Notes under the pieces: generated by a model
The model's input: the letters and a program-made list of their open reading frames with translations, nothing else
What the model was told of the DNA's origin: nothing
Database searches by the model: none
Source of the DNA: Bombiscardovia coagulans
GTDB taxonomy: Bacteria; Actinomycetota; Actinomycetes; Actinomycetales; Bifidobacteriaceae
Length of the DNA: 64,000 nt
Direction of reading: 5' to 3'
NCBI RefSeq assembly: GCF_002259585.1
Contig: NZ_MWWS01000002.1
Coordinates: 1 to 64,000 of the forward strand
Shown here: positions 1 to 64,000 of the stretch, piece by piece
Position numbering within the stretch: the first letter of the stretch is position 1
Layout of the letters: each line of letters starts with the position of its first letter
Position numbers and translations under genes: made by a program

Positions 1-255
1 AATAAAGAATTTCATGCCCGGGTAAATGGCTCTCCCATTTGCAATGCGCTCCTCACCGAGATAACATTTACAACAATTACCGCTCTTGTAGTAAGCCACA
101 TCAATCTCTACAATTTTTACTGCAGACTCAAACGATAACAAGTAGCAGTCCGTCTACGTATTCGTTTTATACCATGCATTGATTTGTTCAAACAGTAGTA
201 ACCGTTTAATCACAGTGTCATTTACCAGAGTTTTAGACTTACGATAATATTGCAT
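1..255 (-). pseudogene. Unknown gene fragment with nonsense codon, runs off the window edge
   Basis: An ATG at 255-253 on the minus strand has a good ribosome binding site (GAGGA about 8 bases upstream). The frame reads 33 codons, then meets TAG at 156-154. After that stop the same frame stays open to base 1 and keeps a plausible composition (for example CCKCYLGEE). This looks like a gene killed by one nonsense codon, or a 33-residue peptide followed by chance open frame. I do not recognise the product. The other end of the gene lies outside the window. Confidence 0.35.
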
Positions 256-426
256 GATGTCCGTCCTCACAGTGAACTGACAATGTTTTTAAACGTGTAA
301 CGGTCACGTTTTCTCGCGGGAAAGCCAATAATACGATTACGAATATCCTGTCTATCCCTTAACACTCTCATTAAGGACATGACAGTAATACTGCAATCCT
401 TGTTTTGTCTTCTGGTGAGTTCATTC

Positions 427-612
427 ATGCGAGTCACCTTTCTACTAGTCATTCCTGTACAACCCCTCACTTATCTATATGCGTCCAAAAATAAGCAGCA
501 AGTATTCAACGGTGAATACGAGTGTCTTTTACCAGATGATGGTGTATGGAAAACGGTTGACGATAAGCGCATAGGTGTGCTTGTACCATATAATCTAGTG
601 CTGAAAGGATAA
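427..612 (+). CDS. Small hypothetical protein (61 aa)
   Basis: Unrecognised 61-residue protein. An in-frame ATG exists at 379, but the one at 427 has the better ribosome binding site (GGTGAG, 7-base spacing), so I chose it. The N-terminus is hydrophobic (MRVTFLLVIPVQPLTY) and could be a single membrane segment. The remainder is polar and ends KRIGVLVPYNLVLKG. The stop lies only 5 bases before the next gene, so the two are probably co-transcribed. No catalytic motif is visible. It lies in an element-like region with other small genes of unknown role. Confidence 0.45.
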   Translation: MRVTFLLVIPVQPLTYLYASKNKQQVFNGEYECLLPDDGVWKTVDDKRIGVLVPYNLVLKG

Positions 613-617
613 AACGC

Positions 618-1073
618 ATGAGCAATGATGCGCGTAAACCAAAAAACTCTCCTGGTTCCACAGGAGGACAATACGATACTAAACCTGGTGGAAAAGGACA
701 AGACTTACCATCTCTAGCAGAAGCTACTCAAACACCAACAAACACAAACCAGAGAGACGCTAATGCTAAAACTAAGTACGCTCCTGATTTTGAAACAATC
801 ATCAATCCTTCTGCCACAAGTTTTGAGGATATTGTTCGAACAGCAGCAGGAGACTTTCAAGACGATTTCGATATAGAGAGCGCAACGAAAGACTATGTCG
901 ATGAGATCAACAAGATTACCAATCCTCTAGGAGTAAGCGTAACCGAGAGCGGAAAAGCATACTGCTCATATAATGCTGATATTGATGATGATGCGATTAC
1001 TGAAGGCGTAAACAATATTGATATTTACAAAATCCTTCAACGTCACGACAAGCAGGAAGATGAGAATATGTGA
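618..1073 (+). CDS. Hypothetical mobile-element protein (151 aa)
   Basis: A soluble acidic protein of 151 residues with a clear ribosome binding site (AAAGGA, 10 bases before ATG). The first 30 residues are a basic, disordered segment with RKPKNSPGSTGGQYD. Similar N-terminal patterns occur, as far as I recall, in small proteins on actinobacterial integrative elements and phages. The rest is helical and acidic, with no transmembrane segment and no recognisable active site. It follows the 61-residue gene by 5 bases and is followed by a strong hairpin terminator. No function can be assigned. Confidence 0.6.
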   Translation: MSNDARKPKNSPGSTGGQYDTKPGGKGQDLPSLAEATQTPTNTNQRDANAKTKYAPDFETIINPSATSFEDIVRTAAGDFQDDFDIESATKDYVDEINKITNPLGVSVTESGKAYCSYNADIDDDAITEGVNNIDIYKILQRHDKQEDENM

Positions 1074-1124
1074 TAAATAGTTAAAAAATCTAAGATTGTT
1101 TTATACTGTATTATCGATTGAAAT

Positions 1125-1156
1125 GAGGTTCTGTACTCTATTAAGTACAGAACCTC
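1125..1156 (+). terminator. Hairpin terminator after the 618-1073 gene
   Basis: Perfect 13-bp inverted repeat: GAGGTTCTGTACT at 1125-1137 and its complement at 1144-1156, with a 6-base loop. It lies 52 bases after the stop codon. There is no long T tract, so termination may be partial. Confidence 0.65.
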
Positions 1157-1187
1157 AAACAACTGGTAGCAAGTACCTGCACTATTG

Positions 1188-1322
1188 TTAATTCACTTTT
1201 AGATTTTTCCAGTAATTATCTTCTTTGATGTTTGCTGGTACAGGAGTCTTATTAAATAGAAATGGTACGCCAGTTACTCTTCCAAACTTTAAACAAAACA
1301 ATAAAACTTTTGAGCTTGTCAT
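1188..1322 (-). pseudogene. Possible C-terminal gene remnant (44 codons)
   Basis: Within the 1074-1431 intergenic stretch, the minus strand carries a short open frame from ATG at 1322 to TAA at 1188. Its composition is protein-like (KFGRVTGVPFLFNKTPVPANI). There is no ribosome binding site, and the upstream part reaches a stop quickly, so it reads best as the tail of a deleted gene. The family is unknown. The rest of this gap holds only the terminator and the leader of the Panacea gene. Confidence 0.2.
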
Positions 1323-1417
1323 TATTGTCGACAAACCTGTTATATAAGCATAATGAATCTACTTGTTGTTCCATCAATTATTTTTGGACGCATAAAACTA
1401 GTATCAGATTAAAAAGA

Positions 1418-1865
1418 GGGTGGAGGATTCAATGATTATGATAGTTGATGTAGCAGCGTATATTCTCCGCATGTGTGGGACGATGACTACTATGAAATTG
1501 GAGAAGCTTGTATTTTATTCGCAAGCTCAGTCACTTGTCAGTCGTTCTCAACCGTTGTTTGAAGCAGATTTTGAAGCATGGCGAAGTGGCCCGGTGTCAC
1601 CAGAATTGTTCGCCTTACACAAGGGACAGTTTTTGATTTACGATGGTGACCTCACCACTCATGGCATCCTTAAAGGTGAAGAATGTACGATTATGGACAT
1701 GGTTTGTCAGTCGCTTTCACCATTATCTGGCAATACTCTCAGTAGTAAAGTCTGTTCTGAAGCACCATGGAAAACCACTCGTCACAATCTTAATCCTGAT
1801 GCTACTTGTCATACTATAATCAGTAAAACTCTGATGAAAAACTACTACACCAACCACCCCATTAT
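1418..1865 (+). repeat. Long inverted duplication, arm 1 (partner 47490-47940)
   Basis: The sequence from just before GGAGG to the codons for NYYTNHP of the Panacea gene recurs on the minus strand at 47490-47940 with only scattered substitutions. Sequence outside these limits is unrelated. The arms are about 46 kb apart and inverted. Confidence 0.8.
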
Positions 1866-1884
1866 GGTAGACAGTAATTCATAA
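1432..1884 (+). CDS. Panacea (DUF4065/SocA-like) domain protein, copy 1
   Basis: Protein of about 150 residues with the Panacea signature: TMKLEKLVFYSQAQSL near residue 22, then LFEADFEAWRSGPVSPELF and a C-terminal SEAPWK. Panacea proteins are antitoxins in varied toxin-antitoxin pairs; SocA acts as a ClpXP adaptor. I chose ATG 1432, with GGAGG 5 bases upstream; ATG 1438 is also possible. No obvious toxin is adjacent: a small HTH regulator follows and an intergenic hairpin precedes. A copy about 95% identical lies in inverted orientation at 47479-47919. The C-terminal residues of the two copies differ because the duplication ends before the stop codon. Confidence 0.85.
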   Translation: MIMIVDVAAYILRMCGTMTTMKLEKLVFYSQAQSLVSRSQPLFEADFEAWRSGPVSPELFALHKGQFLIYDGDLTTHGILKGEECTIMDMVCQSLSPLSGNTLSSKVCSEAPWKTTRHNLNPDATCHTIISKTLMKNYYTNHPIMVDSNS

Positions 1885-2026
1885 TCTATGTTACATACCA
1901 TTAATACTGCCGTGGCTACACAACGGTAGTATGAACATATCCCCCAACCATTAACGCATGTTCACTCTTGCAAATGCAAGCCACGTACACTTCTCGTGTA
2001 TAGCATCACATACGAGGAGATCGAAC

Positions 2027-2410
2027 ATGCGTGACTATAATTCACCCCACACATATCATATGCTGCGCCTCCTGTCAGAAGCAACTGTGTTCCGGCAAGC
2101 TCGAGAATCATTACATATCACCATCGAGGATTTAGCGAGCCTACTCCAAGTCTCAACCACATGCGTACACGCCTGGGAGCATGGCCACTACACAATACCA
2201 GTTGAAGTATGCGAGCGCGTATACCAGTTAAGCATATTCACAGCGGATACTATTATCTGCAACAGTCAGATCAGTACAGACGAACATTTATCTAATATGC
2301 CTATAGCCTGGCAGCGCATGGTGCACGATATCCAAACTAGTAGAGCAACATATGCGCTCACTACAGGACAGATGCCAGCAGAAATCAGTTCAATCAACCA
2401 TATTTTTTGA
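2027..2410 (+). CDS. Xre-type helix-turn-helix regulator
   Basis: A 127-residue protein with an N-terminal Xre/Cro helix-turn-helix: FRQARESLHITIEDLASLLQ and then VSTTCVHAWEHG. ATG 2027 has a strong GAGGAG ribosome binding site; the frame is open upstream from 1958, but that start has none. The C-terminal half is helical and unrecognised. It probably controls the adjoining element genes at 2.4-3.6 kb, which run in the same direction, or the preceding Panacea gene. No operator is obvious. Confidence 0.7.
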   Translation: MRDYNSPHTYHMLRLLSEATVFRQARESLHITIEDLASLLQVSTTCVHAWEHGHYTIPVEVCERVYQLSIFTADTIICNSQISTDEHLSNMPIAWQRMVHDIQTSRATYALTTGQMPAEISSINHIF

Positions 2411-2464
2411 AAAATGCGCATTTGTCCCCCCCGATTTTGCTAAAACACTAATATCATATTGATT

Positions 2465-2641
2465 ATGACAATCAAAGCAAATACTCAAAAGCATAAAAAC
2501 GAACACATAACGATTAACCTAGGAGAAGCTGAACTCGTACTAACGTCATACCAATCACAAAACCTCATACCAATAAGAGCTTTCACCGTCATCATTGACA
2601 ACACGACAATCACCCGCACTGGGCATAGGCTACATGTATGA
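2465..2641 (+). CDS. Small hypothetical protein (58 aa)
   Basis: A 58-residue protein whose TGA overlaps the ATG of the next gene (ATGA at 2638-2641), which argues for translational coupling and a real gene. ATG 2465 was chosen over the TTG at 2459. The ribosome binding site is weak. The protein is polar with predicted beta character (AFTVIIDNTTITRTGHR) and no membrane segment. The function is unknown; the coupling suggests it works with the membrane-anchored protein downstream. Confidence 0.5.
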   Translation: MTIKANTQKHKNEHITINLGEAELVLTSYQSQNLIPIRAFTVIIDNTTITRTGHRLHV

Positions 2642-3621
2642 CAAAATATCGCAAACAGTCACTACTACTCATCCTCATTGCAATAGGATTCACCCTGACC
2701 GTCACACTCATCATCACCATAATCAACCTCAACACCCATCACCAACAATCACAAGCCACTAGTACGACAACCACTCACACATCAACAACCCCTCTAAATA
2801 AGCAAGAGCTAATCAACATTGCATACACGTTCGAGCATGCGAGTCGAGACTGGGGTATTAACCCGACAACCATCACCCAATACAGTCAACAAGACACCTC
2901 AACCCTGCTCCAAGCAATACGCACACCTACCAAACTCAACAATAATCAACTCACCAATATCTCCGTCATTACACCACCGACAGACGCAGGACCCAACGCC
3001 CCAAGCACATATTGCACCAACAACATTACTAACCCATGCCAAGACTACCCCACACAACTCGACTACCAGCGGGCCACACACTGGACCCTCGGTGCTCATA
3101 TTGTTCCCGATAGTTTACAAGCCACCATTGTGAACAACAATCAAGTTAAAGTAACAGGTAAAATACAAATAATCGTATGGTCATCCAATCGAAACGCAGC
3201 ACAACGAGTCACCAGCGATCACACACACTGGTGGGCGTTCACACCATTTATCACATCAACCCAATTTCAAGATGAGCTGACCATTAACTCCGAGCATAAA
3301 GTCAGTAAACGAACAGGCACTATCAATCGATGGTTTTTCGACCCCTGGTATAGTCCATGGACAGACAATGCAGCAGACTGGGTAACCAGCTATGGTGATC
3401 ATCTAACACCAAATATTCCCATCAAAGGAACACCAGCCCCATTAGCGGATCTAAACCCAAGTCCAGGTGAACAACAAATCCAAAATCTCACAACAACCAC
3501 AGGACCATTATGGGATGCACTCCCCCAAGGTAACACCATTCCCATCAACCCAGGTGAACAACAACCCAAACAACTTGACCCTGATCAAGACCTACAAAAC
3601 AGGAAAACAAAACAACAGTGA
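2638..3621 (+). CDS. Membrane-anchored extracytoplasmic protein, possibly of a conjugation apparatus
   Basis: A 327-residue protein with a short basic cytoplasmic start, one transmembrane helix at about residues 9-30 (LLLILIAIGFTLTVTLIITI), a Thr/Ser-rich linker, and a long extracytoplasmic domain. The tail is rich in Pro, Gln and Asn. The topology matches VirB8/TcpC-type conjugation proteins. The next gene, convergent, is a peptidoglycan hydrolase of the kind found in such systems. This role is inferred from topology and context only; I see no diagnostic motif. The first codons overlap the upstream gene by 4 bases. Codon use is AT-rich and ACC/ACA-heavy. Confidence 0.6.
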   Translation: MTKYRKQSLLLILIAIGFTLTVTLIITIINLNTHHQQSQATSTTTTHTSTTPLNKQELINIAYTFEHASRDWGINPTTITQYSQQDTSTLLQAIRTPTKLNNNQLTNISVITPPTDAGPNAPSTYCTNNITNPCQDYPTQLDYQRATHWTLGAHIVPDSLQATIVNNNQVKVTGKIQIIVWSSNRNAAQRVTSDHTHWWAFTPFITSTQFQDELTINSEHKVSKRTGTINRWFFDPWYSPWTDNAADWVTSYGDHLTPNIPIKGTPAPLADLNPSPGEQQIQNLTTTTGPLWDALPQGNTIPINPGEQQPKQLDPDQDLQNRKTKQQ

Positions 3622-4866
3622 TTACTTCCACTGTTGATGACGGAAAAACAGTATGTCACCAGCCTGTGCTTTGCTAATCCAACGATCCCCACGATACGAA
3701 TTCCAGGAAGCACTCCCATCAGCATTACCTTCACTAATACGAATCCTCCAGCCAGAAGCATCATTGACTACTTCCTCAACGACAGCCACATGCCCAGGTG
3801 GTGGACCCGAAAAAGGTGCGCTATTACCAGACACACCATCACCTGGACGCGGACTCATGTCAACCGTCCACCCAGGTTGATTTCTTACATTCCGTCCAAT
3901 CTCACCACCATTGCCTCGCACCCAATTCCAACCGTCCATACCATGAATCATTGCCAATCGATTCCACGCGTACCACACACACTGATGACCCGCTTCTAAA
4001 TGAGCGTATAAGACACCAGCGTCTGAAGCTGAACAAATATGTTGACTACCCTGGCACATCCAACCGAAATCGCTTAAACCTCGTTGAGGAGCACCACCTA
4101 CCGTTCCCACGGTAGCAGCATTACTATTAGTATCTGGTGTTTGACAAGAATCATTTCGACCAGTAGAAGATGACACTACCCCAGGTTGAGCAGTAAATGA
4201 TACTGAACCCAATTGCTGATAAAACATCATTGCTTGAGTGCGACGAAACTGTTCGTTACGTGATGCCCAGGCAGGCCGTTCCCAGCCAGCCATCCATGCT
4301 ATCGCAGCAACCTGAGGATCATCAGTTTTCAACCAGGTGTCTTTTAACGAACCATTAATAATGGATACACCTTCTGCTTGCACTTGAGATAAATACACAT
4401 TATTAAACGATGACTCAGCAGTCTCTGCTAGCATTCTCGCCTGACCTTCAACATCACTATCAGGCACATTACCTAAACCATGAGCATCAAACCAAACTCG
4501 GATTTTACTACGGGGTGTCCATTGAGCTAAACCGAATCCTCCTCCTCCAATCTCAGCACGGTCAGCTCGCATTCCTGATTCTGCCTGCAAATTACCTAAT
4601 ACACCAGCAGTAGCTGCTTTCGAATATCCGTGAGCAGCAAACACGTTTGCCACATGAAGTGCTGTTTCAGAAACATCAACTACCTCATGATGTGTATTAG
4701 CTTCCAAGTGAGAGCACTCCACTCTCTTCGAGGACACCGTCTCACTGGCACTTATAGCTCCACCAGATGTTGTTACTACAGCAGACTGAACCACACCTCC
4801 AAAACACATCAATACCACACTAAACACACCTGCGCCAGCTACCATTAAACGTTTCCAACTCCACAT
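3622..4866 (-). CDS. Secreted peptidoglycan hydrolase: phage-tail-lysozyme-like plus CHAP domain
   Basis: A 414-residue exported hydrolase. The start at 4866 (MWSWKRLMVAGAGVFSVVLM) gives a normal signal peptide or membrane anchor and has AGGTG upstream; the frame is open further upstream, but that start would bury the signal. Residues about 70-190 resemble the phage tail lysozyme domain (VFAAHGYSKAATAGVLGNLQ, then ESGM and GFGLAQWTP). Residues about 275-414 form a CHAP amidase/endopeptidase domain with GHQCVWYAWNRL (catalytic Cys) and PPGHVAVVEEV (catalytic His). Such bifunctional enzymes open the wall for conjugation machines or act as lysins. It is convergent with, and directly abuts, the membrane-anchored protein gene. 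Domain calls are from visible motifs. Confidence 0.85.
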   Translation of the reverse strand: MWSWKRLMVAGAGVFSVVLMCFGGVVQSAVVTTSGGAISASETVSSKRVECSHLEANTHHEVVDVSETALHVANVFAAHGYSKAATAGVLGNLQAESGMRADRAEIGGGGFGLAQWTPRSKIRVWFDAHGLGNVPDSDVEGQARMLAETAESSFNNVYLSQVQAEGVSIINGSLKDTWLKTDDPQVAAIAWMAGWERPAWASRNEQFRRTQAMMFYQQLGSVSFTAQPGVVSSSTGRNDSCQTPDTNSNAATVGTVGGAPQRGLSDFGWMCQGSQHICSASDAGVLYAHLEAGHQCVWYAWNRLAMIHGMDGWNWVRGNGGEIGRNVRNQPGWTVDMSPRPGDGVSGNSAPFSGPPPGHVAVVEEVVNDASGWRIRISEGNADGSASWNSYRGDRWISKAQAGDILFFRHQQWK

Positions 4867-4928
4867 ACTCACACCTATGCCCGTAACGCATAGTACTAAG
4901 TAAGAACGCAAGGAAAGGAACAATAACC

Positions 4929-5126
4929 ATGAGCACGGTAGCATGTATCTTCATTAGTTTCATCGCAGGAATCATAGTAGGATTCATGACAGAAGGATTA
5001 GCAGCTGGAAATCGAATCTACAATCAACAACAAAACATCAATCAACTCACCAAACTTTGCGAAGATCAGCAGCATGAGATTAGTACGCACGATAGCGCCA
5101 GCCCTACTAACCCTTCCACCCTCTAA
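4929..5126 (+). CDS. Small membrane protein (65 aa)
   Basis: A single hydrophobic helix (ACIFISFIAGIIVGFMTEGL) is followed by a hydrophilic, Gln-rich tail with a short coiled-coil look. The ribosome binding site is strong (AAGGAAAGGA) about 9 bases before the ATG. It is divergent from the hydrolase gene. Similar one-helix proteins are common on phages and conjugative elements. No function can be assigned. The 5127-5488 interval after it holds no gene that I can support. Confidence 0.6.
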   Translation: MSTVACIFISFIAGIIVGFMTEGLAAGNRIYNQQQNINQLTKLCEDQQHEISTHDSASPTNPSTL

Positions 5127-5488
5127 CAACACCCACTAACCCGATTTTATGTAAACTGCGAAACCTCATACACGAACCATTTCATACACTATCAACCTCA
5201 TTAATCAACAGTTATCACACACAGATTCATATTTTTATGACACCAGCCGTAACACCACACCTACAACACAAACGACACATACCAGCATTAATACGCTTTC
5301 TTAACAAGGGCAGGAAACTGTAAAGCCGCATAATGCCGGTGTTTTACACAGATGGTGCGGTAGCGTTGTATTCTGCTGGCTGGCTCTTCTTAACATGCGG
5401 TAAATGGGTGCTTCGCTTATTAAGGTAAGGGTTTATAAGTGTCCCACGTATGCCATTGTTCATAGTGTGACTAGTATTGCCTGTTATG

Positions 5489-5929
5489 TCATAGCGAATG
5501 GGTCGCAATGGTTTCACATTGATGCATACGACTAACAAGATTCGCAGCTTCGTTTTCACCTATTGCTGTCAACACATGCTCATCTACAGTAAGTGCTAGG
5601 CGTTTGCGTTGTTCAGCACTGAGCGTGTGGCGAATGGCGAGTTGTGCAAGTACAGACGGTTTCGTATCCCAAGACAATTGTTCCACGTGTTCACATGTCA
5701 GATCTGAACGTTGAGCGATCCGTATTCGAACAGCTATCGACTCATCATTAATTAAGTCGTGTATATGTTTATCGGTAAGATCAGCCCGTCCCGCTGCAAC
5801 CCATCGTATTGGCTCCCACGTGCTGTATACAGCATCATCGAGATTCCCTTCTCCTTGTTCAACCTGTAGTGCAACTGCAATCCATGATGATTCTTTCACA
5901 GTCAAATCTATGCATGTTCGAAAGCGCAT
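5489..5929 (-). CDS. Leucine-rich-repeat-variant-like protein (146 aa)
   Basis: A 146-residue protein with short helical repeats of the type DLTDKHIHDLIND, DLTCEHVEQLSWD and TLSAEQRKRLALT, each followed by a VAIRIAQR/VLAQLAIR-like helix. This pattern resembles the variant leucine-rich repeats of actinobacterial proteins. It has no signal peptide and no catalytic motif. It is divergent from the LPATG surface protein at 5968. The start is set by the only ATG near the 5' end (MRFRTCIDLT); the ribosome binding site is weak. The function is unknown. Confidence 0.5.
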   Translation of the reverse strand: MRFRTCIDLTVKESSWIAVALQVEQGEGNLDDAVYSTWEPIRWVAAGRADLTDKHIHDLINDESIAVRIRIAQRSDLTCEHVEQLSWDTKPSVLAQLAIRHTLSAEQRKRLALTVDEHVLTAIGENEAANLVSRMHQCETIATHSL

Positions 5930-5967
5930 AGAGGTAGAACGTGAGTTCGCATTGAAAGGAGCGAATA

Positions 5968-8139
5968 GTGAAAGTAACTAAAATATTTTCTGTTGCCTTG
6001 TGTGCAATGGTTTGCGCTGGAATTTTAGCAAGCCCAGCATGGGCAGTAGAATCTGTTAACCCGCCTCAATCAAATAATATAGTAACTCATACGGATACCG
6101 GTAATGATTTTCGTATGATGCTGTCTCGTGCCCAGGTATACGTGGAAGCCCAATCAGCTAAACCAATGGGTGTACAAGTGTATACGACTGATAGTTTTCT
6201 CGTCTTAAACCAGGCATATCAATATGCTCGACAATTAGGTGCAGGCGTATCTGATGAGATATACGCGCAAACTACTGAACGCTTACGTCAAGCAATTGAC
6301 CAATTGACACCGAATTCGTGGTGGATTGCTGATCATAAGGATATTCAATTGCATCCTCAAGGTTCAAACCTGCTTAAAGTTGACTGGGCTTGTGGTTCTT
6401 CACCTGGTACTGATGTGGATGTGATAAGTTCCGATGGACACAAGTGGCGCATACATCAATCAGGTTCTGATACGTCTACTATGGAACAGTTTGGCATAAC
6501 AAAAACAACTCGTCGTTATACTGCTCCAACGAATACAAGTCCAGTTCAGTTAATTCCAGGTCTTGCTCTCTCTCATGTTCCAGAAATATTGATTACGGCA
6601 TCATGGTCAACAGGTAACGTAATCACAGCGAACGGTAACTCTTTTACACTGTCTGGTTCCACCTGGAAGACTAACGTGAAAGTAATGTTACCAGCTGATA
6701 ATAGTGTCCCTGCGTCAGTACGCTTATCAAATGGTATCTCCGTACCAATCACATGGTCTGACGATGTTAAATCTGATGTTGACGGCAAAATAATGAGCCG
6801 TTCAGGTGTGGCTACCGGCAGTTTAGCAGGCAACCAGTTTGAAGTTTCTGTCGTAGCTTCTAGAACATATGATCAGTCTATTGCAATTAATGTGGTGCGT
6901 TCCACAGCCGATGGTCAATCTTCGCGTATTCCTGTAATTGCAGCTGGTAGTAAAGCATCAGAATTAGTGGAACATAAAGTGTTACCTGACTTGGATTATG
7001 CGGCAACTGCTGACTCGTATACTATTTCAGTTGATCATGGTGCTGATGTGTTGAAGGTTGATACACGTCCAGGATTGCGTAAAGGCGGTATACGTACGTT
7101 TGATATCTCGATCATATATCGTGATACTGCGGGAACCCAACACAATAAGATGGTGCACGTGGAACAAGGATTTAAACCTGCTGAACGCAAAAGTGATAAT
7201 CCTGAAGCAGCATTAAACGGTATTATGGTTAACGGCCATCTGATAGACGGTTGGGATCGTGATGTGTTAGATTATACGATCACAGCACATGGTGATGAAC
7301 CATACAAGATTAGTCCAAAACCTGCTGATGGTCAGACCGTAACAGCAGGAGATGTACGACAAACCGCATACACTACGGTTCAAGAATGGACAGTCACGAA
7401 ACATGGCCAATCCCGTGTTTACTCGGTAAGTGTTGTTCGCCCTCACACTGTACCTACAGCTGATGAAGCATTCAAACCCAGCGACCTTATAGACGTGGAT
7501 GGTAAAAGTACTGCTCCTCGACCTGATTATACTGGGCTAAAATCTACTGGATTCTTTGTTGACGGCAAGTATACAGTTTCACCTGATGATACTTATCAGA
7601 TTCCTATTGGCGGACAATTTGCGTATGAAAGTTTTTCAGGTCAAACGGTACTAGTTTCACAAGCTCGCATCAAAGGTATGACATGGAAATATACGTTGGA
7701 TGTTCTTTCGCCTGATGGTTCAAGAACAGGCCAAACAGTTCGTACTGTAACGTTCATTACCGAGAGTACTCATCGAGCCACATTAACTGGTGTTCGTTTT
7801 GATAACAAAGAGTTATCTGACTTTAAACCTAACGTTCTGGAATATCAGGTCAACGTCAATAACCCTGACCAGTACACGGTAACACCACTGTTTGATCGTC
7901 AGACCGGCATGTCAGTATCCACTCATAAAAATAATGGTGTAGCTCAAGTAAACGTGGTTAGTGCTGACGGTTTAGAGAAAACAACATACACGTTCCACGT
8001 GAAAGCCACTGACAAATCTAACAGCAAAATAATTGACCAATTACCTGCAACTGGTGTTACTCTTTTAGGGTTGGCAATAACAGCTGGTATTGCTCTCATT
8101 TTCAGCATATATCTGTTACTGAAAAAACGTACTCAGTGA
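5968..8139 (+). CDS. LPXTG-anchored surface protein with FIVAR and cadherin-like beta-sandwich domains
   Basis: A 723-residue cell-wall protein. The GTG start at 5968 follows a good GAAAGGAG site. Residues 1-27 are a signal peptide ending SPAWAVES. Residues about 48-115 look like a FIVAR helical module (LNQAYQYARQLGAGVSDEIY). The middle and C-terminal thirds hold repeated beta-sandwich modules of the cadherin-like Ig kind (LNGIMVNGHLIDGWD and LTGVRFDNKELSDF). The C-terminus is a sorting signal: QLPATG, a hydrophobic helix, and KKRTQ. Sortase would link it to peptidoglycan. A catalytic domain is not visible, so it is more likely an adhesin or scaffold than an enzyme. The gene is monocistronic and followed by a strong terminator. 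Confidence 0.9.
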   Translation: MKVTKIFSVALCAMVCAGILASPAWAVESVNPPQSNNIVTHTDTGNDFRMMLSRAQVYVEAQSAKPMGVQVYTTDSFLVLNQAYQYARQLGAGVSDEIYAQTTERLRQAIDQLTPNSWWIADHKDIQLHPQGSNLLKVDWACGSSPGTDVDVISSDGHKWRIHQSGSDTSTMEQFGITKTTRRYTAPTNTSPVQLIPGLALSHVPEILITASWSTGNVITANGNSFTLSGSTWKTNVKVMLPADNSVPASVRLSNGISVPITWSDDVKSDVDGKIMSRSGVATGSLAGNQFEVSVVASRTYDQSIAINVVRSTADGQSSRIPVIAAGSKASELVEHKVLPDLDYAATADSYTISVDHGADVLKVDTRPGLRKGGIRTFDISIIYRDTAGTQHNKMVHVEQGFKPAERKSDNPEAALNGIMVNGHLIDGWDRDVLDYTITAHGDEPYKISPKPADGQTVTAGDVRQTAYTTVQEWTVTKHGQSRVYSVSVVRPHTVPTADEAFKPSDLIDVDGKSTAPRPDYTGLKSTGFFVDGKYTVSPDDTYQIPIGGQFAYESFSGQTVLVSQARIKGMTWKYTLDVLSPDGSRTGQTVRTVTFITESTHRATLTGVRFDNKELSDFKPNVLEYQVNVNNPDQYTVTPLFDRQTGMSVSTHKNNGVAQVNVVSADGLEKTTYTFHVKATDKSNSKIIDQLPATGVTLLGLAITAGIALIFSIYLLLKKRTQ

Positions 8140-8158
8140 ACTGATTCTACAAAATATT

Positions 8159-8200
8159 AAGAATGGTCGCGTATACAGCATGCTTTGCGCGACCATTCTT
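8159..8200. terminator. Bidirectional hairpin terminator
   Basis: A perfect 13-bp inverted repeat (AAGAATGGTCGCG at 8159-8171, complement at 8188-8200) between the converging surface-protein gene and the gene at 8287-9252. It can serve both strands. Confidence 0.8.
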
Positions 8201-8286
8201 CATGTCTGATACTAGTTTTGTTTAAATTCTCCCAGAACTTGTGGAGCATATAAGTTGTGTTTCTTATGACTGGTTAGTTTCGTCTG

Positions 8287-9252
8287 TCAGATACCATTGA
8301 GTGATGCTGGGATGTGCCAAGTGTTCGAGTTGGGGAATCCGAAAGCTTGAGCAATGTTATTAAGGTTAGTTCGCATCCAGTGCCGTGGTGGCTGTGGTGT
8401 GCCAGGTTGTGGTTGGAAGTTGTCTGTACAGGTCATGGTTTGTTTCCATGCGGTTACGGTGGTGGCGTGCATATGTGGCTGGTTGGCGGTGAGAGCTTCA
8501 AGTTTTGTTAGTAAATGATTGTTGCTGGCGTCAAGCCAGCAGACGTGCATGGTTTTGCAAGCTGGGTGTGAGAGTTGTTGTTGCCATCGTTTGATTTTTG
8601 CTTCTAGTCCCATGTTGGCGGATGCGGTTAGTTCGATACTGATGATGGTGTGTTCCCCTTTAAGGATCAGGTCTGGTCCGCCACTACCCATGAGAGGGTC
8701 ACTGGTTATAAGGCTGAAACGTCCGTAAAGTTCCCCGTAGGTAAGCCATCCTTGTTGGCGTGCTTGTATGGCGAGGTCAACACAAATGAGGTTGTGTCGA
8801 TCGTATTGTCTTGCTCCTCGTAATGGTCCTGGTCCTAGTGCAATCATTTGTACGGGGTTAACTTCTAATTGTTCCAGTTGAGATTCAATGCGAGCATGTA
8901 TTGGCAGTCGTACAGCCATCCACGGTGCTCGGTATGGTGACGCGGCTGTTCGTGCGTTGACACTAATTGGGTAACCAACATCGATTAATTGTAATGCTGC
9001 CATGTCTCGATAGAGACTAGCTTTGGCTTGTCGAGGGAGCTTGGGGTTGAGCTCGTGGAGTTGACTGGTTTCGATAGTACGATACTCATGGATTAATGCG
9101 AGTGCTTGTAGTACAAGGTGAAGGCGTTGTTTGATTCGGTGGTGTGCTTGTTTGGTGTCTGGTAACCATCCTGGTTTTGAACCTAGTGTACAGTCCCACC
9201 AGTTGAGTTGACTTCCTGCTTGCCACCATGTGGGGTCTATTGGATTTAGCAT
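8287..9252 (-). CDS. Replication-relaxation-like mobile element protein
   Basis: A 321-residue protein. The N-terminal third carries a winged-helix-like region (IHEYRTIETSQLHELNPKLP). The C-terminal half has GPDLILKGEHTIISIELTAS followed by a basic helix, the arrangement seen in replication-relaxation (relaxosome accessory) proteins of actinobacterial elements and in some nuclease folds. It probably binds element DNA during transfer or replication. It is downstream of the RusA-like gene on the same strand (18-base gap), suggesting one operon. The family assignment rests on motif layout and context and is tentative. Confidence 0.5.
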   Translation of the reverse strand: MLNPIDPTWWQAGSQLNWWDCTLGSKPGWLPDTKQAHHRIKQRLHLVLQALALIHEYRTIETSQLHELNPKLPRQAKASLYRDMAALQLIDVGYPISVNARTAASPYRAPWMAVRLPIHARIESQLEQLEVNPVQMIALGPGPLRGARQYDRHNLICVDLAIQARQQGWLTYGELYGRFSLITSDPLMGSGGPDLILKGEHTIISIELTASANMGLEAKIKRWQQQLSHPACKTMHVCWLDASNNHLLTKLEALTANQPHMHATTVTAWKQTMTCTDNFQPQPGTPQPPRHWMRTNLNNIAQAFGFPNSNTWHIPASLNGI

Positions 9253-9270
9253 ACTTATCTTCTATGCTGG

Positions 9271-10098
9271 TTAACTGGTTGTGATGAGGGTTTGGGGCCA
9301 TGAGAATTGGGGTGGCGTAGTAAATACGAGCATGCTTATGTCGTGATGTTTGGGTTGACTCTGATGGTCGTTAAGCAGGGTGAATCCGAAAAGACTTGGT
9401 GTTGCGGGCACCAGATGGAGAGCAACTCCTGTCCCCCAGATAGCTGTGGCTGTTTCAGCAGTGTTGTCTGGGTCTCCTTGATATTGTCGTCGACTATCAG
9501 GATATCTGACTTGGCATATTACAGCGGCTGATGCTCCTACTGCTTTATTTTTCCATGCCGGTATCGCACGTTGCATGATGCGAGTTTGTTTAGCTTGCCG
9601 TTCTGAAACACTTTCTCGCATGTTACTGGTTAACCATTCAACATCGGGTATACTCAAGTTGACTAGGGTGCCTTGAGAGCCTGGTACTTTCTCGATAATC
9701 GTTCGTAATGGCTGCTCATTGGTATGTAATGGTATAACCCATAATGTTAATTGTGGTGATGGTGAAGGCGCGTTTGAAACATCCGGTAAGTAACAAGTAC
9801 ACACACGATGATACGGATCATCGTCTGGCCACATGCCCATGTCAGTTCCAGCATCGATTATTGGTTTTAGAGTTTCCGCAGCAAGTATTGGTGACTCTTT
9901 ACGTCCGCTTACACTGACCCATAACATAAAGCGGTTAACAGATTGTGCTCCTTGCCGTTTAGCATCTAACCACACGCGTTTACCTAAAAGACGTAACTTG
10001 TGTCGTTTGCGAGCGCGCTCGTCTACGTCTTCGCTGCTTACTGTTGTCATCCATAAGTGTGCTGGTATATTGCAGATGATGGCATAGGGTTTGACCAT
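9271..10098 (-). CDS. RusA-like (Holliday-junction resolvase fold) protein, tentative
   Basis: A 275-residue cytosolic protein. Residues about 88-105 (PIIDAGTDMGMWPDDDPYH) match the RusA pattern in which an acidic cluster follows a DAG/DMG helix (compare DGLVDAGVIPDDD). The C-terminal half contains a second acidic patch (QYQGDPDNTAETATAIW), recalling the DPDN motif of RusA, so the motif order is unusual. RusA cuts Holliday junctions. Here it may be a degenerate or permuted relative on an element. It starts at ATG 10098 and is 18 bases upstream of the replication-relaxation-like gene. Moderate uncertainty. Confidence 0.4.
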   Translation of the reverse strand: MVKPYAIICNIPAHLWMTTVSSEDVDERARKRHKLRLLGKRVWLDAKRQGAQSVNRFMLWVSVSGRKESPILAAETLKPIIDAGTDMGMWPDDDPYHRVCTCYLPDVSNAPSPSPQLTLWVIPLHTNEQPLRTIIEKVPGSQGTLVNLSIPDVEWLTSNMRESVSERQAKQTRIMQRAIPAWKNKAVGASAAVICQVRYPDSRRQYQGDPDNTAETATAIWGTGVALHLVPATPSLFGFTLLNDHQSQPKHHDISMLVFTTPPQFSWPQTLITTS

Positions 10099-10136
10099 GA
10101 TTAGTTTCTATGCGCTGGTGTTGCATAGAAGTGTGT

Positions 10137-10475
10137 ATGAGTAAAGGTTCAGTACATGTAGAAGATTCGGTGGATTGTGTACGATCGCAATCTGTTGTTG
10201 GGCGACTGGTGCGTAATCGGACGTTACGGTTTATTCTTGTTCGTTTGTTTTGGTTGGTTTTGGCTATTGTTTTTGCTCCTCAAATTGTGGCAGTATGGCG
10301 TATAGCATTGCATGGTGAGCCTACTGATCAGGGAATATTGTTTATTTTGTTTGCTGTCTTTTTAACGGTTCGTAGTGTGTGGAAATATTGGAGTGCTGAA
10401 CGGTGTGTGTTATCTGAGACTGTAGTCGATATTGGTAATTGCGGGTCTGTGTCCACTAAAAAGCGCAAGCAGTAG
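10137..10475 (+). CDS. Small two-helix membrane protein (112 aa)
   Basis: A small integral membrane protein. I chose ATG 10137 (MSKGSVHVEDSVD) over the upstream ATG at 10110 because the extra N-terminal residues lack membrane or domain character. Two hydrophobic helices are visible (LVRLFWLVLAIVFAPQIVAV and GILFILFAVFLTVRSV), separated by a short polar loop, and a basic tail KKRKQ. It is convergent with the methyltransferase, whose stop codon abuts. It is divergent from the RusA-like gene. Function unknown. Confidence 0.5.
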   Translation: MSKGSVHVEDSVDCVRSQSVVGRLVRNRTLRFILVRLFWLVLAIVFAPQIVAVWRIALHGEPTDQGILFILFAVFLTVRSVWKYWSAERCVLSETVVDIGNCGSVSTKKRKQ

Positions 10476-12515
10476 TTATGGTTGTTGGGTTGTTGAAAGA
10501 TGGTGTCGTAGTGTTAAACATGTGTGGAGTGCTGTTGCGGCTTGTTGGGGTACGACACCGTTTCCTAGTGCTTTGAGTTGCATGGATCGATGGTTTCCTG
10601 GATGTTGTTCCCAGATTCGTGGATCGGTTACCCAACCTTCTGGTAGTCCCATCATCCATTCTACGAATTTTGGGCTAAGGTGTGTGAGGGCGGGTAGCTG
10701 TTTGCGTTGGCTGTTCTCGCGCCAGTAGTCTAGTACACAACGTGGTGGTAGGACAGTGCTGGGTAGGATACTGTCCTTCTGGTTGATGGTATCCCATTGG
10801 TGGTTGAGTAAATCGTATCCGGTATCGTTATGCTGCCATTGTGAGAATACTCGGTCTCTTTCGATTTGATCAACTGTTGCTGGCCCATAACGTTTCGGTG
10901 CATGTTGTACTAGCCATCGTCGATTTGAACATTGTTCTGGGGCTTGAACTACCCAGTTTTTTAAACGATTTGTGATTTGTGTGGGGCATGGTGCAGTGCG
11001 TTGTAAGCGTTGCTCCCATTGTCGTATTGCTGGTGTGTATTGGTTGAAGTTCACTGTTTGTCTTGTTTTAACGGGCAAGTGCTGGTTTATTCTTAGTGGG
11101 TTTGAATGATGGCTTGCTTGTGTATTGTCTTTCGGTTGCTTGGAAGGTTGAATGATGCGCAGTGTGGTAGGAGCGGTGTCTGTTATCTCGCGTACCAATG
11201 ACAGATTGGTAGATTTGTCATGCTTAGCACGGTTTGAAGTGGATAGTATTTTATTTAAGCGTTTGGAATTGCGTATATTTCGTTCAGAATGACTCATCTT
11301 GCCTGGTATATCGAGTAAGCGAACTTGCGTAGATAAGAATGTTGAAGCTTCTATAGGGCGACATGAAGCGGATGGGCTGTCGAATAAACTATCTGATGCT
11401 TTTGGGGTATATAGTAATTCTTGTTGTCGTACACTATGTTTGTACGCGAAAGATTCAGATAACTGGTAGATTTTATTATCAGCAAGAATCCCTTGTTTTG
11501 GCCAGGATTGTTCAAACACGTTGACATCAGCAAACAAATCCGTTTGTTCTGTTTCCCAACAGTCTCGACTAGTGTTCCACCGTGCTTTTGTTTCAGTTAC
11601 AGGCTGTATGGGAGGGGCTTCGTTCAACCTTTGGAGAAGCGGATTATCAGGCTTGCAGTTACGAGTATTTCTAGGCCAGGCACACACAAACAAGCGAGCT
11701 CTATGATGAGGAGCACCAACGTCAGCTGCTTCTACGGTAAGCCAAATGGCATCATAACCCATAGTGGCAAGATCACCGAGAACACGACCAAGCGCCCTTA
11801 ATCTTGGATGCGTATACAATCCTTTTAAACGTTTAACACCAGTCAACAACCCGCTATGAGTGTCTTCAAATATTAGACCTTTGCATCGTAAGCAGCATAA
11901 ACCACGTAATACATGTTCAAGCCCTTGATTCGACTCTAACAGCATTCTTGAATATGAGCTATTGTTACAGTCACTTACAGGCGTACGAAGCCCGGCACTA
12001 GAACAGTCAACCAGTGGTTGCATGCAAGAACATAATCCATGCTCATTTAATAAACGTTGACGTAACAACCATTGTTTCTGGTCTTCTTTACTTGCAGCGA
12101 TGGCCGAAATCACTGCTACCACGTTTTCCCATACAACTAGAGAAGGTTGTTTAACAGCTATTGCTTCACGCATGTAACTCCACAATCCACTACGCGTATG
12201 TTTACTCATTCCAGAATGAGTTCCAGCATCAGACACCGATTGGCATGGAGAACCTCCTACAATGACTTCAACGTTGGGTAACAGTCTCATGTTTACCTGG
12301 GTAATGTCCCCTATATTAGGAATCGAGTTGTTTGCATTATGAAATGCTTCTATCAGACATGCTCCATCATCAATATCGCTGGTCGCTACAGTAGGTATGT
12401 CTGATAACACTTGGCTGACTCCCATTTCTAAACCACCGTAACCGGTGAATAATGAAAGAAGACCATGTTGGGTATTTACATTTGATTTAGTGACCATACT
12501 ATATATATGCGTCAT
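10476..12515 (-). CDS. Orphan C5-cytosine DNA methyltransferase
   Basis: A 679-residue DNA methyltransferase that would methylate cytosine C5 using S-adenosylmethionine. Visible motifs in order: motif I LFTGYGGLEMGV (about residue 22), motif IV GGSPCQSVSDAG with the catalytic Cys, motif VI VVWENV, motif VIII AADVGAPHHRARLFV, and motif X ALGNGVVPQQAA near the C-terminus. It is much longer than a typical 330-420 residue enzyme. Extra sequence lies between VI and VIII, including several Cys residues (CLRCKG), and in a large target-recognition region. No endonuclease gene is adjacent, so it probably protects the element from host restriction. ATG 12515 or 12497 could be the start. Confidence 0.9.
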   Translation of the reverse strand: MTHIYSMVTKSNVNTQHGLLSLFTGYGGLEMGVSQVLSDIPTVATSDIDDGACLIEAFHNANNSIPNIGDITQVNMRLLPNVEVIVGGSPCQSVSDAGTHSGMSKHTRSGLWSYMREAIAVKQPSLVVWENVVAVISAIAASKEDQKQWLLRQRLLNEHGLCSCMQPLVDCSSAGLRTPVSDCNNSSYSRMLLESNQGLEHVLRGLCCLRCKGLIFEDTHSGLLTGVKRLKGLYTHPRLRALGRVLGDLATMGYDAIWLTVEAADVGAPHHRARLFVCAWPRNTRNCKPDNPLLQRLNEAPPIQPVTETKARWNTSRDCWETEQTDLFADVNVFEQSWPKQGILADNKIYQLSESFAYKHSVRQQELLYTPKASDSLFDSPSASCRPIEASTFLSTQVRLLDIPGKMSHSERNIRNSKRLNKILSTSNRAKHDKSTNLSLVREITDTAPTTLRIIQPSKQPKDNTQASHHSNPLRINQHLPVKTRQTVNFNQYTPAIRQWEQRLQRTAPCPTQITNRLKNWVVQAPEQCSNRRWLVQHAPKRYGPATVDQIERDRVFSQWQHNDTGYDLLNHQWDTINQKDSILPSTVLPPRCVLDYWRENSQRKQLPALTHLSPKFVEWMMGLPEGWVTDPRIWEQHPGNHRSMQLKALGNGVVPQQAATALHTCLTLRHHLSTTQQP

Positions 12516-12549
12516 GTAAATGCATATGGCTTGGCTTGAATTGAATGGT

Positions 12550-12720
12550 CAGGGGACATTCAGGGGACATTATCAAGTAATTAATCGTTTACCAACGCGA
12601 TGCAACGACTATTTAAAATCTGCTAAAATCCTTATGAGACAAGCGGAACGAGGTCTTACGTATGGCAACGCATAGCAACGTGAAACATGGTTTTTACATC
12701 AAGGGGTCGCGGGTTCAAAT
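12550..12720 (+). repeat. Island junction repeat A with tRNA-3'-end-like attachment core
   Basis: Bases 12550-12700 are about 80% identical, in the same orientation, to 33884-34025. The last 21 bases (12700-12720, containing GGGGTCGCGGGTTCAAAT) recur exactly at 26205-26225. The sequence looks like the T arm and 3' acceptor strand of a tRNA (TTCAAAT loop, then CCCGCCGGCCCGA), but no 5' half precedes it. This is the form left by site-specific integration into a tRNA gene. Confidence 0.75.
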
Positions 12721-12746
12721 CCCGCCGGCCCGACGAGATAGCAATG

Positions 12747-12777
12747 ATTCCAAGGCCGCAGAGCCTTGGAATTTTTT
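12747..12777 (+). terminator. Rho-independent terminator behind the tRNA-like remnant
   Basis: Perfect 10-bp stem (ATTCCAAGGC at 12747-12756, complement at 12763-12772) followed by six T. It is placed where a tRNA terminator would be. Confidence 0.8.
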
Positions 12778-12789
12778 GTATGCCCCGAA

Positions 12790-12902
12790 TCGGGCACATA
12801 TCGGGCACATGGCCCTTGCCTTCGGGCACATTCAGGCTCATTCCGGCCGCACCGTATTGCAGCGGATTAATGCCGCTACATCCTCGGGACGGTATCTGAC
12901 CA
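12790..12902 (-). pseudogene. Excisionase gene remnant fused to the phosphotransferase gene
   Basis: Bases 12841-12902 match the 3' half of the excisionase-like gene at 16605-16790 (codons for VRYRPEDVAAL and the end TVRPE). The preceding GGGCACAT repeats match those beside that gene. The homology stops inside TGGTCAGATACCG, where it joins the phosphotransferase reading frame out of phase. This looks like an old recombination joint. Confidence 0.65.
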
Positions 12903-13526
12903 ATCAAGTACACCTCCCAAACGGTTCCGTACAGACAAAATATTGGGAAGGCGAAGATCTCCGTGAACCGGTACATATGAATGCATATCATTTTTCTTAC
13001 AGGTTAATTCATCTAGGAACTCATCAATCTGTGACGTAAGTTGAGGATATTTAATACTAGCCTCTCTAGCGAACGCAATACGATTTTTACGTTCTGGAAG
13101 AGTAAAGGACTCATCTGGGAAAACGGATTTTGTTGCGTGCGAGTGAAAGTGCGACAGTTTGAACCCAAATTCTTCCCATTGAAACTGTTGGTCAGGTTGT
13201 TCACCTGGCAATTCTTCACACACCATGTAAGGAATACCAGATGACAGTGCGCCGATTTCTAAAATTCGTGGGGAAGGAAAATTTGCAAATCGAGCAGCAT
13301 CCATTATCTCTTTTTCGACAGACGGATTTATATTTGCGCTTATTCCGACCCTCACAACCAGTCCATCCCTGATAAGTACTAGACAATTGTTTCCATGTGT
13401 CATGATCAGAGACGAATCACTCTTCTTCCAGGAAAACTGCTTTAGTACCTCAGCAATAACTGTGTTGCTAAAAACGAACTTCGACTGTTCTTTACTCACC
13501 TTTCCATTCTTTAATAACAGATTCAT
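12876..13526 (-). CDS. Aminoglycoside/choline-kinase-like phosphotransferase, C-terminally truncated
   Basis: A 216-residue APH-fold kinase. The Brenner-type catalytic loop is PVHGDLRLPNIL near residue 187 and the metal-binding segment is GVLDWSD near 208. The start is ATG 13526, with an excellent AAGGAGGAAG site inside the end of the MFS gene (overlap 35 bases). APH proteins normally run 60-100 residues past the DWSD motif. Here the frame leaves the family after DWS, enters an excisionase remnant and ends TVPRM, so the enzyme is probably inactive. With the aminotransferase and MFS upstream it would have formed a three-gene small-molecule tailoring or resistance operon. Confidence 0.75.
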   Translation of the reverse strand: MNLLLKNGKVSKEQSKFVFSNTVIAEVLKQFSWKKSDSSLIMTHGNNCLVLIRDGLVVRVGISANINPSVEKEIMDAARFANFPSPRILEIGALSSGIPYMVCEELPGEQPDQQFQWEEFGFKLSHFHSHATKSVFPDESFTLPERKNRIAFAREASIKYPQLTSQIDEFLDELTCKKNDMHSYVPVHGDLRLPNILSVRNRLGGVLDWSDTVPRM

Positions 13527-14727
13527 CTGCTTCCTCCTTCCAATACTTACGCATAGGCCAAGCAAGAAGTGCAGCTATGAATGAAATCACAGCAGCCAGC
13601 AGAAAAGTCTCTCTAAAACCAAAATATGTAGTAACAATTCCAGCAGACTGTGAACCAATAGCTGACCCTATAACGCCGGCAGTGGTCATCCATGCGAAAG
13701 ATTGAGATCTATGGACACGATCAGAAGACCGAGCAATTAATGAATATTCCACTGCTGCGACCGGTGCAAAGCCTAAAGCTCCCAAGCCTAAAGCAAATGA
13801 CATACCCGTATAACTGTGAGCTAAAAGAGGAAGGGCCATCCCGATAGCAGATAGCAACAAACCCCAACAATATATTTGTTCTTTTGGCATCTTCCACTTG
13901 TGAAGGCCATATGCTATTCCTCCCAGAATAGAACCGATGCCTAAAGCAGAGTATAAAGAACCACTATATGCCTCTGAGCCAATCCAAATCGCAAAAGCAG
14001 GTATGGCCACATCATAAGCCCCATTGGATACTGCTTCGAGCATTCTTCTAACAAATAGTCCGATAAACCCTTTATTCTTAAACACACTAAGAGTATTTGC
14101 TATACTCCTATGCATTTTTGGTCCGGTGTCATGCTTGTAAAGAATAGCCGAACCCTTTTCATTTCTTATCCCTTTTGTTAAGGATAAAGAAACACTGCCA
14201 ACGACCACTAGTAAACCGCTGACCACTAAAGCTCGGGAGCTATCAGAAAAAAGCAACACAGTCGAAAGCAGTAGAGGACCAACAACTGATAACAGTTCGC
14301 CTGCAATAGATTCAATCGCAAAAGCAGGATCTTTGCTGTCCTCTGGTAACTTCGACCAATATGATCTAATTATCGAACTAATCGGAGGAGTAAAAAAACC
14401 AGCTATAAAGACCAATATGACGTTCAGAATTATGGCATTTTCCCCCACAGTGCTCAGGGAAAGCAGGCACAAACTCTGGACTACTCCTGTCAGCAGAAGT
14501 GTAAACGAGGAACCCTTTTTATCAGCGATCAAAGCGGTTATAATCCCACCAATGGCTCCCCCCACGTTAAAAAGTCCGACCATCAAACCGCTAATTATGA
14601 ACGAACTTCCGTTATTAGCCCATAGGACTAAAGCCAGATTAACCACGTACAGCGGTATACGACCGACGAATGCGAAAAAAAGAGGCCAACGCACTTCCGC
14701 ATTTTTAACTAACTCTAAATACTGCAT
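13492..14727 (-). CDS. MFS transporter
   Basis: A 411-residue major facilitator with about 12 hydrophobic helices. The loop between helices 2 and 3 carries ALIADKKGSS, the usual MFS G-x-x-x-D-x-x-G-R/K-like site. It would use the proton gradient to move a small substrate, probably outward given the modifying enzymes around it. The gene lies between the aminotransferase (20-base gap) and the phosphotransferase (35-base overlap). The ends look intact although both partners are damaged. The substrate is unknown. Confidence 0.8.
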   Translation of the reverse strand: MQYLELVKNAEVRWPLFFAFVGRIPLYVVNLALVLWANNGSSFIISGLMVGLFNVGGAIGGIITALIADKKGSSFTLLLTGVVQSLCLLSLSTVGENAIILNVILVFIAGFFTPPISSIIRSYWSKLPEDSKDPAFAIESIAGELLSVVGPLLLSTVLLFSDSSRALVVSGLLVVVGSVSLSLTKGIRNEKGSAILYKHDTGPKMHRSIANTLSVFKNKGFIGLFVRRMLEAVSNGAYDVAIPAFAIWIGSEAYSGSLYSALGIGSILGGIAYGLHKWKMPKEQIYCWGLLLSAIGMALPLLAHSYTGMSFALGLGALGFAPVAAVEYSLIARSSDRVHRSQSFAWMTTAGVIGSAIGSQSAGIVTTYFGFRETFLLAAVISFIAALLAWPMRKYWKEEADESVIKEWKGE

Positions 14728-14747
14728 TCGTCATACCTTTCAGGACC

Positions 14748-15938
14748 CTATTTTCCGGTCAAAACGCCGACAATTCTATCGGCAAGTATTGTGGCTTCGT
14801 CTTCGGTAAATTGGGTTCCAATGACAAACACGCGATCCCACAGTTTCTTCTCACGTTCCATTAGCGCTTCTGTGGCATCATCCCACCACCCATGATAACT
14901 CATATAAGCGCGAATCCAGGGTGTGCAAATTAAAGATGAGTACTTCCACGCTGGGACGCCCTCGGCAACAAGTGCTTTAAGCAATTCATCACGATAGCCA
15001 CCCCACTCTTTATCGAGAATTACAGGAATATCAAACCAAGCTGGCTTGCAGTCGACCTCAGAAAATGGCACTGCATATTTTATACCAGCTTGATCAAAAC
15101 GATCCTGAAAGATACGAGCTGCTGCATTCCGAGAAGTGACTCTCTCTTTTATATCGCTTAAAGCATGAGAAGCAAGCACAGCTTCCATCTCCCCACCACG
15201 AAAATTATAGCCGGGTATTACTTCATTACCGTCTGAATTTTTTCCATGATGAGAATAAACTCTCATCGCCTCATTTAACCGTTCGTCATCGCATACATTT
15301 AGTCCACCTTGCCCTGCAGTTACAAGTTTCTTGTTGCTGCACGCGAATGACCCAACATCGCTATAGCTCCCAACTGGGCGATCATCGTAAAAAGCTCCAA
15401 GTGCCTGACCACCATCTTCTATTAGAAAAGTCTCATCCATGCATCCACAAGTAGCCGATATATCCACGATGTTACCGAAGAAATGAGTAATAATTGCAGC
15501 TCTAGGATGATTTGCCTTAATCTCTTTCTCTACATCTTGCTGAACTAGCATTGTGTTGGGATCTGTTGGAAGGAAGACGGGACGGCACCGGAGATGATAT
15601 ATGACATTTCAAGAAGCGATAAAGCCTGAACTAGTAACTGCTACCGAATCACCCTCATTGACACCTGAAGCAAATAAAGCCGTTTGTAGAGCAGCCGTAC
15701 CGGAATTATGGAAAAAAGCAAATTCTCTTCCCACATACTTCGCAAAGCTTTTTTCTAAAGAATGTGTTTTAGGTCCGCCGCCCCAATATTGGGTGTGGCC
15801 TGACTTTACAACTTCCGCCACTTCCAAAAAAGCTTGCGTATCAATTCCTGTGTCTTCTGTGATTCTCTTCTGAATTGTCGGAGATCCACCATTAATAATT
15901 AGATTGGGATTAGTTAGTACCTTGCTAGGAAGTAACAT
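14748..15938 (-). pseudogene. DegT/DnrJ/EryC1-type PLP aminotransferase with an in-frame TGA
   Basis: Two open frames, 15938-15612 and 15551-14748, lie in the same reading frame and together make one PLP-dependent sugar aminotransferase of about 396 residues. The N-terminal part has HTQYWGGGPKTHSLEKSFA and FFHNSGTAALQTAL. The C-terminal part has LIEDGGQALGAFYDDRPVGS and then SNKKLVTAGQGG with the PLP lysine. The only break is TGA at 15611-15609, between GFIAS and NVIYHLRCRPVFL. A Cys codon (TGC/TGT) would fit there. Most likely a recent nonsense mutation. The enzyme would have transaminated a keto-sugar for the adjacent operon. Confidence 0.85.
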
Positions 15939-16604
15939 TTTCTCACCATCTTTGTCTGAGGTTAATTCACAGTTAACTCTATCAACGCAGCTAACTACAA
16001 TTTGTTAAATTTAAAGCCTAGTTTTTAACTATGCTGCCTGTCAAATCAGTGTCCCAATAGTGCCATGCGCAAATCCTCGCAATGCCGGCAAAGGCTTTAC
16101 TTCGCGTCCAGGAATGCTGCAGACCATAACGAGTGACCTGGCCTATACCTGCAGCAATCAGGCATCGCTTTGGTGATGTGTGATTATCAGTGAATTTAAA
16201 ATGTAAGCCGTCAGCTCATTCACGGCCATTGCAATGAAAACACTCTCTGCCCGGATGGAATTCACCTTTTGTCCCTGTCTTTCGAGCGGTGTGAGAGGCA
16301 CTACTTCTGATAGAGAGAAGACCTGCTTATAAGTATCCGGCGAGCAGGATATACGAAGTTTAAAGAGGCCAAATTGTCGATAATAGTCGGTAGCGCGATT
16401 CCACAGGCCAGAATCATCACATGCGTCATTATTATCGAGTCAAACTCTGCCCTAGCCGAAGCCGAGGGCGCCATCTAAAAGTTAATCCAATCCATACCTC
16501 GTATTACTTGCCCCATATATTCTATTGTTCTGTCCAGCTTTAGTAGCTAAAATCTAATCGGGCACATTTCGGGCACATCGTATGTGCAGGGTCCCCCTCC
16601 GGGC
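15939..16604. other. Gap with degraded coding sequence
   Basis: About 660 bases without an intact gene. On the minus strand, around 16440-16150, a frame with protein-like composition can be followed (WNRATDYYRQFGLFKLRI and later ERQGQKVNSIRAESVFIAMA), with no start and several stops. It is probably the remains of a gene; I cannot name the family with confidence. Two GGGCACAT repeats at 16560-16578 precede the excisionase-like gene. Confidence 0.35.
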
Positions 16605-16790
16605 TCACTCCGGCCGCACCGTGTTGCGGCTGATAAGTGCCGCCACATCCTCGGGCCGGTATCTGACCAAACGCCCGATATGCACGTATGGAAGCCCGGT
16701 TTTCTGCGTCCTCCAGGCGTTGAGGGTGCTTATCGGTATCACCAGGATCTCGGCCGCCTCCGCAGGGGTCAGCAGCTTGAGAGGCGTCAC
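16605..16790 (-). CDS. Excisionase-like helix-turn-helix protein
   Basis: A 61-residue protein of the small MerR-type DNA-binding group (HTH_17): LLTPAEAAEILVIPISTLNA is the helix-turn-helix, and YVHIGRLVRYRPEDVAALI is the wing. Such proteins bind the attachment region and steer integrase toward excision. The start is GTG 16790; the ribosome binding site is poor. It is divergent from the dead integrase gene at 16922. A partial copy of its 3' half sits at 12841-12902. The DNA here is visibly GC-rich compared with its neighbours. Confidence 0.7.
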   Translation of the reverse strand: MTPLKLLTPAEAAEILVIPISTLNAWRTQKTGLPYVHIGRLVRYRPEDVAALISRNTVRPE

Positions 16791-16921
16791 GGCCTAGTTT
16801 TCATTCGTTGGTTTTTGTGTTTGGCTCATACCTGTTCCCATGCGTCAGCGTGCGCCGCCGTGAGTTGGTGCTGGGTTATCGCTAATTGGAATGAGTTGAT
16901 ATCTGACGCATAGAGGTTGGT

Positions 16922-18179
16922 ATGGCAAAAGCATGGATACATGACAAGTGGCTGAAGTCCGCCCAGGTCACGACGGCTGACGGACATCGCACGAAGATGG
17001 AACCCCCGCCATCGGCGAAGCATTCGCTGACGATGTTCGCCGACGAGCCGGGGAAAGCAAAAAGTGCCCGATGAATTCAAATCGAAGGACTACGGCAAAG
17101 GCGCGCGCTGGAGGGTTGACGGCACGGGCCGACGCAAGCTCTTCCGCTACCGGGCCGACGCCGAGGCGTTCATGGCCGAGATCGAGGACCGGATACGGTC
17201 GAACCAGTACATGGACCCCAAGGATTCATATAGACCGTTGCGGGAGGCTGCGGACCTCTGGCAGCAGGGTTTGACCAGTACGATCGGGGCTCGACCGAAG
17301 GACGCTACAGGCGGGAGCAGCGAGTGTGGGTCATGCCCCAATGGGGAGATGTCGCATTGAAGGACATATCCACGTCACGAATCCAGCACTGGTACGTCAG
17401 CCTGGCCGAAGGAACGGCGCCCTACGTGGGTGAGCGAGGCTCGGATTCCTCACTGTCTGCGTCCTCGATCCGGTCGGCCGGCAACATCGTGCTGGGCTCG
17501 ATCCTGGATGTGGCGGTGGAAAACCGTTGGATTGACGTCAATCCTGTAACCAAGGCCAGGGTGCCGCACACAGGGCCGTCCAACGGCGAATCTACCTGAC
17601 CCCGCAGGAGATCAAGATCCTGGCGGATCAGATGGACGCGGACAACGCCATGGTCGTCTACGTGCTTGCGTATACGGGAATGCGCATCGGCGAAGCTTTG
17701 GCTCTGCGGTGCGGTGATGTGGATTTGAACCGTAACCGGATCAACGTCCTGCGCACCCAATCGGTCGATGCCGACTCGCTCCTGATCGAGACATTGCCTA
17801 AAGGCAATAGAACAAGGTTCGTTCCCGTACCAAGCCGGCTCCTGCCGAAAATCAAGAACTTGTTTGGATGGCCATGGTCCCTAGGATTATCTGCTGCGCG
17901 GGCCGCGAGGAGGTAGGCAGACCACCACCAAATGGCGGAACAAGGTATGGGCGCCGGCCCTGCGGGACGCGGGCAGGCAGGATATCGAGGGCCTGGTCAT
18001 CCACTCCTTGCATCACACTTACGCTTCCCTGGCGATCAAGTCCGGCGCGGACGTGAAGACCCTGCAAGCCGTCCTGGGCCATGCCTCTGCTACCGAGACC
18101 CTAGACACCTACGCGGACCTATGGCCCAACCGAACCTGCGAGGTGGCCGAAGTCATCGGTCAGGATATCCAAATCTGAT
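16922..18179 (+). pseudogene. Tyrosine-recombinase integrase, multiply frameshifted
   Basis: Pieces of one bifidobacterial-type integrase are spread over several reading frames: start MAKAWIHDKWLKSA (16922), core-binding parts RRKLFRYRADAEAFMAEIED (17.1 kb) and WGDVALKDISTSRIQHWYVS (17.35 kb), catalytic domain YTGMRIGEALALRCGDVDL (17.67 kb) and LGHASATETLDTYADLW (18.08 kb). At least three frameshifts separate them. The conserved H-x-x-R box reads HSLHHTYAS, so the Arg is also lost. It cannot make an active enzyme. The sequence is GC-rich. It presumably once inserted the 12.7-26.2 kb island at the tRNA-like site. Confidence 0.9.
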
Positions 18180-18249
18180 ACGAAAGATTGCCGACAGCTG
18201 TTACAGAGCTGAACTGCAGTCAGAGTCTCACACGATCCTAATAGTAGAA

Positions 18250-18281
18250 GGTGCTTCTGCTTGGTCTTGTGCAGAAGCACC
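18250..18281 (+). terminator. Hairpin after the integrase remnant
   Basis: Perfect 11-bp stem (GGTGCTTCTGC at 18250-18260, complement at 18271-18281), 71 bases after the integrase stop. No T tract follows. Confidence 0.5.
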
Positions 18282-18341
18282 GTCATCTGAATTAGCTGCC
18301 TCGACTTTTCGGCGAGTAAGCACGAATGAGGTTTGATGCTA

Positions 18342-18485
18342 AGAAAGGCTGCTGTATGTGTACACATGCTAGCTGCCCTTAACTGTTGCTAATAACAACT
18401 GGAATACTGCCGATACTAGCACGTTCCGAATACTAACTGATACAAGCTGAAACGGGTACGTTAGTTTATCAATGTGCCCGATTGG
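18342..18485 (-). repeat. Inverted repeat, left arm (partner 26050-26201)
   Basis: The reverse complement of this 144-base segment matches 26050-26201 at roughly 95%. The main difference is a 9-base duplication of the GGGCACAT unit in the right arm. Together the arms bracket the RiPP operon. Confidence 0.85.
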
Positions 18486-18755
18486 ATTTGCCACCTTCAT
18501 TGTTGCTCCTGATTGGGATTGCTTCCCCCGGCACATTCTCCGAATCACAAGCCAGAAAACCACAGACCTAAGACTTCGAAAGGACTTTGTTCTATTATAC
18601 GAAACCTTTGCGCTGTGGCAGGAACGCACACACATCCCAAGAGATTCGCTAACACACTCTTCGGTCTGCCCAGGCTGCCGAACAAATCGGCGGCAATCTT
18701 TCTCAACTCTTCCATCTGACAAGCATAACCAAAGCACCAAATTCAGTTCCTATAG

Positions 18756-18775
18756 CCCCCCCCCCCCAAAAAAAA
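18756..18775 (+). repeat. Poly(C)-poly(A) tract
   Basis: Twelve C followed by eight A in a region with no gene. Other long C or G runs occur at 25495-25504, 31144-31152, 31410-31421 and 49261-49270. Confidence 0.8.
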
Positions 18776-18827
18776 TGGGGCTTTGACTTACAATAAACTA
18801 GCTGAATTGAACCAAAAAGGTGAAACC

Positions 18828-18965
18828 CGATCGGGCACGCTGATATATTAACATGTCTGATGCACTTCGCATCAGTTATTTGTGGGAGCAAGCTAGTGTT
18901 GCGATATTCCGAAAATTTTCAGCAGCGGTTAAGGGCAGCTTACACACTTTCAGCTGCCCTTCGCA
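18828..18965 (+). repeat. Diverged third copy of the inverted-repeat sequence
   Basis: This stretch follows the same order of short blocks as the right arm at 26050-26180 (ATCGGGCAC, CATCAGTTAT, GGTTAAGGGCAGCT) with many substitutions. It is about 350 bases from the left arm and in the opposite orientation to it. The interval 18180-19078 contains no supported gene. Confidence 0.5.
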
Positions 18966-19078
18966 ACAGCAAATCTTGGAGGATCAGGACGACAATATTG
19001 GCGTGAGACCGAATCTTCTTCGCCTAGTTGATGATGCAAAAGGTGCTGATTGTTCTCAAAGCACACGAACTAATATCA

Positions 19079-19612
19079 TCAATGCATATGCGGTGCAGCT
19101 AATAGGCTAGGCACGTAATCGATACAATTCTGTTTTTGTACCGGCATATTTAAATGCTTCCCTTCCTTTTGCAAGCTTTCGGCACCGTCCCACAGGTCTA
19201 AAAGATTACTTGGCCAAATTGTATCGGTTGTTCTCACCAATTCTTCTTTAGTCCACCATCTTATTTCTTTGATTACTTGTTTCTCTTCGTCAGTAAAGCT
19301 TGCAATATCAGGTGTGTTTAACGCAACAGTGACATAATAATATTGTTCAAAATGTTGTGCTTCACGATTGCGATAGATGTGCGTAGCCTGTCTGACACCA
19401 ATAAAATTCTCACGAAGAGTCTGTTGTTGTACAGTTACGCCAGTTTCTTCCTTGATTTCACGAACTGCCGCAAATTCAAAAGATTCGCCAGGCTGCACAC
19501 CACCACCAACAGTAATCCACCATGGATCTTCATTGGGGTCTCCTTTATTACATAAAAGGAGAATTTTTGTCATTTTTCGATTGAAAAAAAGGACCCTAGC
19601 GCTGCTACGCAT
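19079..19612 (-). CDS. NUDIX hydrolase
   Basis: A 177-residue hydrolase with a complete Nudix box, GGVQPGESFEFAAVREIKEE then TGV (about residues 38-60). It would cleave a nucleoside diphosphate linked to another group. It is the last gene of the RiPP operon and overlaps the methyltransferase gene by 8 bases. In this setting it could remove nucleotide by-products or process a nucleotidylated intermediate made by the nucleotidyltransferase upstream; that link is inference. The C-terminal 30 residues are not part of the Nudix fold. Confidence 0.85.
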   Translation of the reverse strand: MRSSARVLFFNRKMTKILLLCNKGDPNEDPWWITVGGGVQPGESFEFAAVREIKEETGVTVQQQTLRENFIGVRQATHIYRNREAQHFEQYYYVTVALNTPDIASFTDEEKQVIKEIRWWTKEELVRTTDTIWPSNLLDLWDGAESLQKEGKHLNMPVQKQNCIDYVPSLLAAPHMH

Positions 19613-20315
19613 TTTGTCTTTCTCCTCTTGATAGCTCTACGATAGAAGTTGGCAGTACATGTTTATCAGAAACGTCATCCCAATTGAATGCTAGATACAA
19701 TTGCCTGAGTCGTTTTAACGAGCTTAGTATATGTCCGTTTGCGGAGCAGCGTTTTAACATGCGATATTGGTTTTTTAGGATAAGCCCCTGTTCTTGGGCG
19801 CATTCTTTCACAGCTGTCAAATGGAAACCGAAAACGAGTATAAGCAAAATCCCATCTTCGGTTAGGGCTTGGTGAGCGCTATGAATAACGTATTCCATCA
19901 TGTCAAAACCTGACATTCCTGCTACATCATGATCCCACTGCTCATCATCAGATTGCGCTGGCATCTGTGCAGGGTTGCTGACAATACAATCGAAATAGCT
20001 GTCGGGAATTGTTGTTGTCCTTATATCTTCGTTCAATACTCGGCACTTATAGGGGAAGCTCTGCTGTAAGTGCTCACACGCGTCAGGGTTCTTTTCGAGA
20101 AGTGTTACTTCCCAGCCGAGTTGCGCAAATGCGCTGCCGATTATCCCGTAATAGCCTGCGCCAATATCTAATACACGACCAGGAGGCAATAATTCCAATC
20201 TGGGTTTAATTGCGTTTACGAAATCGATGCCGCTGCTCGGCAACTTCGCCTTTTCGTTTAACGGCATTTGTTTGCCACCAGGTAGGTTAACTACTTCAAA
20301 TCGATTTGCTGGCAT
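19605..20315 (-). CDS. Class I SAM-dependent methyltransferase
   Basis: A 236-residue Rossmann-fold methyltransferase. Motif I is RVLDIGAGYYGIIGSAF near residue 45, followed by an acidic residue in VTLLEKNP. The catalytic-pocket motif is SNPAQMP, close to the NPPY motif of PrmC-type N-methyltransferases that act on side-chain amides, but not identical. A peptide or small-molecule acceptor is therefore plausible. It lies 17 bases after the kinase-like gene and overlaps the NUDIX gene by 8 bases. It is likely a tailoring enzyme of the RiPP operon. Confidence 0.8.
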   Translation of the reverse strand: MPANRFEVVNLPGGKQMPLNEKAKLPSSGIDFVNAIKPRLELLPPGRVLDIGAGYYGIIGSAFAQLGWEVTLLEKNPDACEHLQQSFPYKCRVLNEDIRTTTIPDSYFDCIVSNPAQMPAQSDDEQWDHDVAGMSGFDMMEYVIHSAHQALTEDGILLILVFGFHLTAVKECAQEQGLILKNQYRMLKRCSANGHILSSLKRLRQLYLAFNWDDVSDKHVLPTSIVELSRGERQNA

Positions 20316-20332
20316 AATTTATCCTGTCTCCT

Positions 20333-21226
20333 TTAGTTGTAATACGAAATCCACTCTTTATCAGAAAGTCCAACTTGCTTCGAGAGAGAGCATAGATTGT
20401 TGAATACTAACTCCGCGCTGTTGTCTCCAAGAAGCTGCACCGCTTGCCAATAGTCTTCGAGGCCTAATGAATATTGTACTTTGTCCAAAACTTTAGACGG
20501 GTAGTAAACCATATCATCCAAACACCTCGCATGAGATGCTTGTAATATTTTTTGATCTGCCTCAAGATAAGTCATTTTTGAATACGAGTTTCTTAACTGG
20601 CAATACTTTTTGCGTCTACTGCTCTTTCCTAAACAATCCGTTATGAAAGCAGAGCACTTCGAATGAAGACATGGAAGATTATACGACGATATAAAATGTG
20701 TGGATTCAGGAACTAGTGCCGCAATTTCTTCGATTGGATGACCGTGCACCCACAGATTGGGGCATAAGCCCTTTGTATTGACTACGTTTCGCTCAAAATC
20801 TACCAACATAATTCGATTTTTGTTTGCCTGCATTATTATGTTTCGGGGGGCAAAGTCTAGCCATCCGATCCCGGATACATTTAGTGCATCGACGAGAGAG
20901 AAACAAATAATAGCTCCATAGAATCTTACTTCAGGATTTGCGTCGAGAAGTAAGTTTTCGACAGTTGTCCCATCAATAAACTCCATCTTTATCGTTTGAT
21001 GGTTTATTACCTTCATTGCCGGTGTTAAAACCGGTTGGCCGCATACTCGAATCTGAGCTGCATTGAGCATACCTGTAATTTTCTCATAACCTTCGATTTC
21101 TTCTTGAGAGACATGCTTGTTTACAAAACTCGAAGCGAAAGTGACGGAATCTGATTCGTCACCGAAGAGCTCAGCGGGACCTGAGCAAAATTCTCCAAAC
21201 ACTGTGTCACCCCTATGCTCAATCAA
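20333..21226 (-). CDS. Atypical kinase-fold protein of the RiPP operon
   Basis: A 297-residue protein with protein-kinase-like landmarks: a possible beta3 Lys and alphaC Glu region (SFVNKHVSQEEIEGYEK), a hinge (IKMEFIDGTTVENLL), the catalytic loop WLDFAPRNIIM (D-x4-N, near residue 143) and the metal motif VDFERN in place of DFG. This resembles Bud32/RIO/APH-type small kinases. The start appears to be TTG at 21226 directly after the TAA of the HprK-like gene, so translation is probably coupled. The C-terminal third is unrecognised. Its target is unknown. Confidence 0.6.
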   Translation of the reverse strand: MIEHRGDTVFGEFCSGPAELFGDESDSVTFASSFVNKHVSQEEIEGYEKITGMLNAAQIRVCGQPVLTPAMKVINHQTIKMEFIDGTTVENLLLDANPEVRFYGAIICFSLVDALNVSGIGWLDFAPRNIIMQANKNRIMLVDFERNVVNTKGLCPNLWVHGHPIEEIAALVPESTHFISSYNLPCLHSKCSAFITDCLGKSSRRKKYCQLRNSYSKMTYLEADQKILQASHARCLDDMVYYPSKVLDKVQYSLGLEDYWQAVQLLGDNSAELVFNNLCSLSKQVGLSDKEWISYYN

Positions 21227-22171
21227 TTATGAACTAATCTCAGAAATAATCTGCACGATATTGTCTCTTTGTCGGTCTCCGCCATCGTAAAGTCCCAAAT
21301 CACCATATAAATGCAAACAGTTGACCCCTGAGATTAGTTCTAGAATGGGGAAACTGCTTGGGAAGAAAGGTCGAAGTTTTGGCTCGAATCCAGGCGACAA
21401 GTAATCGTCAAGTGCAGATACTACTCCAAGTCCATCCATGGGTTCGAAAACTGCGGGAGTCTGCTTGGCGTGGTCCAACAAAATGATGCTAGATATTAGA
21501 GAATACGGTAAGCACTTTGTGCCATACATTTCAGCGAAATCATTCGACCAAATATGAAGTTTCCCATTTTCTTCATCGTGAGCGTGTCGATGTGAAAGTG
21601 AGTCTGCATAACTTGCAATAACCTTTACGGAACTCGGTAAACCCACTGCAGCTGTAGAACTACCCATTTTCTTCATTATGAACTTATCATTAGCAATAAG
21701 CTGTCCGCCGTTTTGCAGCAATGACGTTAGGGTTGTTGTCTTACCTGCACCCTTAGGACCAGTTAATACCAACGTCGATTCACCCATCTTGACCACGGCA
21801 CCATGTACAGGCGCTGTAGATGTTGGATAGTTTAGCAATTCGCTAAGCACGATTGCGGATCTGATCTGTCTCACTAAAGTGAGATTCCCGTCTATTCCTG
21901 GATGAATCTTTGACTCAATATAAAAATATGTCTTGTGTGACTTTGTTTGAGTATCAACTTCATCAATACGTGAAGTTCGTGTTGTCTTCGACACATTCAA
22001 GTTAACGAATGAGGCGATTGACTCTTCGTTGGGTACTTCAGTGGCGGTCAGATAGGGCTTCCACGCTGTGACCAGATCGCCAATCTTTTCGATTGGATAA
22101 CCAGTTACAGCACAATTGCTGCTTAAGCCTGGTATCGAGCAAAGAATTTTTTGACTATTGCCGTTATTCAT
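21227..22171 (-). CDS. HprK-like kinase (PqqD-associated type)
   Basis: A 314-residue kinase related to HPr kinase/phosphorylase. The signature region is PVHGAVVKMGESTLVLTGPK followed by GAGKTT, a P-loop near residue 140. LIANDK then stands in place of the acidic LLxDD segment of HprK. Kinases of this group occur in RiPP clusters; in paeninodin-type lasso clusters the relative phosphorylates the C-terminal serine side chain of the precursor. The 26-residue precursor here also ends in Ser. The gene overlaps the MFS gene by 8 bases and abuts the second kinase gene. Confidence 0.8.
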   Translation of the reverse strand: MNNGNSQKILCSIPGLSSNCAVTGYPIEKIGDLVTAWKPYLTATEVPNEESIASFVNLNVSKTTRTSRIDEVDTQTKSHKTYFYIESKIHPGIDGNLTLVRQIRSAIVLSELLNYPTSTAPVHGAVVKMGESTLVLTGPKGAGKTTTLTSLLQNGGQLIANDKFIMKKMGSSTAAVGLPSSVKVIASYADSLSHRHAHDEENGKLHIWSNDFAEMYGTKCLPYSLISSIILLDHAKQTPAVFEPMDGLGVVSALDDYLSPGFEPKLRPFFPSSFPILELISGVNCLHLYGDLGLYDGGDRQRDNIVQIISEISS

Positions 22172-23393
22172 TCAAAGAACCTTCCTGAATCCACTTCCAC
22201 ACAGAAATTGATAGTAGAAAAAAGCAGATCGAAGCGATATATGGAACAAGTGACATTGGGCCGAAAGATGCAATTAATGCTGTAACTAGTGGACCGACAG
22301 GAGCCCCTAAATGCGTAACGAACTTGTATGATGCCTGGAACTGGGCCAGATCATGCGCAGGGACGATGTTCTGTCTAAGGGTTCCGTTCGCAATAACATA
22401 AAGAGTGGCCCCAAAGGAATCCATAACGACGTATGCAATACACTCAGATACTTTTAGCGGCAATGAAGAATTCTGGAGGATGGGTAATAGTAGAATAGTC
22501 GGAATCTGTATTAGAATCCCGAACAATAGTGATCTTTGAAATCCGAAATATTCTGTGAAATGTGGAGCCAATAACGCCGCAGCTATCCCGCCCAACGATC
22601 CCAGAGACAAGATTACTGCGTATTGATGTCCATTCAATCCCATGCTTCTCAAAACAATGAGAGGGAAACAGGTCATCAAGGCGCTTGCAATTGCGTTATA
22701 CAAGAATGTGTTGAGCGTAATTTTCCTTAGATTGTTGTTTGTTAGCAGCAATCTAAAGCCCCAAGAAATTTCTTTAAGCTTACTCCTCCCGCTATCATTG
22801 TGCTCGGCTGCCCCGTGATTGCGAACCAAAAATGACCCCACAAAACTGATAAAGAAAGTTAGTGAGTTAAAAAAGAATGCACCCGCTGTGTTAAATACAT
22901 TCACAACCCATGACCCCAGTGGCGGCCCTGTTATTCTAGAGACTGACTCCGACAACGACATTCTCGAGTTGGCTGTGATGCGATCGTCATCGCAAACAAG
23001 ATATATGGGCGCCGTGTACACTAAAGTCGAGAAGATACGTCCCAAACATTCTGTCACAATGATTATCGCAACAAATAACGTTAAGGACATGACGTGTTTA
23101 ATCCATAAACAGCCGCATAATACGTAAAGGATTCCACGGGCAAAATCTAAAACAGCCGTTGTTACGAATACATTATATTTCTTGATAAGTGGAACAACCA
23201 CAAGTGGTATTACTATAGTTATCGCTTGCACAAGTGAGTTCACCATAGATAAATACTCTGCACTCACTGAGTATCCGGTTATCAGAACCATTGTCCAGAC
23301 AAAATCATTCGCTTCGTCACCAACCATAGATAACGATTGACTTATCCAAAACTCATTGAATGCTCTAGGGAGCCTATGCTTGATCAGTTTCAT
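22164..23393 (-). CDS. MFS exporter of the RiPP operon
   Basis: A 409-residue major facilitator with about 12 transmembrane helices (start KHRLPRAFNEFWISQSLSMV). It resembles the DHA-type efflux proteins that often accompany peptide antibiotics. It sits in the middle of the operon and overlaps both neighbours (4 bases with the nucleotidyltransferase, 8 with the HprK-like gene), so it is made in step with the modifying enzymes. It is the likely exporter or immunity pump, because no ABC transporter is present in the operon. Confidence 0.85.
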   Translation of the reverse strand: MKLIKHRLPRAFNEFWISQSLSMVGDEANDFVWTMVLITGYSVSAEYLSMVNSLVQAITIVIPLVVVPLIKKYNVFVTTAVLDFARGILYVLCGCLWIKHVMSLTLFVAIIIVTECLGRIFSTLVYTAPIYLVCDDDRITANSRMSLSESVSRITGPPLGSWVVNVFNTAGAFFFNSLTFFISFVGSFLVRNHGAAEHNDSGRSKLKEISWGFRLLLTNNNLRKITLNTFLYNAIASALMTCFPLIVLRSMGLNGHQYAVILSLGSLGGIAAALLAPHFTEYFGFQRSLLFGILIQIPTILLLPILQNSSLPLKVSECIAYVVMDSFGATLYVIANGTLRQNIVPAHDLAQFQASYKFVTHLGAPVGPLVTALIASFGPMSLVPYIASICFFLLSISVWKWIQEGSLNE

Positions 23394-24202
23394 GCGTCAG
23401 CTAACTGTTCTTTCAAATCTTCCAGCATGTCGTAAGCGAGTTGAGATAAATGTTGGGAAAAGCTCATTCTTTCAGCTGCTTTAGCAAGAATCTCTGATGT
23501 CTCAATCGAACAGTCAATATCTTTTTCGAGAATGGAAATTGACAATTCAGGAGAATAAGCAGCAACTTTTTCATACCGCCATTTTGGCTTATTGTTTGTT
23601 GACCCTTTACATGCGAGATATGCGTCAACTGCATCGGCTAATGCTGCGCGTGATTGCAGCATTGCGGTTCCCGACTGGCGGCTTTCAATGGCGCCAAGAG
23701 CGTCATTATAGTCTTCATGCCAGTTAAGTAATGCTCTGCTCGCTATCACGCATGATATGCGTCTTACATCTATCTGTAGCCTATATAAATTGAATACTTC
23801 TTCTCCGGCCAATGGGACACCTATGACTAAGCGGTGCAAAAATTGCAGCTCACCATTCGTTAAATTCCGGAAAGCGCCGTCATCATTAGCTATATCGAGT
23901 AGTCTGAGTTTATCAACGATTTCTTTTAATCGTCGCTGTGTCAAATGCTCCGTATCGACAATTGCATCACCTTCACATTCAACTTCAGCTTGCGCACCCG
24001 TAGAATTAGTGAAAAGCGCATTTCGAATTGGTGCTTCTTTTTCGTGAATAGCAAACAAGTCGATGTCAGATGTTTCGTTAGCAAATCCCTCAATGAATGA
24101 ACCTGAGACGTATACGAATAGACAATCGGAAGACAGAGCGAGGAGTGCGTTCTGAATCGGATTAATAAATTTTGAGGGAATTCTATTATCGAGCGTTAGC
24201 AT
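23390..24202 (-). CDS. Nucleotidyltransferase (Pol-beta superfamily)
   Basis: A 270-residue protein whose N-terminal domain carries the nucleotidyltransferase signature YVSGSFIEGFANETSDIDLF: G-S, then D-x-D, at about residues 33-50. A third acidic residue may lie in EAQVECEGDAI-like sequence nearby. The C-terminal two-thirds is helical, like kanamycin-type or MNT-like enzymes. Such genes are recurrent accessories of lasso-peptide clusters with HprK-like kinases. It could add a nucleotide to peptide phosphate or hydroxyl. It overlaps CPBP by 7 bases and MFS by 4. Confidence 0.8.
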   Translation of the reverse strand: MLTLDNRIPSKFINPIQNALLALSSDCLFVYVSGSFIEGFANETSDIDLFAIHEKEAPIRNALFTNSTGAQAEVECEGDAIVDTEHLTQRRLKEIVDKLRLLDIANDDGAFRNLTNGELQFLHRLVIGVPLAGEEVFNLYRLQIDVRRISCVIASRALLNWHEDYNDALGAIESRQSGTAMLQSRAALADAVDAYLACKGSTNNKPKWRYEKVAAYSPELSISILEKDIDCSIETSEILAKAAERMSFSQHLSQLAYDMLEDLKEQLADA

Positions 24203-24831
24203 TTCTGGTCCTTAAGATACGGAATTTTGAAGTAAAGGATGGTATGTGGCAAGTTAACCAAAAAATGGAAAAAGCATGCTGCTCCGAGAGTGCCGCCATA
24301 CAAGACAATGATGGATGCGACAAGTCCGACCAGCGCTTGCAGGCAATAATCTGATATCCTCCACTTCCTGCCTGATTCGAATTGCACGACATGTTCGAGG
24401 ACGAATAACAGTGAACTAATAATTGCTATCAAGTATGCCGGAAGGAGCTCCTGCAGTACTACGACTAATGATCCTCTGTAAAACAACTCTTGGAACGGGC
24501 CTGCAAGGACTTGGAAACCAGCCTGTCGATACTTTTCAACCCTGCTCTTGTAGGGAGGATATAATTCGGGGCTTCCCGGGGCAAGTATCATAACCATGCT
24601 CTTGTACTGGACGAGTGAAAATAAGACAGCACAGATAATCGCTGCTAAAAATCCCGCAAAGCTGTTGCTGCCTTTTGGACTACCAGTTATACAGAGGCCC
24701 AATAAATATGGGAAAAGTCTGATAGCTGGCCTCAACCATTTCCTAAACCTAAAATGAGCTGTCCATCTGAGATGAGAATGGTTAATGCTTAGAATCGCCG
24801 CATAGATAACGGTCACCACTAATACTCGCAT
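24196..24831 (-). CDS. CPBP-family intramembrane metalloprotease
   Basis: A 211-residue membrane protein with about six hydrophobic segments. CPBP (CAAX protease and bacteriocin-processing) motifs are visible: motif 1 PFQELFYRGSL (E-x3-R, with Q instead of the first Glu), motif 2 FVLEHVVQF, and motif 3 FFHFLVNLP (H-x3-N). CPBP proteases are linked to bacteriocin maturation and self-immunity. Since no transglutaminase-like lasso protease is present, this enzyme is the best candidate for leader removal. It starts 6 bases after the PqqD gene and overlaps the nucleotidyltransferase gene. Confidence 0.8.
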   Translation of the reverse strand: MRVLVVTVIYAAILSINHSHLRWTAHFRFRKWLRPAIRLFPYLLGLCITGSPKGSNSFAGFLAAIICAVLFSLVQYKSMVMILAPGSPELYPPYKSRVEKYRQAGFQVLAGPFQELFYRGSLVVVLQELLPAYLIAIISSLLFVLEHVVQFESGRKWRISDYCLQALVGLVASIIVLYGGTLGAACFFHFLVNLPHTILYFKIPYLKDQKC

Positions 24832-24837
24832 GAAGAA

Positions 24838-25113
24838 TTATAAATTCTCTTGAAGCGTTATTAAGTGGTTCTTTTTCAATTCGCCAAGGAATTCTACTAC
24901 GTCTTGAACAACTTGGTCAGATTCTTCATCATACGCTGAGGCTATTGCTCTTGCTATGTCTTCTACGCTTGCGATGCCGTCAATTTTCGACCAAATTTCA
25001 CGACCTAGTTCATTCAATTCAAAACCACAACTTTCGCGAATTAGAAAAGCACTTTTGCCGACACGGTTATAACGCACACGTAAGTCAGCTTTTGGAACCA
25101 CATTGATGTCCAT
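24838..25113 (-). CDS. PqqD-family RiPP recognition element
   Basis: A 91-residue protein of the PqqD/RRE fold: a beta-rich start (DLRVRYNRVGKSAFLIRESC) and three helices (ELNELGREIWSKIDG, SVEDIARAIASAYD and QVVQDVVEFLGELKK). RRE proteins bind the leader peptide and present it to tailoring enzymes. It follows the precursor gene after a 77-base gap that contains a hairpin. In lasso systems the equivalent is B1, which reads a Y-x2-P leader motif; the precursor here has YQKP. Confidence 0.85.
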   Translation of the reverse strand: MDINVVPKADLRVRYNRVGKSAFLIRESCGFELNELGREIWSKIDGIASVEDIARAIASAYDEESDQVVQDVVEFLGELKKNHLITLQENL

Positions 25114-25131
25114 ATTGACCTTCTCTCAAAA

Positions 25132-25172
25132 TGCCGACGAGCGTAGTTAATAACTCACTGTGCACGTCGGCA
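25132..25172. promoter_or_regulatory. Intercistronic hairpin between precursor and PqqD genes
   Basis: TGCCGACG (25132-25139) pairs with 25165-25172 in an 8-bp stem, extended by a GC pair after one mismatch, with a long loop. There is no full T tract. It may act as a partial terminator, giving more precursor than enzyme transcript. Confidence 0.5.
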
Positions 25173-25190
25173 AACCATTTATGCCACTAG

Positions 25191-25271
25191 TTACGACAGG
25201 ATCATACTTGCAGCAGTCAGAGCTACGGGCTTAATCGCCGGCTTCTGATACTTCTTCTTGAACTTCATCAT
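25191..25271 (-). CDS. Short RiPP precursor peptide (26 aa)
   Basis: A 26-codon gene with the strongest ribosome binding site of the region (GAGGAGGTGAGCACC before ATG). It begins with two Met codons and a Lys-rich segment. Residues 8-13 read YQKPAI, matching the Y-x2-P-x-hydrophobic motif bound by RRE proteins of lasso systems. Thr19 is followed by Ala20, and the last six residues are ASMILS. If cleavage falls two residues after the conserved Thr, as in lasso leaders, the core is only ASMILS, too short for a lasso ring. The terminal Ser is a possible target for the HprK-like kinase. Product class unknown. Confidence 0.75.
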   Translation of the reverse strand: MMKFKKKYQKPAIKPVALTAASMILS

Positions 25272-26049
25272 GGTGCTCACCTCCTCTCATAGGGTGGTTG
25301 TTTTAAAAAATAGCAGTACTTCGTGTTGAGGCTTGCCATCGTTCCAAATAATGGACATTTTCTAAGAATGTGTCGATTTCGATTGACGACTATTCGATCA
25401 CCCTGAAGGTATGGTTTGACGCGATCTGTCATAGCCTGTAGTACCGCAAGATCGCATTTTTACGATTAATGTCATTGATATTGGTGTGTTGGGTGGGGGG
25501 GGGGCGTTACCGCCCCCACCCAACACACCAATATGATTTATAATTCCAGCAAGAGGAATTGCTTGCGCTAGAGCCTTCGATCGATCAGAGCTTTTCTGGA
25601 GTAATATTAACGACATCTACGATCAGGGAGAAATCTCGAATCCTGTACGGACACTACGCATAGGCCCTGAGCATCGACAATCGCTGGATGGTCAGTTCAG
25701 AAAAAATGCATTCTCTAACCGGCGGTGTTTGACTCTTGCATTAGGCAATCGTAAATTATTGCTTTGTAGCGGTCCGAGAATGATACGGGGCTGCCGCCCC
25801 GAGCCCTGCCGAGCTGGATCAGCTCGACCATTCTGCTAACGCACTGTTTTCCGGTCGTTACGCAATCGGAAAACAGCTTGCCCCTCATGATGTAGGGTCC
25901 ACAGATTGTCTTGACACATTTAATACCATTGACCAGATTACGAGCAATCATTGTTGCCGTTTGGAGTTCGGCACTGCCAACTGCCTTTGTGCTGTGCTCA
26001 ACCAAAGCTGTAGTTAGTCATCATCTGGGCGTGACTATTTTCCAATAAT
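25272..26049. other. Upstream region of the RiPP operon
   Basis: No gene that I can support. Near the precursor, the minus strand has a possible extended -10 (TGCTATTTT, about 25307-25315) about 40 bases before the ribosome binding site. Further out are the 22-bp hairpin and an open frame at 26005-25715 (minus) with a TTG start and no ribosome binding site. I regard that frame as chance or a remnant. Confidence 0.4.
25478..25534. repeat. Large perfect hairpin with G/C-run arms
   Basis: A 22-bp perfect inverted repeat: 25478-25499 pairs with 25513-25534 (core GGTGTGTTGGGTGGGGG). The spacer continues the G run (10 G at 25495-25504). It sits about 200 bases upstream of the RiPP precursor gene. 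It lacks a T tract, so it is not a classical terminator. Confidence 0.85.
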
Positions 26050-26201
26050 CAATCGGGCACATTTCGGGCACATTGATACACTAACGTACCCGTTTCAGCT
26101 CGTATCAGTTAGTATTCGGAACGTGCTAGTATCGGTAGTATTCCAGTCGTTATTAGCAATAGTTAAGGGCAGCTAGCATGTACACGTACAGCAGCCTTTC
26201 T
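26050..26201 (+). repeat. Inverted repeat, right arm (partner 18342-18485)
   Basis: A 152-base segment matching the reverse complement of 18342-18485. It ends 3 bases before the tRNA-like repeat at 26205. It includes two GGGCACAT units like those beside the excisionase-type genes. Confidence 0.85.
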
Positions 26202-26204
26202 CAA

Positions 26205-26225
26205 CAAGGGGTCGCGGGTTCAAAT
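26205..26225 (+). repeat. Attachment-like 21-bp direct repeat (partner 12700-12720)
   Basis: Identical to 12700-12720 over 21 bases, including the T-loop-like GGGTTCAAAT. Downstream the similarity becomes imperfect (CACCGACCCG against CGCCGGCCCG), followed by a TTGG-type hairpin at 26244-26260. The pair defines a 13.5-kb island. Confidence 0.75.
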
Positions 26226-26272
26226 ATCACCGACCCGTCAAAGGGTTGGAATACCAACGGTTTTTAAACCCT

Positions 26273-26312
26273 ATCTTTCGTTCTTAAAATCTCCTAGGGA
26301 CATTCAGGGGAC
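26273..26312 (+). repeat. Direct repeat of the 33861-33903 junction
   Basis: ATCTTTCGTTCTTAAAATCT and the following GGGGACATTCAGGGGACA-like sequence recur at 33861-33903 with two or three differences. The two copies delimit a 7.6-kb segment. Confidence 0.75.
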
Positions 26313-26434
26313 AATAATGAAGCCGCGCGCCCATGCTTCTTCATCGGCACATGGCACACCGAGCAATGTCTGGCCCTCTTCGATCTGGTTCTTATGAACC
26401 AATCGAAAAGGACACCACATCCCCGGCAAACCAT
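26294..26434 (-). CDS. Possible small zinc-ribbon protein (46 aa)
   Basis: A 46-codon frame beginning MVCRGCGVLFDWF with a second Cys pair in HCSVCHVP, so two C-x2-C knuckles that could hold one zinc ion. The ribosome binding site is poor. The last codons are formed by the island-junction repeat. It may be the N-terminal part of a gene cut by the junction. Low confidence that it is expressed. Confidence 0.3.
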   Translation of the reverse strand: MVCRGCGVLFDWFIRTRSKRARHCSVCHVPMKKHGRAASLLSPECP

Positions 26435-26583
26435 ATTAATATCACGGGTTATTAGTATGCCCCCCTCACACAAGACACCCACTCCCACACGGCCAAAATT
26501 GACATATCATATAATCTGTCATTTTTTTGGTAACCTTGTTATACGCTAACCTACGTATTTCATTTTCACCAATGGAGGTTAAT

Positions 26584-27041
26584 ATGCTTGACGATACAAG
26601 ATTGGCACCCACAGCCAAGAAAATAGTTATCCGCTTAGTCACAGTGTTTCTTTCCGCACTGGCCTGCATGGCACTCATACTACCTACTGCAGCCCATGCG
26701 AGCGTTTTGTAGAGCGAACAAGCTGCCGCACCAATAACTGAGGAAGATGTTCAACGTGGACTTGACATCATCATGAAGCACACTACTGGCAGTGATGGAA
26801 AATTCAATTACACAGAACTCATCAATGCAGAAGTAGCTGCCCTTATCGCCATCGAATATGCTGGTGTACTCGAAGCAGTGCATGAGCAGTATACAGCCCG
26901 ACCCCCTCGTTCCGCCCGAGATTATGCATGCTGCTGACAGCTACCGAGAATCGGTTTAGATTGTGAAAAAATCCGTAGGCTTTACCGCCATGGGATTCAA
27001 TTGGGGCAAAAGTGTTGCGGAGCTGCAAGGTATACGTTGAA
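26584..27041 (+). pseudogene. Secreted-protein gene, degraded
   Basis: The ATG at 26584 has a good site (GGAGG) and encodes a basic start and a clear signal peptide (FLSALACMALILPTAAHA). Four codons later is TAG (26710-26712). The same frame then continues with SEQAAAPITEEDVQRGLDII and TELINAEVAALIAIEY up to about 26890. There the frame shifts, and the sequence PPEIMHAADSYRESV and GFTAMGFNWGKSVAELQGI follows in another frame with one more stop. The product would have been an exported protein of about 150 residues, possibly a bacteriocin-like protein given the small gene that follows. The family is unknown. Confidence 0.6.
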
Positions 27042-27139
27042 CGCATGGGATAAGAAACACTTTGCTTTGGTTGTGGTGCAAGATGAAACCGGACCACAAT
27101 GGAGCATGGCTAGTGATTATGTATTAAAGGAGATTGTAA

Positions 27140-27382
27140 ATGCCAGATCAGGATATAAGTAAGAACTTCCTAAATTCGTTGGAAGGATTAGAAGAAGATT
27201 TAGATCAAATCATTTATCCGGCAACCCAGTGCTTCATCAGCGGCATCATTGCACGAGTTAAACTGCAACAGTCTGGACAGGCGTCGGCTTTTACCCTCGA
27301 AACTGTAATAGCAGACATTGCACAAACCCTGTATTTCTTGGAAACAAGGTTGAACGCCATCGAAAACAGAGATGAAAGCTAG
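27140..27382 (+). CDS. Small helical protein (80 aa), possible immunity partner
   Basis: An 80-residue all-helical protein with a strong ribosome binding site (AAAGGAGATTGTAA before ATG) and a hairpin terminator just after the stop. No membrane helix. Four-helix-bundle immunity proteins of bacteriocins have this size and character, and the gene follows the dead secreted-protein gene on the same strand. The role is inference only; I see no diagnostic motif. Confidence 0.6.
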   Translation: MPDQDISKNFLNSLEGLEEDLDQIIYPATQCFISGIIARVKLQQSGQASAFTLETVIADIAQTLYFLETRLNAIENRDES

Positions 27383-27389
27383 GACACTT

Positions 27390-27425
27390 CTATCGGTGAT
27401 GCTCTTGACATCACCGATAGCTTTC
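27390..27425 (+). terminator. Hairpin terminator after the 80-residue gene
   Basis: Perfect 12-bp stem (CTATCGGTGATG at 27390-27401, complement at 27409-27420), then CTTTCT. Confidence 0.8.
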
Positions 27426-27603
27426 TAATTTCACTAACCCAACATCACGGCGCCGCCATTAACTGGACCGAGCTCCACACATCAGTCAGATACTCCAACA
27501 GCACAGACTAACGGACACACATTTTGGCATGTAACTCGGTTGGACTTAAAAGCTCGGTTACATAAAAACTTTTTCGAGATAGAATACTACCAACAATGCT
27601 CCG

Positions 27604-27861
27604 TCATCCTATAGCCTGTAAGAATTGATTTTCTTTACACTTTTCCCAATCCAATAGTTCTATATACCCTTCCTTGGGAGACCTAAAACGATTAGCAAGC
27701 TCCTGCACAGTCACGTTCTCGGAGTTGTTACAGCTGCTGAACATAGCCGCATCATTCTTAGTCAGTTTGGGTCTCCGTCCGCCAACCACACCCTTCACGA
27801 ACAAGCCTTCAATCCGGCGTTCGTCCGCTTCCGGATCAGGTAGCGTTCGACGGCAAAACAC
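27604..27861 (-). pseudogene. Serine resolvase/invertase C-terminal remnant
   Basis: The 85-codon frame contains VVGGRRPKLTKNDAAMFSSC and VTVQELANRFRSPKEG. This is the usual end of a small serine recombinase: a GRRPKLT hinge followed by a Hin-type helix-turn-helix. The catalytic N-terminal domain is missing and no proper start precedes it. It is a leftover of a transposon or invertase. Confidence 0.65.
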
Positions 27862-28432
27862 GTTGAATACCAGAATGATGACCCTGACATACCTAATCCT
27901 GTGGGTGCCGCTGCCCTGGGGGGTGCCCAGGCTGATGCCCTGCGCAGCACGTCAGCCCACAAACAAGGCATGTGCTTCCCCTTACCCTAACCCGCCTCCT
28001 GGCCTAGTCTTGGGACCATGTTCCTTCTCCTTGCCCAAATCGACGGCCCGGTGATCGTCCGGACCATGTTCCTTGTCCCGATGCGCGCCTAAATTGTGCT
28101 GACCCTGAACTATTGGCTGGCTGCCCGCTGGGGCGACTGCCTCGCCTGGGCGGTCCAAGGCATCGGCTTCGTCCTGAGTCTGATCACCGCGTAACCGACG
28201 CCCTGGGTCCACGCCTAAGGCCTATCTCTCTCTGGGCCTGGTCCTACGAACCAACGAGCCTGGGCTGGCCCTCCACCCTAGGACTCACCGCAGACTGCCT
28301 CCTGATCGGCACCTTCTACCTACCTTGGCGACACGGCCAGCCACCACCACCTCATCGCTTGAGTCTCAAGCGGTATTGCACAATTACTGCGTATACTTTT
28401 GATGTGAAGATTCTGTATAGTGGGGAGGGAAA
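27862..28432. other. GC-rich gene fossil upstream of the membrane protein
   Basis: About 570 visibly GC-rich bases with no intact gene. Hydrophobic stretches in changing frames (YLILWVPLPWGVP, LSLGLVLRTNEPGLALH) suggest a dead membrane-protein gene. A 40-base segment at 28243-28282 recurs at 30427-30464, on the far side of the 28433-30019 gene. Confidence 0.45.
28243..28282 (+). repeat. Direct repeat flanking the 28433-30019 gene (partner 30427-30464)
   Basis: CCTACGAACCAACGAGCCTG and the following bases to CCACCCTAGG recur at 30427-30464 with few changes, suggesting that the gene between them was inserted or duplicated by recombination. Confidence 0.6.
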
Positions 28433-30019
28433 GTGTTGAGCATGGACGACACGGCTAAAGCGCCGCAAAAGCAAGCAACAAAAGCAACAAAAGCAACGAT
28501 ACAACCCCTGTTCCACCGTTCCAGCAGTTTGTCCGAGGAATACAACCATACGTTTGTGCAGCTTACGGTTTACCTGACGGTATTACTCCTTGCAGCTTGC
28601 GCACTTCGCTATGCCCTCACAATGCTATGGCTCCAGACCACGCTTGAACCGTTGGATCTGCAAGAACGACTACGCACGTCATCGCTGGGGTTTGTGGTTG
28701 GGGACAAGTCTTTTGCTGACTCGGCAGCTTTCCTCTTGGCAGCATGGACATTCATCCTTACCATCGTGCTGGTAACCATATTCCATGAGAATAAAAGCGC
28801 CAGAGAACGATACATCTCAACCAAACTCGATAGTCTTCTGGTCTACAGCGCATGCGTGGAAGCACTGTCAATGGGGTACCTGTCACCAGACATAGTGCTC
28901 ACGAATGATCCCCTCTTTGGCATACTCCTGATAATCTGTGGCATCTTATTCCTTTCTTTCGTAATGAGTTATGGCCGCAATCACCCATACTTTTACCAAA
29001 AGGTGGAAGACCTTGAAAACACAAGAAACGGACTCCTTAGGGAGTACTCGGAGCTTGAAGCAAGGCAAAACAAAAACAATTGGCTGACCGCGGCAGTGCA
29101 ATCACATCCGCACATCTCGATCTTCAGCTGCATTATTACTTGCACAGGTGTATGCTTGCTCATAGTTTATGGCTTGATTGTGTTGCTGTCTGCCTTATAT
29201 GTCGATGTTGCCGTTGGACCGACAATGGCATTCATGGTTATCTGTACTCTCATCGGCAACGTTCTTGCATGTCTGGTTCGATTGAACGTCGACACCGTTT
29301 GGCACTTCAACACAGACAAAACCGGTGACACGACAGCACCGCATCGCTTCCATGATTATTTCATCATCGGCTTTTGGCTGTTCGCATTCTACACAGTCAG
29401 TTTTTCTTTGGCTTGCCTATCTTTCAGTGATGAAGGGGCGCGGATTGTCATAGCCCTTCTCGCGTTTACTGGGTTGTGCGAGGTGGCGCTCTGGCATCTT
29501 CGCTTATCTCGATTCTTCCTCAGCTCTCAAAAAAGAAAGCTGAAGAGGGACGATGTCTTGCTCTACCAACGTCTGATCGAATCCGACAACTATACCCTTT
29601 CCACAGAGGTCGCCGGTTCCCATTACGAGTCAGAGCGTTTGCTCGAAGAACATCGTGAGCATCTGTACCATGCGCTGATCCGGTATGAATCCGTGAACGA
29701 CTGGAGTGAAATTTGCTACCCTGATTCCAAGGTAGCGCACTATATCCCCTTGCTCTCCCTAGCCGGTCCACAGCTGCGAAAGGTGATCACCGCAGATAAG
29801 TGGCCGCAGAGAAGCCCGTCGCCAGACATCTCTTCCATGACTAAGCAATACAGTCAGGAGATCCAATGGTTGTTGAATCAATCCTCCACTAATGACGATA
29901 CGGTTTTGCTCAGTAAGGAAGATTGTGAGCTATACCTGTCAGCAATTTTCGGCGACCCCGGGTATCGCTTGGCTTGCAACACTGCCGCTCCTGATACAGA
30001 CAAACATGATGAGCAATAA
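28433..30019 (+). CDS. Multi-pass membrane protein of unknown function (528 aa)
   Basis: A 528-residue protein with about seven membrane helices in two groups (for example LTVYLTVLLLAACALRYAL, AAFLLAAWTFILTIVLVTIF, ISIFSCIITCTGVCLLIVYG, LFGILLIICGILFLSFVMSY). A central coiled-coil-like cytoplasmic stretch (KVEDLENTRNGLLREYSELE) and a soluble C-terminal domain of about 150 residues follow. The GTG at 28433 has GGAGG 4 bases upstream; TTG 28436 and ATG 28442 are alternatives. No transporter signature is visible. It stands alone between fossil genes and short direct repeats, a setting common for phage-defence or surface genes, but no function can be assigned. Confidence 0.7.
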   Translation: MLSMDDTAKAPQKQATKATKATIQPLFHRSSSLSEEYNHTFVQLTVYLTVLLLAACALRYALTMLWLQTTLEPLDLQERLRTSSLGFVVGDKSFADSAAFLLAAWTFILTIVLVTIFHENKSARERYISTKLDSLLVYSACVEALSMGYLSPDIVLTNDPLFGILLIICGILFLSFVMSYGRNHPYFYQKVEDLENTRNGLLREYSELEARQNKNNWLTAAVQSHPHISIFSCIITCTGVCLLIVYGLIVLLSALYVDVAVGPTMAFMVICTLIGNVLACLVRLNVDTVWHFNTDKTGDTTAPHRFHDYFIIGFWLFAFYTVSFSLACLSFSDEGARIVIALLAFTGLCEVALWHLRLSRFFLSSQKRKLKRDDVLLYQRLIESDNYTLSTEVAGSHYESERLLEEHREHLYHALIRYESVNDWSEICYPDSKVAHYIPLLSLAGPQLRKVITADKWPQRSPSPDISSMTKQYSQEIQWLLNQSSTNDDTVLLSKEDCELYLSAIFGDPGYRLACNTAAPDTDKHDEQ

Positions 30020-30315
30020 ATGGCGCAACAACATGGATCTGTCAAAGGCACTAAGAATTGGCAACTGGTGCTGCCCCTCAACAAGCGATAAGAGAGGACT
30101 GTACCGCCACCCTCGTAAAGAGGAGTCCTCGCAGCCACAGAGCTGTTGCATCAGGTCACATTGCCTATATAGGCAGTTTTCAACTTTTCGGGCAGACCCA
30201 TCTGCTTGGGAGGCCTGTTCTTGCCCCTGCTGGTTGTTATGAGTCTCCTAGGGGTAAGAAAATGCTTCCCTAGTGTGTGCATGCTATTTGAAGACGGTAT
30301 AGGCGGCAGCGGCTT

Positions 30316-30353
30316 TTACCGGTCCCTGTATTACCGGTCCCTGTATTACCGGG
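30316..30353 (+). repeat. 15-bp tandem repeat, 2.5 copies
   Basis: TTACCGGTCCCTGTA occurs at 30316-30330 and 30331-30345, followed by a partial third unit. The surrounding 30020-30558 region has no supported gene. Confidence 0.8.
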
Positions 30354-30558
30354 ACATTCATGAACTAGCAACATAAGTTTTGAACAAGAAAGCCCCTGTT
30401 GCTCATCGCGTTTTGCTTGTATTGGGCCTACGAATCAACGAGCCTGGGCTGACCCCACCCTAGGTCCCACGGGCGCCAGCTGCGACCTCACTTGAGTCTG
30501 GATAGCCCAGTCGGGTTGGATTTGACCCTGCCATGATGGCATGGTCTAGGGGCAAGGT

Positions 30559-31011
30559 ATGACGCGAGATAACGACTATGAAAGTGACTGCTGCCAGCTG
30601 TGGTTCAATATCGGCGAGGTGGCTGAGCTGATAGGGTCAACGGGCGGATGCTGCGCCATTGTGAGGCGGCCGGCCTGCTCACCCTCATGCGCGACCTCTC
30701 GGGCTTGCCTGCAGTACACGCAGGAGTGCATCGCGCGCCTGGAGCGAGTGCTGTTCTACCGGGAGATGGGGTTGACCACCCAGCTGATCAAGAGTCTGCT
30801 TGATTCCTCTACACCCAAGGCCTTGCAAGAACTCAGGGAGCAGCGCTCGCGTATGGAGAACAAGATCCGTCTCCTCGAAGCAGCCATCGGCAATGTGGGT
30901 TGGCTTATCGACGTCGCCGAGGGCACACCACCGAAAGGGACAACCCCTGACAACCACCAGCGAAAAAGTCCAGTAGTGCCACGAGGCCCAGGAGCGTTGG
31001 GCACCAGCTAA
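30559..31011 (+). pseudogene. MerR-family regulator, frameshifted
   Basis: The frame starts with MerR-like FNIGEVAELIGST. The recognition part continues in another frame (LRHCEAAGLLTLMRDLSGL). It then returns to the first frame with QYTQECIARLERVLFYREMG, LTTQLIKSLLD and a coiled coil LREQRSRMENKIRLLEAAIG. Compensating shifts in the DNA-binding domain destroy the helix-turn-helix wing. The sequence is GC-rich. It was probably a regulator of a multidrug or stress gene. Confidence 0.75.
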
Positions 31012-31089
31012 CAGTGGCTGGATTATTCGGGACGCAAAGCAGCGCGCAGTAAAGCCCGGCAGCGCAACGACACGGTCCACATGGAAAAG

Positions 31090-31700
31090 GCGGTAGCGAA
31101 GCTGGGCCAGGCCAAGAGGGATGGGATGGATCCGACTAGTGAGCCCCCCCCCTGGCTTTAGTTGAGGAGTACACCATCATCAAGCAGGACACCGACCTGT
31201 CAGGCTATAACCGAACCACCTTCTACCTTTTACTATCAGAACCTCTAAGATCTACGCGACCCGATAGAGGATTCCCTCCTGAATGGACGCGAGCACTTCG
31301 TTGATACCCACTTCACCTATCACACCCCCACTCAAACCCTCTATGACAAAACCAAGACCTTCCTGACCCACTCCCAGACCGACGCCTAAGTATCTCTCGG
31401 TCCTCCTAGCCCCCCCCCCCCACGACCCCCCGTCTCCAACATGAACGACTTTTCACCAAAAACACCTTCCGCATCTACCTGACAACCACCCTCACGGACC
31501 TTGACACCCTCACCGAGTTCTATGCCGCTGGCAAACTAGGGATACTAAGGAAGCGGTTGGATGCTTCTACTCGGGTATCAATGAACTCTTTAGCCGATCT
31601 CATAGTCGCTATCTTCCCTATTGCACTCCGAATAAAATCCGCGAACTGCAATGAATGGCGGACGAGTACCACTTTGGTAAACTCAGCCGACCATTTAATC
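31090..31700 (+). pseudogene. TetR-family regulator, heavily degraded
   Basis: Blocks of a TetR regulator appear in different frames: a helix-turn-helix region near 31.16-31.25 kb (NRTTFYL followed by LRDPIEDSLL) and a C-terminal domain near 31.46-31.56 kb (TKNTFRIYLTTTLTDLDTLT, EFYAAGKLGILRKRLD). Two C runs of 9 and 12 bases (31144-31152, 31410-31421) lie at frame breaks. It is beyond repair by a single shift. Confidence 0.6.
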
Positions 31701-31708
31701 AGCTGATC

Positions 31709-33721
31709 TCATGCAACGATATGTTCCAGCTTTAAAACGCTTAGATCTTCAGCATTCAAGAGTAGGACAAACCAATTACCGCCTCGTTGTCTATCATTTT
31801 GAGCAATTGCATTTGCCATCATGATGCCACGTCGTATTGTTGCACTCCGACCTTGAAGAAGAAAAGACATACCATAGTCTTCCCCGTAAGAAAATGACAC
31901 ACTATGAACATCACCAGTTTTCTCACATTGTTCTCTCACAGTATCGACCATTCCATTAACCTGATCAATCAATGCATCCTGGAATATAAGCAGCTCTCTC
32001 CCAAAAGCTAGTTCCACCGAATCCGAGGGATAACTGAACTTTTCTAGTAAAACATTAAACGCACCTTTGCATCCCGCAATACGAGTCAAAATTCCAGGAG
32101 GAACTGTTTGCTGCTTAAGGAAAGGAAGGCTTCTTCTAGCCGTCATAGCAGCATCGATATCCAAGCTGTTATCTCCATCGACTACAATGTGGTCACAATT
32201 TTCAAACTGACCAAACTCATCTGCCAGATAAAGGCCAAGTGCATTAATTTCACTCTGCGCCAACATCTGTTTTCCGTACAGGCACCTTTTATCGATATAA
32301 TCTATAAGTAATAGCGGTGATTGCAACATCTCAATAAGAATATCTATAAAAAACACATCAGTAATTATTTGATCTGTCGTGTTGTCTGGAGAGGGGCTAC
32401 ATTCAACGTTCGAATCCAGATATTCTTGACTTTGAATAGCAAGAGAAGGGTACTGATCCGACACAACACATATTGGATATATTAAATTAAAATCACGCTG
32501 AATATTTAGCTTTGAGCCCTCTTCATTTTTAACGGTTATAGAAGGATTGCATAAATCCAAGGCGCACTGAAGATTTTGTTCGTAAGCATCACCTACCGCT
32601 TTTTTAAAATCTTCTCTCGCTGCTAATTGATCACCCTGCTGAGCTTTTTGCGTCATTCGTTTTGATTTGCACTGAACAATAATCGCTCTATCCGCGACCA
32701 TACCCATGACATCGATTTCACTCGACCGATTTTTCCCATTCCATAAATTTACATTACGATAAACATTCTCCTCGCCTAGAAGGGAAACGAATCGTTCATA
32801 TACGAATGTCTCAGTAAAATCTCCCCGGTGACTAGCCGCCTGTGCTTTATATGCAGAGTCGTTGAGCATCGTATAAAAAGGTGACTCATATAAAGCTTTA
32901 CGTAAAGCGTTAGGCAAGAAAAGATACTTCTTCTTGCCAATCAGCACAATAGGCTTGGCAGAAAGGCAATTGAAAGACGCAAATTGCTTTATAGTCGGAA
33001 GTGGAAGTGGGTCACAAGTAAAGAAATCCACAACACGATTAATGGTTTCGATATCAAGTGAACTTCCGTAGGACAACAACTTTGTAGCATCGGAAATATC
33101 AAATGCATTGAGCAGATAAACGTCGGAATTGGCACACATAGTTATTGACAAGGGGATACTTGCCGTAATACAGGAAACAACCTCTTCCATTTCTTCAATG
33201 GTAAATCCCAGATTATCGCGCATCCATTTATTGTCCTTTTTATATCTCATCTTTGCGAAGATTGGATATTGGAAAGAGTATGCGACTTCTTCCGGGTAAA
33301 GTGATATTTCTTCCAAATCAACCGGTTTTAGAAACTCTTGTTTCTGCTGCTCTCCACGAAGAACAGGTTGAATCATTTCTGCCATTGATTGCATCATTTG
33401 TTGTCCATACTCTTCATGGATCTCATTTAGAATCTGTTCCGCCCTATCAGCTAGCTCTTCTGCCTTCTCGTCCGCAATACGCACTTGAGCATCAAGTGCG
33501 TTCTCACAAAGAAGATGCAACAGCAAGAGTAATTCAGGTTCATTTAGCTTCTCTACTGTTTTAAATGTTTCTAGACTCTTTTTATAAGAATCAGAGTCTT
33601 CTACATTCGATTGAATAACAGTGTGACGCATCACCAGCATTAGATATGCATCAAGGAAACCCTCCTCTGCGCATAACAATCGAAGTTTTTCAAAAGACGC
33701 CGATTTCCTATTCTGATCCAT
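31709..33721 (-). CDS. Large protein with a PD-(D/E)XK-type nuclease domain
   Basis: A 670-residue cytosolic protein. The N-terminal part (1-280) is helical, with acidic coiled segments. The middle, around residues 298-360, reads ETFVYERFVSLLG, then SSEIDVMGMVADRAIIVQCK followed by SKR: a PD-(D/E)XK pattern with a Glu on the first helix, D in EIDV and the Q-x-K core. The C-terminal 250 residues are unrecognised. Nuclease-like proteins of this kind often serve in restriction or phage defence. No partner gene is next to it; it lies alone inside the 26.3-33.9 kb segment. The gene is AT-rich and intact. The start ATG 33721 has a moderate upstream site (GAGGAAGTGGAGTGCA). Confidence 0.65.
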   Translation of the reverse strand: MDQNRKSASFEKLRLLCAEEGFLDAYLMLVMRHTVIQSNVEDSDSYKKSLETFKTVEKLNEPELLLLLHLLCENALDAQVRIADEKAEELADRAEQILNEIHEEYGQQMMQSMAEMIQPVLRGEQQKQEFLKPVDLEEISLYPEEVAYSFQYPIFAKMRYKKDNKWMRDNLGFTIEEMEEVVSCITASIPLSITMCANSDVYLLNAFDISDATKLLSYGSSLDIETINRVVDFFTCDPLPLPTIKQFASFNCLSAKPIVLIGKKKYLFLPNALRKALYESPFYTMLNDSAYKAQAASHRGDFTETFVYERFVSLLGEENVYRNVNLWNGKNRSSEIDVMGMVADRAIIVQCKSKRMTQKAQQGDQLAAREDFKKAVGDAYEQNLQCALDLCNPSITVKNEEGSKLNIQRDFNLIYPICVVSDQYPSLAIQSQEYLDSNVECSPSPDNTTDQIITDVFFIDILIEMLQSPLLLIDYIDKRCLYGKQMLAQSEINALGLYLADEFGQFENCDHIVVDGDNSLDIDAAMTARRSLPFLKQQTVPPGILTRIAGCKGAFNVLLEKFSYPSDSVELAFGRELLIFQDALIDQVNGMVDTVREQCEKTGDVHSVSFSYGEDYGMSFLLQGRSATIRRGIMMANAIAQNDRQRGGNWFVLLLNAEDLSVLKLEHIVA

Positions 33722-33860
33722 TGCACTCCACTTCCTCTATTACAGGAAAAACATTAATCCCTTTGTCTCAAGCCCTTAAATGTCAAGAATATACTTACTG
33801 TGTATCATTCGTCAGGATTAACAGGATTAGAGTGAGAAATAATGACTAAAAACGAGAATG

Positions 33861-34025
33861 ATCTTTCGTTCTTAAAATCTCCTAGGGGACATTCAGAGGA
33901 CATGATTAAGTAGTTGTTTGTCTAACAACGTAATGTAATGACTATTCTAAAATCTGCTCAAATCCATATAACACAAGCGGAACGAGGTCTTGCGTATATC
34001 AACGTAAGACATGGTTTTTACATAA
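33861..34025 (+). repeat. Island junction repeat C (matches repeat A and the 26.27-kb junction)
   Basis: Bases 33861-33903 match 26273-26312. Bases 33884-34025 match 12550-12700 at about 80%, ending at CATGGTTTTTACAT, but the tRNA-like part is missing. The wider gap 33722-34382 holds no gene, only this repeat and a palindrome. Confidence 0.75.
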
Positions 34026-34279
34026 AAATAGGCACGCTTAAAACAATAACAAACCTCCATAGCAAGACCATACGATAACTTTTGGCTGGGGACAAGTACG
34101 CCACGATAACGTGTTTGCAATGGGACACGATCCATGCTTAAACTATCGAAAAAGCAACCTTCACTTCTCTATGGAGTAAGTAGTTCCGGAAGCATACCGT
34201 TTTCTGTAAACAGTATTCATTATTTATTCATCAGTTTGCTTTTCGGATTCCCCTTCTCACGTACTGGCCGTTCAACCGG

Positions 34280-34305
34280 GAATGATATCTACATAGATAT
34301 CATTC
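34280..34305. promoter_or_regulatory. Perfect 26-bp palindrome
   Basis: GAATGATATCTA (34280-34291) and its complement (34294-34305) around a CA centre, 78 bases downstream of the broken MFS gene. It could be a terminator stem without a T tract or an operator. Confidence 0.6.
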
Positions 34306-34382
34306 AATGATTTACTGAGTCTGTCTTGTTTGCAGATTTCACTAAGGGGTCTTACCGTCAAGCTTTTGGAAATGCAACGTAG

Positions 34383-35575
34383 TTAGTATTTTGCAATGAT
34401 CTTGTTATGTTTCGATATCACGAGCAGCAATAAGATGCTGGCTAGTACGAAACTTGAAAATGTCAAAGAGTATCCAAGCGAACCATATCTTACTACTGAA
34501 AGAATCCCTATTGCCGAAGCGACAGGGCTTGCAAAATATGTCCTAAGCTTGCTGAGAGACAGATATTCCCCTGCATGCTTTCCCTCAGCGTAGTCTAGAA
34601 GCAATAGGCTTGCATTAAGAGAGAAAAATAGCTCACCAATGGTGAATATAACAGTACCGAAATAAAACCAGAAAAGGTGTGTAACGAGTGACATTGGAAA
34701 CATGCTGAAGAAAATAATAACAAGTCCCGCTAATGTCGATTTCTTAGGGCCAATCTTATCTAATAGTGATTGCAACGGGATTTGACAAAAACAACTCCAA
34801 GTGTGTTAATCCACACACCAACGGTATACGAGAACGGAGTACCTCCCCTCTCGTTCACCAGCATAGGAACAACAGAACTGTATGCTGAAATAGAGACAGT
34901 TCCAATAGTAAGAGCTATCAGGAGAGCGAAGAAAGCTTTAAAGCTTTTCTCTACCCCATTACCAGTTGCAACATTTTTAGTGGATTCTCGATCTTTGATG
35001 TCTTGGATATCTCGAACTTCATTTTGCACTTTATACGTTGTTAGTAAAGTCAAAGGATAGATAAGCGATACAACACCTAACAGTGCAAAAAATATTGTCC
35101 CATAGAAGTTTGAAAAAACTGAGGCAACAAGAGGACCAACTGCTCCTCCAATATTTATCAACGTTCTAATTATTGAGTAGACGTGCGCTTGTTCTGTTTT
35201 GCTGCAAGAATTCAGAATCAGCTCGCTTTCGAAACTGTAATACAAACCTAGAGTAAGACCGTTTACAGATAGTGAGAGAGCTACAACTAACGGAATAGGG
35301 ATAGTTGCTATAAAATATGTCCCCGCGTTTATAAAGGCACACGTTATAACCATATGCTTGGCATTTAACTTAGGTAATAGTCTTCCTCCGACTAGGATCC
35401 CGACCAAGTTAAGTAATGACCTAACTGTCACCACTGTACCTGCTTGATGAGTTGTCATCCCATTCTTGGTTAATATAAACGATAGAAAAGGGATTGAAGC
35501 AAACTCGACAGTTGGAGATAAAAGCTGTCCAATATAAATTGAAAACAGGTTATTGCTTTTTATCTTAGAAATAAT
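34383..35575 (-). pseudogene. MFS transporter, frameshifted and lacking a normal start
   Basis: Two frames make one major facilitator of about 395 residues. The N-terminal part runs from codons for SKIKSNNLFSIYIGQLLSPT through 34780. The C-terminal part continues at 34775-34383 from IPLQSLLDKIGPKKS. The break is a single-base shift in a T run near 34780. The 5' end overlaps the acetyltransferase-like gene, but the only in-frame initiation options are CTG or ATT. Twelve helices would be restored by correcting the shift. It would have exported the product of the peptide module upstream. Confidence 0.75.
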
Positions 35576-36593
35576 CAGCTACCATTGCATAGGCTGGTAC
35601 GGTCGCTATTCCCCTAGCTTTCTTGGTATCTCCAGCTCCAGATCCATAATTAAGATACGATGCTCCATGCTCCAGCGCAGTCGTAATCAGAGTGGTATAT
35701 CCTAGGCCGAAATAGGGGTTGGGGACGTCTTTTTCATATGAACGCCCGTAGGTGTGAGCATATAAAGTCGATCCGACCTGTAGATATAGAGTAAATCCAA
35801 TCACTTTCCCTTCATAAAAGGCCATAACAGCCCCAGAATCTATGTCAGTAGCTTGGGACATTTTTCGGATAAAACTTTCAATGCGCTGAGGTGGCACATG
35901 ATTGCCATACTTTTCCATAACATTGGTTGCCAGCACACCGAGCTCTGAAGGGTTTAACTCAATACCGGGAACATCTCTGAAAGTGATATTGGCTTGAGCT
36001 GCAACTTTCATATCATGTCGATAAGATACGCGGACTTTACTTGGCACACTGGATAAGAAATCGTCAAATGTTTGGAAGTCTCTCAAATCTAAAATTGAGA
36101 GACTATTCTCCGGTGCAATCAACATTCCATACATCGTCTGCTGAGACAGATCGCCGATAGCGTCAAAGCTAGTGAACCATCCAACAACAGTTATGTGAGA
36201 TCCAGTTCTTTTCCATGCTGCAGTTCTAATTACTCTTAATAGTGCATCCCATTCCAAGTTGACTGATGAATGAAGAATTGGTTGCCCAACCCCAAACAAG
36301 GTTGCGCAATAGTTTACTGTTCCTGTAATATCCCGTTTCAGTATCTTCGATGCTACAAGATGTGGATCAGTTGTTGAGTAGTCACTTGGCTGTCTGAATG
36401 TCACCATAGGCGCAAGAGCTATTGGATTTCCTCGTTCCCGAATGCCTATATAGTATGATTGGTCACCAAGCCGCCATTGAGAAACACGCAGCCATGTGCG
36501 CGTTTTATACAGTGAGGAGATAGAACTTTGGTCCATATCGAAAAAAGCTTCCGGCACACTTTCGATATTGTCGAAATATTCAAACGCGTACAT
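35565..36593 (-). CDS. FemAB/GNAT-fold acyltransferase-like protein
   Basis: A 342-residue protein of the FemAB/CelD-like double-GNAT type (DUF482-like). The N-terminal half has KTRTWLRVSQWRLGDQSYYI. The second half carries SIDL-like SLSILDLRDFQTFDDFLSS, then KVRVSYRHDMKVAAQ and GAVMAFYEGKVIGFTLYLQV, the typical acyl-CoA or aminoacyl-tRNA binding fold. Members attach amino acids or acyl groups to peptides or glycans and are found in RiPP and peptidoglycan-bridge pathways. It follows the 53-residue peptide gene (33-base gap) and overlaps the MFS gene. Its substrate is unknown. Confidence 0.7.
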   Translation of the reverse strand: MYAFEYFDNIESVPEAFFDMDQSSISSLYKTRTWLRVSQWRLGDQSYYIGIRERGNPIALAPMVTFRQPSDYSTTDPHLVASKILKRDITGTVNYCATLFGVGQPILHSSVNLEWDALLRVIRTAAWKRTGSHITVVGWFTSFDAIGDLSQQTMYGMLIAPENSLSILDLRDFQTFDDFLSSVPSKVRVSYRHDMKVAAQANITFRDVPGIELNPSELGVLATNVMEKYGNHVPPQRIESFIRKMSQATDIDSGAVMAFYEGKVIGFTLYLQVGSTLYAHTYGRSYEKDVPNPYFGLGYTTLITTALEHGASYLNYGSGAGDTKKARGIATVPAYAMVADYF

Positions 36594-36626
36594 CAGATAC
36601 CCTATCCTCGCTATTCGATTGTTTTC

Positions 36627-36788
36627 TTAGCTGTATAAACGATCGAAATAGTGGCCAAGCCCCCCAAAGCCCCTATCAATAACGGCGAATACTCTGAACA
36701 GCAAGCCGTAAAGAAGCTTACCTGTTTTCGACTGGCTTTCTGCGTTGACAGCCCAGCAAATTCGTGCAATTTTATCAAAAATACCCAC
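36627..36788 (-). CDS. Candidate small amphipathic peptide (53 aa)
   Basis: GTG 36788 follows GAGGAG with 8-base spacing, an optimal site. The peptide starts GIFDKIARICWAVNAE and ends in a Gly/aromatic segment (FGGLGHYFDRLYS), with alternating basic and hydrophobic residues like an antimicrobial helix. An overlapping frame (36808-36611) is also open, but its start would cover the ribosome binding site. A -10 box lies about 170 bases upstream. It immediately precedes the FemAB-like and MFS genes, so it may be the substrate of that pair. No known family recognised. Confidence 0.5.
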   Translation of the reverse strand: MGIFDKIARICWAVNAESQSKTGKLLYGLLFRVFAVIDRGFGGLGHYFDRLYS

Positions 36789-36954
36789 AGTAGAAACTCC
36801 TCTATCACTACATAGTGGAGTACGATGGCACACCACAGCTACTACAAATTGTCATTACTGTGCTAGTGACACAACAGATCTACTTTTTAAAAGCAGTAGG
36901 AGGAAATACCGGACTCTATGGATAGGTATGTGTCCTTTTGAGAAGATACATGTG

Positions 36955-36960
36955 ATTATA
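36955..36960 (-). promoter_or_regulatory. Probable -10 box (TATAAT) for the 53-residue peptide operon
   Basis: A perfect TATAAT on the minus strand. No convincing -35 at 17 bases; the sequence upstream is AT-rich. It would start transcription near 36948. Confidence 0.4.
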
Positions 36961-37270
36961 ATCGCTTCTTAGCAAAATCACTTGGCTATTGTCTCACTAT
37001 ATGAGAAAGGTCAAGCTATATTGATAGCGCAATCGCTGATTAATATGCAGCACTTTAGACACAGCATCATGTTGCCCGCAATCGGATGATTAACTGGCAT
37101 TATCTGGCATGCTTCTATTGCCCAATAAATCATTGTTGTTCCTGCTGAGTTACAACTTTGGAACACAACATGCGTTTACTGCTTTCGGATTCTTACTCAT
37201 CTTTCCATTAACCCGTAGTTTCGGGTTCAGTATAGCTACCGATTCCATCGGATACCTTCCTTAATGTACG
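36961..37270. other. Intergenic stretch with two very short Cys-containing frames
   Basis: On the minus strand, 37200-37150 encodes 16 residues (MSKNPKAVNACCVPKL) with a weak site, and 37133-37011 encodes 40 residues containing CLKCCILISDC, with AGGA 6 bases before ATG. A small hairpin (ACCCG at 37211 and CGGGT) follows the ABC permease gene. Either frame could be chance. Confidence 0.3.
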
Positions 37271-38080
37271 TTACTTGCTTATAAGAAGTGTTTCACTCTT
37301 AAAGTGATGTGAGATGAAGTAGAAGAGCACAATATCAATAATGAGAATTACTGCCCCCATAATTGCTATCATTCCTATACCGAGAGAAATTGAACTACTC
37401 GCCTGGGAAACGATAACCCCGATGATCGGGACCAGGATTACAAGAGATACAGATTGTGCCGACTTTGTTGATTTCATACGTTGCGACACTGCTACAACGA
37501 GCAGTGTCGATAAAAATGACACCAATGGCATCACAATGACACTCAGCAATACCCAAGAAGAGTTGGGGAAAATAACCCTACCAAAAATACGGTAGCCCAA
37601 AGTATCCAAAATAATGCCATATACTATTACTGAGAACCAAGTAATGACAGTGGCTGGGGCAAATGAAGCAACTATTTTCCCGAGCAAAAGTTCTTGCCTG
37701 TTCAATGGCGTGTAAAGCAAACCTTCAATGGTCTTCTGTTCCCTTTCGCCCACAAAACTCGCTGCAGCAGTAACGTTAGAAATCATTGTGGGCAACAGCA
37801 TGAACACTGGAATGAAAAAATACATGAGGATCATATATAAAACCTCACTGCCAGCATTCACACTAGACACAGCGGCATTAGAGGAAGCTGCGTTAAGAAT
37901 CAATTGCATGCCGCCTAAGCTTTTGACTAATGGGTTATCTGTCCCCAAACAAATAAGGAGTATAGGAATCATGATTCCGAAAAGCAGCGGTATAAGTATC
38001 ACGGTTGACAGGGTCGCTGAATCTTTTGACTGAACCAGTAACTCTTTGGCTATTAGTGCTTTAACTTTCTTAATGCTCAT
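37271..38080 (-). CDS. ABC-2 type transporter permease
   Basis: A 269-residue permease with about six membrane helices and the ABC-2/NatB layout: IAKELLVQSKDSATLSTVIL at the N-terminus, then a large extracytoplasmic segment after helix 1 and SFVGEREQKTIEGLLYTPLN before the helical block. It forms an exporter or self-protection pump with the ATPase gene just upstream, which it overlaps by 11 bases. ABC-2 pairs with a single ATPase are typical of bacteriocin immunity or export. Confidence 0.85.
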   Translation of the reverse strand: MSIKKVKALIAKELLVQSKDSATLSTVILIPLLFGIMIPILLICLGTDNPLVKSLGGMQLILNAASSNAAVSSVNAGSEVLYMILMYFFIPVFMLLPTMISNVTAAASFVGEREQKTIEGLLYTPLNRQELLLGKIVASFAPATVITWFSVIVYGIILDTLGYRIFGRVIFPNSSWVLLSVIVMPLVSFLSTLLVVAVSQRMKSTKSAQSVSLVILVPIIGVIVSQASSSISLGIGMIAIMGAVILIIDIVLFYFISHHFKSETLLISK

Positions 38081-39008
38081 CGGATTTTCCTACCAAAGTA
38101 TCGAAATAATAGTCCTTGATTGTTCGCTGCACTTTTTCAGCCGCATCGATCTCTATACCTTCCTTCACCAGAACATTTATTAGATCAGGCATATCCATAG
38201 TCTCCGCTTTGACGACTACCCTTGTATCATTATGAATAGTGTCATACTCACATACACCGTACTGGCTGCAGATTTCATAAACCCTTTGCTCATTGTTGCT
38301 TGATATGCTGTACTGGTCGTCAGGCCATCTCTGCTTCAACAAATCAGGAATCTCACCAGTTGCCAGCATCTTGCCTTTGTTGAGAATTCCTATGTGAGAT
38401 GCAAGTGTTTCTAAGCCTTCCAAGATATGGGTCGAAAAAAGAACCGTCATTTTTTCTTCCTCAGTCAACACCTTAAGATAATTCATCAAAGTCTCTGAGC
38501 TCTGCGGATCCAGACCAGTAGTTGGTTCATCAAGAATAAGCAATCGTGGATGATGGATAATTGCTCTGGCGACCATGACTTTTTGTCTCATGCCTTTACT
38601 GAGCTGGGAAACTTTTGATTTTTTCCTATCCTCCAAGTCAAACAAGTTCAGTAGTTCACCAATTCGCTTCCCTATGACTGACCCTTCCAGACCATAGAGC
38701 TTGCCCCATATGCTCAAATTCTCCTCAATAGTAAGCTCTTCATACAAATTGCCATCGTTCTGTACACCGATGTTTGAACGCAACGTTGATGCATTCTCGG
38801 AGTTGATCTTACTGTCAAACAAACTAATCTCTCCCTCATCGGGAGTCAACAAGCCGGTCAACAGTCTGATGGTAGTGGTTTTCCCAGCCCCATTAGGACC
38901 GAGAAGAGCAAACGTGCTGCCTTCCGGTATTTCAAAAGAAACTGAATCAATCACTAACCGCTCGTCAATCGATTTGCTCACGTTAGAACATGTTGCTAGC
39001 ACTCTCAT
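38070..39008 (-). CDS. ABC transporter ATP-binding protein
   Basis: A 312-residue ATPase. Walker A is LLGPNGAGKTTTIRLL (about residue 35), the signature SQLSKGMRQKVMVARAI, and Walker B RLLILDEPTTGLDP. A C-terminal extension of about 90 residues is typical of the CcmA/NatA group that pairs with ABC-2 permeases. It starts 10 bases after the 71-residue peptide gene, with AAGGAAAAAG as ribosome site, so the peptide, ATPase and permease form one operon. It energises export of, or immunity to, the peptide. Confidence 0.9.
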   Translation of the reverse strand: MRVLATCSNVSKSIDERLVIDSVSFEIPEGSTFALLGPNGAGKTTTIRLLTGLLTPDEGEISLFDSKINSENASTLRSNIGVQNDGNLYEELTIEENLSIWGKLYGLEGSVIGKRIGELLNLFDLEDRKKSKVSQLSKGMRQKVMVARAIIHHPRLLILDEPTTGLDPQSSETLMNYLKVLTEEEKMTVLFSTHILEGLETLASHIGILNKGKMLATGEIPDLLKQRWPDDQYSISSNNEQRVYEICSQYGVCEYDTIHNDTRVVVKAETMDMPDLINVLVKEGIEIDAAEKVQRTIKDYYFDTLVGKSDEH

Positions 39009-39017
39009 CTTTTTCCT

Positions 39018-39233
39018 TCAAACCTTCGGAATATAGTAGCTTTTGTTGATAGCGCCTTCGCATAATAAAAAAGCAAGTGACCAGGTGACAGAATGCGTCA
39101 ATCCCCATGTTGGAGGAATCTGTTCTTCTTCCCTGCAGGCTGGTTGATGCTTATCTTGATTAATCTGATAACCATCACAATAAAATGGTGAGGTTCTAGT
39201 TAAAGAGCCATAGCGGTCCACTTCACGAATCAT
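39018..39233 (-). CDS. Candidate precursor peptide (71 aa) leading an ABC operon
   Basis: ATG 39233 has an AAGGGGAAGCT ribosome site. The first half is hydrophilic (SLTRTSPFYCDGYQINQDK) and could be a leader. The second half is rich in Ser/Thr, Trp and Cys (IPPTWGLTHSVTWSLAFLLC) and ends NKSYYIPKV, like a core peptide with Ser/Thr-Cys ring potential. No lanthionine synthetase, radical SAM or YcaO gene is nearby, so modification is unproven. It might instead be a small membrane protein. It is 10 bases upstream of the ABC ATPase gene and probably transcribed with it. Confidence 0.5.
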   Translation of the reverse strand: MIREVDRYGSLTRTSPFYCDGYQINQDKHQPACREEEQIPPTWGLTHSVTWSLAFLLCEGAINKSYYIPKV

Positions 39234-39703
39234 AGCTTCCCCTTAACCGGCGTTCCTTGGCAGTTAGTGTATCTGTTTCAGATTATACTAGCGTCAGACT
39301 CATACGGAGATAAGGTCAATACTGTTTATTCAGATTCGAGTAAAGGTAAATTAACCGAGCTTCTAATCGCCGATTACTACAGTCTACTACTGTAGTCTTC
39401 TCGACCACTAGATACTTACAAAGGTTATATCACTTTAAGTTAAGCAGTCGTTCATCAAGCGGAAGCTGTAATACGATCTTGCATATCTGCGAATTAATGC
39501 TTTTTGTATATTTGTCTTCGTTTTGTAGATTTTGATGGCGTCAGCAATTCCAAATGCTTAGTTCTCTTAAAGAACGATAAACTGGAAGCTAGTATTTATA
39601 TTAATTCCTTTTTCTTATCTCACCTTGCATCTTTGCATGGTTGAGATAGCAGTATCTTGAGATATGGATAGCGAGTATTCCTCGAAATCCGATTCGTAGC
39701 TGG
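39234..39703. other. Intergenic region between peptide operon and MFS gene
   Basis: About 470 AT-rich bases with no gene that I can support. Contains a 7-bp hairpin (ACTACAG at 39379 and its complement) and presumably the promoter of the 71-residue peptide operon. Confidence 0.4.
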
Positions 39704-40903
39704 CTACTCCATATATCTATTCGCAATAGGCAGCCACATAAACGCAATGAGTACGAGGACTCCAGCAATACCAGCAGTTGTAATCGATACATTTACATCC
39801 ACTCCCCAGCCGATCAGGGGATTGCAAAACACGCCTATAAGACTTCCTGTTGAACTGGCAATGTTAAGAACAGTGGAACGTTGGTCGGAAGGAATGAGAC
39901 TATTTGCAACTGCAGATGTTATAGGGCCTCTTCCATTCATCCCTACTACAGCAAGCAGGAATCCTGTCGCAACGGCGATTGGAGAAGGAACAGCCATGAG
40001 AGCGAAACCAAGAGCCCCAATGAGAAAAGCTAAAAAGAGAGTTCGAGCACGTCCCAAGTGTGCCTCTATACGGTCAGAGTAATAGCTATATACTGCGGCT
40101 AGAACAAGAGCCATCGATGATAAAATTCCCCAGTAAGCCATTGGTAGATTTGTTTGCTCATATCGGGGCTGGTTGAGAGTGTATACGGCATTGAAGAGAA
40201 CAAATGAAGCACTAGAGGTTATAGACACAAAGGCTAAGACTGGTGTTTTTATTAATAGCTCTGCTCCTTTCTTTATATCTCGGAACAACGATCTCTTGTT
40301 TGTCTTAAGTTTTCGGCTCTTTACAGGTAGTGACGGAAGTCTAAACATAATGAAAAAACCAATAACCGAAACTAAGGCAGTCGCATATGCTGGATATGAA
40401 ATATTACAATGAGCTAAGTATGATCCGCATAACGAGGCGAGTACACCTCCCACGAGTTCTAACGATCCATATAACCCAAAGACACCAGTGGCAAGGTTAT
40501 CTGCTCTTTTTCCAAGTGATTCATAAACATAAGCTTCAAATATCCCAGAGAGTAAAGCAATACTGAAGCCGCTTATAGAGTAGGATGCCACATACCATAC
40601 AAATCCCTGCCCCAAGGCATACATAATATTAGAGAGGGCGTTAAGCCCAAATCCTACAATAATTGGTATCCTTCTATCTATCCTATCTGCAATGACGCCT
40701 GAAGGTATCTCTACTATCATTATTGAGAAAAGGAGCACGCTTTCTAATGTAAAAATTTGAGAGTAGCTTAATCCTCTAGAATTCAGAAAAACCGCGCTTA
40801 CAGGGGTATAAAACGTCAGCGCAGATGCGATCTGACCGCATGCCATTGTTGACAGCGCCCTAGACTCCTGCACAGCTGATTGTGCTGGCGAAATTGCTCT
40901 CAT
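39704..40903 (-). CDS. MFS transporter (drug or peptide efflux type)
   Basis: A 399-residue major facilitator with 12 predicted helices. The loop after helix 2 has IPSGVIADRIDRRIPIIVG, the MFS motif A (G-x3-D-R-x-x-R), characteristic of DHA efflux pumps. It is transcribed divergently from the 40-residue peptide gene at 41222 and shares its 318-base upstream region. Export of, or resistance to, that peptide is a reasonable inference. Intact at both ends. Confidence 0.85.
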   Translation of the reverse strand: MRAISPAQSAVQESRALSTMACGQIASALTFYTPVSAVFLNSRGLSYSQIFTLESVLLFSIMIVEIPSGVIADRIDRRIPIIVGFGLNALSNIMYALGQGFVWYVASYSISGFSIALLSGIFEAYVYESLGKRADNLATGVFGLYGSLELVGGVLASLCGSYLAHCNISYPAYATALVSVIGFFIMFRLPSLPVKSRKLKTNKRSLFRDIKKGAELLIKTPVLAFVSITSSASFVLFNAVYTLNQPRYEQTNLPMAYWGILSSMALVLAAVYSYYSDRIEAHLGRARTLFLAFLIGALGFALMAVPSPIAVATGFLLAVVGMNGRGPITSAVANSLIPSDQRSTVLNIASSTGSLIGVFCNPLIGWGVDVNVSITTAGIAGVLVLIAFMWLPIANRYME

Positions 40904-41146
40904 GCTGATCTAATCCCTCTGTGTCTTAACATATAACTATATAGTTGTTCCGTTATTTTACAAGTGCATGAGAGTAACAGGATCCGTAGGGAAACACACT
41001 CTCTTTAGCTGTCACCCGATATATCGTTTCTGCAAATCTGTATATGGAGTGACTATTTCACTTCGAGCATTTGTAAAACAATCCGATGTCGGAATAACGC
41101 ACTTTTGATGAGTTAACAAAAAATATGGTAATTCCAGCATTAAAAA

Positions 41147-41176
41147 TTGACATTATTTTTCTAACCTAATTACAAT
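41147..41176 (+). promoter_or_regulatory. Strong sigma-70-type promoter of the 40-residue peptide gene
   Basis: TTGACA at 41147-41152 and TACAAT at 41171-41176, spacing 18, about 45 bases before the peptide start. The rest of the 40904-41221 region is AT-rich and holds no gene. Confidence 0.7.
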
Positions 41177-41221
41177 TGAACGGGGACTTGCGGTAGCTAA
41201 AATTGACAAAGGAGTAGCGAT

Positions 41222-41344
41222 ATGAGATCTGTACCTGATTTACAACGGTTCACCCCAGAAGACAGTCCTCAGAGTATAGACAGCTCGGTAAGTCGGGTTA
41301 CTAGTTCAAAGTCAAACTGGATTAGTTTGGAAAATCGCTACTGA
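41222..41344 (+). CDS. Candidate secreted or modified peptide (40 aa)
   Basis: ATG 41222 has an excellent ribosome binding site (AAAGGAG) and a near-consensus promoter just upstream. The peptide is hydrophilic and very rich in Ser: VPDLQRFTPEDSPQSIDSS in the first half, then SNWISLENRY at the C-terminus. It has no Cys and no hydrophobic signal. A T9 run follows the stop. It is the first gene of a unit with a FtsX-like permease, a Cys-rich small protein and an ABC ATPase, so a peptide pheromone, RiPP precursor or regulator is plausible. No known family recognised. Confidence 0.55.
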   Translation: MRSVPDLQRFTPEDSPQSIDSSVSRVTSSKSNWISLENRY

Positions 41345-41405
41345 TCTTCATTTTTTTTTGCAAACCTACAGTCAGTGGAATTAGTCTTCTTTCTAACTTA
41401 ATGGA

Positions 41406-43355
41406 TTGGTAGCAGTGTTGCACATTGTTCGCGAGCGCAACACTAATTTTCTTTTCCTAATGAATCGAAGCATAATTAAGAATCCGGTTGGAGTTTCATT
41501 GAAATATACTACAGTAATTGACTCGCTTTGGAGAAATGATAAAGATCTTAAATTTCTTAATGTTGTTGCGAATACCGCCGCTATGGTATTGGTTTTCACG
41601 CTCTTTGAAGCTCTGTTAACCCCTGCCTTGCAAGGAGACACGGGAAGTGCTCCAGGAGTTTTGTTCATATGCCTAGCCTGCGCTATTTGTGTATGTAAAG
41701 TTGTGGCAGATCATACTTTCACTGCACAATGGGGACAACTTATGCGTTTAAGGATAGTTGGTGCGTCGCCGATTAAATTGTTGATAGCAAGCGTGTTGCT
41801 ACAGGCAAAGTTATCATTGCTCTCAGCTCTTGCTGGAAGCTTGCTGGGAGTGATGTTAACGAATCCTCTCGAATATTTGTATCGAAGTTTAGACATCTGT
41901 CTCCCCAATATGAACTTTAGGATTCTGATTGTAGCTTTTTCCCTCACAGTTGTTGCAGCAGTTGTTTCTGGTGTTATTGGAGCTGGCATTTCAGCTTATC
42001 GTGTTATTTCATTTCCACCTGATCTGACGACTGGGATTAAAACAGTTCGCAAGTCTCGGAATCATGTATTTTCGTTTCTGTTATTGCTGATTATATCCTG
42101 TTTATTGGTATTGCTCGTAAAACGCAACTATGACAGTTTTAATCCATTTTTAGGGGTAGTTATATGCTTTTTATGGGCGTGGTTTTTAATAAGAACAGCT
42201 GGTCCGTTTTTACATAGTATATCTACTTGTATATGTCAGCACTCTCAAAACCATCCTGTACTACTACTCGCATTCAGAGATAAGCAAGCTGCAACTTCAA
42301 CTTCGTTATATACGCTCATAACAATAGCCACTATGATGCTTGGGGCAGTCTATTGTATGTATGGCTACACTGATGCGGATGCCAGAGCATCAATAAGCCA
42401 TGCAACTTCGCAGCAAAAGAGTGTTGCTTACAGTGAATCACTTTCAACAGAACAATTTCTTCAGCATGTCAAACAAATTGATAAAACCGCTCTGTCATTA
42501 AGCGCAACTACTGCGTTTCCTAAAAATAGCAATTCATCTTGTGAATCTCAAAAAACCGATGCTGAAAGGTACATGACTACAGAAAATGCATATGCAGTAA
42601 CTAATGGCTCTCCAGAAGCTATATTACCTAAGACATACGTAGCGCAGGGGAATTTGAAGATGGATAAAGGTATCATCGCAACAGCTTCGACCATCAATGC
42701 TAACGGCAATCCTATTGCAGTTGGAGATATCATATGCACAACGTCTAACAATGTCTTAACAGAAATCCCCGTTCGTGCTGTAGTGAAGTTCCCAGGTACA
42801 CTGGGAGATTATTTTGTTGTTGGTGTATCCAGCAGTGGAAACAAAAATATAGCATTTACTGAAAGTGCTGTCGGAGCGAATCAAGCAGGTGCCGATTTTA
42901 CAGTAATGAGTGTTGATGAATGGATTCAAAACATACCATCTGGAAAAGTAATTTCAAAAACAGGTGGTAATGGTGTAAAAGAAGCTGCACCAATCGTTTA
43001 TCCTGTAATTGCCATCTGTTTAATTGGTGCAATTTCTATCATATTTAATATACTCAGCGAAAGGAAATATGAGAGTAACAGCACCTGGCTAATAGATTTT
43101 GGAAGAGCACGCTTTGCACTAACACAAGTCATCGGTGTGGTATTCGAATTGTTGCTATCCTTCGGTCTCACAATGATAAGCTCCGTGGCTATAATCAACA
43201 TCTCATTAAGAGGTGAGTCTAGTGTTTTATCAGACGGTATCCATTATTTTGTTCCGGTACCTCAGTTTGTTTTATTGTTCTTAACGATATTAATGCTAGG
43301 CGTAGTTACTTACTTTGTCAGCAGTGCCCTTTATCAAAAGAATGAAATTATATAG
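41406..43355 (+). CDS. FtsX-like/bacteriocin-associated ABC permease
   Basis: A 649-residue membrane protein with about eight helices and a large extracytoplasmic domain (roughly residues 320-530). The layout fits the bacteriocin-associated integral membrane proteins of the lactococcin 972 group and other FtsX/MacB-type permeases. The start is unsure: TTG 41406 keeps the longest frame, while ATG 41460 (MNRSIIKNPVG) has no better site. The last helices contain SSVAIINISLRGESS and FVLLFLTILMLGVVTYFVSS. It works with the ATPase at 43609 in export or immunity. Confidence 0.8.
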   Translation: MVAVLHIVRERNTNFLFLMNRSIIKNPVGVSLKYTTVIDSLWRNDKDLKFLNVVANTAAMVLVFTLFEALLTPALQGDTGSAPGVLFICLACAICVCKVVADHTFTAQWGQLMRLRIVGASPIKLLIASVLLQAKLSLLSALAGSLLGVMLTNPLEYLYRSLDICLPNMNFRILIVAFSLTVVAAVVSGVIGAGISAYRVISFPPDLTTGIKTVRKSRNHVFSFLLLLIISCLLVLLVKRNYDSFNPFLGVVICFLWAWFLIRTAGPFLHSISTCICQHSQNHPVLLLAFRDKQAATSTSLYTLITIATMMLGAVYCMYGYTDADARASISHATSQQKSVAYSESLSTEQFLQHVKQIDKTALSLSATTAFPKNSNSSCESQKTDAERYMTTENAYAVTNGSPEAILPKTYVAQGNLKMDKGIIATASTINANGNPIAVGDIICTTSNNVLTEIPVRAVVKFPGTLGDYFVVGVSSSGNKNIAFTESAVGANQAGADFTVMSVDEWIQNIPSGKVISKTGGNGVKEAAPIVYPVIAICLIGAISIIFNILSERKYESNSTWLIDFGRARFALTQVIGVVFELLLSFGLTMISSVAIINISLRGESSVLSDGIHYFVPVPQFVLLFLTILMLGVVTYFVSSALYQKNEII

Positions 43356-43376
43356 CTCAGAAAGGACTGGCACAAG

Positions 43377-43550
43377 GTGAACCCAGTATATGCAGAGTAC
43401 CGTGTCAATAATGCGTGGGTCGACGGTCGAATCAAAGAGTCAGACTCTGATTATTGCAATCTCAAGCTACCATATGGCGGGACCAACACAGTAACAATAG
43501 AATCGTGTTGCTGTGTCAACAACGATAATACTCTACCTGTTCAGCAGTGA
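43377..43550 (+). CDS. Small Cys-rich protein between ABC genes (57 aa)
   Basis: GTG 43377 is preceded by AAAGGA with an 11-base spacing, only 22 bases after the permease stop. The frame is easily missed because it begins with GTG. The N-terminal part is polar (NPVYAEYRVNNAWVDGR). The C-terminal half has one Cys, then LPYGGTNTVTIESCCCVNN, a triple Cys near residues 44-46, and ends PVQQ. It could be a precursor peptide, a chaperone or an immunity factor of this ABC unit. No known family recognised. The spacing to both neighbours argues that it is a real gene. Confidence 0.55.
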   Translation: MNPVYAEYRVNNAWVDGRIKESDSDYCNLKLPYGGTNTVTIESCCCVNNDNTLPVQQ

Positions 43551-43608
43551 GACCCTTAATAACAGAACAAATCTTCTTAGTACTTGTATTATTTAAAGGA
43601 AGTGTTTT

Positions 43609-44355
43609 ATGTGCGACTCGGAAGTAACATTAACAGCGAAAAGAATTGAATTTTCTTTTTTAACTCGAAGTAATGGACATAAGAAAAATCCTCCTGATAT
43701 AGGTCCACTTGATATTACGCTTAGAAAAGGCGAAAAAACAGTGTTGATCGGAGCTTCTGGCTCCGGTAAATCAACTACCCTCAAACTGTTAGCTGGACTT
43801 CTCAGCCCCACAAATGGAGACATTACCTTCAACAACATGGATTTAACCAAATTAAGTGAGAGACGAAAGGCAGCAATCAGAAGAACTGATTTTGCTTTCA
43901 TTTTTCAAGATTATATGTTAATTGAAAATCTCACAGTATCCGAAAATATTGCCTTACCGACATTGTTGAACTCCGGCGTATACACGCAAGACAATGTAGT
44001 GGATGCTATGTCCAAAGTTAATTTAGATTCGTCCCTACTTAATAAGCCAGTTTTTAAATTATCTGGAGGGCAAAAACAACGAGTCGCGATTTCAAGATCT
44101 TTAATGACACAGGCTAATGTATTGTTTGCTGACGAGCCCACTGGTAATCTTGATCCTCGAGCAAGAAATGAAACGTTGGACGCTATTGATAGTGCCATGA
44201 AATACAATCTTCAGTCGTGCTTAATGGTAACTCACGATCCTATTGTTGCGGCTCGTGCTGATCGAGTTTTATTTATGAAAGATGGCAAAATTCGTAAACA
44301 ATATGCGAAATTAACTGCTGATGAGGTTAATGATATTCTTTTAGGAAATCAATAA
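43609..44355 (+). CDS. ABC transporter ATP-binding protein (LolD/MacB-like)
   Basis: A 248-residue ATPase. Walker A is VLIGASGSGKSTTLKLLAG (about residue 46), signature LSGGQKQRVAISRSLM, Walker B VLFADEPTGNLDP, and the switch His in LMVTHDPI. The short length and DEPTGNLD motif belong to the group that pairs with FtsX-like permeases, as in bacteriocin export and immunity systems of the lactococcin 972 type. AAAGGAAG precedes the ATG. It completes the 41.2-44.4 kb unit. Confidence 0.9.
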   Translation: MCDSEVTLTAKRIEFSFLTRSNGHKKNPPDIGPLDITLRKGEKTVLIGASGSGKSTTLKLLAGLLSPTNGDITFNNMDLTKLSERRKAAIRRTDFAFIFQDYMLIENLTVSENIALPTLLNSGVYTQDNVVDAMSKVNLDSSLLNKPVFKLSGGQKQRVAISRSLMTQANVLFADEPTGNLDPRARNETLDAIDSAMKYNLQSCLMVTHDPIVAARADRVLFMKDGKIRKQYAKLTADEVNDILLGNQ

Positions 44356-44616
44356 CAGATACAAATGTGGGCACTTGTTAGTGTAGCAAGAATAATGTGA
44401 AAATAGCAATTATGACCTTCACCTGCATATCTGCTCATGAGACGGCCATACTCAACTTTTAAATAATAAAAGGACTACCTCCATATTGGAAGTTGGTTCT
44501 ACTCTTTTACTAGTTTTTTGGGTTTTGTCTGCTAGCTTCTTACGGTTGCCAAGAAACCACTGTCTCAAACGAAGATACTTATTGCCGTGCCCGTTTTGCT
44601 GAATTCAACCTAGGAT

Positions 44617-44662
44617 ATGCTATATTCTGCCAGCTTACGCGCAAGTTGGCAGAATATAGCAT
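44617..44662. terminator. Bidirectional hairpin terminator
   Basis: A perfect 16-bp inverted repeat (ATGCTATATTCTGCCA at 44617-44632, complement at 44647-44662) between the converging ABC ATPase and flotillin genes. The 44356-44616 stretch has no gene. Confidence 0.85.
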
Positions 44663-44682
44663 CACGGTCATTCATGTGACAG

Positions 44683-46104
44683 TTACTTGTCCTGTGTGTT
44701 GTTTTTCTTACTAGTTGCCTTGCGCTGTTGAGGAGGGTCTTCTCTGCTCTGCGAATCATGATGGTTCATTGCTGCTCCGGCTGCGCTTCCTGCTACTGCG
44801 GAAGACAACACTTGTGCTAGGTTGATTCCCGTTGCTGATTCAATCCCCTTGGTCAATTGAGAAACCGATCCGGTAACATCTCCCACAAGTTTTGAGCTAT
44901 TCCCTTCACCATACATGGTGATGCTGTCCACTTGAGACAGGGGCGATGCAGCTTCCCTAATCATGTCAGGAAGCTTGTCAATGTAATTCTGCAAGACAAT
45001 CAGCGGATTTTCCATAGCATTATAGGCTTTGCCGCTTGCGCCAATTGCCTCTGCCTGAGCCAAACCTTTAGCTTTGATGACATCAGCTTCAGATTCACCC
45101 TTTACTTTAGTGACTTCTGCTTCTGCATTACCGCTAGCTTTTGTTGCCTCGGCAGCCTGCTGTGAAGCATATAAGTCTGCTTGAGCTTTCTGCTCAATAG
45201 CATACCTGTCAGCATCAGCCTGCTTTTTCACTGTCGCATTCAATTCGGCTTCTTTGACCTCAGCTTGACGCTGAGCAACAATAGCTTGCTTTTCCGTCGC
45301 AGCAATTTCAGCATCTTGTTCTGCAATATTGAGTTCTTTAGTCTTCGTTGCTTTAGTGATTTCATACACCATATCAGCTTGAGCCTTAGCATTATCAGCT
45401 GTTGTTTTCAGCTCAGCCTGTTTCAAATCCAATTGGTTCTGTCTTTCTGCAACAGATTGCTGTGCCTCAATACGTGCAAGGCTGGCTTCCTTCTGAATCT
45501 CAGCAGCCATAGAAGCTCCCATTGATTCAATCACATGCTGGCTATCAGTAAAATCACGAACATTGAAAGTAACCAGCTCAAGCCCTAAGGCTTCCATGTC
45601 ACCACGTGCTGATTCAAATACAGAATCACGGAACTCATCACGCTTACTCATCAATGTCTTAAGCTCTGTTTTTCCAATGACTTCGCGCATTTTACCAAGA
45701 AGAACCTGCTGCACATCGGACAACATAGTATTCTTGCTTTGGTTCAGATAGTTCTGAGCTGCAATTTCCAGTAATCGAGTATCATCAGAATCAGGTGAAA
45801 CCCCAATGCGGAAATTAGCTGTTGCGCTCGCATCAATCAAAATGGCATCTGATGTTGGAATAGGTTTTTCGTTTTTTAGGTCAGTGGTTACGATCCCCAA
45901 GGGAAGTCGGTCAATTTTACAAATGAATGGAATTATAAAAACAGATTTTCCAGTGACAAATCTCTTTTTCCACGGCCCGGTAACAACCAGTGCTTCATCC
46001 GTAGAAGCAACATGATAGGACATACATATAAAGACAATTACCAGTATAAAGACGGCTAGTCCTATTATGAATGGCATATATGAATCAAGCGAAGTGATTT
46101 CCAT
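44683..46104 (-). CDS. Flotillin-like SPFH/Band 7 protein
   Basis: A 473-residue membrane scaffold. One N-terminal hydrophobic hairpin or helix (PFIIGLAVFILVIVFICMSY) is followed by the SPFH domain (residues about 30-200: ALVVTGPWKKRFVTGKSVFI, LELVTFNVRDFTDS). A long Ala/Glu/Gln-rich coiled coil (about 210-360) and a flotillin C-terminal region (KAYNAMENPLIVLQNYIDKL) come next. Flotillins organise membrane microdomains. The C-terminus is basic and disordered. The start ATG 46104 follows AGGAGAACTAC. It is a single-gene unit with a terminator, and may be chromosomal rather than mobile. Confidence 0.9.
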   Translation of the reverse strand: MEITSLDSYMPFIIGLAVFILVIVFICMSYHVASTDEALVVTGPWKKRFVTGKSVFIIPFICKIDRLPLGIVTTDLKNEKPIPTSDAILIDASATANFRIGVSPDSDDTRLLEIAAQNYLNQSKNTMLSDVQQVLLGKMREVIGKTELKTLMSKRDEFRDSVFESARGDMEALGLELVTFNVRDFTDSQHVIESMGASMAAEIQKEASLARIEAQQSVAERQNQLDLKQAELKTTADNAKAQADMVYEITKATKTKELNIAEQDAEIAATEKQAIVAQRQAEVKEAELNATVKKQADADRYAIEQKAQADLYASQQAAEATKASGNAEAEVTKVKGESEADVIKAKGLAQAEAIGASGKAYNAMENPLIVLQNYIDKLPDMIREAASPLSQVDSITMYGEGNSSKLVGDVTGSVSQLTKGIESATGINLAQVLSSAVAGSAAGAAMNHHDSQSREDPPQQRKATSKKNNTQDK

Positions 46105-46379
46105 GTAGTTCTCCTACCTACTTTCAGACAGCTACCCATCCCCCATTATTTCTTATCATACCGTCAACGGTCAGGATGCAACAGTTAAAAAGTTCGTTAG
46201 TTCGTATTAAAAACTGAAAAGGCATTCATGTATACCTATGCATCACGTTCATCCTATTCACAGTTTGGACTCGACATATCATTTTTACTGAGGCTTGTTA
46301 TACCTGAGAACTATTCGCTTCTGCTCCTGTACACTTGTTGTATAGGGCGCGCCTCAATGGTGAGAAAGGATAATTACGT

Positions 46380-47459
46380 ATGAGCAACGATGAGCGACAC
46401 GAAAATGCTGATGGTGCACAAGTATCCGAACCATCAACGGAAAGTAACGAGCATGTTGAAATAAGTGAGCACTCACATGCTTTTGCTGGTAAGCGGTTGT
46501 GGGTGTTGGTGGTTGCTGTCAGTGTTGTTGTGGTAATGGTGGTTATGGGTGTTTTCTGGTATCAGCATGCACAACAGCAAGCTCACCAGAAAGCGTTTAG
46601 CGCTTGCACGAACGCGGGTACTCGTGCTGAGCAAACCAGTAAGCGGCTTACTCAGAGTGTGCAGGATGCTCGTACTCTGGTCTCAGGTGGTGAACAACAG
46701 GTAGCAGATCCTACTACAGTGAAAACACTTGCTGATACGTTGCATACAGTGAAAGAAGATGAGCTGAGTGTTTCATGTGACCCGGGTATGAGTACTCGTG
46801 AGCTGGAACACAATCAGCAAGCGGCTAACACGTGGAATACACGGCACGCTCAACTGCTCACGACTCTGGACCATCAACGTACTGTTGTGAATGCTTCTCG
46901 AGGGAAGAAAACTCTCGTTGATGCTCAAACCCAGTTGCATACTAAGAAGGAAGAAGCTCGTAAACTGTTAGCTGATTCTGAGCATAAGGTAGCGGATAAC
47001 ACGTGTCGTGAAGCGTTACAACAGGCTATAAGTGAAGCTGATCAACTTTCTTCAACTCAAGCAGATGATTATGTGAAAGCTGGAGCTAATCTTGATCGTA
47101 CGATGAGTTCCGTCACCCAGAACATGAACACTACTATGCTTGTTGCTCAACAACCAGTAGCTGCTACTCCTAATAATCCTGGTGTTGTGAATGCTCCCAT
47201 GGGTACTCCTGGTCAAGGTTCTTCCTACCAGCCACAAACCGGTAGTAAACCAGTAACACCCGCACCGGTAGTACCACGAGTTCCAGTTCCAGCTCCGCAA
47301 CAACCAGCTCCCGCACCAGCGCCTCGAGTTCCAGTTCCCGCACCACAAGCACCAGTTCCCGCACCACAGCAACCAGCACCAAGCGGTAATGATGATTGGA
47401 CTTTATTCCCGGGAGGACACCATTGTTGGATAGATGGCATTGTTACATCTTGTGGTTGA
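46380..47459 (+). CDS. Membrane-anchored protein with coiled coil and Pro-rich stalk
   Basis: A 359-residue protein: acidic cytoplasmic N-terminus (1-35), one transmembrane helix (about 39-62: LWVLVVAVSVVVVMVVMGVF), a helical extracytoplasmic region (65-240), a Pro/Ala/Val/Gln-rich repeat stalk (about 290-340, units like PAPQQPAPAP and VPVPAP), and a small Cys-containing end domain (HHCWIDGIVTSCG). This is a bifidobacterial surface architecture of unknown function. GAAAGGATAATTACGT precedes the ATG. The C-terminal Cys pair probably forms a disulfide. A similar tip follows the Pro-rich region of the protein at 52225. Confidence 0.75.
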   Translation: MSNDERHENADGAQVSEPSTESNEHVEISEHSHAFAGKRLWVLVVAVSVVVVMVVMGVFWYQHAQQQAHQKAFSACTNAGTRAEQTSKRLTQSVQDARTLVSGGEQQVADPTTVKTLADTLHTVKEDELSVSCDPGMSTRELEHNQQAANTWNTRHAQLLTTLDHQRTVVNASRGKKTLVDAQTQLHTKKEEARKLLADSEHKVADNTCREALQQAISEADQLSSTQADDYVKAGANLDRTMSSVTQNMNTTMLVAQQPVAATPNNPGVVNAPMGTPGQGSSYQPQTGSKPVTPAPVVPRVPVPAPQQPAPAPAPRVPVPAPQAPVPAPQQPAPSGNDDWTLFPGGHHCWIDGIVTSCG

Positions 47460-47478
47460 TTGTAATCGTTGTTTAGTT

Positions 47479-47919
47479 TTACCTTGACTTCACTATGGGG
47501 TGGTTGGTGTAGTAGTTTTTCATCAGAGTTTTACTGATTATAGTATGACAAGTAACATCAGGATTAAGATTGTGACGAGCTGTTTTCCATGGTGCTTCAG
47601 AACAGACTTTACTACTGAGAGTATTGCCAGATAATGGTGAAAGCGACTGACAAACCATGTCGATAATCGTACATTCTTCACCTTTAAGGGTGTCATGAGT
47701 GGTGAGGTCACCATCGTAAATCAAAAACTGTCCCTTGTGTAAGGCGAACAATTCTGGTGATACTGGACCATTTCGCCATGCTTCAAAATCTGCTTCAAAC
47801 AACGGTTGAGAACAACTGACAAGTGACTGAGCTTGCGAATAAAATACAAGCTTCTCCAATTTCATAGTAGTCATCGTCCCACACATGCGGAGAATATACG
47901 CTGCTACATCAACTATCAT
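47479..47919 (-). CDS. Panacea (DUF4065/SocA-like) domain protein, copy 2
   Basis: A near-identical copy of the protein at 1432-1884, in the opposite orientation; about eight substitutions (for example Arg42Cys, Gly82Asp in the longer numbering) and a different C-terminus (PIVKSR). The usual ATG of copy 1 is ATA here, so I place the start at ATG 47919, with GGAGG 11 bases upstream. It would act as an antitoxin or protease adaptor. Directly upstream on the same strand is a frameshifted second Panacea-type gene. No toxin partner is obvious on either side. Confidence 0.85.
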   Translation of the reverse strand: MIVDVAAYILRMCGTMTTMKLEKLVFYSQAQSLVSCSQPLFEADFEAWRNGPVSPELFALHKGQFLIYDGDLTTHDTLKGEECTIIDMVCQSLSPLSGNTLSSKVCSEAPWKTARHNLNPDVTCHTIISKTLMKNYYTNHPIVKSR

Positions 47920-48014
47920 AATTATTGAATCCTCCACTCCCCCACCTACATATACTCAACACTGTTCTAGAGATCATAACCCAAGGAAAGAAACAGGCAG
48001 AACATTTGAAAGCT

Positions 48015-48603
48015 TCAAGAGCCGTATTCGTGGCATAGCTTCTTCTCAACCAGAATAGTTTTTACGAAGCATCTTCCAGAGACTTTGCAGTAGTTCAAGT
48101 CACGTATTTGATTAAAAGTCCCATGGTAAAAAATCAATTCAGAAGGGCTACGCTCATTATTGTCAACACCCAACCACGGGACCTCACTGTGACTCTTGCA
48201 CTCAAGCTCCCTACCAGTCGCATTACCATACTCTTTAACAATGCGATTAAGAATGTACTTATTAATATCAAAAACACTAAGATCTGGATCACACTCACTC
48301 AAAAAAACCACAGTCGGATTATAAGAACAACTAAACTCACTGACTTCACTCTCATTGAGTAGCCCGTTATGTTTCATGCTCAAGATAACGTCATCCATCA
48401 CGTCAGGGTACGATCCCATTTTCTTATGAGAATAATTATCTCCAGTTACCGACTCCATGGACTCACGATATTCAAACCCATCAAAATCCACGTAGTATAA
48501 AAACTTGGCCAGCTTCTCCTTACCGCGAATCTCGCGGTCCTCTCATGCGAGAAATCAAATACGGGATTGTATTCTCATATTTTGTTTGAGCAATCTCAGT
48601 CAT
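48015..48603 (-). pseudogene. Second Panacea-family gene, broken by a one-base insertion
   Basis: ATG 48603, preceded by GGGAG, begins MTEIAQTKYENTIPYLISRM, the usual Panacea start. After RGPRDSR a stop is reached. In the next frame the family signature continues without a gap: KEKLAKFLYYVDFDGFEYRE, SVTGDNYSHKKMGSYPDVMD, and the C-terminal YGNATGRELECKSHSEVPW. Removing one G in GAGAGGACC (about 48535-48543) restores one frame of about 195 residues. It lies 77 bases upstream of Panacea copy 2. It is a different, longer subfamily from copies 1 and 2. Confidence 0.85.
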
Positions 48604-48689
48604 TCGAATCACACTCCCAGTTGAATTCTTGAAACATCACTATACGAGCTGTATGCTTGTTTCCGCACATCCTATACAAACGAAAATAG

Positions 48690-48770
48690 TATGGTCCAAA
48701 ATATATCAGTCACAACCTCGCAGCCCTAGAAATGAGGTGTACCCTACCGCTTGAGCTACCACATCGTTAT
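48690..48770 (-). other. tRNA-like relic
   Basis: The minus strand contains TGTGGTAGCTCAAGCGGTAG followed by an anticodon-arm-like and a poor T-arm-like segment. The D-arm looks genuine, but the anticodon stem and T loop do not pair properly. It is probably a decayed tRNA fragment left by an integration event rather than a functional tRNA. Confidence 0.25.
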
Positions 48771-49225
48771 CAATGACGAGAAAACGAGTTCGTATTTACC
48801 ATAACTGTTGTGATATTTTTCACTCGATAGTTCGCTTCCGAAGTAACAGTCAAAAGTATACAATCGCCAGAACTCCGCCCATGATAGGGAGGAAGATTAG
48901 AAGAAAAATCAATTGTTATCGTGTCACCAATACGGATGTTCTTTGCAGTCTTCTTCAGCCAGTACTCTTCCGAAGCAGGACTATAAGTATACATTTCTGC
49001 CACATCGTCACCTGAATCAACGGCAACGATAGTGACTTTCTTAAACGTTTGATCAGAAATATTCCGCAAAGTCACCGTTCGTCGCTTATCATCACGATAA
49101 ATCGCCCACAAATCACCAACCTTTACCGAAATACGATTGGCATAAAGTGCCTGAACAGCCGAATATCCTGAAATACACACCGCTAAAGCGCTAATCACTA
49201 AAGGTACATACGTTGTCCAATCCAC
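48770..49225 (-). CDS. Membrane-anchored beta-domain protein (151 aa)
   Basis: One N-terminal transmembrane helix (VPLVISALAVCISGYSAVQA), then about 120 residues with predicted beta-strand content (RTVTLRNISDQTFKKVTIVA, NIRIGDTITIDFSSNLPP). Such proteins with a beta-sandwich behind a membrane helix are common small accessory proteins. No motif suggests a function. No ribosome site is strong; ATG 49225 was chosen because it gives a complete helix. It is monocistronic. Confidence 0.55.
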   Translation of the reverse strand: MDWTTYVPLVISALAVCISGYSAVQALYANRISVKVGDLWAIYRDDKRRTVTLRNISDQTFKKVTIVAVDSGDDVAEMYTYSPASEEYWLKKTAKNIRIGDTITIDFSSNLPPYHGRSSGDCILLTVTSEANYRVKNITTVMVNTNSFSRH

Positions 49226-49774
49226 AAGAACATTATAGCTTACAATCCTTTTTGGTGTTTCCCCCCCCCCATCCTCGCACAGTTATGTTCACTACCACTC
49301 ACGCGAATAGTTGCTATATCAGCTTAACTTCATCCTTCTTTGCTTCACTCTACTGACGGTAGTGTGGTGTAAGCGTGGGGTCTTGTAGTTGCTCAATCAG
49401 TTAATCTTTGCGTCGTTCTAGGAGCGCCTTGCCTTTAATATGATATTCGACTTGTTCATCGTACTCTTTTATAACTCTGAGTCTCATTGTCACGTCTGCT
49501 GGATCATAAGCATTAAACATTGGGATGAGATTAGCAGTATATTATTCAATACGGACAGTTGGCTGCTTCAAGCTGACTTAAGTGATTTTCAATCCTCTGC
49601 CGAATAGATTTCTTATGTTTTGGAAAACACCGCAAATCTGGAACATTGAAAAACCATTCGAAAAAGTGTTCATGAGCAAGCTGTTCCTTGTATTATCGAA
49701 CAACTTGCACCTTAAAAGTATACAGAATACAATACGGTATTGTAATATGTAAAGTTCGAAGTTAGGGGTTTTGA
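49226..49774. other. Gap with coding remnants and a C10 run
   Basis: A run of ten C (49261-49270) is followed by about 480 bases in which the minus strand shows protein-like pieces in different frames (YDPADVTMRLRVIKEYDEQV; EHFFEWFFNVPDLRCFPKHK). No start or intact frame. I do not recognise the family. Confidence 0.35.
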
Positions 49775-50539
49775 ATGGAAGAAAGTAAAACCATGAAGGT
49801 AATAACTGCTCGTATTAGCAGTGGATTGTATGAAGCGCTAGAAGATTATGCGAGACAGAAAGAATCCACAAAATCAGAGATTATTAATAAAGTTCTCAAA
49901 CAATATTTGTTAGCACAGTCAGGAAGTGAACATTCGTCACAGCACGACAATGATTTTGACGACATTGATAGCTACTATTTTAAACCAATTTATGCGTTAA
50001 ACGATGATATGCGCCGTATTCTAATAATGTTAGAACAACTTGCTGAACATATGACTTCAGATAAAGATGAGCAAGAGCAACACAAATATGCTATTGAGGT
50101 TTTGGAAAAAGGATACAGCAGTGAATATGAGGAAGTACTCCCCCATATCGTTCCTGAACTACCTACAACAATAACTGATGAAGCACAAGACATAATGTCC
50201 ATGTTTCAAGACCTGTTAATTAGTTATGAAAACCTATCTGCTGATGAAAAAACATCTATACCAGACATCAACAAAACCATGCTGCATTGTCAAGGATTCG
50301 ACCGCCAAGATCCACATGAAATACGAGTTTCTGAGTATCTTAAACTGTTAAGACAGGATGAACGCTGGCAACTGCCATATGATGATATGCTCAAGCACTC
50401 CGATAATGGCAACTCACACAGGAAACAACTTAATCAATATAGAAATATGCTAAAAAAACATAAAAGCGTTAGACACCGTAAAAGTGATTACTCATCTCAC
50501 TTATCACGAGATGAAATTATGCATATAACAACTCTATAA
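49775..50539 (+). CDS. Ribbon-helix-helix/YfbU-domain protein
   Basis: A 254-residue protein. The N-terminus (residues 7-48) looks like a ribbon-helix-helix DNA-binding domain (MKVITARISSGLYEALEDYA and then KSEIINKVLKQYL). Residues about 105-215 match the YfbU family (YAIEVLEKGYSSEYEEVLPH). The acidic linker between them is disordered. RHH proteins are common antitoxins and autorepressors. The next gene, 19 bases downstream, is an ImmA/IrrE-type peptidase, so the two may form a stress- or toxin-related pair controlled by the RHH domain. Confidence 0.75.
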   Translation: MEESKTMKVITARISSGLYEALEDYARQKESTKSEIINKVLKQYLLAQSGSEHSSQHDNDFDDIDSYYFKPIYALNDDMRRILIMLEQLAEHMTSDKDEQEQHKYAIEVLEKGYSSEYEEVLPHIVPELPTTITDEAQDIMSMFQDLLISYENLSADEKTSIPDINKTMLHCQGFDRQDPHEIRVSEYLKLLRQDERWQLPYDDMLKHSDNGNSHRKQLNQYRNMLKKHKSVRHRKSDYSSHLSRDEIMHITTL

Positions 50540-50558
50540 ATCAGTTGGGAGGCGTGGA

Positions 50559-51098
50559 ATGGGAAAGAAAATCAGAGTAAAGAATCTTTACACACCGGCA
50601 GTAGCTGCCACTGAAACGCTCCTTACCACGATTGCAGATGTGAACGGTTGTGTTTCACTACCCATACATGTAGGGCAAGTACTCAGTCGTATGGGTCTTA
50701 AGGCTGGAACAATGTACCTTGATTCAAATATTTCAGGATTATTGGTGAAAGACAAGCCTGGTGAGCCGTTTAAAGCCGTATCCAATGTCATGAGTTATCA
50801 GTATCAGAAGCGTTTCACATATGCACATGAACTGGGCCACTATGTTCACACTTATCAGGATCTTCCAGATGATCGAATCGTAGGCAGGACGGAGAAAAAC
50901 ACTGAACTATCGTCTTTAGGTAGTAATCCAGAAGAGATTTGGGCAAATAAGTACGCTGAAGCACTCCTGATGCCAGCATCCATAGTTAGGGATTATTGGG
51001 CGCAAGGACTGAGTTTGCTCGCTATGTCTAGTTTGTTTGATGAGTCCTACGCTGCTATATCGAATCGTCTTGCCTCCTTGCATCTTTATATGAGGTAG
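50559..51098 (+). CDS. ImmA/IrrE-family metallopeptidase
   Basis: A 179-residue zinc peptidase with the active-site helix FTYAHELGHYVHTY (HExxH) near residue 88 and a downstream Glu in EEIWANKYAEALLMP, the second metal-binding segment. ImmA-type enzymes cleave regulators, often releasing mobile elements or stress genes. The gene follows the RHH/YfbU gene on the same strand with GGGAGG as ribosome site (GTTGGGAGGCGTGGA). Its likely substrate is the RHH partner or another regulator; this is inference. Confidence 0.85.
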   Translation: MGKKIRVKNLYTPAVAATETLLTTIADVNGCVSLPIHVGQVLSRMGLKAGTMYLDSNISGLLVKDKPGEPFKAVSNVMSYQYQKRFTYAHELGHYVHTYQDLPDDRIVGRTEKNTELSSLGSNPEEIWANKYAEALLMPASIVRDYWAQGLSLLAMSSLFDESYAAISNRLASLHLYMR

Positions 51099-51346
51099 CA
51101 CAATGCCCTATTGTGGTTTGCGCTTATGTTGAGTTTAGACATGGATGGCCTCCTCGAAGCCTATCGCATCAATGGCGGATGGTGCCGCTGAAGCATCCAT
51201 CAAGATACCTGCGGCGCAAGTCCAAATCGTTACGGATACCGGCGTAATCGCCTACAGATACCAACTGTGAGGTTCCTTTATTGCTGCGTTCCACCACGAT
51301 GATTGATAATAATACTATTCATCTTCGCTTAGTTAGAGAATGAGTA

Positions 51347-51526
51347 CTATCGCGCAACTGAAGCGGTAACTTGTTGGAAGATTAAATCAAGTTCATGGTT
51401 TCCTTGCGACGACATCTGTAACGATTCCAGCAAACCATCACGTACTAATGGATCATCTTCACTCAGTGTCAACTCTAATGCCATAGCGTACGCACTCTTC
51501 ACATTCGCATGTACTGTATCACTCAT
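51347..51526 (-). CDS. Small hypothetical protein (59 aa)
   Basis: ATG 51526 has a strong GGAGGTGGT site; the frame is open upstream to 51568, but that start lacks one. The protein is helical and acidic (MSDTVHANVKSAYAMALELT), without a membrane segment. It stands alone, divergent from the secreted protein at 51660. Function unknown. Confidence 0.5.
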   Translation of the reverse strand: MSDTVHANVKSAYAMALELTLSEDDPLVRDGLLESLQMSSQGNHELDLIFQQVTASVAR

Positions 51527-51659
51527 TCGAATACCACCTCCAAATAACATGTTCTTCGCTATAAACAATTATCCTGTTCCCACAAGCTCATAGTCACGTT
51601 GAATAGATTAAAGACTTGTAACGCGCATAGGTATGGGTAACTCTATGAAAGGAGTACCT

Positions 51660-52166
51660 ATGCGACAAACGTTGCGTAAATTTGGTATGGCGTTGATAGC
51701 GTTTATTGTTGGCGCTGCCACGCTTATAGGCGGTACTGTAACCGCTCAAGCTGCCACAAACTCGGGACCAGGCTACTGGTTTAACCCGTTTAGAGAAGGA
51801 CCAGTATTCGCTGGTAAACACGGTGTAGGACTAGGTGTCATAGGCATGAAAGACGGTTTACCTGTCTACTGCATCGAATCCGGCATACCAGCTGGTAGTT
51901 TAGAAGGCAACTGGCAGCCAGCCGATGACATGAACTCAAGAATCGGCGCAACCCTCGTAGACCGAAATAAAGGCGATATGAGTGACATGACTCAAGCCGC
52001 CGTCCAATACGCTATCCATGATCATTTAGACCAAGGATCATCAGCTTGGAGCGTCTACAAACGACAAAGCCTTGAGGGCGCCAACATGGCTGACGTAGCC
52101 AACAGGGCAGCACAACTATGGAATGATGCAGCGCAAAATGTCCCAGCAAACGGAACAGTTGATTGA
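51660..52166 (+). CDS. Secreted thioester-domain-like protein, probably truncated
   Basis: A 168-residue exported protein. ATG 51660 has GAAAGGAG; the upstream frame start at 51633 is less likely. A signal peptide (MALIAFIVGAATLIGGTVTA) ends at AQA. The mature part contains PVYCIESGIPAG and MTQAAVQYAIHDHLD, resembling the Cys and Gln regions of thioester domains at the tip of Gram-positive pilins and adhesins. Such proteins normally run several hundred residues to an LPXTG signal; this one stops after the first domain, so it is short or decayed. Confidence 0.6.
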   Translation: MRQTLRKFGMALIAFIVGAATLIGGTVTAQAATNSGPGYWFNPFREGPVFAGKHGVGLGVIGMKDGLPVYCIESGIPAGSLEGNWQPADDMNSRIGATLVDRNKGDMSDMTQAAVQYAIHDHLDQGSSAWSVYKRQSLEGANMADVANRAAQLWNDAAQNVPANGTVD

Positions 52167-52224
52167 GGGTATCACTTTGCGTTATTTATAAACATATAAA
52201 AGTTTTATGCAACTCTACATTGTT

Positions 52225-52938
52225 TTAGTTCATCCAACGCAGACGCCCGTCTTTTGCTACTCGACATGTAAGAATGCTGCTATCACGATCGGATTGACCT
52301 GTTGATCCTGCTCCTGAGCAGAAAGAGCCTCGGTGTGCACTCCCCCGTGAATATGTCTGTGGTTGTGGAGCTGGTTGTTGTGGCTGAGGAGCTGGCACTT
52401 GTTGTTGGTTTTGTTGTTGCTGCATTTGCTGTTGTGCAGCCTGCCTAGCAGCTTCTTCTTTTTGTTGTTTCTCACGTTCAGCATTAGCTTGTGCTGCCTT
52501 AGCTGCTGCTTCCTGCTGTTGTTTTTCCTGCTCCTTCTTTGCTTGCTCTTCTTTAGCAGCTTTTTCTTCAGCTGCTTTCTTAGCGGACTGTTCTTTATCC
52601 CATTGGTCAGCTTTTTTTCGAGCTGTTTGTAAACTCGATTTCGTCTCTGAGAGTTCACGTTTGGTATTGGTTAGCTCAGTATTAACTTGCGAATACTGTG
52701 CTTCTAAACTCTTGTACTCGCGTGTCTCTTTAGGACTTGTGTCACCACACGATGACATTCCGACGCCAAGAATAAGAGCAAGAAGAACTGCAACTATTGA
52801 TTTCCAGGGAATATTCTTTTTAGTAGCTTGCGGGCCATTAGGGGTTGGAAGAAATGGAAATGGTGTACCTTTGCTATTTTGCTTCTTACTAGCTTTAGAT
52901 AACTTAAAAACAGGCGTCTTTGTAGTTCTGTTCTTCAT
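52225..52938 (-). CDS. Membrane-anchored coiled-coil protein with Gln/Pro-rich stalk
   Basis: A 237-residue protein: basic N-terminus, one hydrophobic helix (SIVAVLLALILGVGMSSCG) that may be a lipoprotein-like signal, a coiled coil (about 75-170, rich in Lys/Glu/Ala/Gln), a QQ/PQP stalk, and a compact end domain (FCSGAGSTGQSDR followed by LTCRVAKDGRLRW) with two Cys. The tip recalls Excalibur-like small domains. Same overall plan as the protein at 46380. ATG 52938 follows GAGGATC. Confidence 0.65.
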   Translation of the reverse strand: MKNRTTKTPVFKLSKASKKQNSKGTPFPFLPTPNGPQATKKNIPWKSIVAVLLALILGVGMSSCGDTSPKETREYKSLEAQYSQVNTELTNTKRELSETKSSLQTARKKADQWDKEQSAKKAAEEKAAKEEQAKKEQEKQQQEAAAKAAQANAEREKQQKEEAARQAAQQQMQQQQNQQQVPAPQPQQPAPQPQTYSRGSAHRGSFCSGAGSTGQSDRDSSILTCRVAKDGRLRWMN

Positions 52939-52947
52939 GATCCTCAA

Positions 52948-53480
52948 TTTCTCGTATCAACAATGACACAAAAAGCGTAACAAATAATATGAACAACACT
53001 GAAACAAAGCGTAGCGTTCAAAAACAATTATATTGGACTTAACAATACCTCGATCGTGCAATCAGGAAGCATACTAAAGAAGTTATCCATCAGTAGAGTT
53101 ATTGAAGTTTACCTACTGTAAGCATATGCTCGTTAAGTACAATACACATGCTCGCGTAACATTCTTACAAATACTATTAGCCCTGTACTACTTGTACAAG
53201 AGCAAACGGTGTATCATGTAGGCTTCCTATCATTACCCATCATGCGCCCTCCCCCAATATGGTTCGAGCTGCCACAGTAGGTTAACAATTCTTGAGTGAC
53301 TGTTTAATGGTTTGGCTAAGGCCTAATACGTAATACTTGCTGATCATCAGTTTAATTTCATCAATACTTGGTCGTTCCTGAAGGTAGTGACTCTTGAGGT
53401 GATGCTGAAGTTGCAGCTACTGCTCCTTCCTTAAGAAAGAAAACGGCATGTTTGGTAGACACGAGTGCATCAACAGCAGT
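52948..53480. other. Intergenic, no gene seen
   Basis: About 530 bases, AT-rich, no open frame with a ribosome site. A short C5 run near 53252. Nothing else supported. Confidence 0.4.
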
Positions 53481-53487
53481 TCAAACT

Positions 53488-53848
53488 TCACGAAGACCAA
53501 TAGTCAGAAACCGGTAGTTTGCATTCAGAAGGTCTAAGCATTGTGTACCAGTTTGACTCAAATCCCCTTGATTTGATGATTAAGTATCTGCGCATACATG
53601 CGTTCGCTATCTTGGCTCCCCGCGAATGTACCCTTGCCTTGAATGTTTTCGAGGATGCCTGCTTGTAGAAGTTCTTTGTACGGCTGCGCAAGATTGGCAC
53701 AGCAATTCATAGATCGTTTAGCTTACTGCCAAAGTGCGGGTAGGCCTTCTCCACTCTCGAGGTTACCGTGTAAAACACCACTGTGATTTTGTTCTTCAAT
53801 TTGCTGATATGTGGGTTGATCAGAGACGGATGAACAGATCAGTTTCAT
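53488..53848 (-). pseudogene. GntR/YtrA-type regulator, degraded
   Basis: The first frame (from 53848) reads VSDQPTYQQIEEQNHSGVLH and GNLESGEGLPALWQ, the GntR N-terminal arm. After a TAA at about 53723 the same family continues in the next segment as NLAQPYKELLQAGILENIQG and KGTFAGSQDSERM, with further stops. Parts of the winged helix are missing. It once probably controlled the adjacent MFS gene. Confidence 0.7.
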
Positions 53849-54065
53849 CCAAGGCACTTTCGTTGTCGTTACAACAAACCAAGCAGGTGGCCTGGCGGAC
53901 CCAACTCGAACGCCTCTCCGATTCACTGTTGAGTTCTACTAAAGACAGTATATTGAACTGTACAAGCTCACTACAGAGCAGTTGAAATTACAAACCCTGT
54001 TGTCTCTCGTTTCTAGCAATATAGTCCCCAAGGGGAATACATATGTCGGTCCCATGAAAGGAATA

Positions 54066-55306
54066 ATGATGCAATCGGAACACTAACGAACAGCACAACC
54101 AAGGCTGAACTTTCCTATTATGCCAGTCTTACATTTTTAACTCTTTCTAAAACTCTTCCACACGCTATTCTTACCGTATTATTACTGCACAAGGGATTAC
54201 AGCTGGCTGACATCATGTTTGTGCAAGCCCTGTTTAGTGTAGCGGTTTTTCTTTGTGAATTTCCCAGTGGCGTACTTGCTGATTTGTATGACCGCAGAGT
54301 GTTATATGAAATTTCCATTGTTGTATGGATTGTTGCCTGTCTGACGATCTACTGGGGGCAGGGTTTTATACCTATGGCCATAGCTTGGGTGTTATATGGC
54401 ATTTCTGAAGCCCTATCTTCTGGAACAATTGACGCATCACTGATCAATCTCTGTAAAGTGAGTTCAGTTGATCCGGTCGAGCAGGTGAAACGCTTTAAAA
54501 GAATCAGCAATCAGTTATCGCTCGTTGCTATGGTAGTTGGCGCCTCGTTGGGCTCAGTTCTGTATTTCAGAATTGGTTTCAATATGTATCTAGTTGGGGT
54601 AGCATTTGCGGTCCTGTCGGTGTTGCCTATCATCTTCTTCTTTCCTCATGATAATCAGTCCGAACAGCACAGCAACAGGACTATTCGTCAACAAATAGAA
54701 ACTGCATTGGCTGAAGTCAAGTCCGATAGAACCTTACTGCTCCTTATAGCACTCACCGCAGTGAGTCAGATTTTCTTTGGAACGCATTTTAACCTCTGGC
54801 AAGCGTACATGCTTTCCATTGGCATGAGTGAGAACAACCTTATTTACTGGTATTTCCTCTTACAGGCAATAGGGATTGTCGCTTATTCGATTCGAATAGA
54901 CCAGCACTTGCGACGCGTAATGCTTCTTGCTACACCTTGCGCGATGGCGTTCCCCTTGTTTATTCTGTTTCCAGACAGGATAGTTGGGGTATGTGCTTAC
55001 TGTCTTGCAACCTTTACGTTTATGTTTTTGCAGTACATGTATGACGTTCTGTTCTCGCTAAGAGTTTCACAAGAACGGATAAGTACTTTGATAACACTCA
55101 ATTCCACAGCGAGTCGGTTAGCAGGATTCTTGGTATTAGGAGCTAATGGACTTCTTCTGAATACAGTCAATCTTAGATATCTTATTGTTACTGACTTTGA
55201 GATATCACTGGTCTTATCCGTGGTCTTATGTTTCTTGTTCCTGAGGAGCAAGCATAAAAGAGTGGAAGGGTCTTCAGGTATAAAAGAGATAACAAGTAGC
55301 GCCTGA
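54066..55306 (+). pseudogene. MFS transporter with 5' frameshift
   Basis: The long frame (MFS helices, motif FPSGVLADLYDRRVL) is open from 54017 to 55306 but contains no ATG, GTG or TTG until 54215, inside helix 2. A good start, ATG 54066 with AAAGGAATA, lies in another frame that stops at 54086. A one-base change near 54075-54085 would join them and restore a normal protein of about 405 residues including helix 1 (TLPHAILTVLLLHKG). The C-terminal half is intact. Either the gene is inactive or a shortened protein starts at 54215. Confidence 0.75.
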
Positions 55307-55320
55307 TTGACGTAGTAATG

Positions 55321-55355
55321 AGGCCGGTTGTAAGTAGCGATATAGCAACCGGCCT
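55321..55355 (+). terminator. Hairpin terminator after the MFS gene
   Basis: A perfect 10-bp stem (AGGCCGGTTG at 55321-55330, complement at 55346-55355). It marks the edge between the accessory region and the core genes. Confidence 0.75.
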
Positions 55356-55559
55356 AGCCTTACATAACTAAGTCAACATTCACAAGTAGCGCCGACAGTT
55401 AGTGACACAAGTGCTGTTCAATTCTCCGCTATAACAGTTGATTGAACTGTGCATGCAATGACATGACAGAGCATCTTGTGTTCACACAAATACGCTTGAA
55501 CAACACAAAATGAACGAAAATGAGTCTTGCTCTTTGACATACTTGTGCTAACGAAAGAC

Positions 55560-56585
55560 TTACTCTTGTTCAGTTTGAGCCATATAACGGTCTATCTCAG
55601 CTAGGTATATGTCTTTGCGTTCTTGGCTAATCCAAGAAACTTCAAAGGAATTTTTGGCCAATTGAGCTACCTGTTCCTGACTGAGATTGAATTGGTCAGC
55701 CAAAGCACAATAGTTATCATTAATATACCCTCTAAAATAAGCAGGATCATCTGAATTCACACAGACTTTCGCCCCTTTATCGAGTAGCATGAGAATCGCT
55801 TCACCCTTCATTTTGGGCGAAGTATCCTTTCTTGCGGGAGGGCAAGCAGTGATACCAATTCCCCTCTTCACTGCAAGTGCTACCAGGTCAGAGTCTTCAA
55901 CGATGTTGGTTCCATGGTCGATGCGTTCAACATCCATAATTTCGAGTGCTTGCTTTATATGTTCAATGGAGTCTTTTTGATCAACATCGCAATGGGCTGT
56001 TAGATGGAGACCTTCTGTTCGTGCGTCTTCAAAGAGGCGGGCAAACTTCAGTGGTGGATTATTGTGCTCATCTGAATCCAAACCTACTCCTACTATCCAG
56101 TCCTTGTAAGGAAGCGCTTCTTGTAAGGTTTGCCTTGCTGATTCTTGAGAAAGGTCTCGCAGGAAGCACATTACCAAAGCAGCATCAATGTTGAAAGCTC
56201 TTCCATCGACAATCGCACGATGGAGGCCTGTAATAACTGTAGAAAAAGAAATCCCCCTACTCGTGTGAGCCTGGGGATCAAAAAATAGTTCTACATGCCG
56301 GACGTGTTGGGCTGCTGCTCGTTGCAGGTAAGCTAAAGCAAGATCATAAAAATCTTGTTCTGTTTGTAATACTTGCATTGCCTGATAATAGACAGCCAGG
56401 AAGGAAGGTAAATCGTGGAAGTCGTACGTCTGCTGCACCTCTTCAACGGTTGATTGCCCTATATCGATGTGATTACGTCGAGCCAGCTTGAGTTTCAGAT
56501 CAGGCTCTAGAGTTCCTTCGACATGAATGTGAAGTTCAGCCTTCGGCAAGTTGTCGATGAATGTGCGGATTGCATTAGCTGCCAT
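55560..56585 (-). CDS. add: Adenosine deaminase
   Basis: A 341-residue amidohydrolase that converts adenosine to inosine in purine salvage. Metal and active-site motifs are complete: LPKAELHIHVEGTLEPDL (HxH, about residue 15), HLTAHCDVD, VERIDHGT and CVNSDDPAYF. Length and motif order are standard for Add; adenine deaminase-type relatives share them and cannot be excluded. ATG 56585 is the start. It is the first gene of the core block and is transcribed alone. Confidence 0.85.
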   Translation of the reverse strand: MAANAIRTFIDNLPKAELHIHVEGTLEPDLKLKLARRNHIDIGQSTVEEVQQTYDFHDLPSFLAVYYQAMQVLQTEQDFYDLALAYLQRAAAQHVRHVELFFDPQAHTSRGISFSTVITGLHRAIVDGRAFNIDAALVMCFLRDLSQESARQTLQEALPYKDWIVGVGLDSDEHNNPPLKFARLFEDARTEGLHLTAHCDVDQKDSIEHIKQALEIMDVERIDHGTNIVEDSDLVALAVKRGIGITACPPARKDTSPKMKGEAILMLLDKGAKVCVNSDDPAYFRGYINDNYCALADQFNLSQEQVAQLAKNSFEVSWISQERKDIYLAEIDRYMAQTEQE

Positions 56586-56702
56586 ATTAGTGCCCTTAGA
56601 TGAGAAATCGACAGTTCAACAACATATTTAGCATATCAGAGTCATAATGTATCTCACGTTACCGATATACACGGGCAACAGTGGAGAGACTAGCAATGCC
56701 GT

Positions 56703-57389
56703 TTAAGCTTGTGTGTTCTCTTCCATCTGATGCTTACTTCGCTGCAAAGCTCCTGGAACGACCCAATTGAATTTTACAGAGAGAAGGCGTAAAGCAAGGA
56801 CCATGCAAACAATACTTAAGTCAAAAAAGACTTCATCTTCGAACGATAATCTGCCAGATTGAAATCCTCGAGTCACCAATACGGTGAGTATACAAGCAAT
56901 CAGTGTTGGTACTGCATACCAGTGTCTATCTGCGATTACTACTGATACTTCGTTCAACAAGGTGTCTCTGATAAGTCCTCCGCCCAGAGCCGTCACCATT
57001 CCTAAAAAGATCGCTGTCATTCCTGATGTTCCGTGGACTAAGGCTTTTGCGGTACCATTAACAGCAAAAAGACCTAGAGCAACACCATCAAGCACTAACA
57101 TCGACCAGTACATCTTGCCAACTTCAGGATGAAAACAAGCAACTACTATACTTGCCACTAGAGCTGTTAGCACCATACGCTTGTCGACTATGCCGGGTGG
57201 AGGAAATATTCCTAGCAACACGTCTCGTATTACTCCTCCACCCAGAGCTGTAAGCCACGACGTCAACAGCACAGCAAACAGGTCGTAACCTTTACGAATG
57301 GCAGCAAGTCCACCCAACAGACCCCAGCAAAAAATAGCAAGGTATTCAATACCCATGAGAAAAGCGTTACTCTCTAAGGCCAAGGTCAT
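56703..57389 (-). CDS. TRIC/UPF0126 membrane channel protein
   Basis: A 228-residue membrane protein with the duplicated Gly-rich helix pattern of the trimeric intracellular cation channel family: TALGGGVIRDVLLGIFPP and VTALGGGLIRDTLLN. About seven helices. Bacterial members conduct monovalent cations. Start at ATG 57389 with GAAAGGAACC upstream rather than the TTG at 57395. It follows the cmk-der gene by 33 bases and is probably part of the same transcript. Confidence 0.85.
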   Translation of the reverse strand: MTLALESNAFLMGIEYLAIFCWGLLGGLAAIRKGYDLFAVLLTSWLTALGGGVIRDVLLGIFPPPGIVDKRMVLTALVASIVVACFHPEVGKMYWSMLVLDGVALGLFAVNGTAKALVHGTSGMTAIFLGMVTALGGGLIRDTLLNEVSVVIADRHWYAVPTLIACILTVLVTRGFQSGRLSFEDEVFFDLSIVCMVLALRLLSVKFNWVVPGALQRSKHQMEENTQA

Positions 57390-57421
57390 CCTCAAAGGTT
57401 CCTTTCTCTCCTAAACCATAA

Positions 57422-59554
57422 TCACTTAGACTTGCTCTTTTTCTTCTCTCGAATATGAACAGAAATTTGAATAGGAGTTCCCTGGAAGCCGAACTCTTCA
57501 CGTAGTCTTCTTTCAAGAAAACGTCGATAAGATGCTTCGAGGAAGCCAGTCGCAAAAATAACGAACCTCGGAGGGCGCGTAGAAGCTTGAGTGGCAAAGA
57601 GAATTCTAGGTTGCTTGCCTCCACGCAGGGGGTGAGGATGTGCGGCTTGAACAGTTCCTAAGAAGGAGTTGAGCTTACCAGTTGGAACTCTTTGATCCCA
57701 CGATTCCAAGGCTGTGTGCATGGCTTGAGCTAGACGGTTGGTATGCCAACCCGTCTTTGCAGAAAGGTTAACTCTTTCTGCCCAGGTAACACGGTCAAAC
57801 TCAGTCTGCCAAAGGCGTTCGAGTCTCTGACGACCAAAATCGTCAAGTAAATCCCATTTATTGAAGATGAGTACAACTGCACGACCCGCGTCTACTGCCT
57901 GGCTCATAACTTTCAAGTCTTGATCAGCAATAGGTTGTGAAGCATCAAATAAGACCAGTGCAAGTTCACTTCGCTCAATAGCAGCCTGAGTGCGCAAAGA
58001 CGAATAGTATTCAGCTCCTGACAGTTTGTGGAGCCGACGTTTGATACCAGCGGTATCAATGAACAGCCAGTCCTCCCCCTCGATATCGATAACTTCATCC
58101 ACCGGGTCACGTGTGGTACCGGCTACGTCATTTACCACTGCCCTATCTTGCTTTGCTAATTTATTCAACAAAGATGATTTCCCAACATTTGGGCGCCCGA
58201 CCAGTGCTACACGACGCAGGCCAGCAGGAGTTAAGAAACCGGAGGTTTTTTCAGCCTTGTGTAGCTGATCTACTGCTGCATCAAGCAAATCTCCTACGCC
58301 TCGGCCGTGCATAGCAGATATGGGGTATGGTTCCCCCATGCCAAGCTTCCAAAATTCAGCAGCTGTGTAATCAGCGTTCCTTGAATCGAGCTTATTGACA
58401 GCAAGCACCACAGGTTTACCAGCCTGACGCAACATTCTGACAAGCCGTGTATCCATGTCAGTCAATCCCACTTGTCCATCTACCACAAAACAGACAGCGT
58501 CAGCAAGTGAGACAGCGAGCTGGGCTTGGTCAGCAATAGCTGAACCAATTCCTTGTGCATCGGCTTCCCAGCCTCCTGTGTCAACAATCTTGAAATCTGT
58601 ACCTGCCCACTGGGCATCGTAACTGACTCTATCGCGAGTCACTCCTGGTTTATCTTCAACTACAGCAGCCCGACGTCCGAGAATACGATTTACTAGTGTT
58701 GATTTACCAACATTGGGACGACCAACAACCGCTAAGACACCTACAGATTGAGTAGCTTGTGTCTCCTCTAGCAGAGGACCTTCAGAGTCAATCAGTGCCC
58801 GGTCATATTCGTCAAGCTCATAATCTTCTAGATTGTATACAAAGTCGTTGTTCGCTTGCTTATCTATGGCTTCCTGAACGATGGTAATTAAGCTATCAAG
58901 CGTTTGCTCGAACGTCATATCAGAATTATCTACTTCTATGACACCCTCTGCTGCTTCCATAAATGAAGTGACTTGGGCATCCTTCATATCCCTTGCTAGT
59001 ACATCATCTGTATCGTGCTCTGAAGAGGATTGTCCAGCTCTACGTGCAGCCCTGACACTTTCTCTAGCAGTAAGCAAGATACGGACTTGTGCCTGAGGAG
59101 CTACCACAGTGGTGATATCCCGACCTTCAGCGACAACTCCTCTTCCCTCTGACTGTGAGTCAACGTCTTCCTCAGCACTCATAAAAGCTCGTTGAGCAGC
59201 AATAAGAATATGCCTAACGCCCTGAATACCTGAGACAGTGGAAACATGTGATGATACTTGTGCAGAACGGATGCGTTCACTGACATCTTGTCCATCCAGT
59301 TTTACCCACAAGTCATTTGGGTCCATGCTGATTTCGAAATGTCCTTCAGTGAAGAGAGCCCCCACGGTTTCTGTGACTTGCTGTTGGTCAAGATCGTCCG
59401 CATCTAGGTCAACACCGGACATCATGCACCAAAGTGCACTAGCGCGATACATAGCGCCCGTATCAAGATAGGCAAGTCCAAAGTACTGTGCAAGAGCTCT
59501 CGCTGTCGATGACTTTCCGACACCAGCTGGACCATCAATAGCAACTGTAATCAC
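57422..59554 (-). CDS. Fused cytidylate kinase and GTPase Der
   Basis: A 710-residue bifunctional protein. Residues 1-230 are cytidylate kinase ([40 protein letters not shown]), which phosphorylates CMP/dCMP. Residues about 270-710 are Der/EngA with two GTPase domains ([15 protein letters not shown] with [23 protein letters not shown] with [11 protein letters not shown]) and a C-terminal KH-like domain, acting in 50S ribosome assembly. The fusion is a hallmark of bifidobacteria. It overlaps rluB by 4 bases (ATGA-type), so the two are translationally coupled. Usual symbols of the parts are cmk and der. Confidence 0.95.
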
Positions 59555-60324
59555 AGACCTACCTCCTTGTCCAAGGCACTGACTTCAGCATTAGACAGCA
59601 CCCTATATGAACCAGGTTTAACATCACCAAGGTGGATGGGTCCAATTTGTGTACGAACAAGTCTCACCACAGGAAAACCTATTGCTTCAAAAATACGCCG
59701 TACTATACGGTTCTTTCCAGAATGGATGACCACTTTCACCATAGTGTGATCACGGCTTCGGTCCACAATTGCACAATGATCTAAGCGAATAAGACCGTCT
59801 TTAAGGAGCACTCCTTGAGTAACAAGACGTCGACAAATATTGCCACCGAGCTTTCCCTGCACGGTTGCCATATATGTTTTTTCCACTTCGTACTTGGGGT
59901 GCATGACATGCTGGGCTAATTCACCATCGTCAGTCATGAGGATGAGACCTTCAGAATCGTAATCCAACCGCCCCATATGAAAGACCCTCTCGTAACGATC
60001 ACCTATGATGTCCCTCAGGGTAAAACGTCCTCTAGGGTCATCCATGGTGGAGAGCACCTTACGTGGCTTATTGAGGGCAAGCGTCACATGCCGACCTGTA
60101 ATGTGGATGCGTGAACCGTCTACCCTAACCTGTTGTCGATTTGGATTAACTCGTGACCCTAATTCCGTAACAAGTTGCCCATCAACCTCAACTCGGCCTT
60201 CTGTTATTATTTCCTCACACTTGCGTCTGGATCCGAACCCAGCTTGTGCTAGCACCTTTTGGAGACGAACACCTTCGTCATGTGATTCATGTGCTCGTAT
60301 CGCGCGTTTATATGGATGTGGCAT
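59551..60324 (-). CDS. rluB: 23S rRNA pseudouridine synthase B
   Basis: A 257-residue enzyme that isomerises a uridine of 23S rRNA. N-terminal S4 RNA-binding domain ([20 protein letters not shown], about residue 18-60) and the catalytic domain with [20 protein letters not shown] (catalytic Asp). I chose ATG 60324 with GGGAGAACG; the frame is open upstream to 60441, but that extension is not conserved-looking. RsuA/RluE relatives are alternatives, but the position next to cmk-der supports RluB. Confidence 0.85.
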
Positions 60325-60488
60325 CGTTCTCCCAACGTGGCCTAAGAAAGTAAAGCTACAAAAACTATTGTAGCTTAGCCTATGCTCATGATTTTCAGTG
60401 TTGTTCGCAAAAAGAGTCAAGGTCTGTCCTTCTTCATACACTAAATACTATTCCATGAGGCAAGCAATGTGAAGGCAAAGGAAAGTCA

Positions 60489-61529
60489 ATGAATTCACAG
60501 AAACGAACACAGCCCATACAGTTACTAACTCCAGCAGCAGCCGGAACATTGCAAGTAGGTGCTGAAGCTGTCGGTACTTTTCTCATATGCTTCGCAGTAT
60601 ATGCAGCTTCTTCTTGGGGGCGTATTTCTACTGGAGCATCATCCATTGCAATCGCTTGTACATGGGTTTGCGCATGTATTGCTGTAGGAGCGATGTTCAG
60701 TAAAATATCCTCAGCCCACTGCAATCCAGCAGTAACTTTTGCAGCTATGTTTACCGGACAAATTGGCTGGTTGCAAGGAGTTTTCTATATTCTCGGACAA
60801 CTTATCGGCGCTGCTGCTGCCGGTGCGGCGGTTATATATCTACTTCCGATGACTAAAGAAAATAACGGTCAAGTCTGGCTTCCTGGTGCCGTGAATGGGT
60901 TTGCTGAGGGTTCACCTTCATATGCAACTCTCACCCAGTACCACTTATCCTTTACCATCACAATGGCTATCGTAGTTGAGCTGGTTGCATCCCTAATTGT
61001 TGTCGGCACAGCCATAGTAAGCATGAAAAAAGACGGTCAGGCAGCTTCGGGTCATGTGTGGAAGGTAGCTCTAGCTTACGGAGTTGGAGCAATGATCACC
61101 TACCCAATTACTGGTGCAGGCTTGAATCCTGCTCGTTCCACAGGCATAGCCCTCTTTGCACGGAACAAGGGTTTACAAGCTGACCCCGTCAGTCAACTGT
61201 TCGTTTTCTGGATTTGCCCATTGCTTGCAGCTGCCATCGTTGGTCTCATTACCATTATCTATAACATGATTATAGAAAATGCAAAGGAAACATTGGAAGC
61301 AGAGCCTGACACCATCATTGAGATGCCAGAAGCCCTTCTCACCTCTACAGGTGAATATGCTCTTAAAGAACCAGATAAGCAGACGGATCTGTTAGTCAGT
61401 GTCGACGACAATGACAGTGATGAGATAAGTGCGTCGGTTCATCCTGTTCCTGTTGAACATACACAGACATCTCAGCCCTCAGAAGAGCCAAAGGATACTC
61501 AAATAAGTGACGAGGAGTCCAATAGCTAA
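60489..61529 (+). CDS. Aquaporin/MIP-family channel with a long acidic tail
   Basis: A 346-residue channel with six helices and two half-helix motifs: SAHCNPAVTFAAMFTG (first NPA) and GAGLNPARSTG (second NPA). A normal MIP channel ends near residue 265. Here an acidic cytoplasmic tail of about 80 residues follows, rich in Glu/Asp/Ser/Thr. Water or glycerol is the likely substrate; the selectivity filter was not resolved by eye. It is divergent from rluB and its 3' end overlaps the DUF3017 gene by 51 bases. Confidence 0.9.
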   Translation: MNSQKRTQPIQLLTPAAAGTLQVGAEAVGTFLICFAVYAASSWGRISTGASSIAIACTWVCACIAVGAMFSKISSAHCNPAVTFAAMFTGQIGWLQGVFYILGQLIGAAAAGAAVIYLLPMTKENNGQVWLPGAVNGFAEGSPSYATLTQYHLSFTITMAIVVELVASLIVVGTAIVSMKKDGQAASGHVWKVALAYGVGAMITYPITGAGLNPARSTGIALFARNKGLQADPVSQLFVFWICPLLAAAIVGLITIIYNMIIENAKETLEAEPDTIIEMPEALLTSTGEYALKEPDKQTDLLVSVDDNDSDEISASVHPVPVEHTQTSQPSEEPKDTQISDEESNS

Positions 61530-61835
61530 GCCGATACACATAACTGAGTCGAAACCTACTGATCTCACCTTCCAGGGACTTTTCTCTTGAAGGATAAGTC
61601 TAAGGCATCCAAGTATAGCGCTGCAAGATGCTAGAACTGCTATCCCAATTCCTGTGTGTCCAAATGCTGCGAAGGCCGTAGCTGATAACACGACTAGGCA
61701 TACAATCCACTCAGCTACTGGTTTACCCTCACTCTGTTCAGATACGAAAGGATGCTCCTTGGAACTATTCAATTGATGCGGAGCACTTTCTGTGTTTGGC
61801 CTGTGTGCATGTTGTGCCGTTGGAGTCATTATCAC
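61479..61835 (-). CDS. DUF3017-type membrane protein
   Basis: A 118-residue protein with a polar N-terminus and three hydrophobic helices (WIVCLVVLSATAFAAFGHTG, IAVLASCSAILGCLRLIL, VMCIGLAIGLLVTYLSIL). Fits the actinobacterial DUF3017 family by size and topology. The function is unknown. Its last 51 bases overlap the aquaporin gene on the opposite strand. ATG 61835; the next in-frame ATG is 61829. Confidence 0.7.
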   Translation of the reverse strand: MIMTPTAQHAHRPNTESAPHQLNSSKEHPFVSEQSEGKPVAEWIVCLVVLSATAFAAFGHTGIGIAVLASCSAILGCLRLILQEKSPWKVRSVGFDSVMCIGLAIGLLVTYLSILWLF

Positions 61836-61882
61836 ACCTTGCCTTTTATTTGATAACTTATCTAGAGTCTAACCGGAAGATC

Positions 61883-63184
61883 TTACGAACGGTCGCTGTG
61901 ATTGTGTGCATCCGTATCTGACACAAGTGAAAGCACTTCTGTACTGTGACTTATGCCAGTGCGGATTGCATTCCAACACAGTATAGTTGCAGCTCCGACA
62001 ACAACAACAATCCACGGTGACAGACAACCAACAATAGTAGCCCTGCTGTAGGTAGTTATCGATTCCGTCAAGTCAACACCCACATTTTTTAATCGATACC
62101 GTCCCAGCGAACCGTCTGAACAAATAAACGCAACACTCAAACTTATCAAAACCACTGCTGCTGAAATCACCAGACCCAAAAACGCACTAGCAAAACTTTT
62201 AATAAGGTTGCCTTGTATCGTTTGCAAACCATCGTGTTTCATTGTTGAGATAAGACCATAACCTTTGCTATGGAGCAGCGTGAATAATGACACTACAGCA
62301 CAGATACAAACCGGCGTAAGGAGTAAAAGCATCTTCATAACTGGGTTAGTAACAGCTTCTGGGAATAACCCGAAAATAGGTAACAAAGGAAGGTCATGCG
62401 ATTGACCTGACCAAAGGGTAAAACTCGCCAAATCGCCAACATAAAACCCACCGCCAGCCAGCCAAGACGAAGCCCATATTGTCAAATTTGGCAACCAAAC
62501 AAGTGCAGCTAAAGAGCTCAACACTCTCGAATTAGTTCCCATCTGGGCCAGAATAAAAATCCGTCCCACTGCATCATGATAGAGGATAACCCACGAAATT
62601 ACAGTGCCAAAAGCAACGATGGTGAATAATGCAAGCAAGATGGCTGCCATTGATATTGCAATCTTTACAGTACGGCGTAAGCTAAAAGGAAGCTTCAGGT
62701 AGCCTGCGTATAGCTTGGTCATCTTCCATTGATTGCCTGTAAACGCTGCAATTGCATAAGAAAAAAGATAAATTGTCAGAGCTTTTAACTCTATGACGGT
62801 AGTGGTATCAACCAGCACAATACCCGAAACTTGCTGGAGAAGAAAAGTGACTAACAACCACAACAATCCTCCGCTGAGCATGGCTGTCCAGCTCATACCA
62901 AATTTCCGGATACAGGCTGTTGCAAGAGATACCAGTACAATTGTTAAACCGAGTGGCATGATAGTGAGCGTCAGCGCGCCAGCAGTAAATCCACTCCCCT
63001 GACTCAGTAAGACGATCGCCTGTGTGATCGGAAGGGCTTGATCAGTAAGAGCGGTTCCACCCTCCTCCATGGATATGAGAAGGAACATGAGAGAGACACA
63101 AGAACCTATGGTTACTATGTAGACAACCAAGGTTGCAGCAGCGGCGTATATGCCGTTCAAACATTTTTTAACTGTTGAACTCAT
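61883..63184 (-). CDS. DUF6350-like polytopic membrane protein
   Basis: A 433-residue protein with about ten membrane helices and no transporter motif. Segments such as ITQAIVLLSQGSGFTAGALT, LTIMPLGLTIVLVSLATACI and LAGGGFYVGDLASFTLWSGQ resemble the DUF6350 family conserved beside purine genes in actinobacteria. The function is unknown; some relatives are annotated as division-associated. It lies 26 bases downstream of apt on the same strand. Confidence 0.65.
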   Translation of the reverse strand: MSSTVKKCLNGIYAAAATLVVYIVTIGSCVSLMFLLISMEEGGTALTDQALPITQAIVLLSQGSGFTAGALTLTIMPLGLTIVLVSLATACIRKFGMSWTAMLSGGLLWLLVTFLLQQVSGIVLVDTTTVIELKALTIYLFSYAIAAFTGNQWKMTKLYAGYLKLPFSLRRTVKIAISMAAILLALFTIVAFGTVISWVILYHDAVGRIFILAQMGTNSRVLSSLAALVWLPNLTIWASSWLAGGGFYVGDLASFTLWSGQSHDLPLLPIFGLFPEAVTNPVMKMLLLLTPVCICAVVSLFTLLHSKGYGLISTMKHDGLQTIQGNLIKSFASAFLGLVISAAVVLISLSVAFICSDGSLGRYRLKNVGVDLTESITTYSRATIVGCLSPWIVVVVGAATILCWNAIRTGISHSTEVLSLVSDTDAHNHSDRS

Positions 63185-63210
63185 GTTCTCTACGTTCTGT
63201 GTCGTTCTGC

Positions 63211-63795
63211 CTACGCAGGCATGGAAACAAGTGTAGAAGTCGGATACTCACTCAATAGCTCTCGACCGTGGAGTCCCTCCAACTCCATAACGAAGCTGAA
63301 ACCAGCGACTTTGCCCCCAGCCCTTTGTATGAGTTGTGCTGCAGCATCGGCTGATCCACCAGTAGCAATGAGATCATCAACTATCAGGACCCTGTCGCCA
63401 TGGGACAAGGCATTCTCTTCCATCTCAATGGTAGAAGTCCCGTATTCAAGCGAATACTCCTGGGAAAGAGTTGTTGGGGGTAATTTACCACTTTTTCGTA
63501 GTGCTATAAAACCTTTACCAAGACTGCTAGCAATGTGCGGCCCGAGTAAAAATCCCCGAGCCTCCAAACCTGCAACAGCATCGAACTTGTCTGCTTCAAC
63601 CGGTAAGGCTGCAAGCATAGCTTGGTTGATAATTGACAAACCCTGAGGATCTGCTAATGCGGGAAGGAAGTCTCTGAATAGTATGCCTTCTTTAGGAAAG
63701 TCTGCGACACTACGAAAAAGAGAAACCACGTACTGTGCGTCCTGCTCACCTACAGCGCTAAGCTGCTGAATAGAAATGTCGCCGATTTGGGCCAT
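63211..63795 (-). CDS. apt: Adenine phosphoribosyltransferase
   Basis: A 194-residue enzyme that makes AMP from adenine and PRPP. The PRPP motif is VLIVDDLIATGGSADAAAQ near residue 135; VAGLEARGFLLGPHIASSLG and FIALRKSGKLP are the other Apt signatures. Length is typical with a slightly long N-terminus. Transcribed with the yajC-like gene upstream and the DUF6350 gene downstream, as in bifidobacteria. Confidence 0.95.
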   Translation of the reverse strand: MAQIGDISIQQLSAVGEQDAQYVVSLFRSVADFPKEGILFRDFLPALADPQGLSIINQAMLAALPVEADKFDAVAGLEARGFLLGPHIASSLGKGFIALRKSGKLPPTTLSQEYSLEYGTSTIEMEENALSHGDRVLIVDDLIATGGSADAAAQLIQRAGGKVAGFSFVMELEGLHGRELLSEYPTSTLVSMPA

Positions 63796-63897
63796 TATCT
63801 TCTTTCCTTGTTAAATCTGTTGGCAAGAAAACCATCTGCATGTATTGCAAGCATGCAAACTAAGGTTAATAAACTAACGATAGTGAAACGTATACAA

Positions 63898-64000
63898 CTA
63901 CTTCTTAGCTGGTGCGCTGTCTTCTGAATCGACAGCACTATCATTGACTTTCACAGAATCGTTCGAAGATGGGGTTTCGCTATCTGAAGCTACCTGCTTA
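63898..64000 (-). CDS. C-terminal end of a yajC-like gene (partial)
   Basis: The frame enters from the right edge and ends at TAG 63898-63900. Visible residues are a Ser/Asp-rich tail (SETPSSNDSVKVNDS) ending APAKK. In bifidobacteria the gene upstream of apt is usually yajC, whose product has such an acidic disordered tail. The assignment is by position only. Confidence 0.45.
   Translation of the reverse strand, partial: KQVASDSETPSSNDSVKVNDSAVDSEDSAPAKK

Follow-up and report, generated by a model that had tools for sequence, protein, structure and literature searches.

What might a bacterial operon make when it joins a 26-residue precursor-like ORF to a PqqD-family RRE, an HprK-like kinase, a nucleotidyltransferase (NTase) and a CPBP membrane protein, with no lasso cyclase among its genes? 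This is the question raised by a minus-strand operon of ~6.2 kb (19079-25271) in the window, by which we mean the whole 64,000-nucleotide stretch of Bombiscardovia coagulans DNA analysed here. On balance, we favour the reading that the operon was acquired horizontally and directs the synthesis of a short linear, non-lasso RiPP that would work like the linear polyphosphorylated peptides (LPP), described in 2026 from the Bacillota with the lpp genes of Paenibacillus alginolyticus (PMC13381572). Its function, presumably antagonism or signalling, is, like the cleavage site and all of the chemical steps discussed below, something that we infer.

The precursor ORF and the eight packed enzyme genes were all recovered (9/9 ORFs) where the preliminary description had placed them (Table 1). 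Within the enzyme block successive spacings are -8, +17, 0, -8, -4, -7 and +6 nt, and the PqqD gene starts 77 nt downstream of the precursor stop, in agreement with the earlier account of nine same-strand genes that overlap or almost touch; judged by this spacing, the operon is probably co-transcribed. A consensus scan for promoters returned 17 sites against 16.3 in shuffles, which is no excess, and an Rfam search of positions 16000-27000 gave no match at E<=0.1. A hairpin, a candidate terminator or insulator, is placed between the precursor ORF and the right arm of a 118-nt inverted repeat, and the position of the operon between the two repeat arms gives it the appearance of a mobile cassette. 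Plasmid searches returned four weak records for the HprK-like kinase and three for the NTase, with none for the RRE or the second kinase, and a phage search with the HprK-like kinase found none; on viral contigs the two kinases each gave 0 loci and alignment A1 one locus, while alignment A2 gave three loci on genome contigs.

Table 1. Features of the operon and its flanks (positions within the window).
Feature	Position	Strand	Length	Details
Inverted repeat, left arm (terminal)	18364..18481	+	118 nt	96% complementary to 26064-26181
Inverted repeat, right arm	26064..26181	-		pairs with 18364-18481
Further inverted-repeat pair	18337-18364 / 26179-26206		28 nt	
Hairpin	25478..25534	n/a		25-nt arms 96% complementary, 7-nt loop, z -7.8
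Precursor ORF	25191..25271	-	26 aa	MMKFKKKYQKPAIKPVALTAASMILS; strong SD, YxxP motif
PqqD-family discrete RRE (P0008)	24838..25113	-	91 aa	Pfam PqqD 3.8e-15
CPBP/Rce1-like membrane protein (P0007)	24196..24831	-	211 aa	Pfam 8.1e-11; motifs QELFYRG, FVLEH, HFLVN
Polymerase-beta-type nucleotidyltransferase (P0006)	23390..24202	-	270 aa	active-site motif GS..GFANETSDID
MFS transporter	22164..23393	-	409 aa	Pfam MFS 3e-25
HprK-like kinase (P0004)	21227..22171	-	314 aa	H123, P-loop GPKGAGKT (138-145), ND162K
Second kinase-like protein (P0003)	20333..21226	-	297 aa	TTG start; weakly Bud32-like
SAM-dependent methyltransferase (P0002)	19605..20315	-	236 aa	Pfam MTS 5.8e-7; NPAQMP at 114
NUDIX hydrolase (P0001)	19079..19612	-	177 aa	Pfam 5.8e-19; Nudix box complete

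The case for a peptide product begins with the precursor, whose start codon follows a strong Shine-Dalgarno sequence (GAGGAGGTGAGCACC-ATG). The window holds 2307 start codons that open ORFs of 20-80 aa, 13 of them with GGAGG upstream, and the combination of GGAGG with a [YW]xxPx[LIVFA] leader motif occurs among these ORFs only in the precursor (at two alternative ATGs). The peptide contains an RRE-binding motif, Y8-x2-P11-x-I13 (YQKPAI), followed by T19-x2-S22 and a C-terminal Ser26, and it has no Asp or Glu; no homologues were seen in the loci compared. Its TxxS resembles that of LPP as a hint only, 13% of shuffled precursor tails containing the same motif. The RRE has residues suited to a leader of the Tyr type, with N34, Y61, D71 and F75 aligning with LppB N33, Y60, D70 and F74, which hold the leader Tyr/Pro (PMC13381572); because, among 20 aligned RREs, 18 carry D71 and 16 carry N34, the match of D71 to LppB D70 and of N34 to LppB N33 is consistency, not proof. 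In the proposed pathway, the RRE would bind YQKPAI and offer the C-terminal part of the precursor to the enzymes.

Profile searches of each protein, which the preliminary description had called for, gave Pfam matches for seven of the eight proteins, with the second kinase weakly recognised by the NCBIfam Bud32 model, and the catalytic motifs are intact save for one residue of the CPBP protein. The HprK-like kinase would phosphorylate, perhaps polyphosphorylate, a serine, either Ser22, part of the LPP-like TxxS, or, in the manner of paeninodin, the C-terminal Ser26. It aligns with HPr kinase across the H, P-loop and D motifs, and its profile matches are weak but consistent, that to the Pfam HPr kinase C-domain (E 6e-5, 23.1 bits) lying below the cut-off of 33.3; a 3-row profile of it compared with five LPP-like HprKs of the host's own family gave hhalign 95.5%, E 1.5e-8, over 66 columns. 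Its nearest relatives elsewhere (L010, L011) sit in clusters without PqqD. The NTase, which matches Pfam NTP_transf_2 above cut-off (9.2e-5) and showed no recognisable kinship (hhalign 1.6%) with one NTP_transf_5 protein adjoining an HprK-like gene, might then attach a nucleotidyl or sugar-phosphate group to the serine phosphate. Tailoring, trimming or detoxification could fall to three further enzymes: the NUDIX hydrolase; the methyltransferase, whose best NCBIfam matches are to the PRK14968/PrmC-like group, under cut-off; and the second kinase, which has kinase-like D-x4-N and DFE motifs, a best NCBIfam match to Kae1-associated kinase Bud32 (E 1.1e-4, far under cut-off) and, in 182 genomes of the phylum, its own copy plus one weak match. 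Single-sequence AlphaFold models of the HprK-like and second kinases were unusable (mean pLDDT 31.7 and 36.0). The MFS protein, a candidate exporter, would carry the finished peptide out of the cell.

Leader removal would be explained most simply by the CPBP protein, a candidate leader peptidase (or immunity protein), cutting after Thr19 to release a predicted seven-residue core, AASMILS. That such a protein could replace the missing protease, as had been suggested, is plausible because MroQ, itself a CPBP protein, removes the AgrD leader (PMC10482373); the idea is nonetheless unproven, and in the EExxxR motif the leading Glu, equivalent to the Glu141 described as critical in MroQ (PMC10482373), is replaced by Gln here (QELFYRG). 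A search of solved structures with the protein returned nothing. It is a real possibility, if a little short of an even chance, that the CPBP protein serves instead in immunity or as a scaffold, with the leader cut by another protease or left uncut, an arrangement compatible with the rest of the favoured explanation. Besides the Gln, this draws on SkkI, a CPBP protein that acts in bacteriocin immunity, and on AbxI and SpdC, in which the protease residues are dispensable (PMC10482373); the same source reports, however, that SkkI requires proteolytic activity, and the operon gene sits between those for the RRE and the NTase, a company that QELFYRG-type CPBP proteins also keep in three Nonomuraea genomes.

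Those genomes bear on a broader alternative. Presence and absence of the NTase and CPBP proteins rest here on profile searches, which recovered the window's own genes at 1.2e-106 and 2.3e-92 and known relatives too. Of the 15 NTase loci examined, five also contain an RRE (L008, L009, L014, L015, L073), and the ten in which none was found nearby include L074, nearly as similar as the RRE-bearing ones. Three Nonomuraea loci (L009, L014 and L015) combine RRE and NTase with a CPBP protein bearing the same QELFYRG/EH/HxxxNLxP motifs; the NTase finds its best match in L014, at 74 bits and 31% over 208 residues, and none of the other loci examined gave a CPBP match of this subtype. The source of L015 is listed as [Actinomadura] parvosata, of the genus Nonomuraea. 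The Nonomuraea clusters differ from the operon in having a P-loop thymidylate-kinase-like protein in place of the HprK-like kinase, in carrying AsnB and other metabolic genes, and in showing no visible YxxP precursor. We therefore weighed a small-molecule or nucleoside-type metabolite, for which the RRE, NTase and kinases would handle a carrier or small substrate and the 26-aa ORF would be incidental or itself a carrier, perhaps as in the Nonomuraea and Streptomyces clusters with RRE, NTase, kinase and AsnB. All five RRE-bearing NTase loci have AsnB-like and other metabolic genes, and proteins like the HprK-like kinase and the NTase occur in 7-deazaguanine or pyrimidine-type clusters; the operon, however, shows no such metabolic genes and has a Shine-Dalgarno-led YxxP ORF immediately upstream of its RRE, and we regard this alternative as unlikely.

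Microcin C is made from the heptapeptide MccA with the help of MccB, a ThiF-like adenylyltransferase, and the MFS protein MccC. By analogy, the operon might specify a phospho- or nucleotidyl-peptide antibiotic of about seven residues, with an RRE-bound leader, a warhead installed by the NTase, MFS export and self-protection by NUDIX, since a seven-residue predicted core, NTase, MFS protein and complete Nudix box share one operon; the NTase is, however, of the polymerase-beta type, unlike MccB, and we consider this quite improbable. The most elaborate version, a new RiPP class in which an RRE-guided heptapeptide would be (poly)phosphorylated, then nucleotidylated or glycosyl-phosphorylated, released by the CPBP protein, exported by the MFS protein and neutralised in the producer by NUDIX, as a leader-dependent microcin C analogue on a mobile cassette, is a long shot.

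The lasso-type tailoring set, first described as having neither cyclase nor B2 protease, was upheld in the host's own genome (99.5% complete). There the single PF00733 match is an ordinary AsnB that begins MCGII and scores 496.5 bits on TIGR01536, above the cut-off of 267.1, but 217.7 bits on the lasso-cyclase model, short of its cut-off of 525; the B2 transglutaminase-like protease (PF13471, Transglut_core3) has 0 matches. As the precursor lacks Asp and Glu, a lasso ring on it is impossible, and the lasso-peptide identity is rejected for want of a cyclase, a B2 protease and a ring acceptor in the core. A lasso cluster with its cyclase encoded elsewhere, which the RRE, HprK-like kinase and NTase recall as lasso tailoring genes of paeninodin/pseudomycoidin clusters (PMC9266682), has a next to negligible chance, contradicted already by this genome and precursor and salvageable only by a different, unseen precursor. 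An anti-phage defence system was set aside; PADLOC gave single partial matches in 5 of 8 proteins (NUDIX 1.1e-5; methyltransferase to mad2, 8.6e-16; second kinase 7.9e-4; HprK-like kinase to mad8, 1.1e-4; NTase 2.4e-3) that form no one named system.

If the LPP-like reading is true, phosphorylated linear RiPPs extend from the Bacillota to the bifidobacterial family, an intramembrane CPBP protein is put forward as an RRE-guided leader peptidase, and leader peptidase and exporter would seem to be exchangeable modules around a core of RRE, HprK-like kinase and NTase. With an operon of only ~6.2 kb and a precursor of 26 residues, the role of the NTase in such systems is therefore directly testable.

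How, then, does the operon compare with known systems? With the paeninodin/pseudomycoidin clusters, in which the HprK-like kinase acts on a C-terminal Ser (PMC9266682), it shares RRE, HprK-like kinase and NTase, and it differs in lacking a cyclase, a B2 protease and any Asp/Glu in its precursor. With the NCBIfam HPr-rel-A system (TIGR04352, an HprK-related kinase, and TIGR04353) it shares the pairing of a PqqD-type RRE with an HprK-related kinase; its kinase scores 18.7 bits against a cut-off of 200 on TIGR04352, and TIGR04353 is not listed for its RRE. A profile built on the RRE found 28 places (the operon's own included) in 27 of 394 genomes of the host's class, and 15 of 20 regions fetched from these had an HprK profile match, with HprK_rel_A the best NCBIfam match, below cut-off throughout, in 8/8 tested proteins of those 15. 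Of the neighbourhood proposed earlier for survey, the RRE and HprK-like pair thus recurs, but no CPBP protein, nor any NTase of the operon's type, was found by profile in the 20 regions. Thirteen LPP-like regions from other genomes of the host's family (L042 among them) have RRE and HprK-like kinase together in 6/13, and L042 and L046 have a YxxP precursor; they differ from the operon in an SpI-like peptidase near the RRE (9/13) and, in several, an ABC transporter, and the NTase and CPBP profiles match 0/13.

LPP remains the closest comparison. The LPP set combines RRE, HprK-like kinase, NTP transferase and transporter without a cyclase, LppK phosphorylating core S3 and cleavage following T-1; the LppA core begins AQS (PMC13381572), where AAS is predicted here. 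Shared with the operon are a discrete RRE with the Tyr-binding Asp, a YxxP leader, an HprK-like kinase, an exporter, the absence of a lasso cyclase and TxxS at the leader/core border; an NTase is also present in each, that of the operon being only a possible relative of LppN. Of the LPP consensus YxxPxVLxHQxIxFETxxS (PMC13381572), the precursor retains just YxxPx[I] and TxxS, with the Y-to-T distance four residues shorter, and its length falls below the 35-200 aa reported for LPP (PMC13381572). The undescribed RiPP class first suspected here has in general outline been published as LPP (PMC13381572), whereas this combination, from outside the Bacillota, is new: a CPBP protein where LPP has a SipW-like SpI signal peptidase, to which no gene of the operon was assigned, an MFS protein where it has an MsbA-like ABC exporter, three extra enzymes (second kinase, methyltransferase and NUDIX) and a 26-aa precursor, all between 118-nt inverted repeats.

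In the operon eight enzyme genes run consecutively, with spacings from -8 to +17 nt, and 77 nt upstream of this block lies an ORF of 26 codons preceded by a strong Shine-Dalgarno sequence; the nine tightly packed same-strand genes of the preliminary description, 26-residue precursor included, are thus present. Profile searches returned the families it had named, namely a PqqD-type RRE (P0008), a CPBP membrane protein (P0007), a nucleotidyltransferase (NTase, P0006), an MFS protein, an HprK-like kinase (P0004), a methyltransferase and a NUDIX hydrolase (P0001), with only a weak, Bud32-like match for the second kinase (P0003); the Nudix box, P-loop, NTase motif and kinase D-x4-N/DFE are intact. 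The host genome (1.74 Mb, 15 contigs, 99.5% complete) has a phosphoketolase match within an 829-aa frame, which together with its size and the make-up of its family (16 genera, 189 genomes) would fit Bifidobacteriaceae.

The precursor, MMKFKKKYQKPAIKPVALTAASMILS, contains [Y/W]xxPx[L/V/I/F/A], described in work on linear polyphosphorylated peptides (LPPs) as the leader motif bound by discrete RREs (PMC13381572). ORFs of 20-80 aa begin at 2307 start codons across the 64-kb window; GGAGG precedes 13 of them, and among these only the precursor ORF has the RRE motif too. LPP leaders are cut after T-1, and phosphorylation falls on core Ser3 (PMC13381572); T19-A-A-S22 of the precursor, whose C-terminus is AASMILS, has the same spacing, a likeness that arises in 13% of tail shuffles and is only a hint of a shared arrangement. 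By analogy with paeninodin, whose kinase targets the C-terminal Ser (PMC9266682), Ser26 is an alternative candidate phosphorylation site.

Residues 25-87 of P0008 align without gaps with the PbaB1 chain of structure 9x90, and the match stretch in LppB, the LPP RRE (9x8z), is of equal length. With LppB numbering transferred via PbaB1, using the residue pairs F83/F74 and Q79/D70 of PMC13381572, P0008 N34, Y61, D71 and F75 are equivalent to LppB N33, Y60, D70 and F74, D70 being the Asp that grips the leader Tyr (PMC13381572). Because Asp occupies its column in 18 and Asn its column in 16 of 20 aligned RREs, the P0008 residues fit a Tyr-type leader without being diagnostic of LPPs. The kinase P0004 is remote from curated models; its alignment with HPr kinase spans the His, P-loop and Asp, and a profile of P0004 with proteins of comparison loci L010 and L011 matched five same-family HprK-like proteins (95.5%, E 1.5e-8, 66 columns).

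A survey profile built from P0008 and the Nonomuraea RREs (E<=1e-6) matched 27 of 394 class genomes, own included, at 28 places. Since 15 of the 20 regions taken from these places hold an HprK profile match (either of two profiles, E<=1e-3), RRE and HprK-like kinase form a recurrent pair, which supports the pairing of P0008 with P0004; HprK_rel_A was the top NCBIfam match, each time below cut-off, for all eight tested of those 15. A neighbourhood survey of PqqD, HprK-like and CPBP genes had been proposed, and the first two do recur together, but profile searches of the 20 regions found neither a P0007-type CPBP, nor a P0006-type NTase, nor SpI, the signal peptidase of LPP systems.

The CPBP profile, built with Nonomuraea CPBPs, matched only three Nonomuraea loci and the window in the sets searched, and QELFYRG, EH and HxxxNLxP are common to P0007 and these proteins. 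In the CPBP protein MroQ, which cleaves the leader off AgrD, both Glu of EExxxR are described as critical, Glu141Ala being the substitution that attenuated like an agr deletion (PMC10482373); P0007, in contrast, has Gln at the Glu141 position, and its catalysis is therefore uncertain.

By blastp the nearest relative of P0006 lies in L014 (Nonomuraea longispora; 31%, 74 bits), followed by L008 (Streptomyces, 72 bits), L009 (N. gerenzanensis, 71), L015 ([Actinomadura] parvosata, genus Nonomuraea, 68), L074 (68) and L073 (66). Among 15 NTase loci outside the window (three plasmid records, one viral contig, three genome contigs and eight of the 16 non-own class places), an RRE lies nearby in L008, L009, L014, L015 and L073; none turned up in the remaining ten, L074 included. 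All five also have an AsnB-like gene, annotated as such in L008, recognised by Pfam in L009 and by homology in L014 and L015, and judged by eye in L073, and L009, L014 and L015 additionally encode a thymidylate-kinase-like protein and a CPBP. A scan of these three Nonomuraea loci revealed no YxxP precursor, the main support for a reading in which the operon makes a small-molecule or nucleoside-type metabolite, which we consider unlikely. A lasso peptide is ruled out on this precursor, which lacks Asp and Glu, so that the isopeptide ring cannot form.

Side observations were made at three loci. On viral contig IMGVR_UViG_3300031884_000002 a P0006-related NTase fragment adjoins a P0001-related NUDIX frame; in Paenibacillus polymyxa ISL-58 a P0006-related NTase lies beside a kinase-like ORF in what appears by eye from the ORFs to be a deazapurine-type biosynthetic cluster; and in a genome of the same order (L127, G023:C2:2500-17500) an RRE has as neighbours an HprK_rel_A-like kinase and a frame with a match to an AsnB-type protein (4e-56), in what may be a cluster of lasso or related type.

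The operon gene set is rare within the genomes searched. Outside its own genome P0006 was found in none of 189 family genomes (16 genera) and none of 396 phylum genomes, while P0004 gave four further weak matches in 248 order genomes and P0003 one in 182 phylum genomes. PqqD matches (22 in all) occur in 21 of the 189 family genomes, own included, and in none of the 20 other same-genus genomes listed; 13 regions around them gave no NTase or CPBP profile match. An SpI-like peptidase lies near the RRE in nine of the 13, adjacent in eight and separated by an ABC gene in L046, and an HprK-like kinase lies somewhere within six.

Six host-family loci (L042, L043, L046, L048-L050) are LPP-like in having an RRE, an SpI-like peptidase and an HprK-like kinase, with an ABC transporter in several and a YxxP precursor in L042 and L046. 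L042 (G020:C19:1500-17500) has SpI, RRE, ABC transporter and HprK-like kinase consecutively; its YxxP ORF (MMKKDYETPSAQ...) lies ~5 kb away amid genes that look by eye like glycosyltransferases, its SpI scores below cut-off against archaeal-type signal peptidase I (24.6 bits vs 51.85), and its HprK-like protein matched no NCBIfam model at E<=1e-4. These loci suggest that LPPs, described as 'restricted to the Bacillota' (PMC13381572), may not be confined there.

The operon looks like an acquired cassette with a broken integrase. In the host genome the flanking repeat was detected as two arms and one diverged partial copy and nowhere else, and frames neighbouring the Phage_integrase match resemble by eye the remainder of a tyrosine integrase, with no Pfam match. 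The tRNA-3'-end-like stretch was noticed by eye, and ARAGORN found no tRNA.

Features of the operon, its flanks and other genes of the window
Feature	Position	Remark
Phage tail lysozyme + CHAP protein	3622-4944	
C5-cytosine DNA methylase-domain protein	10476-12515	679 aa
MFS gene	13492-14727	adjoins DegT/DnrJ match
DegT/DnrJ aminotransferase match	14748-15551	probably truncated, as the match begins at profile position 103
Integrase pieces (several frames) + HTH_17	16605-18336	HTH_17 protein also beside left arm
GC-rich stretch	17001-18000	60.7% vs 44% in window
Phage_integrase-match frame	17632-17916	next to left arm
Left inverted-repeat arm	18364-18481	118 nt, 96%
Partial repeat copy	18823-18940	diverged
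Operon	19079-25271	minus strand
Precursor ORF	25191-25271	minus strand
Hairpin upstream of operon	25478-25534	25-nt arms, G/C-run-rich, z -7.8
Right inverted-repeat arm	26064-26181	118 nt, 96%
tRNA-3'-end-like stretch	near 26208	by eye only
Possible defence gene	31709-33721	~670 aa, weak Card1-like endonuclease match below cut-off

Most likely, the operon makes a linear phosphopeptide: the RRE would present the precursor to the modifying enzymes, the HprK-like kinase would phosphorylate it, the NTase and other operon enzymes would modify the phosphorylated peptide further, and the leader would be cleaved, most simply via the CPBP, before export by the MFS protein. Of comparable proteins, PsmN is reported as required for hexoses on phosphorylated pseudomycoidin (PMC9266682), and LppN, the LPP NTP transferase, is described as making no visible difference when the LPP system was expressed (PMC13381572). 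In the RiPP literature searched, with subscription titles largely outside its scope, there was no CPBP and RRE pairing, no such gene set in titles and abstract openings besides that of the LPP paper and no paper on an HPr-rel-A or HprK-related kinase. The possible undescribed RiPP class of the preliminary description survives in part, as LPPs already have the RRE, leader motif and kinase, but the operon differs from them in peptidase, exporter and consensus features; for these reasons we do not file it under LPPs, and liken it to them only as working like one.
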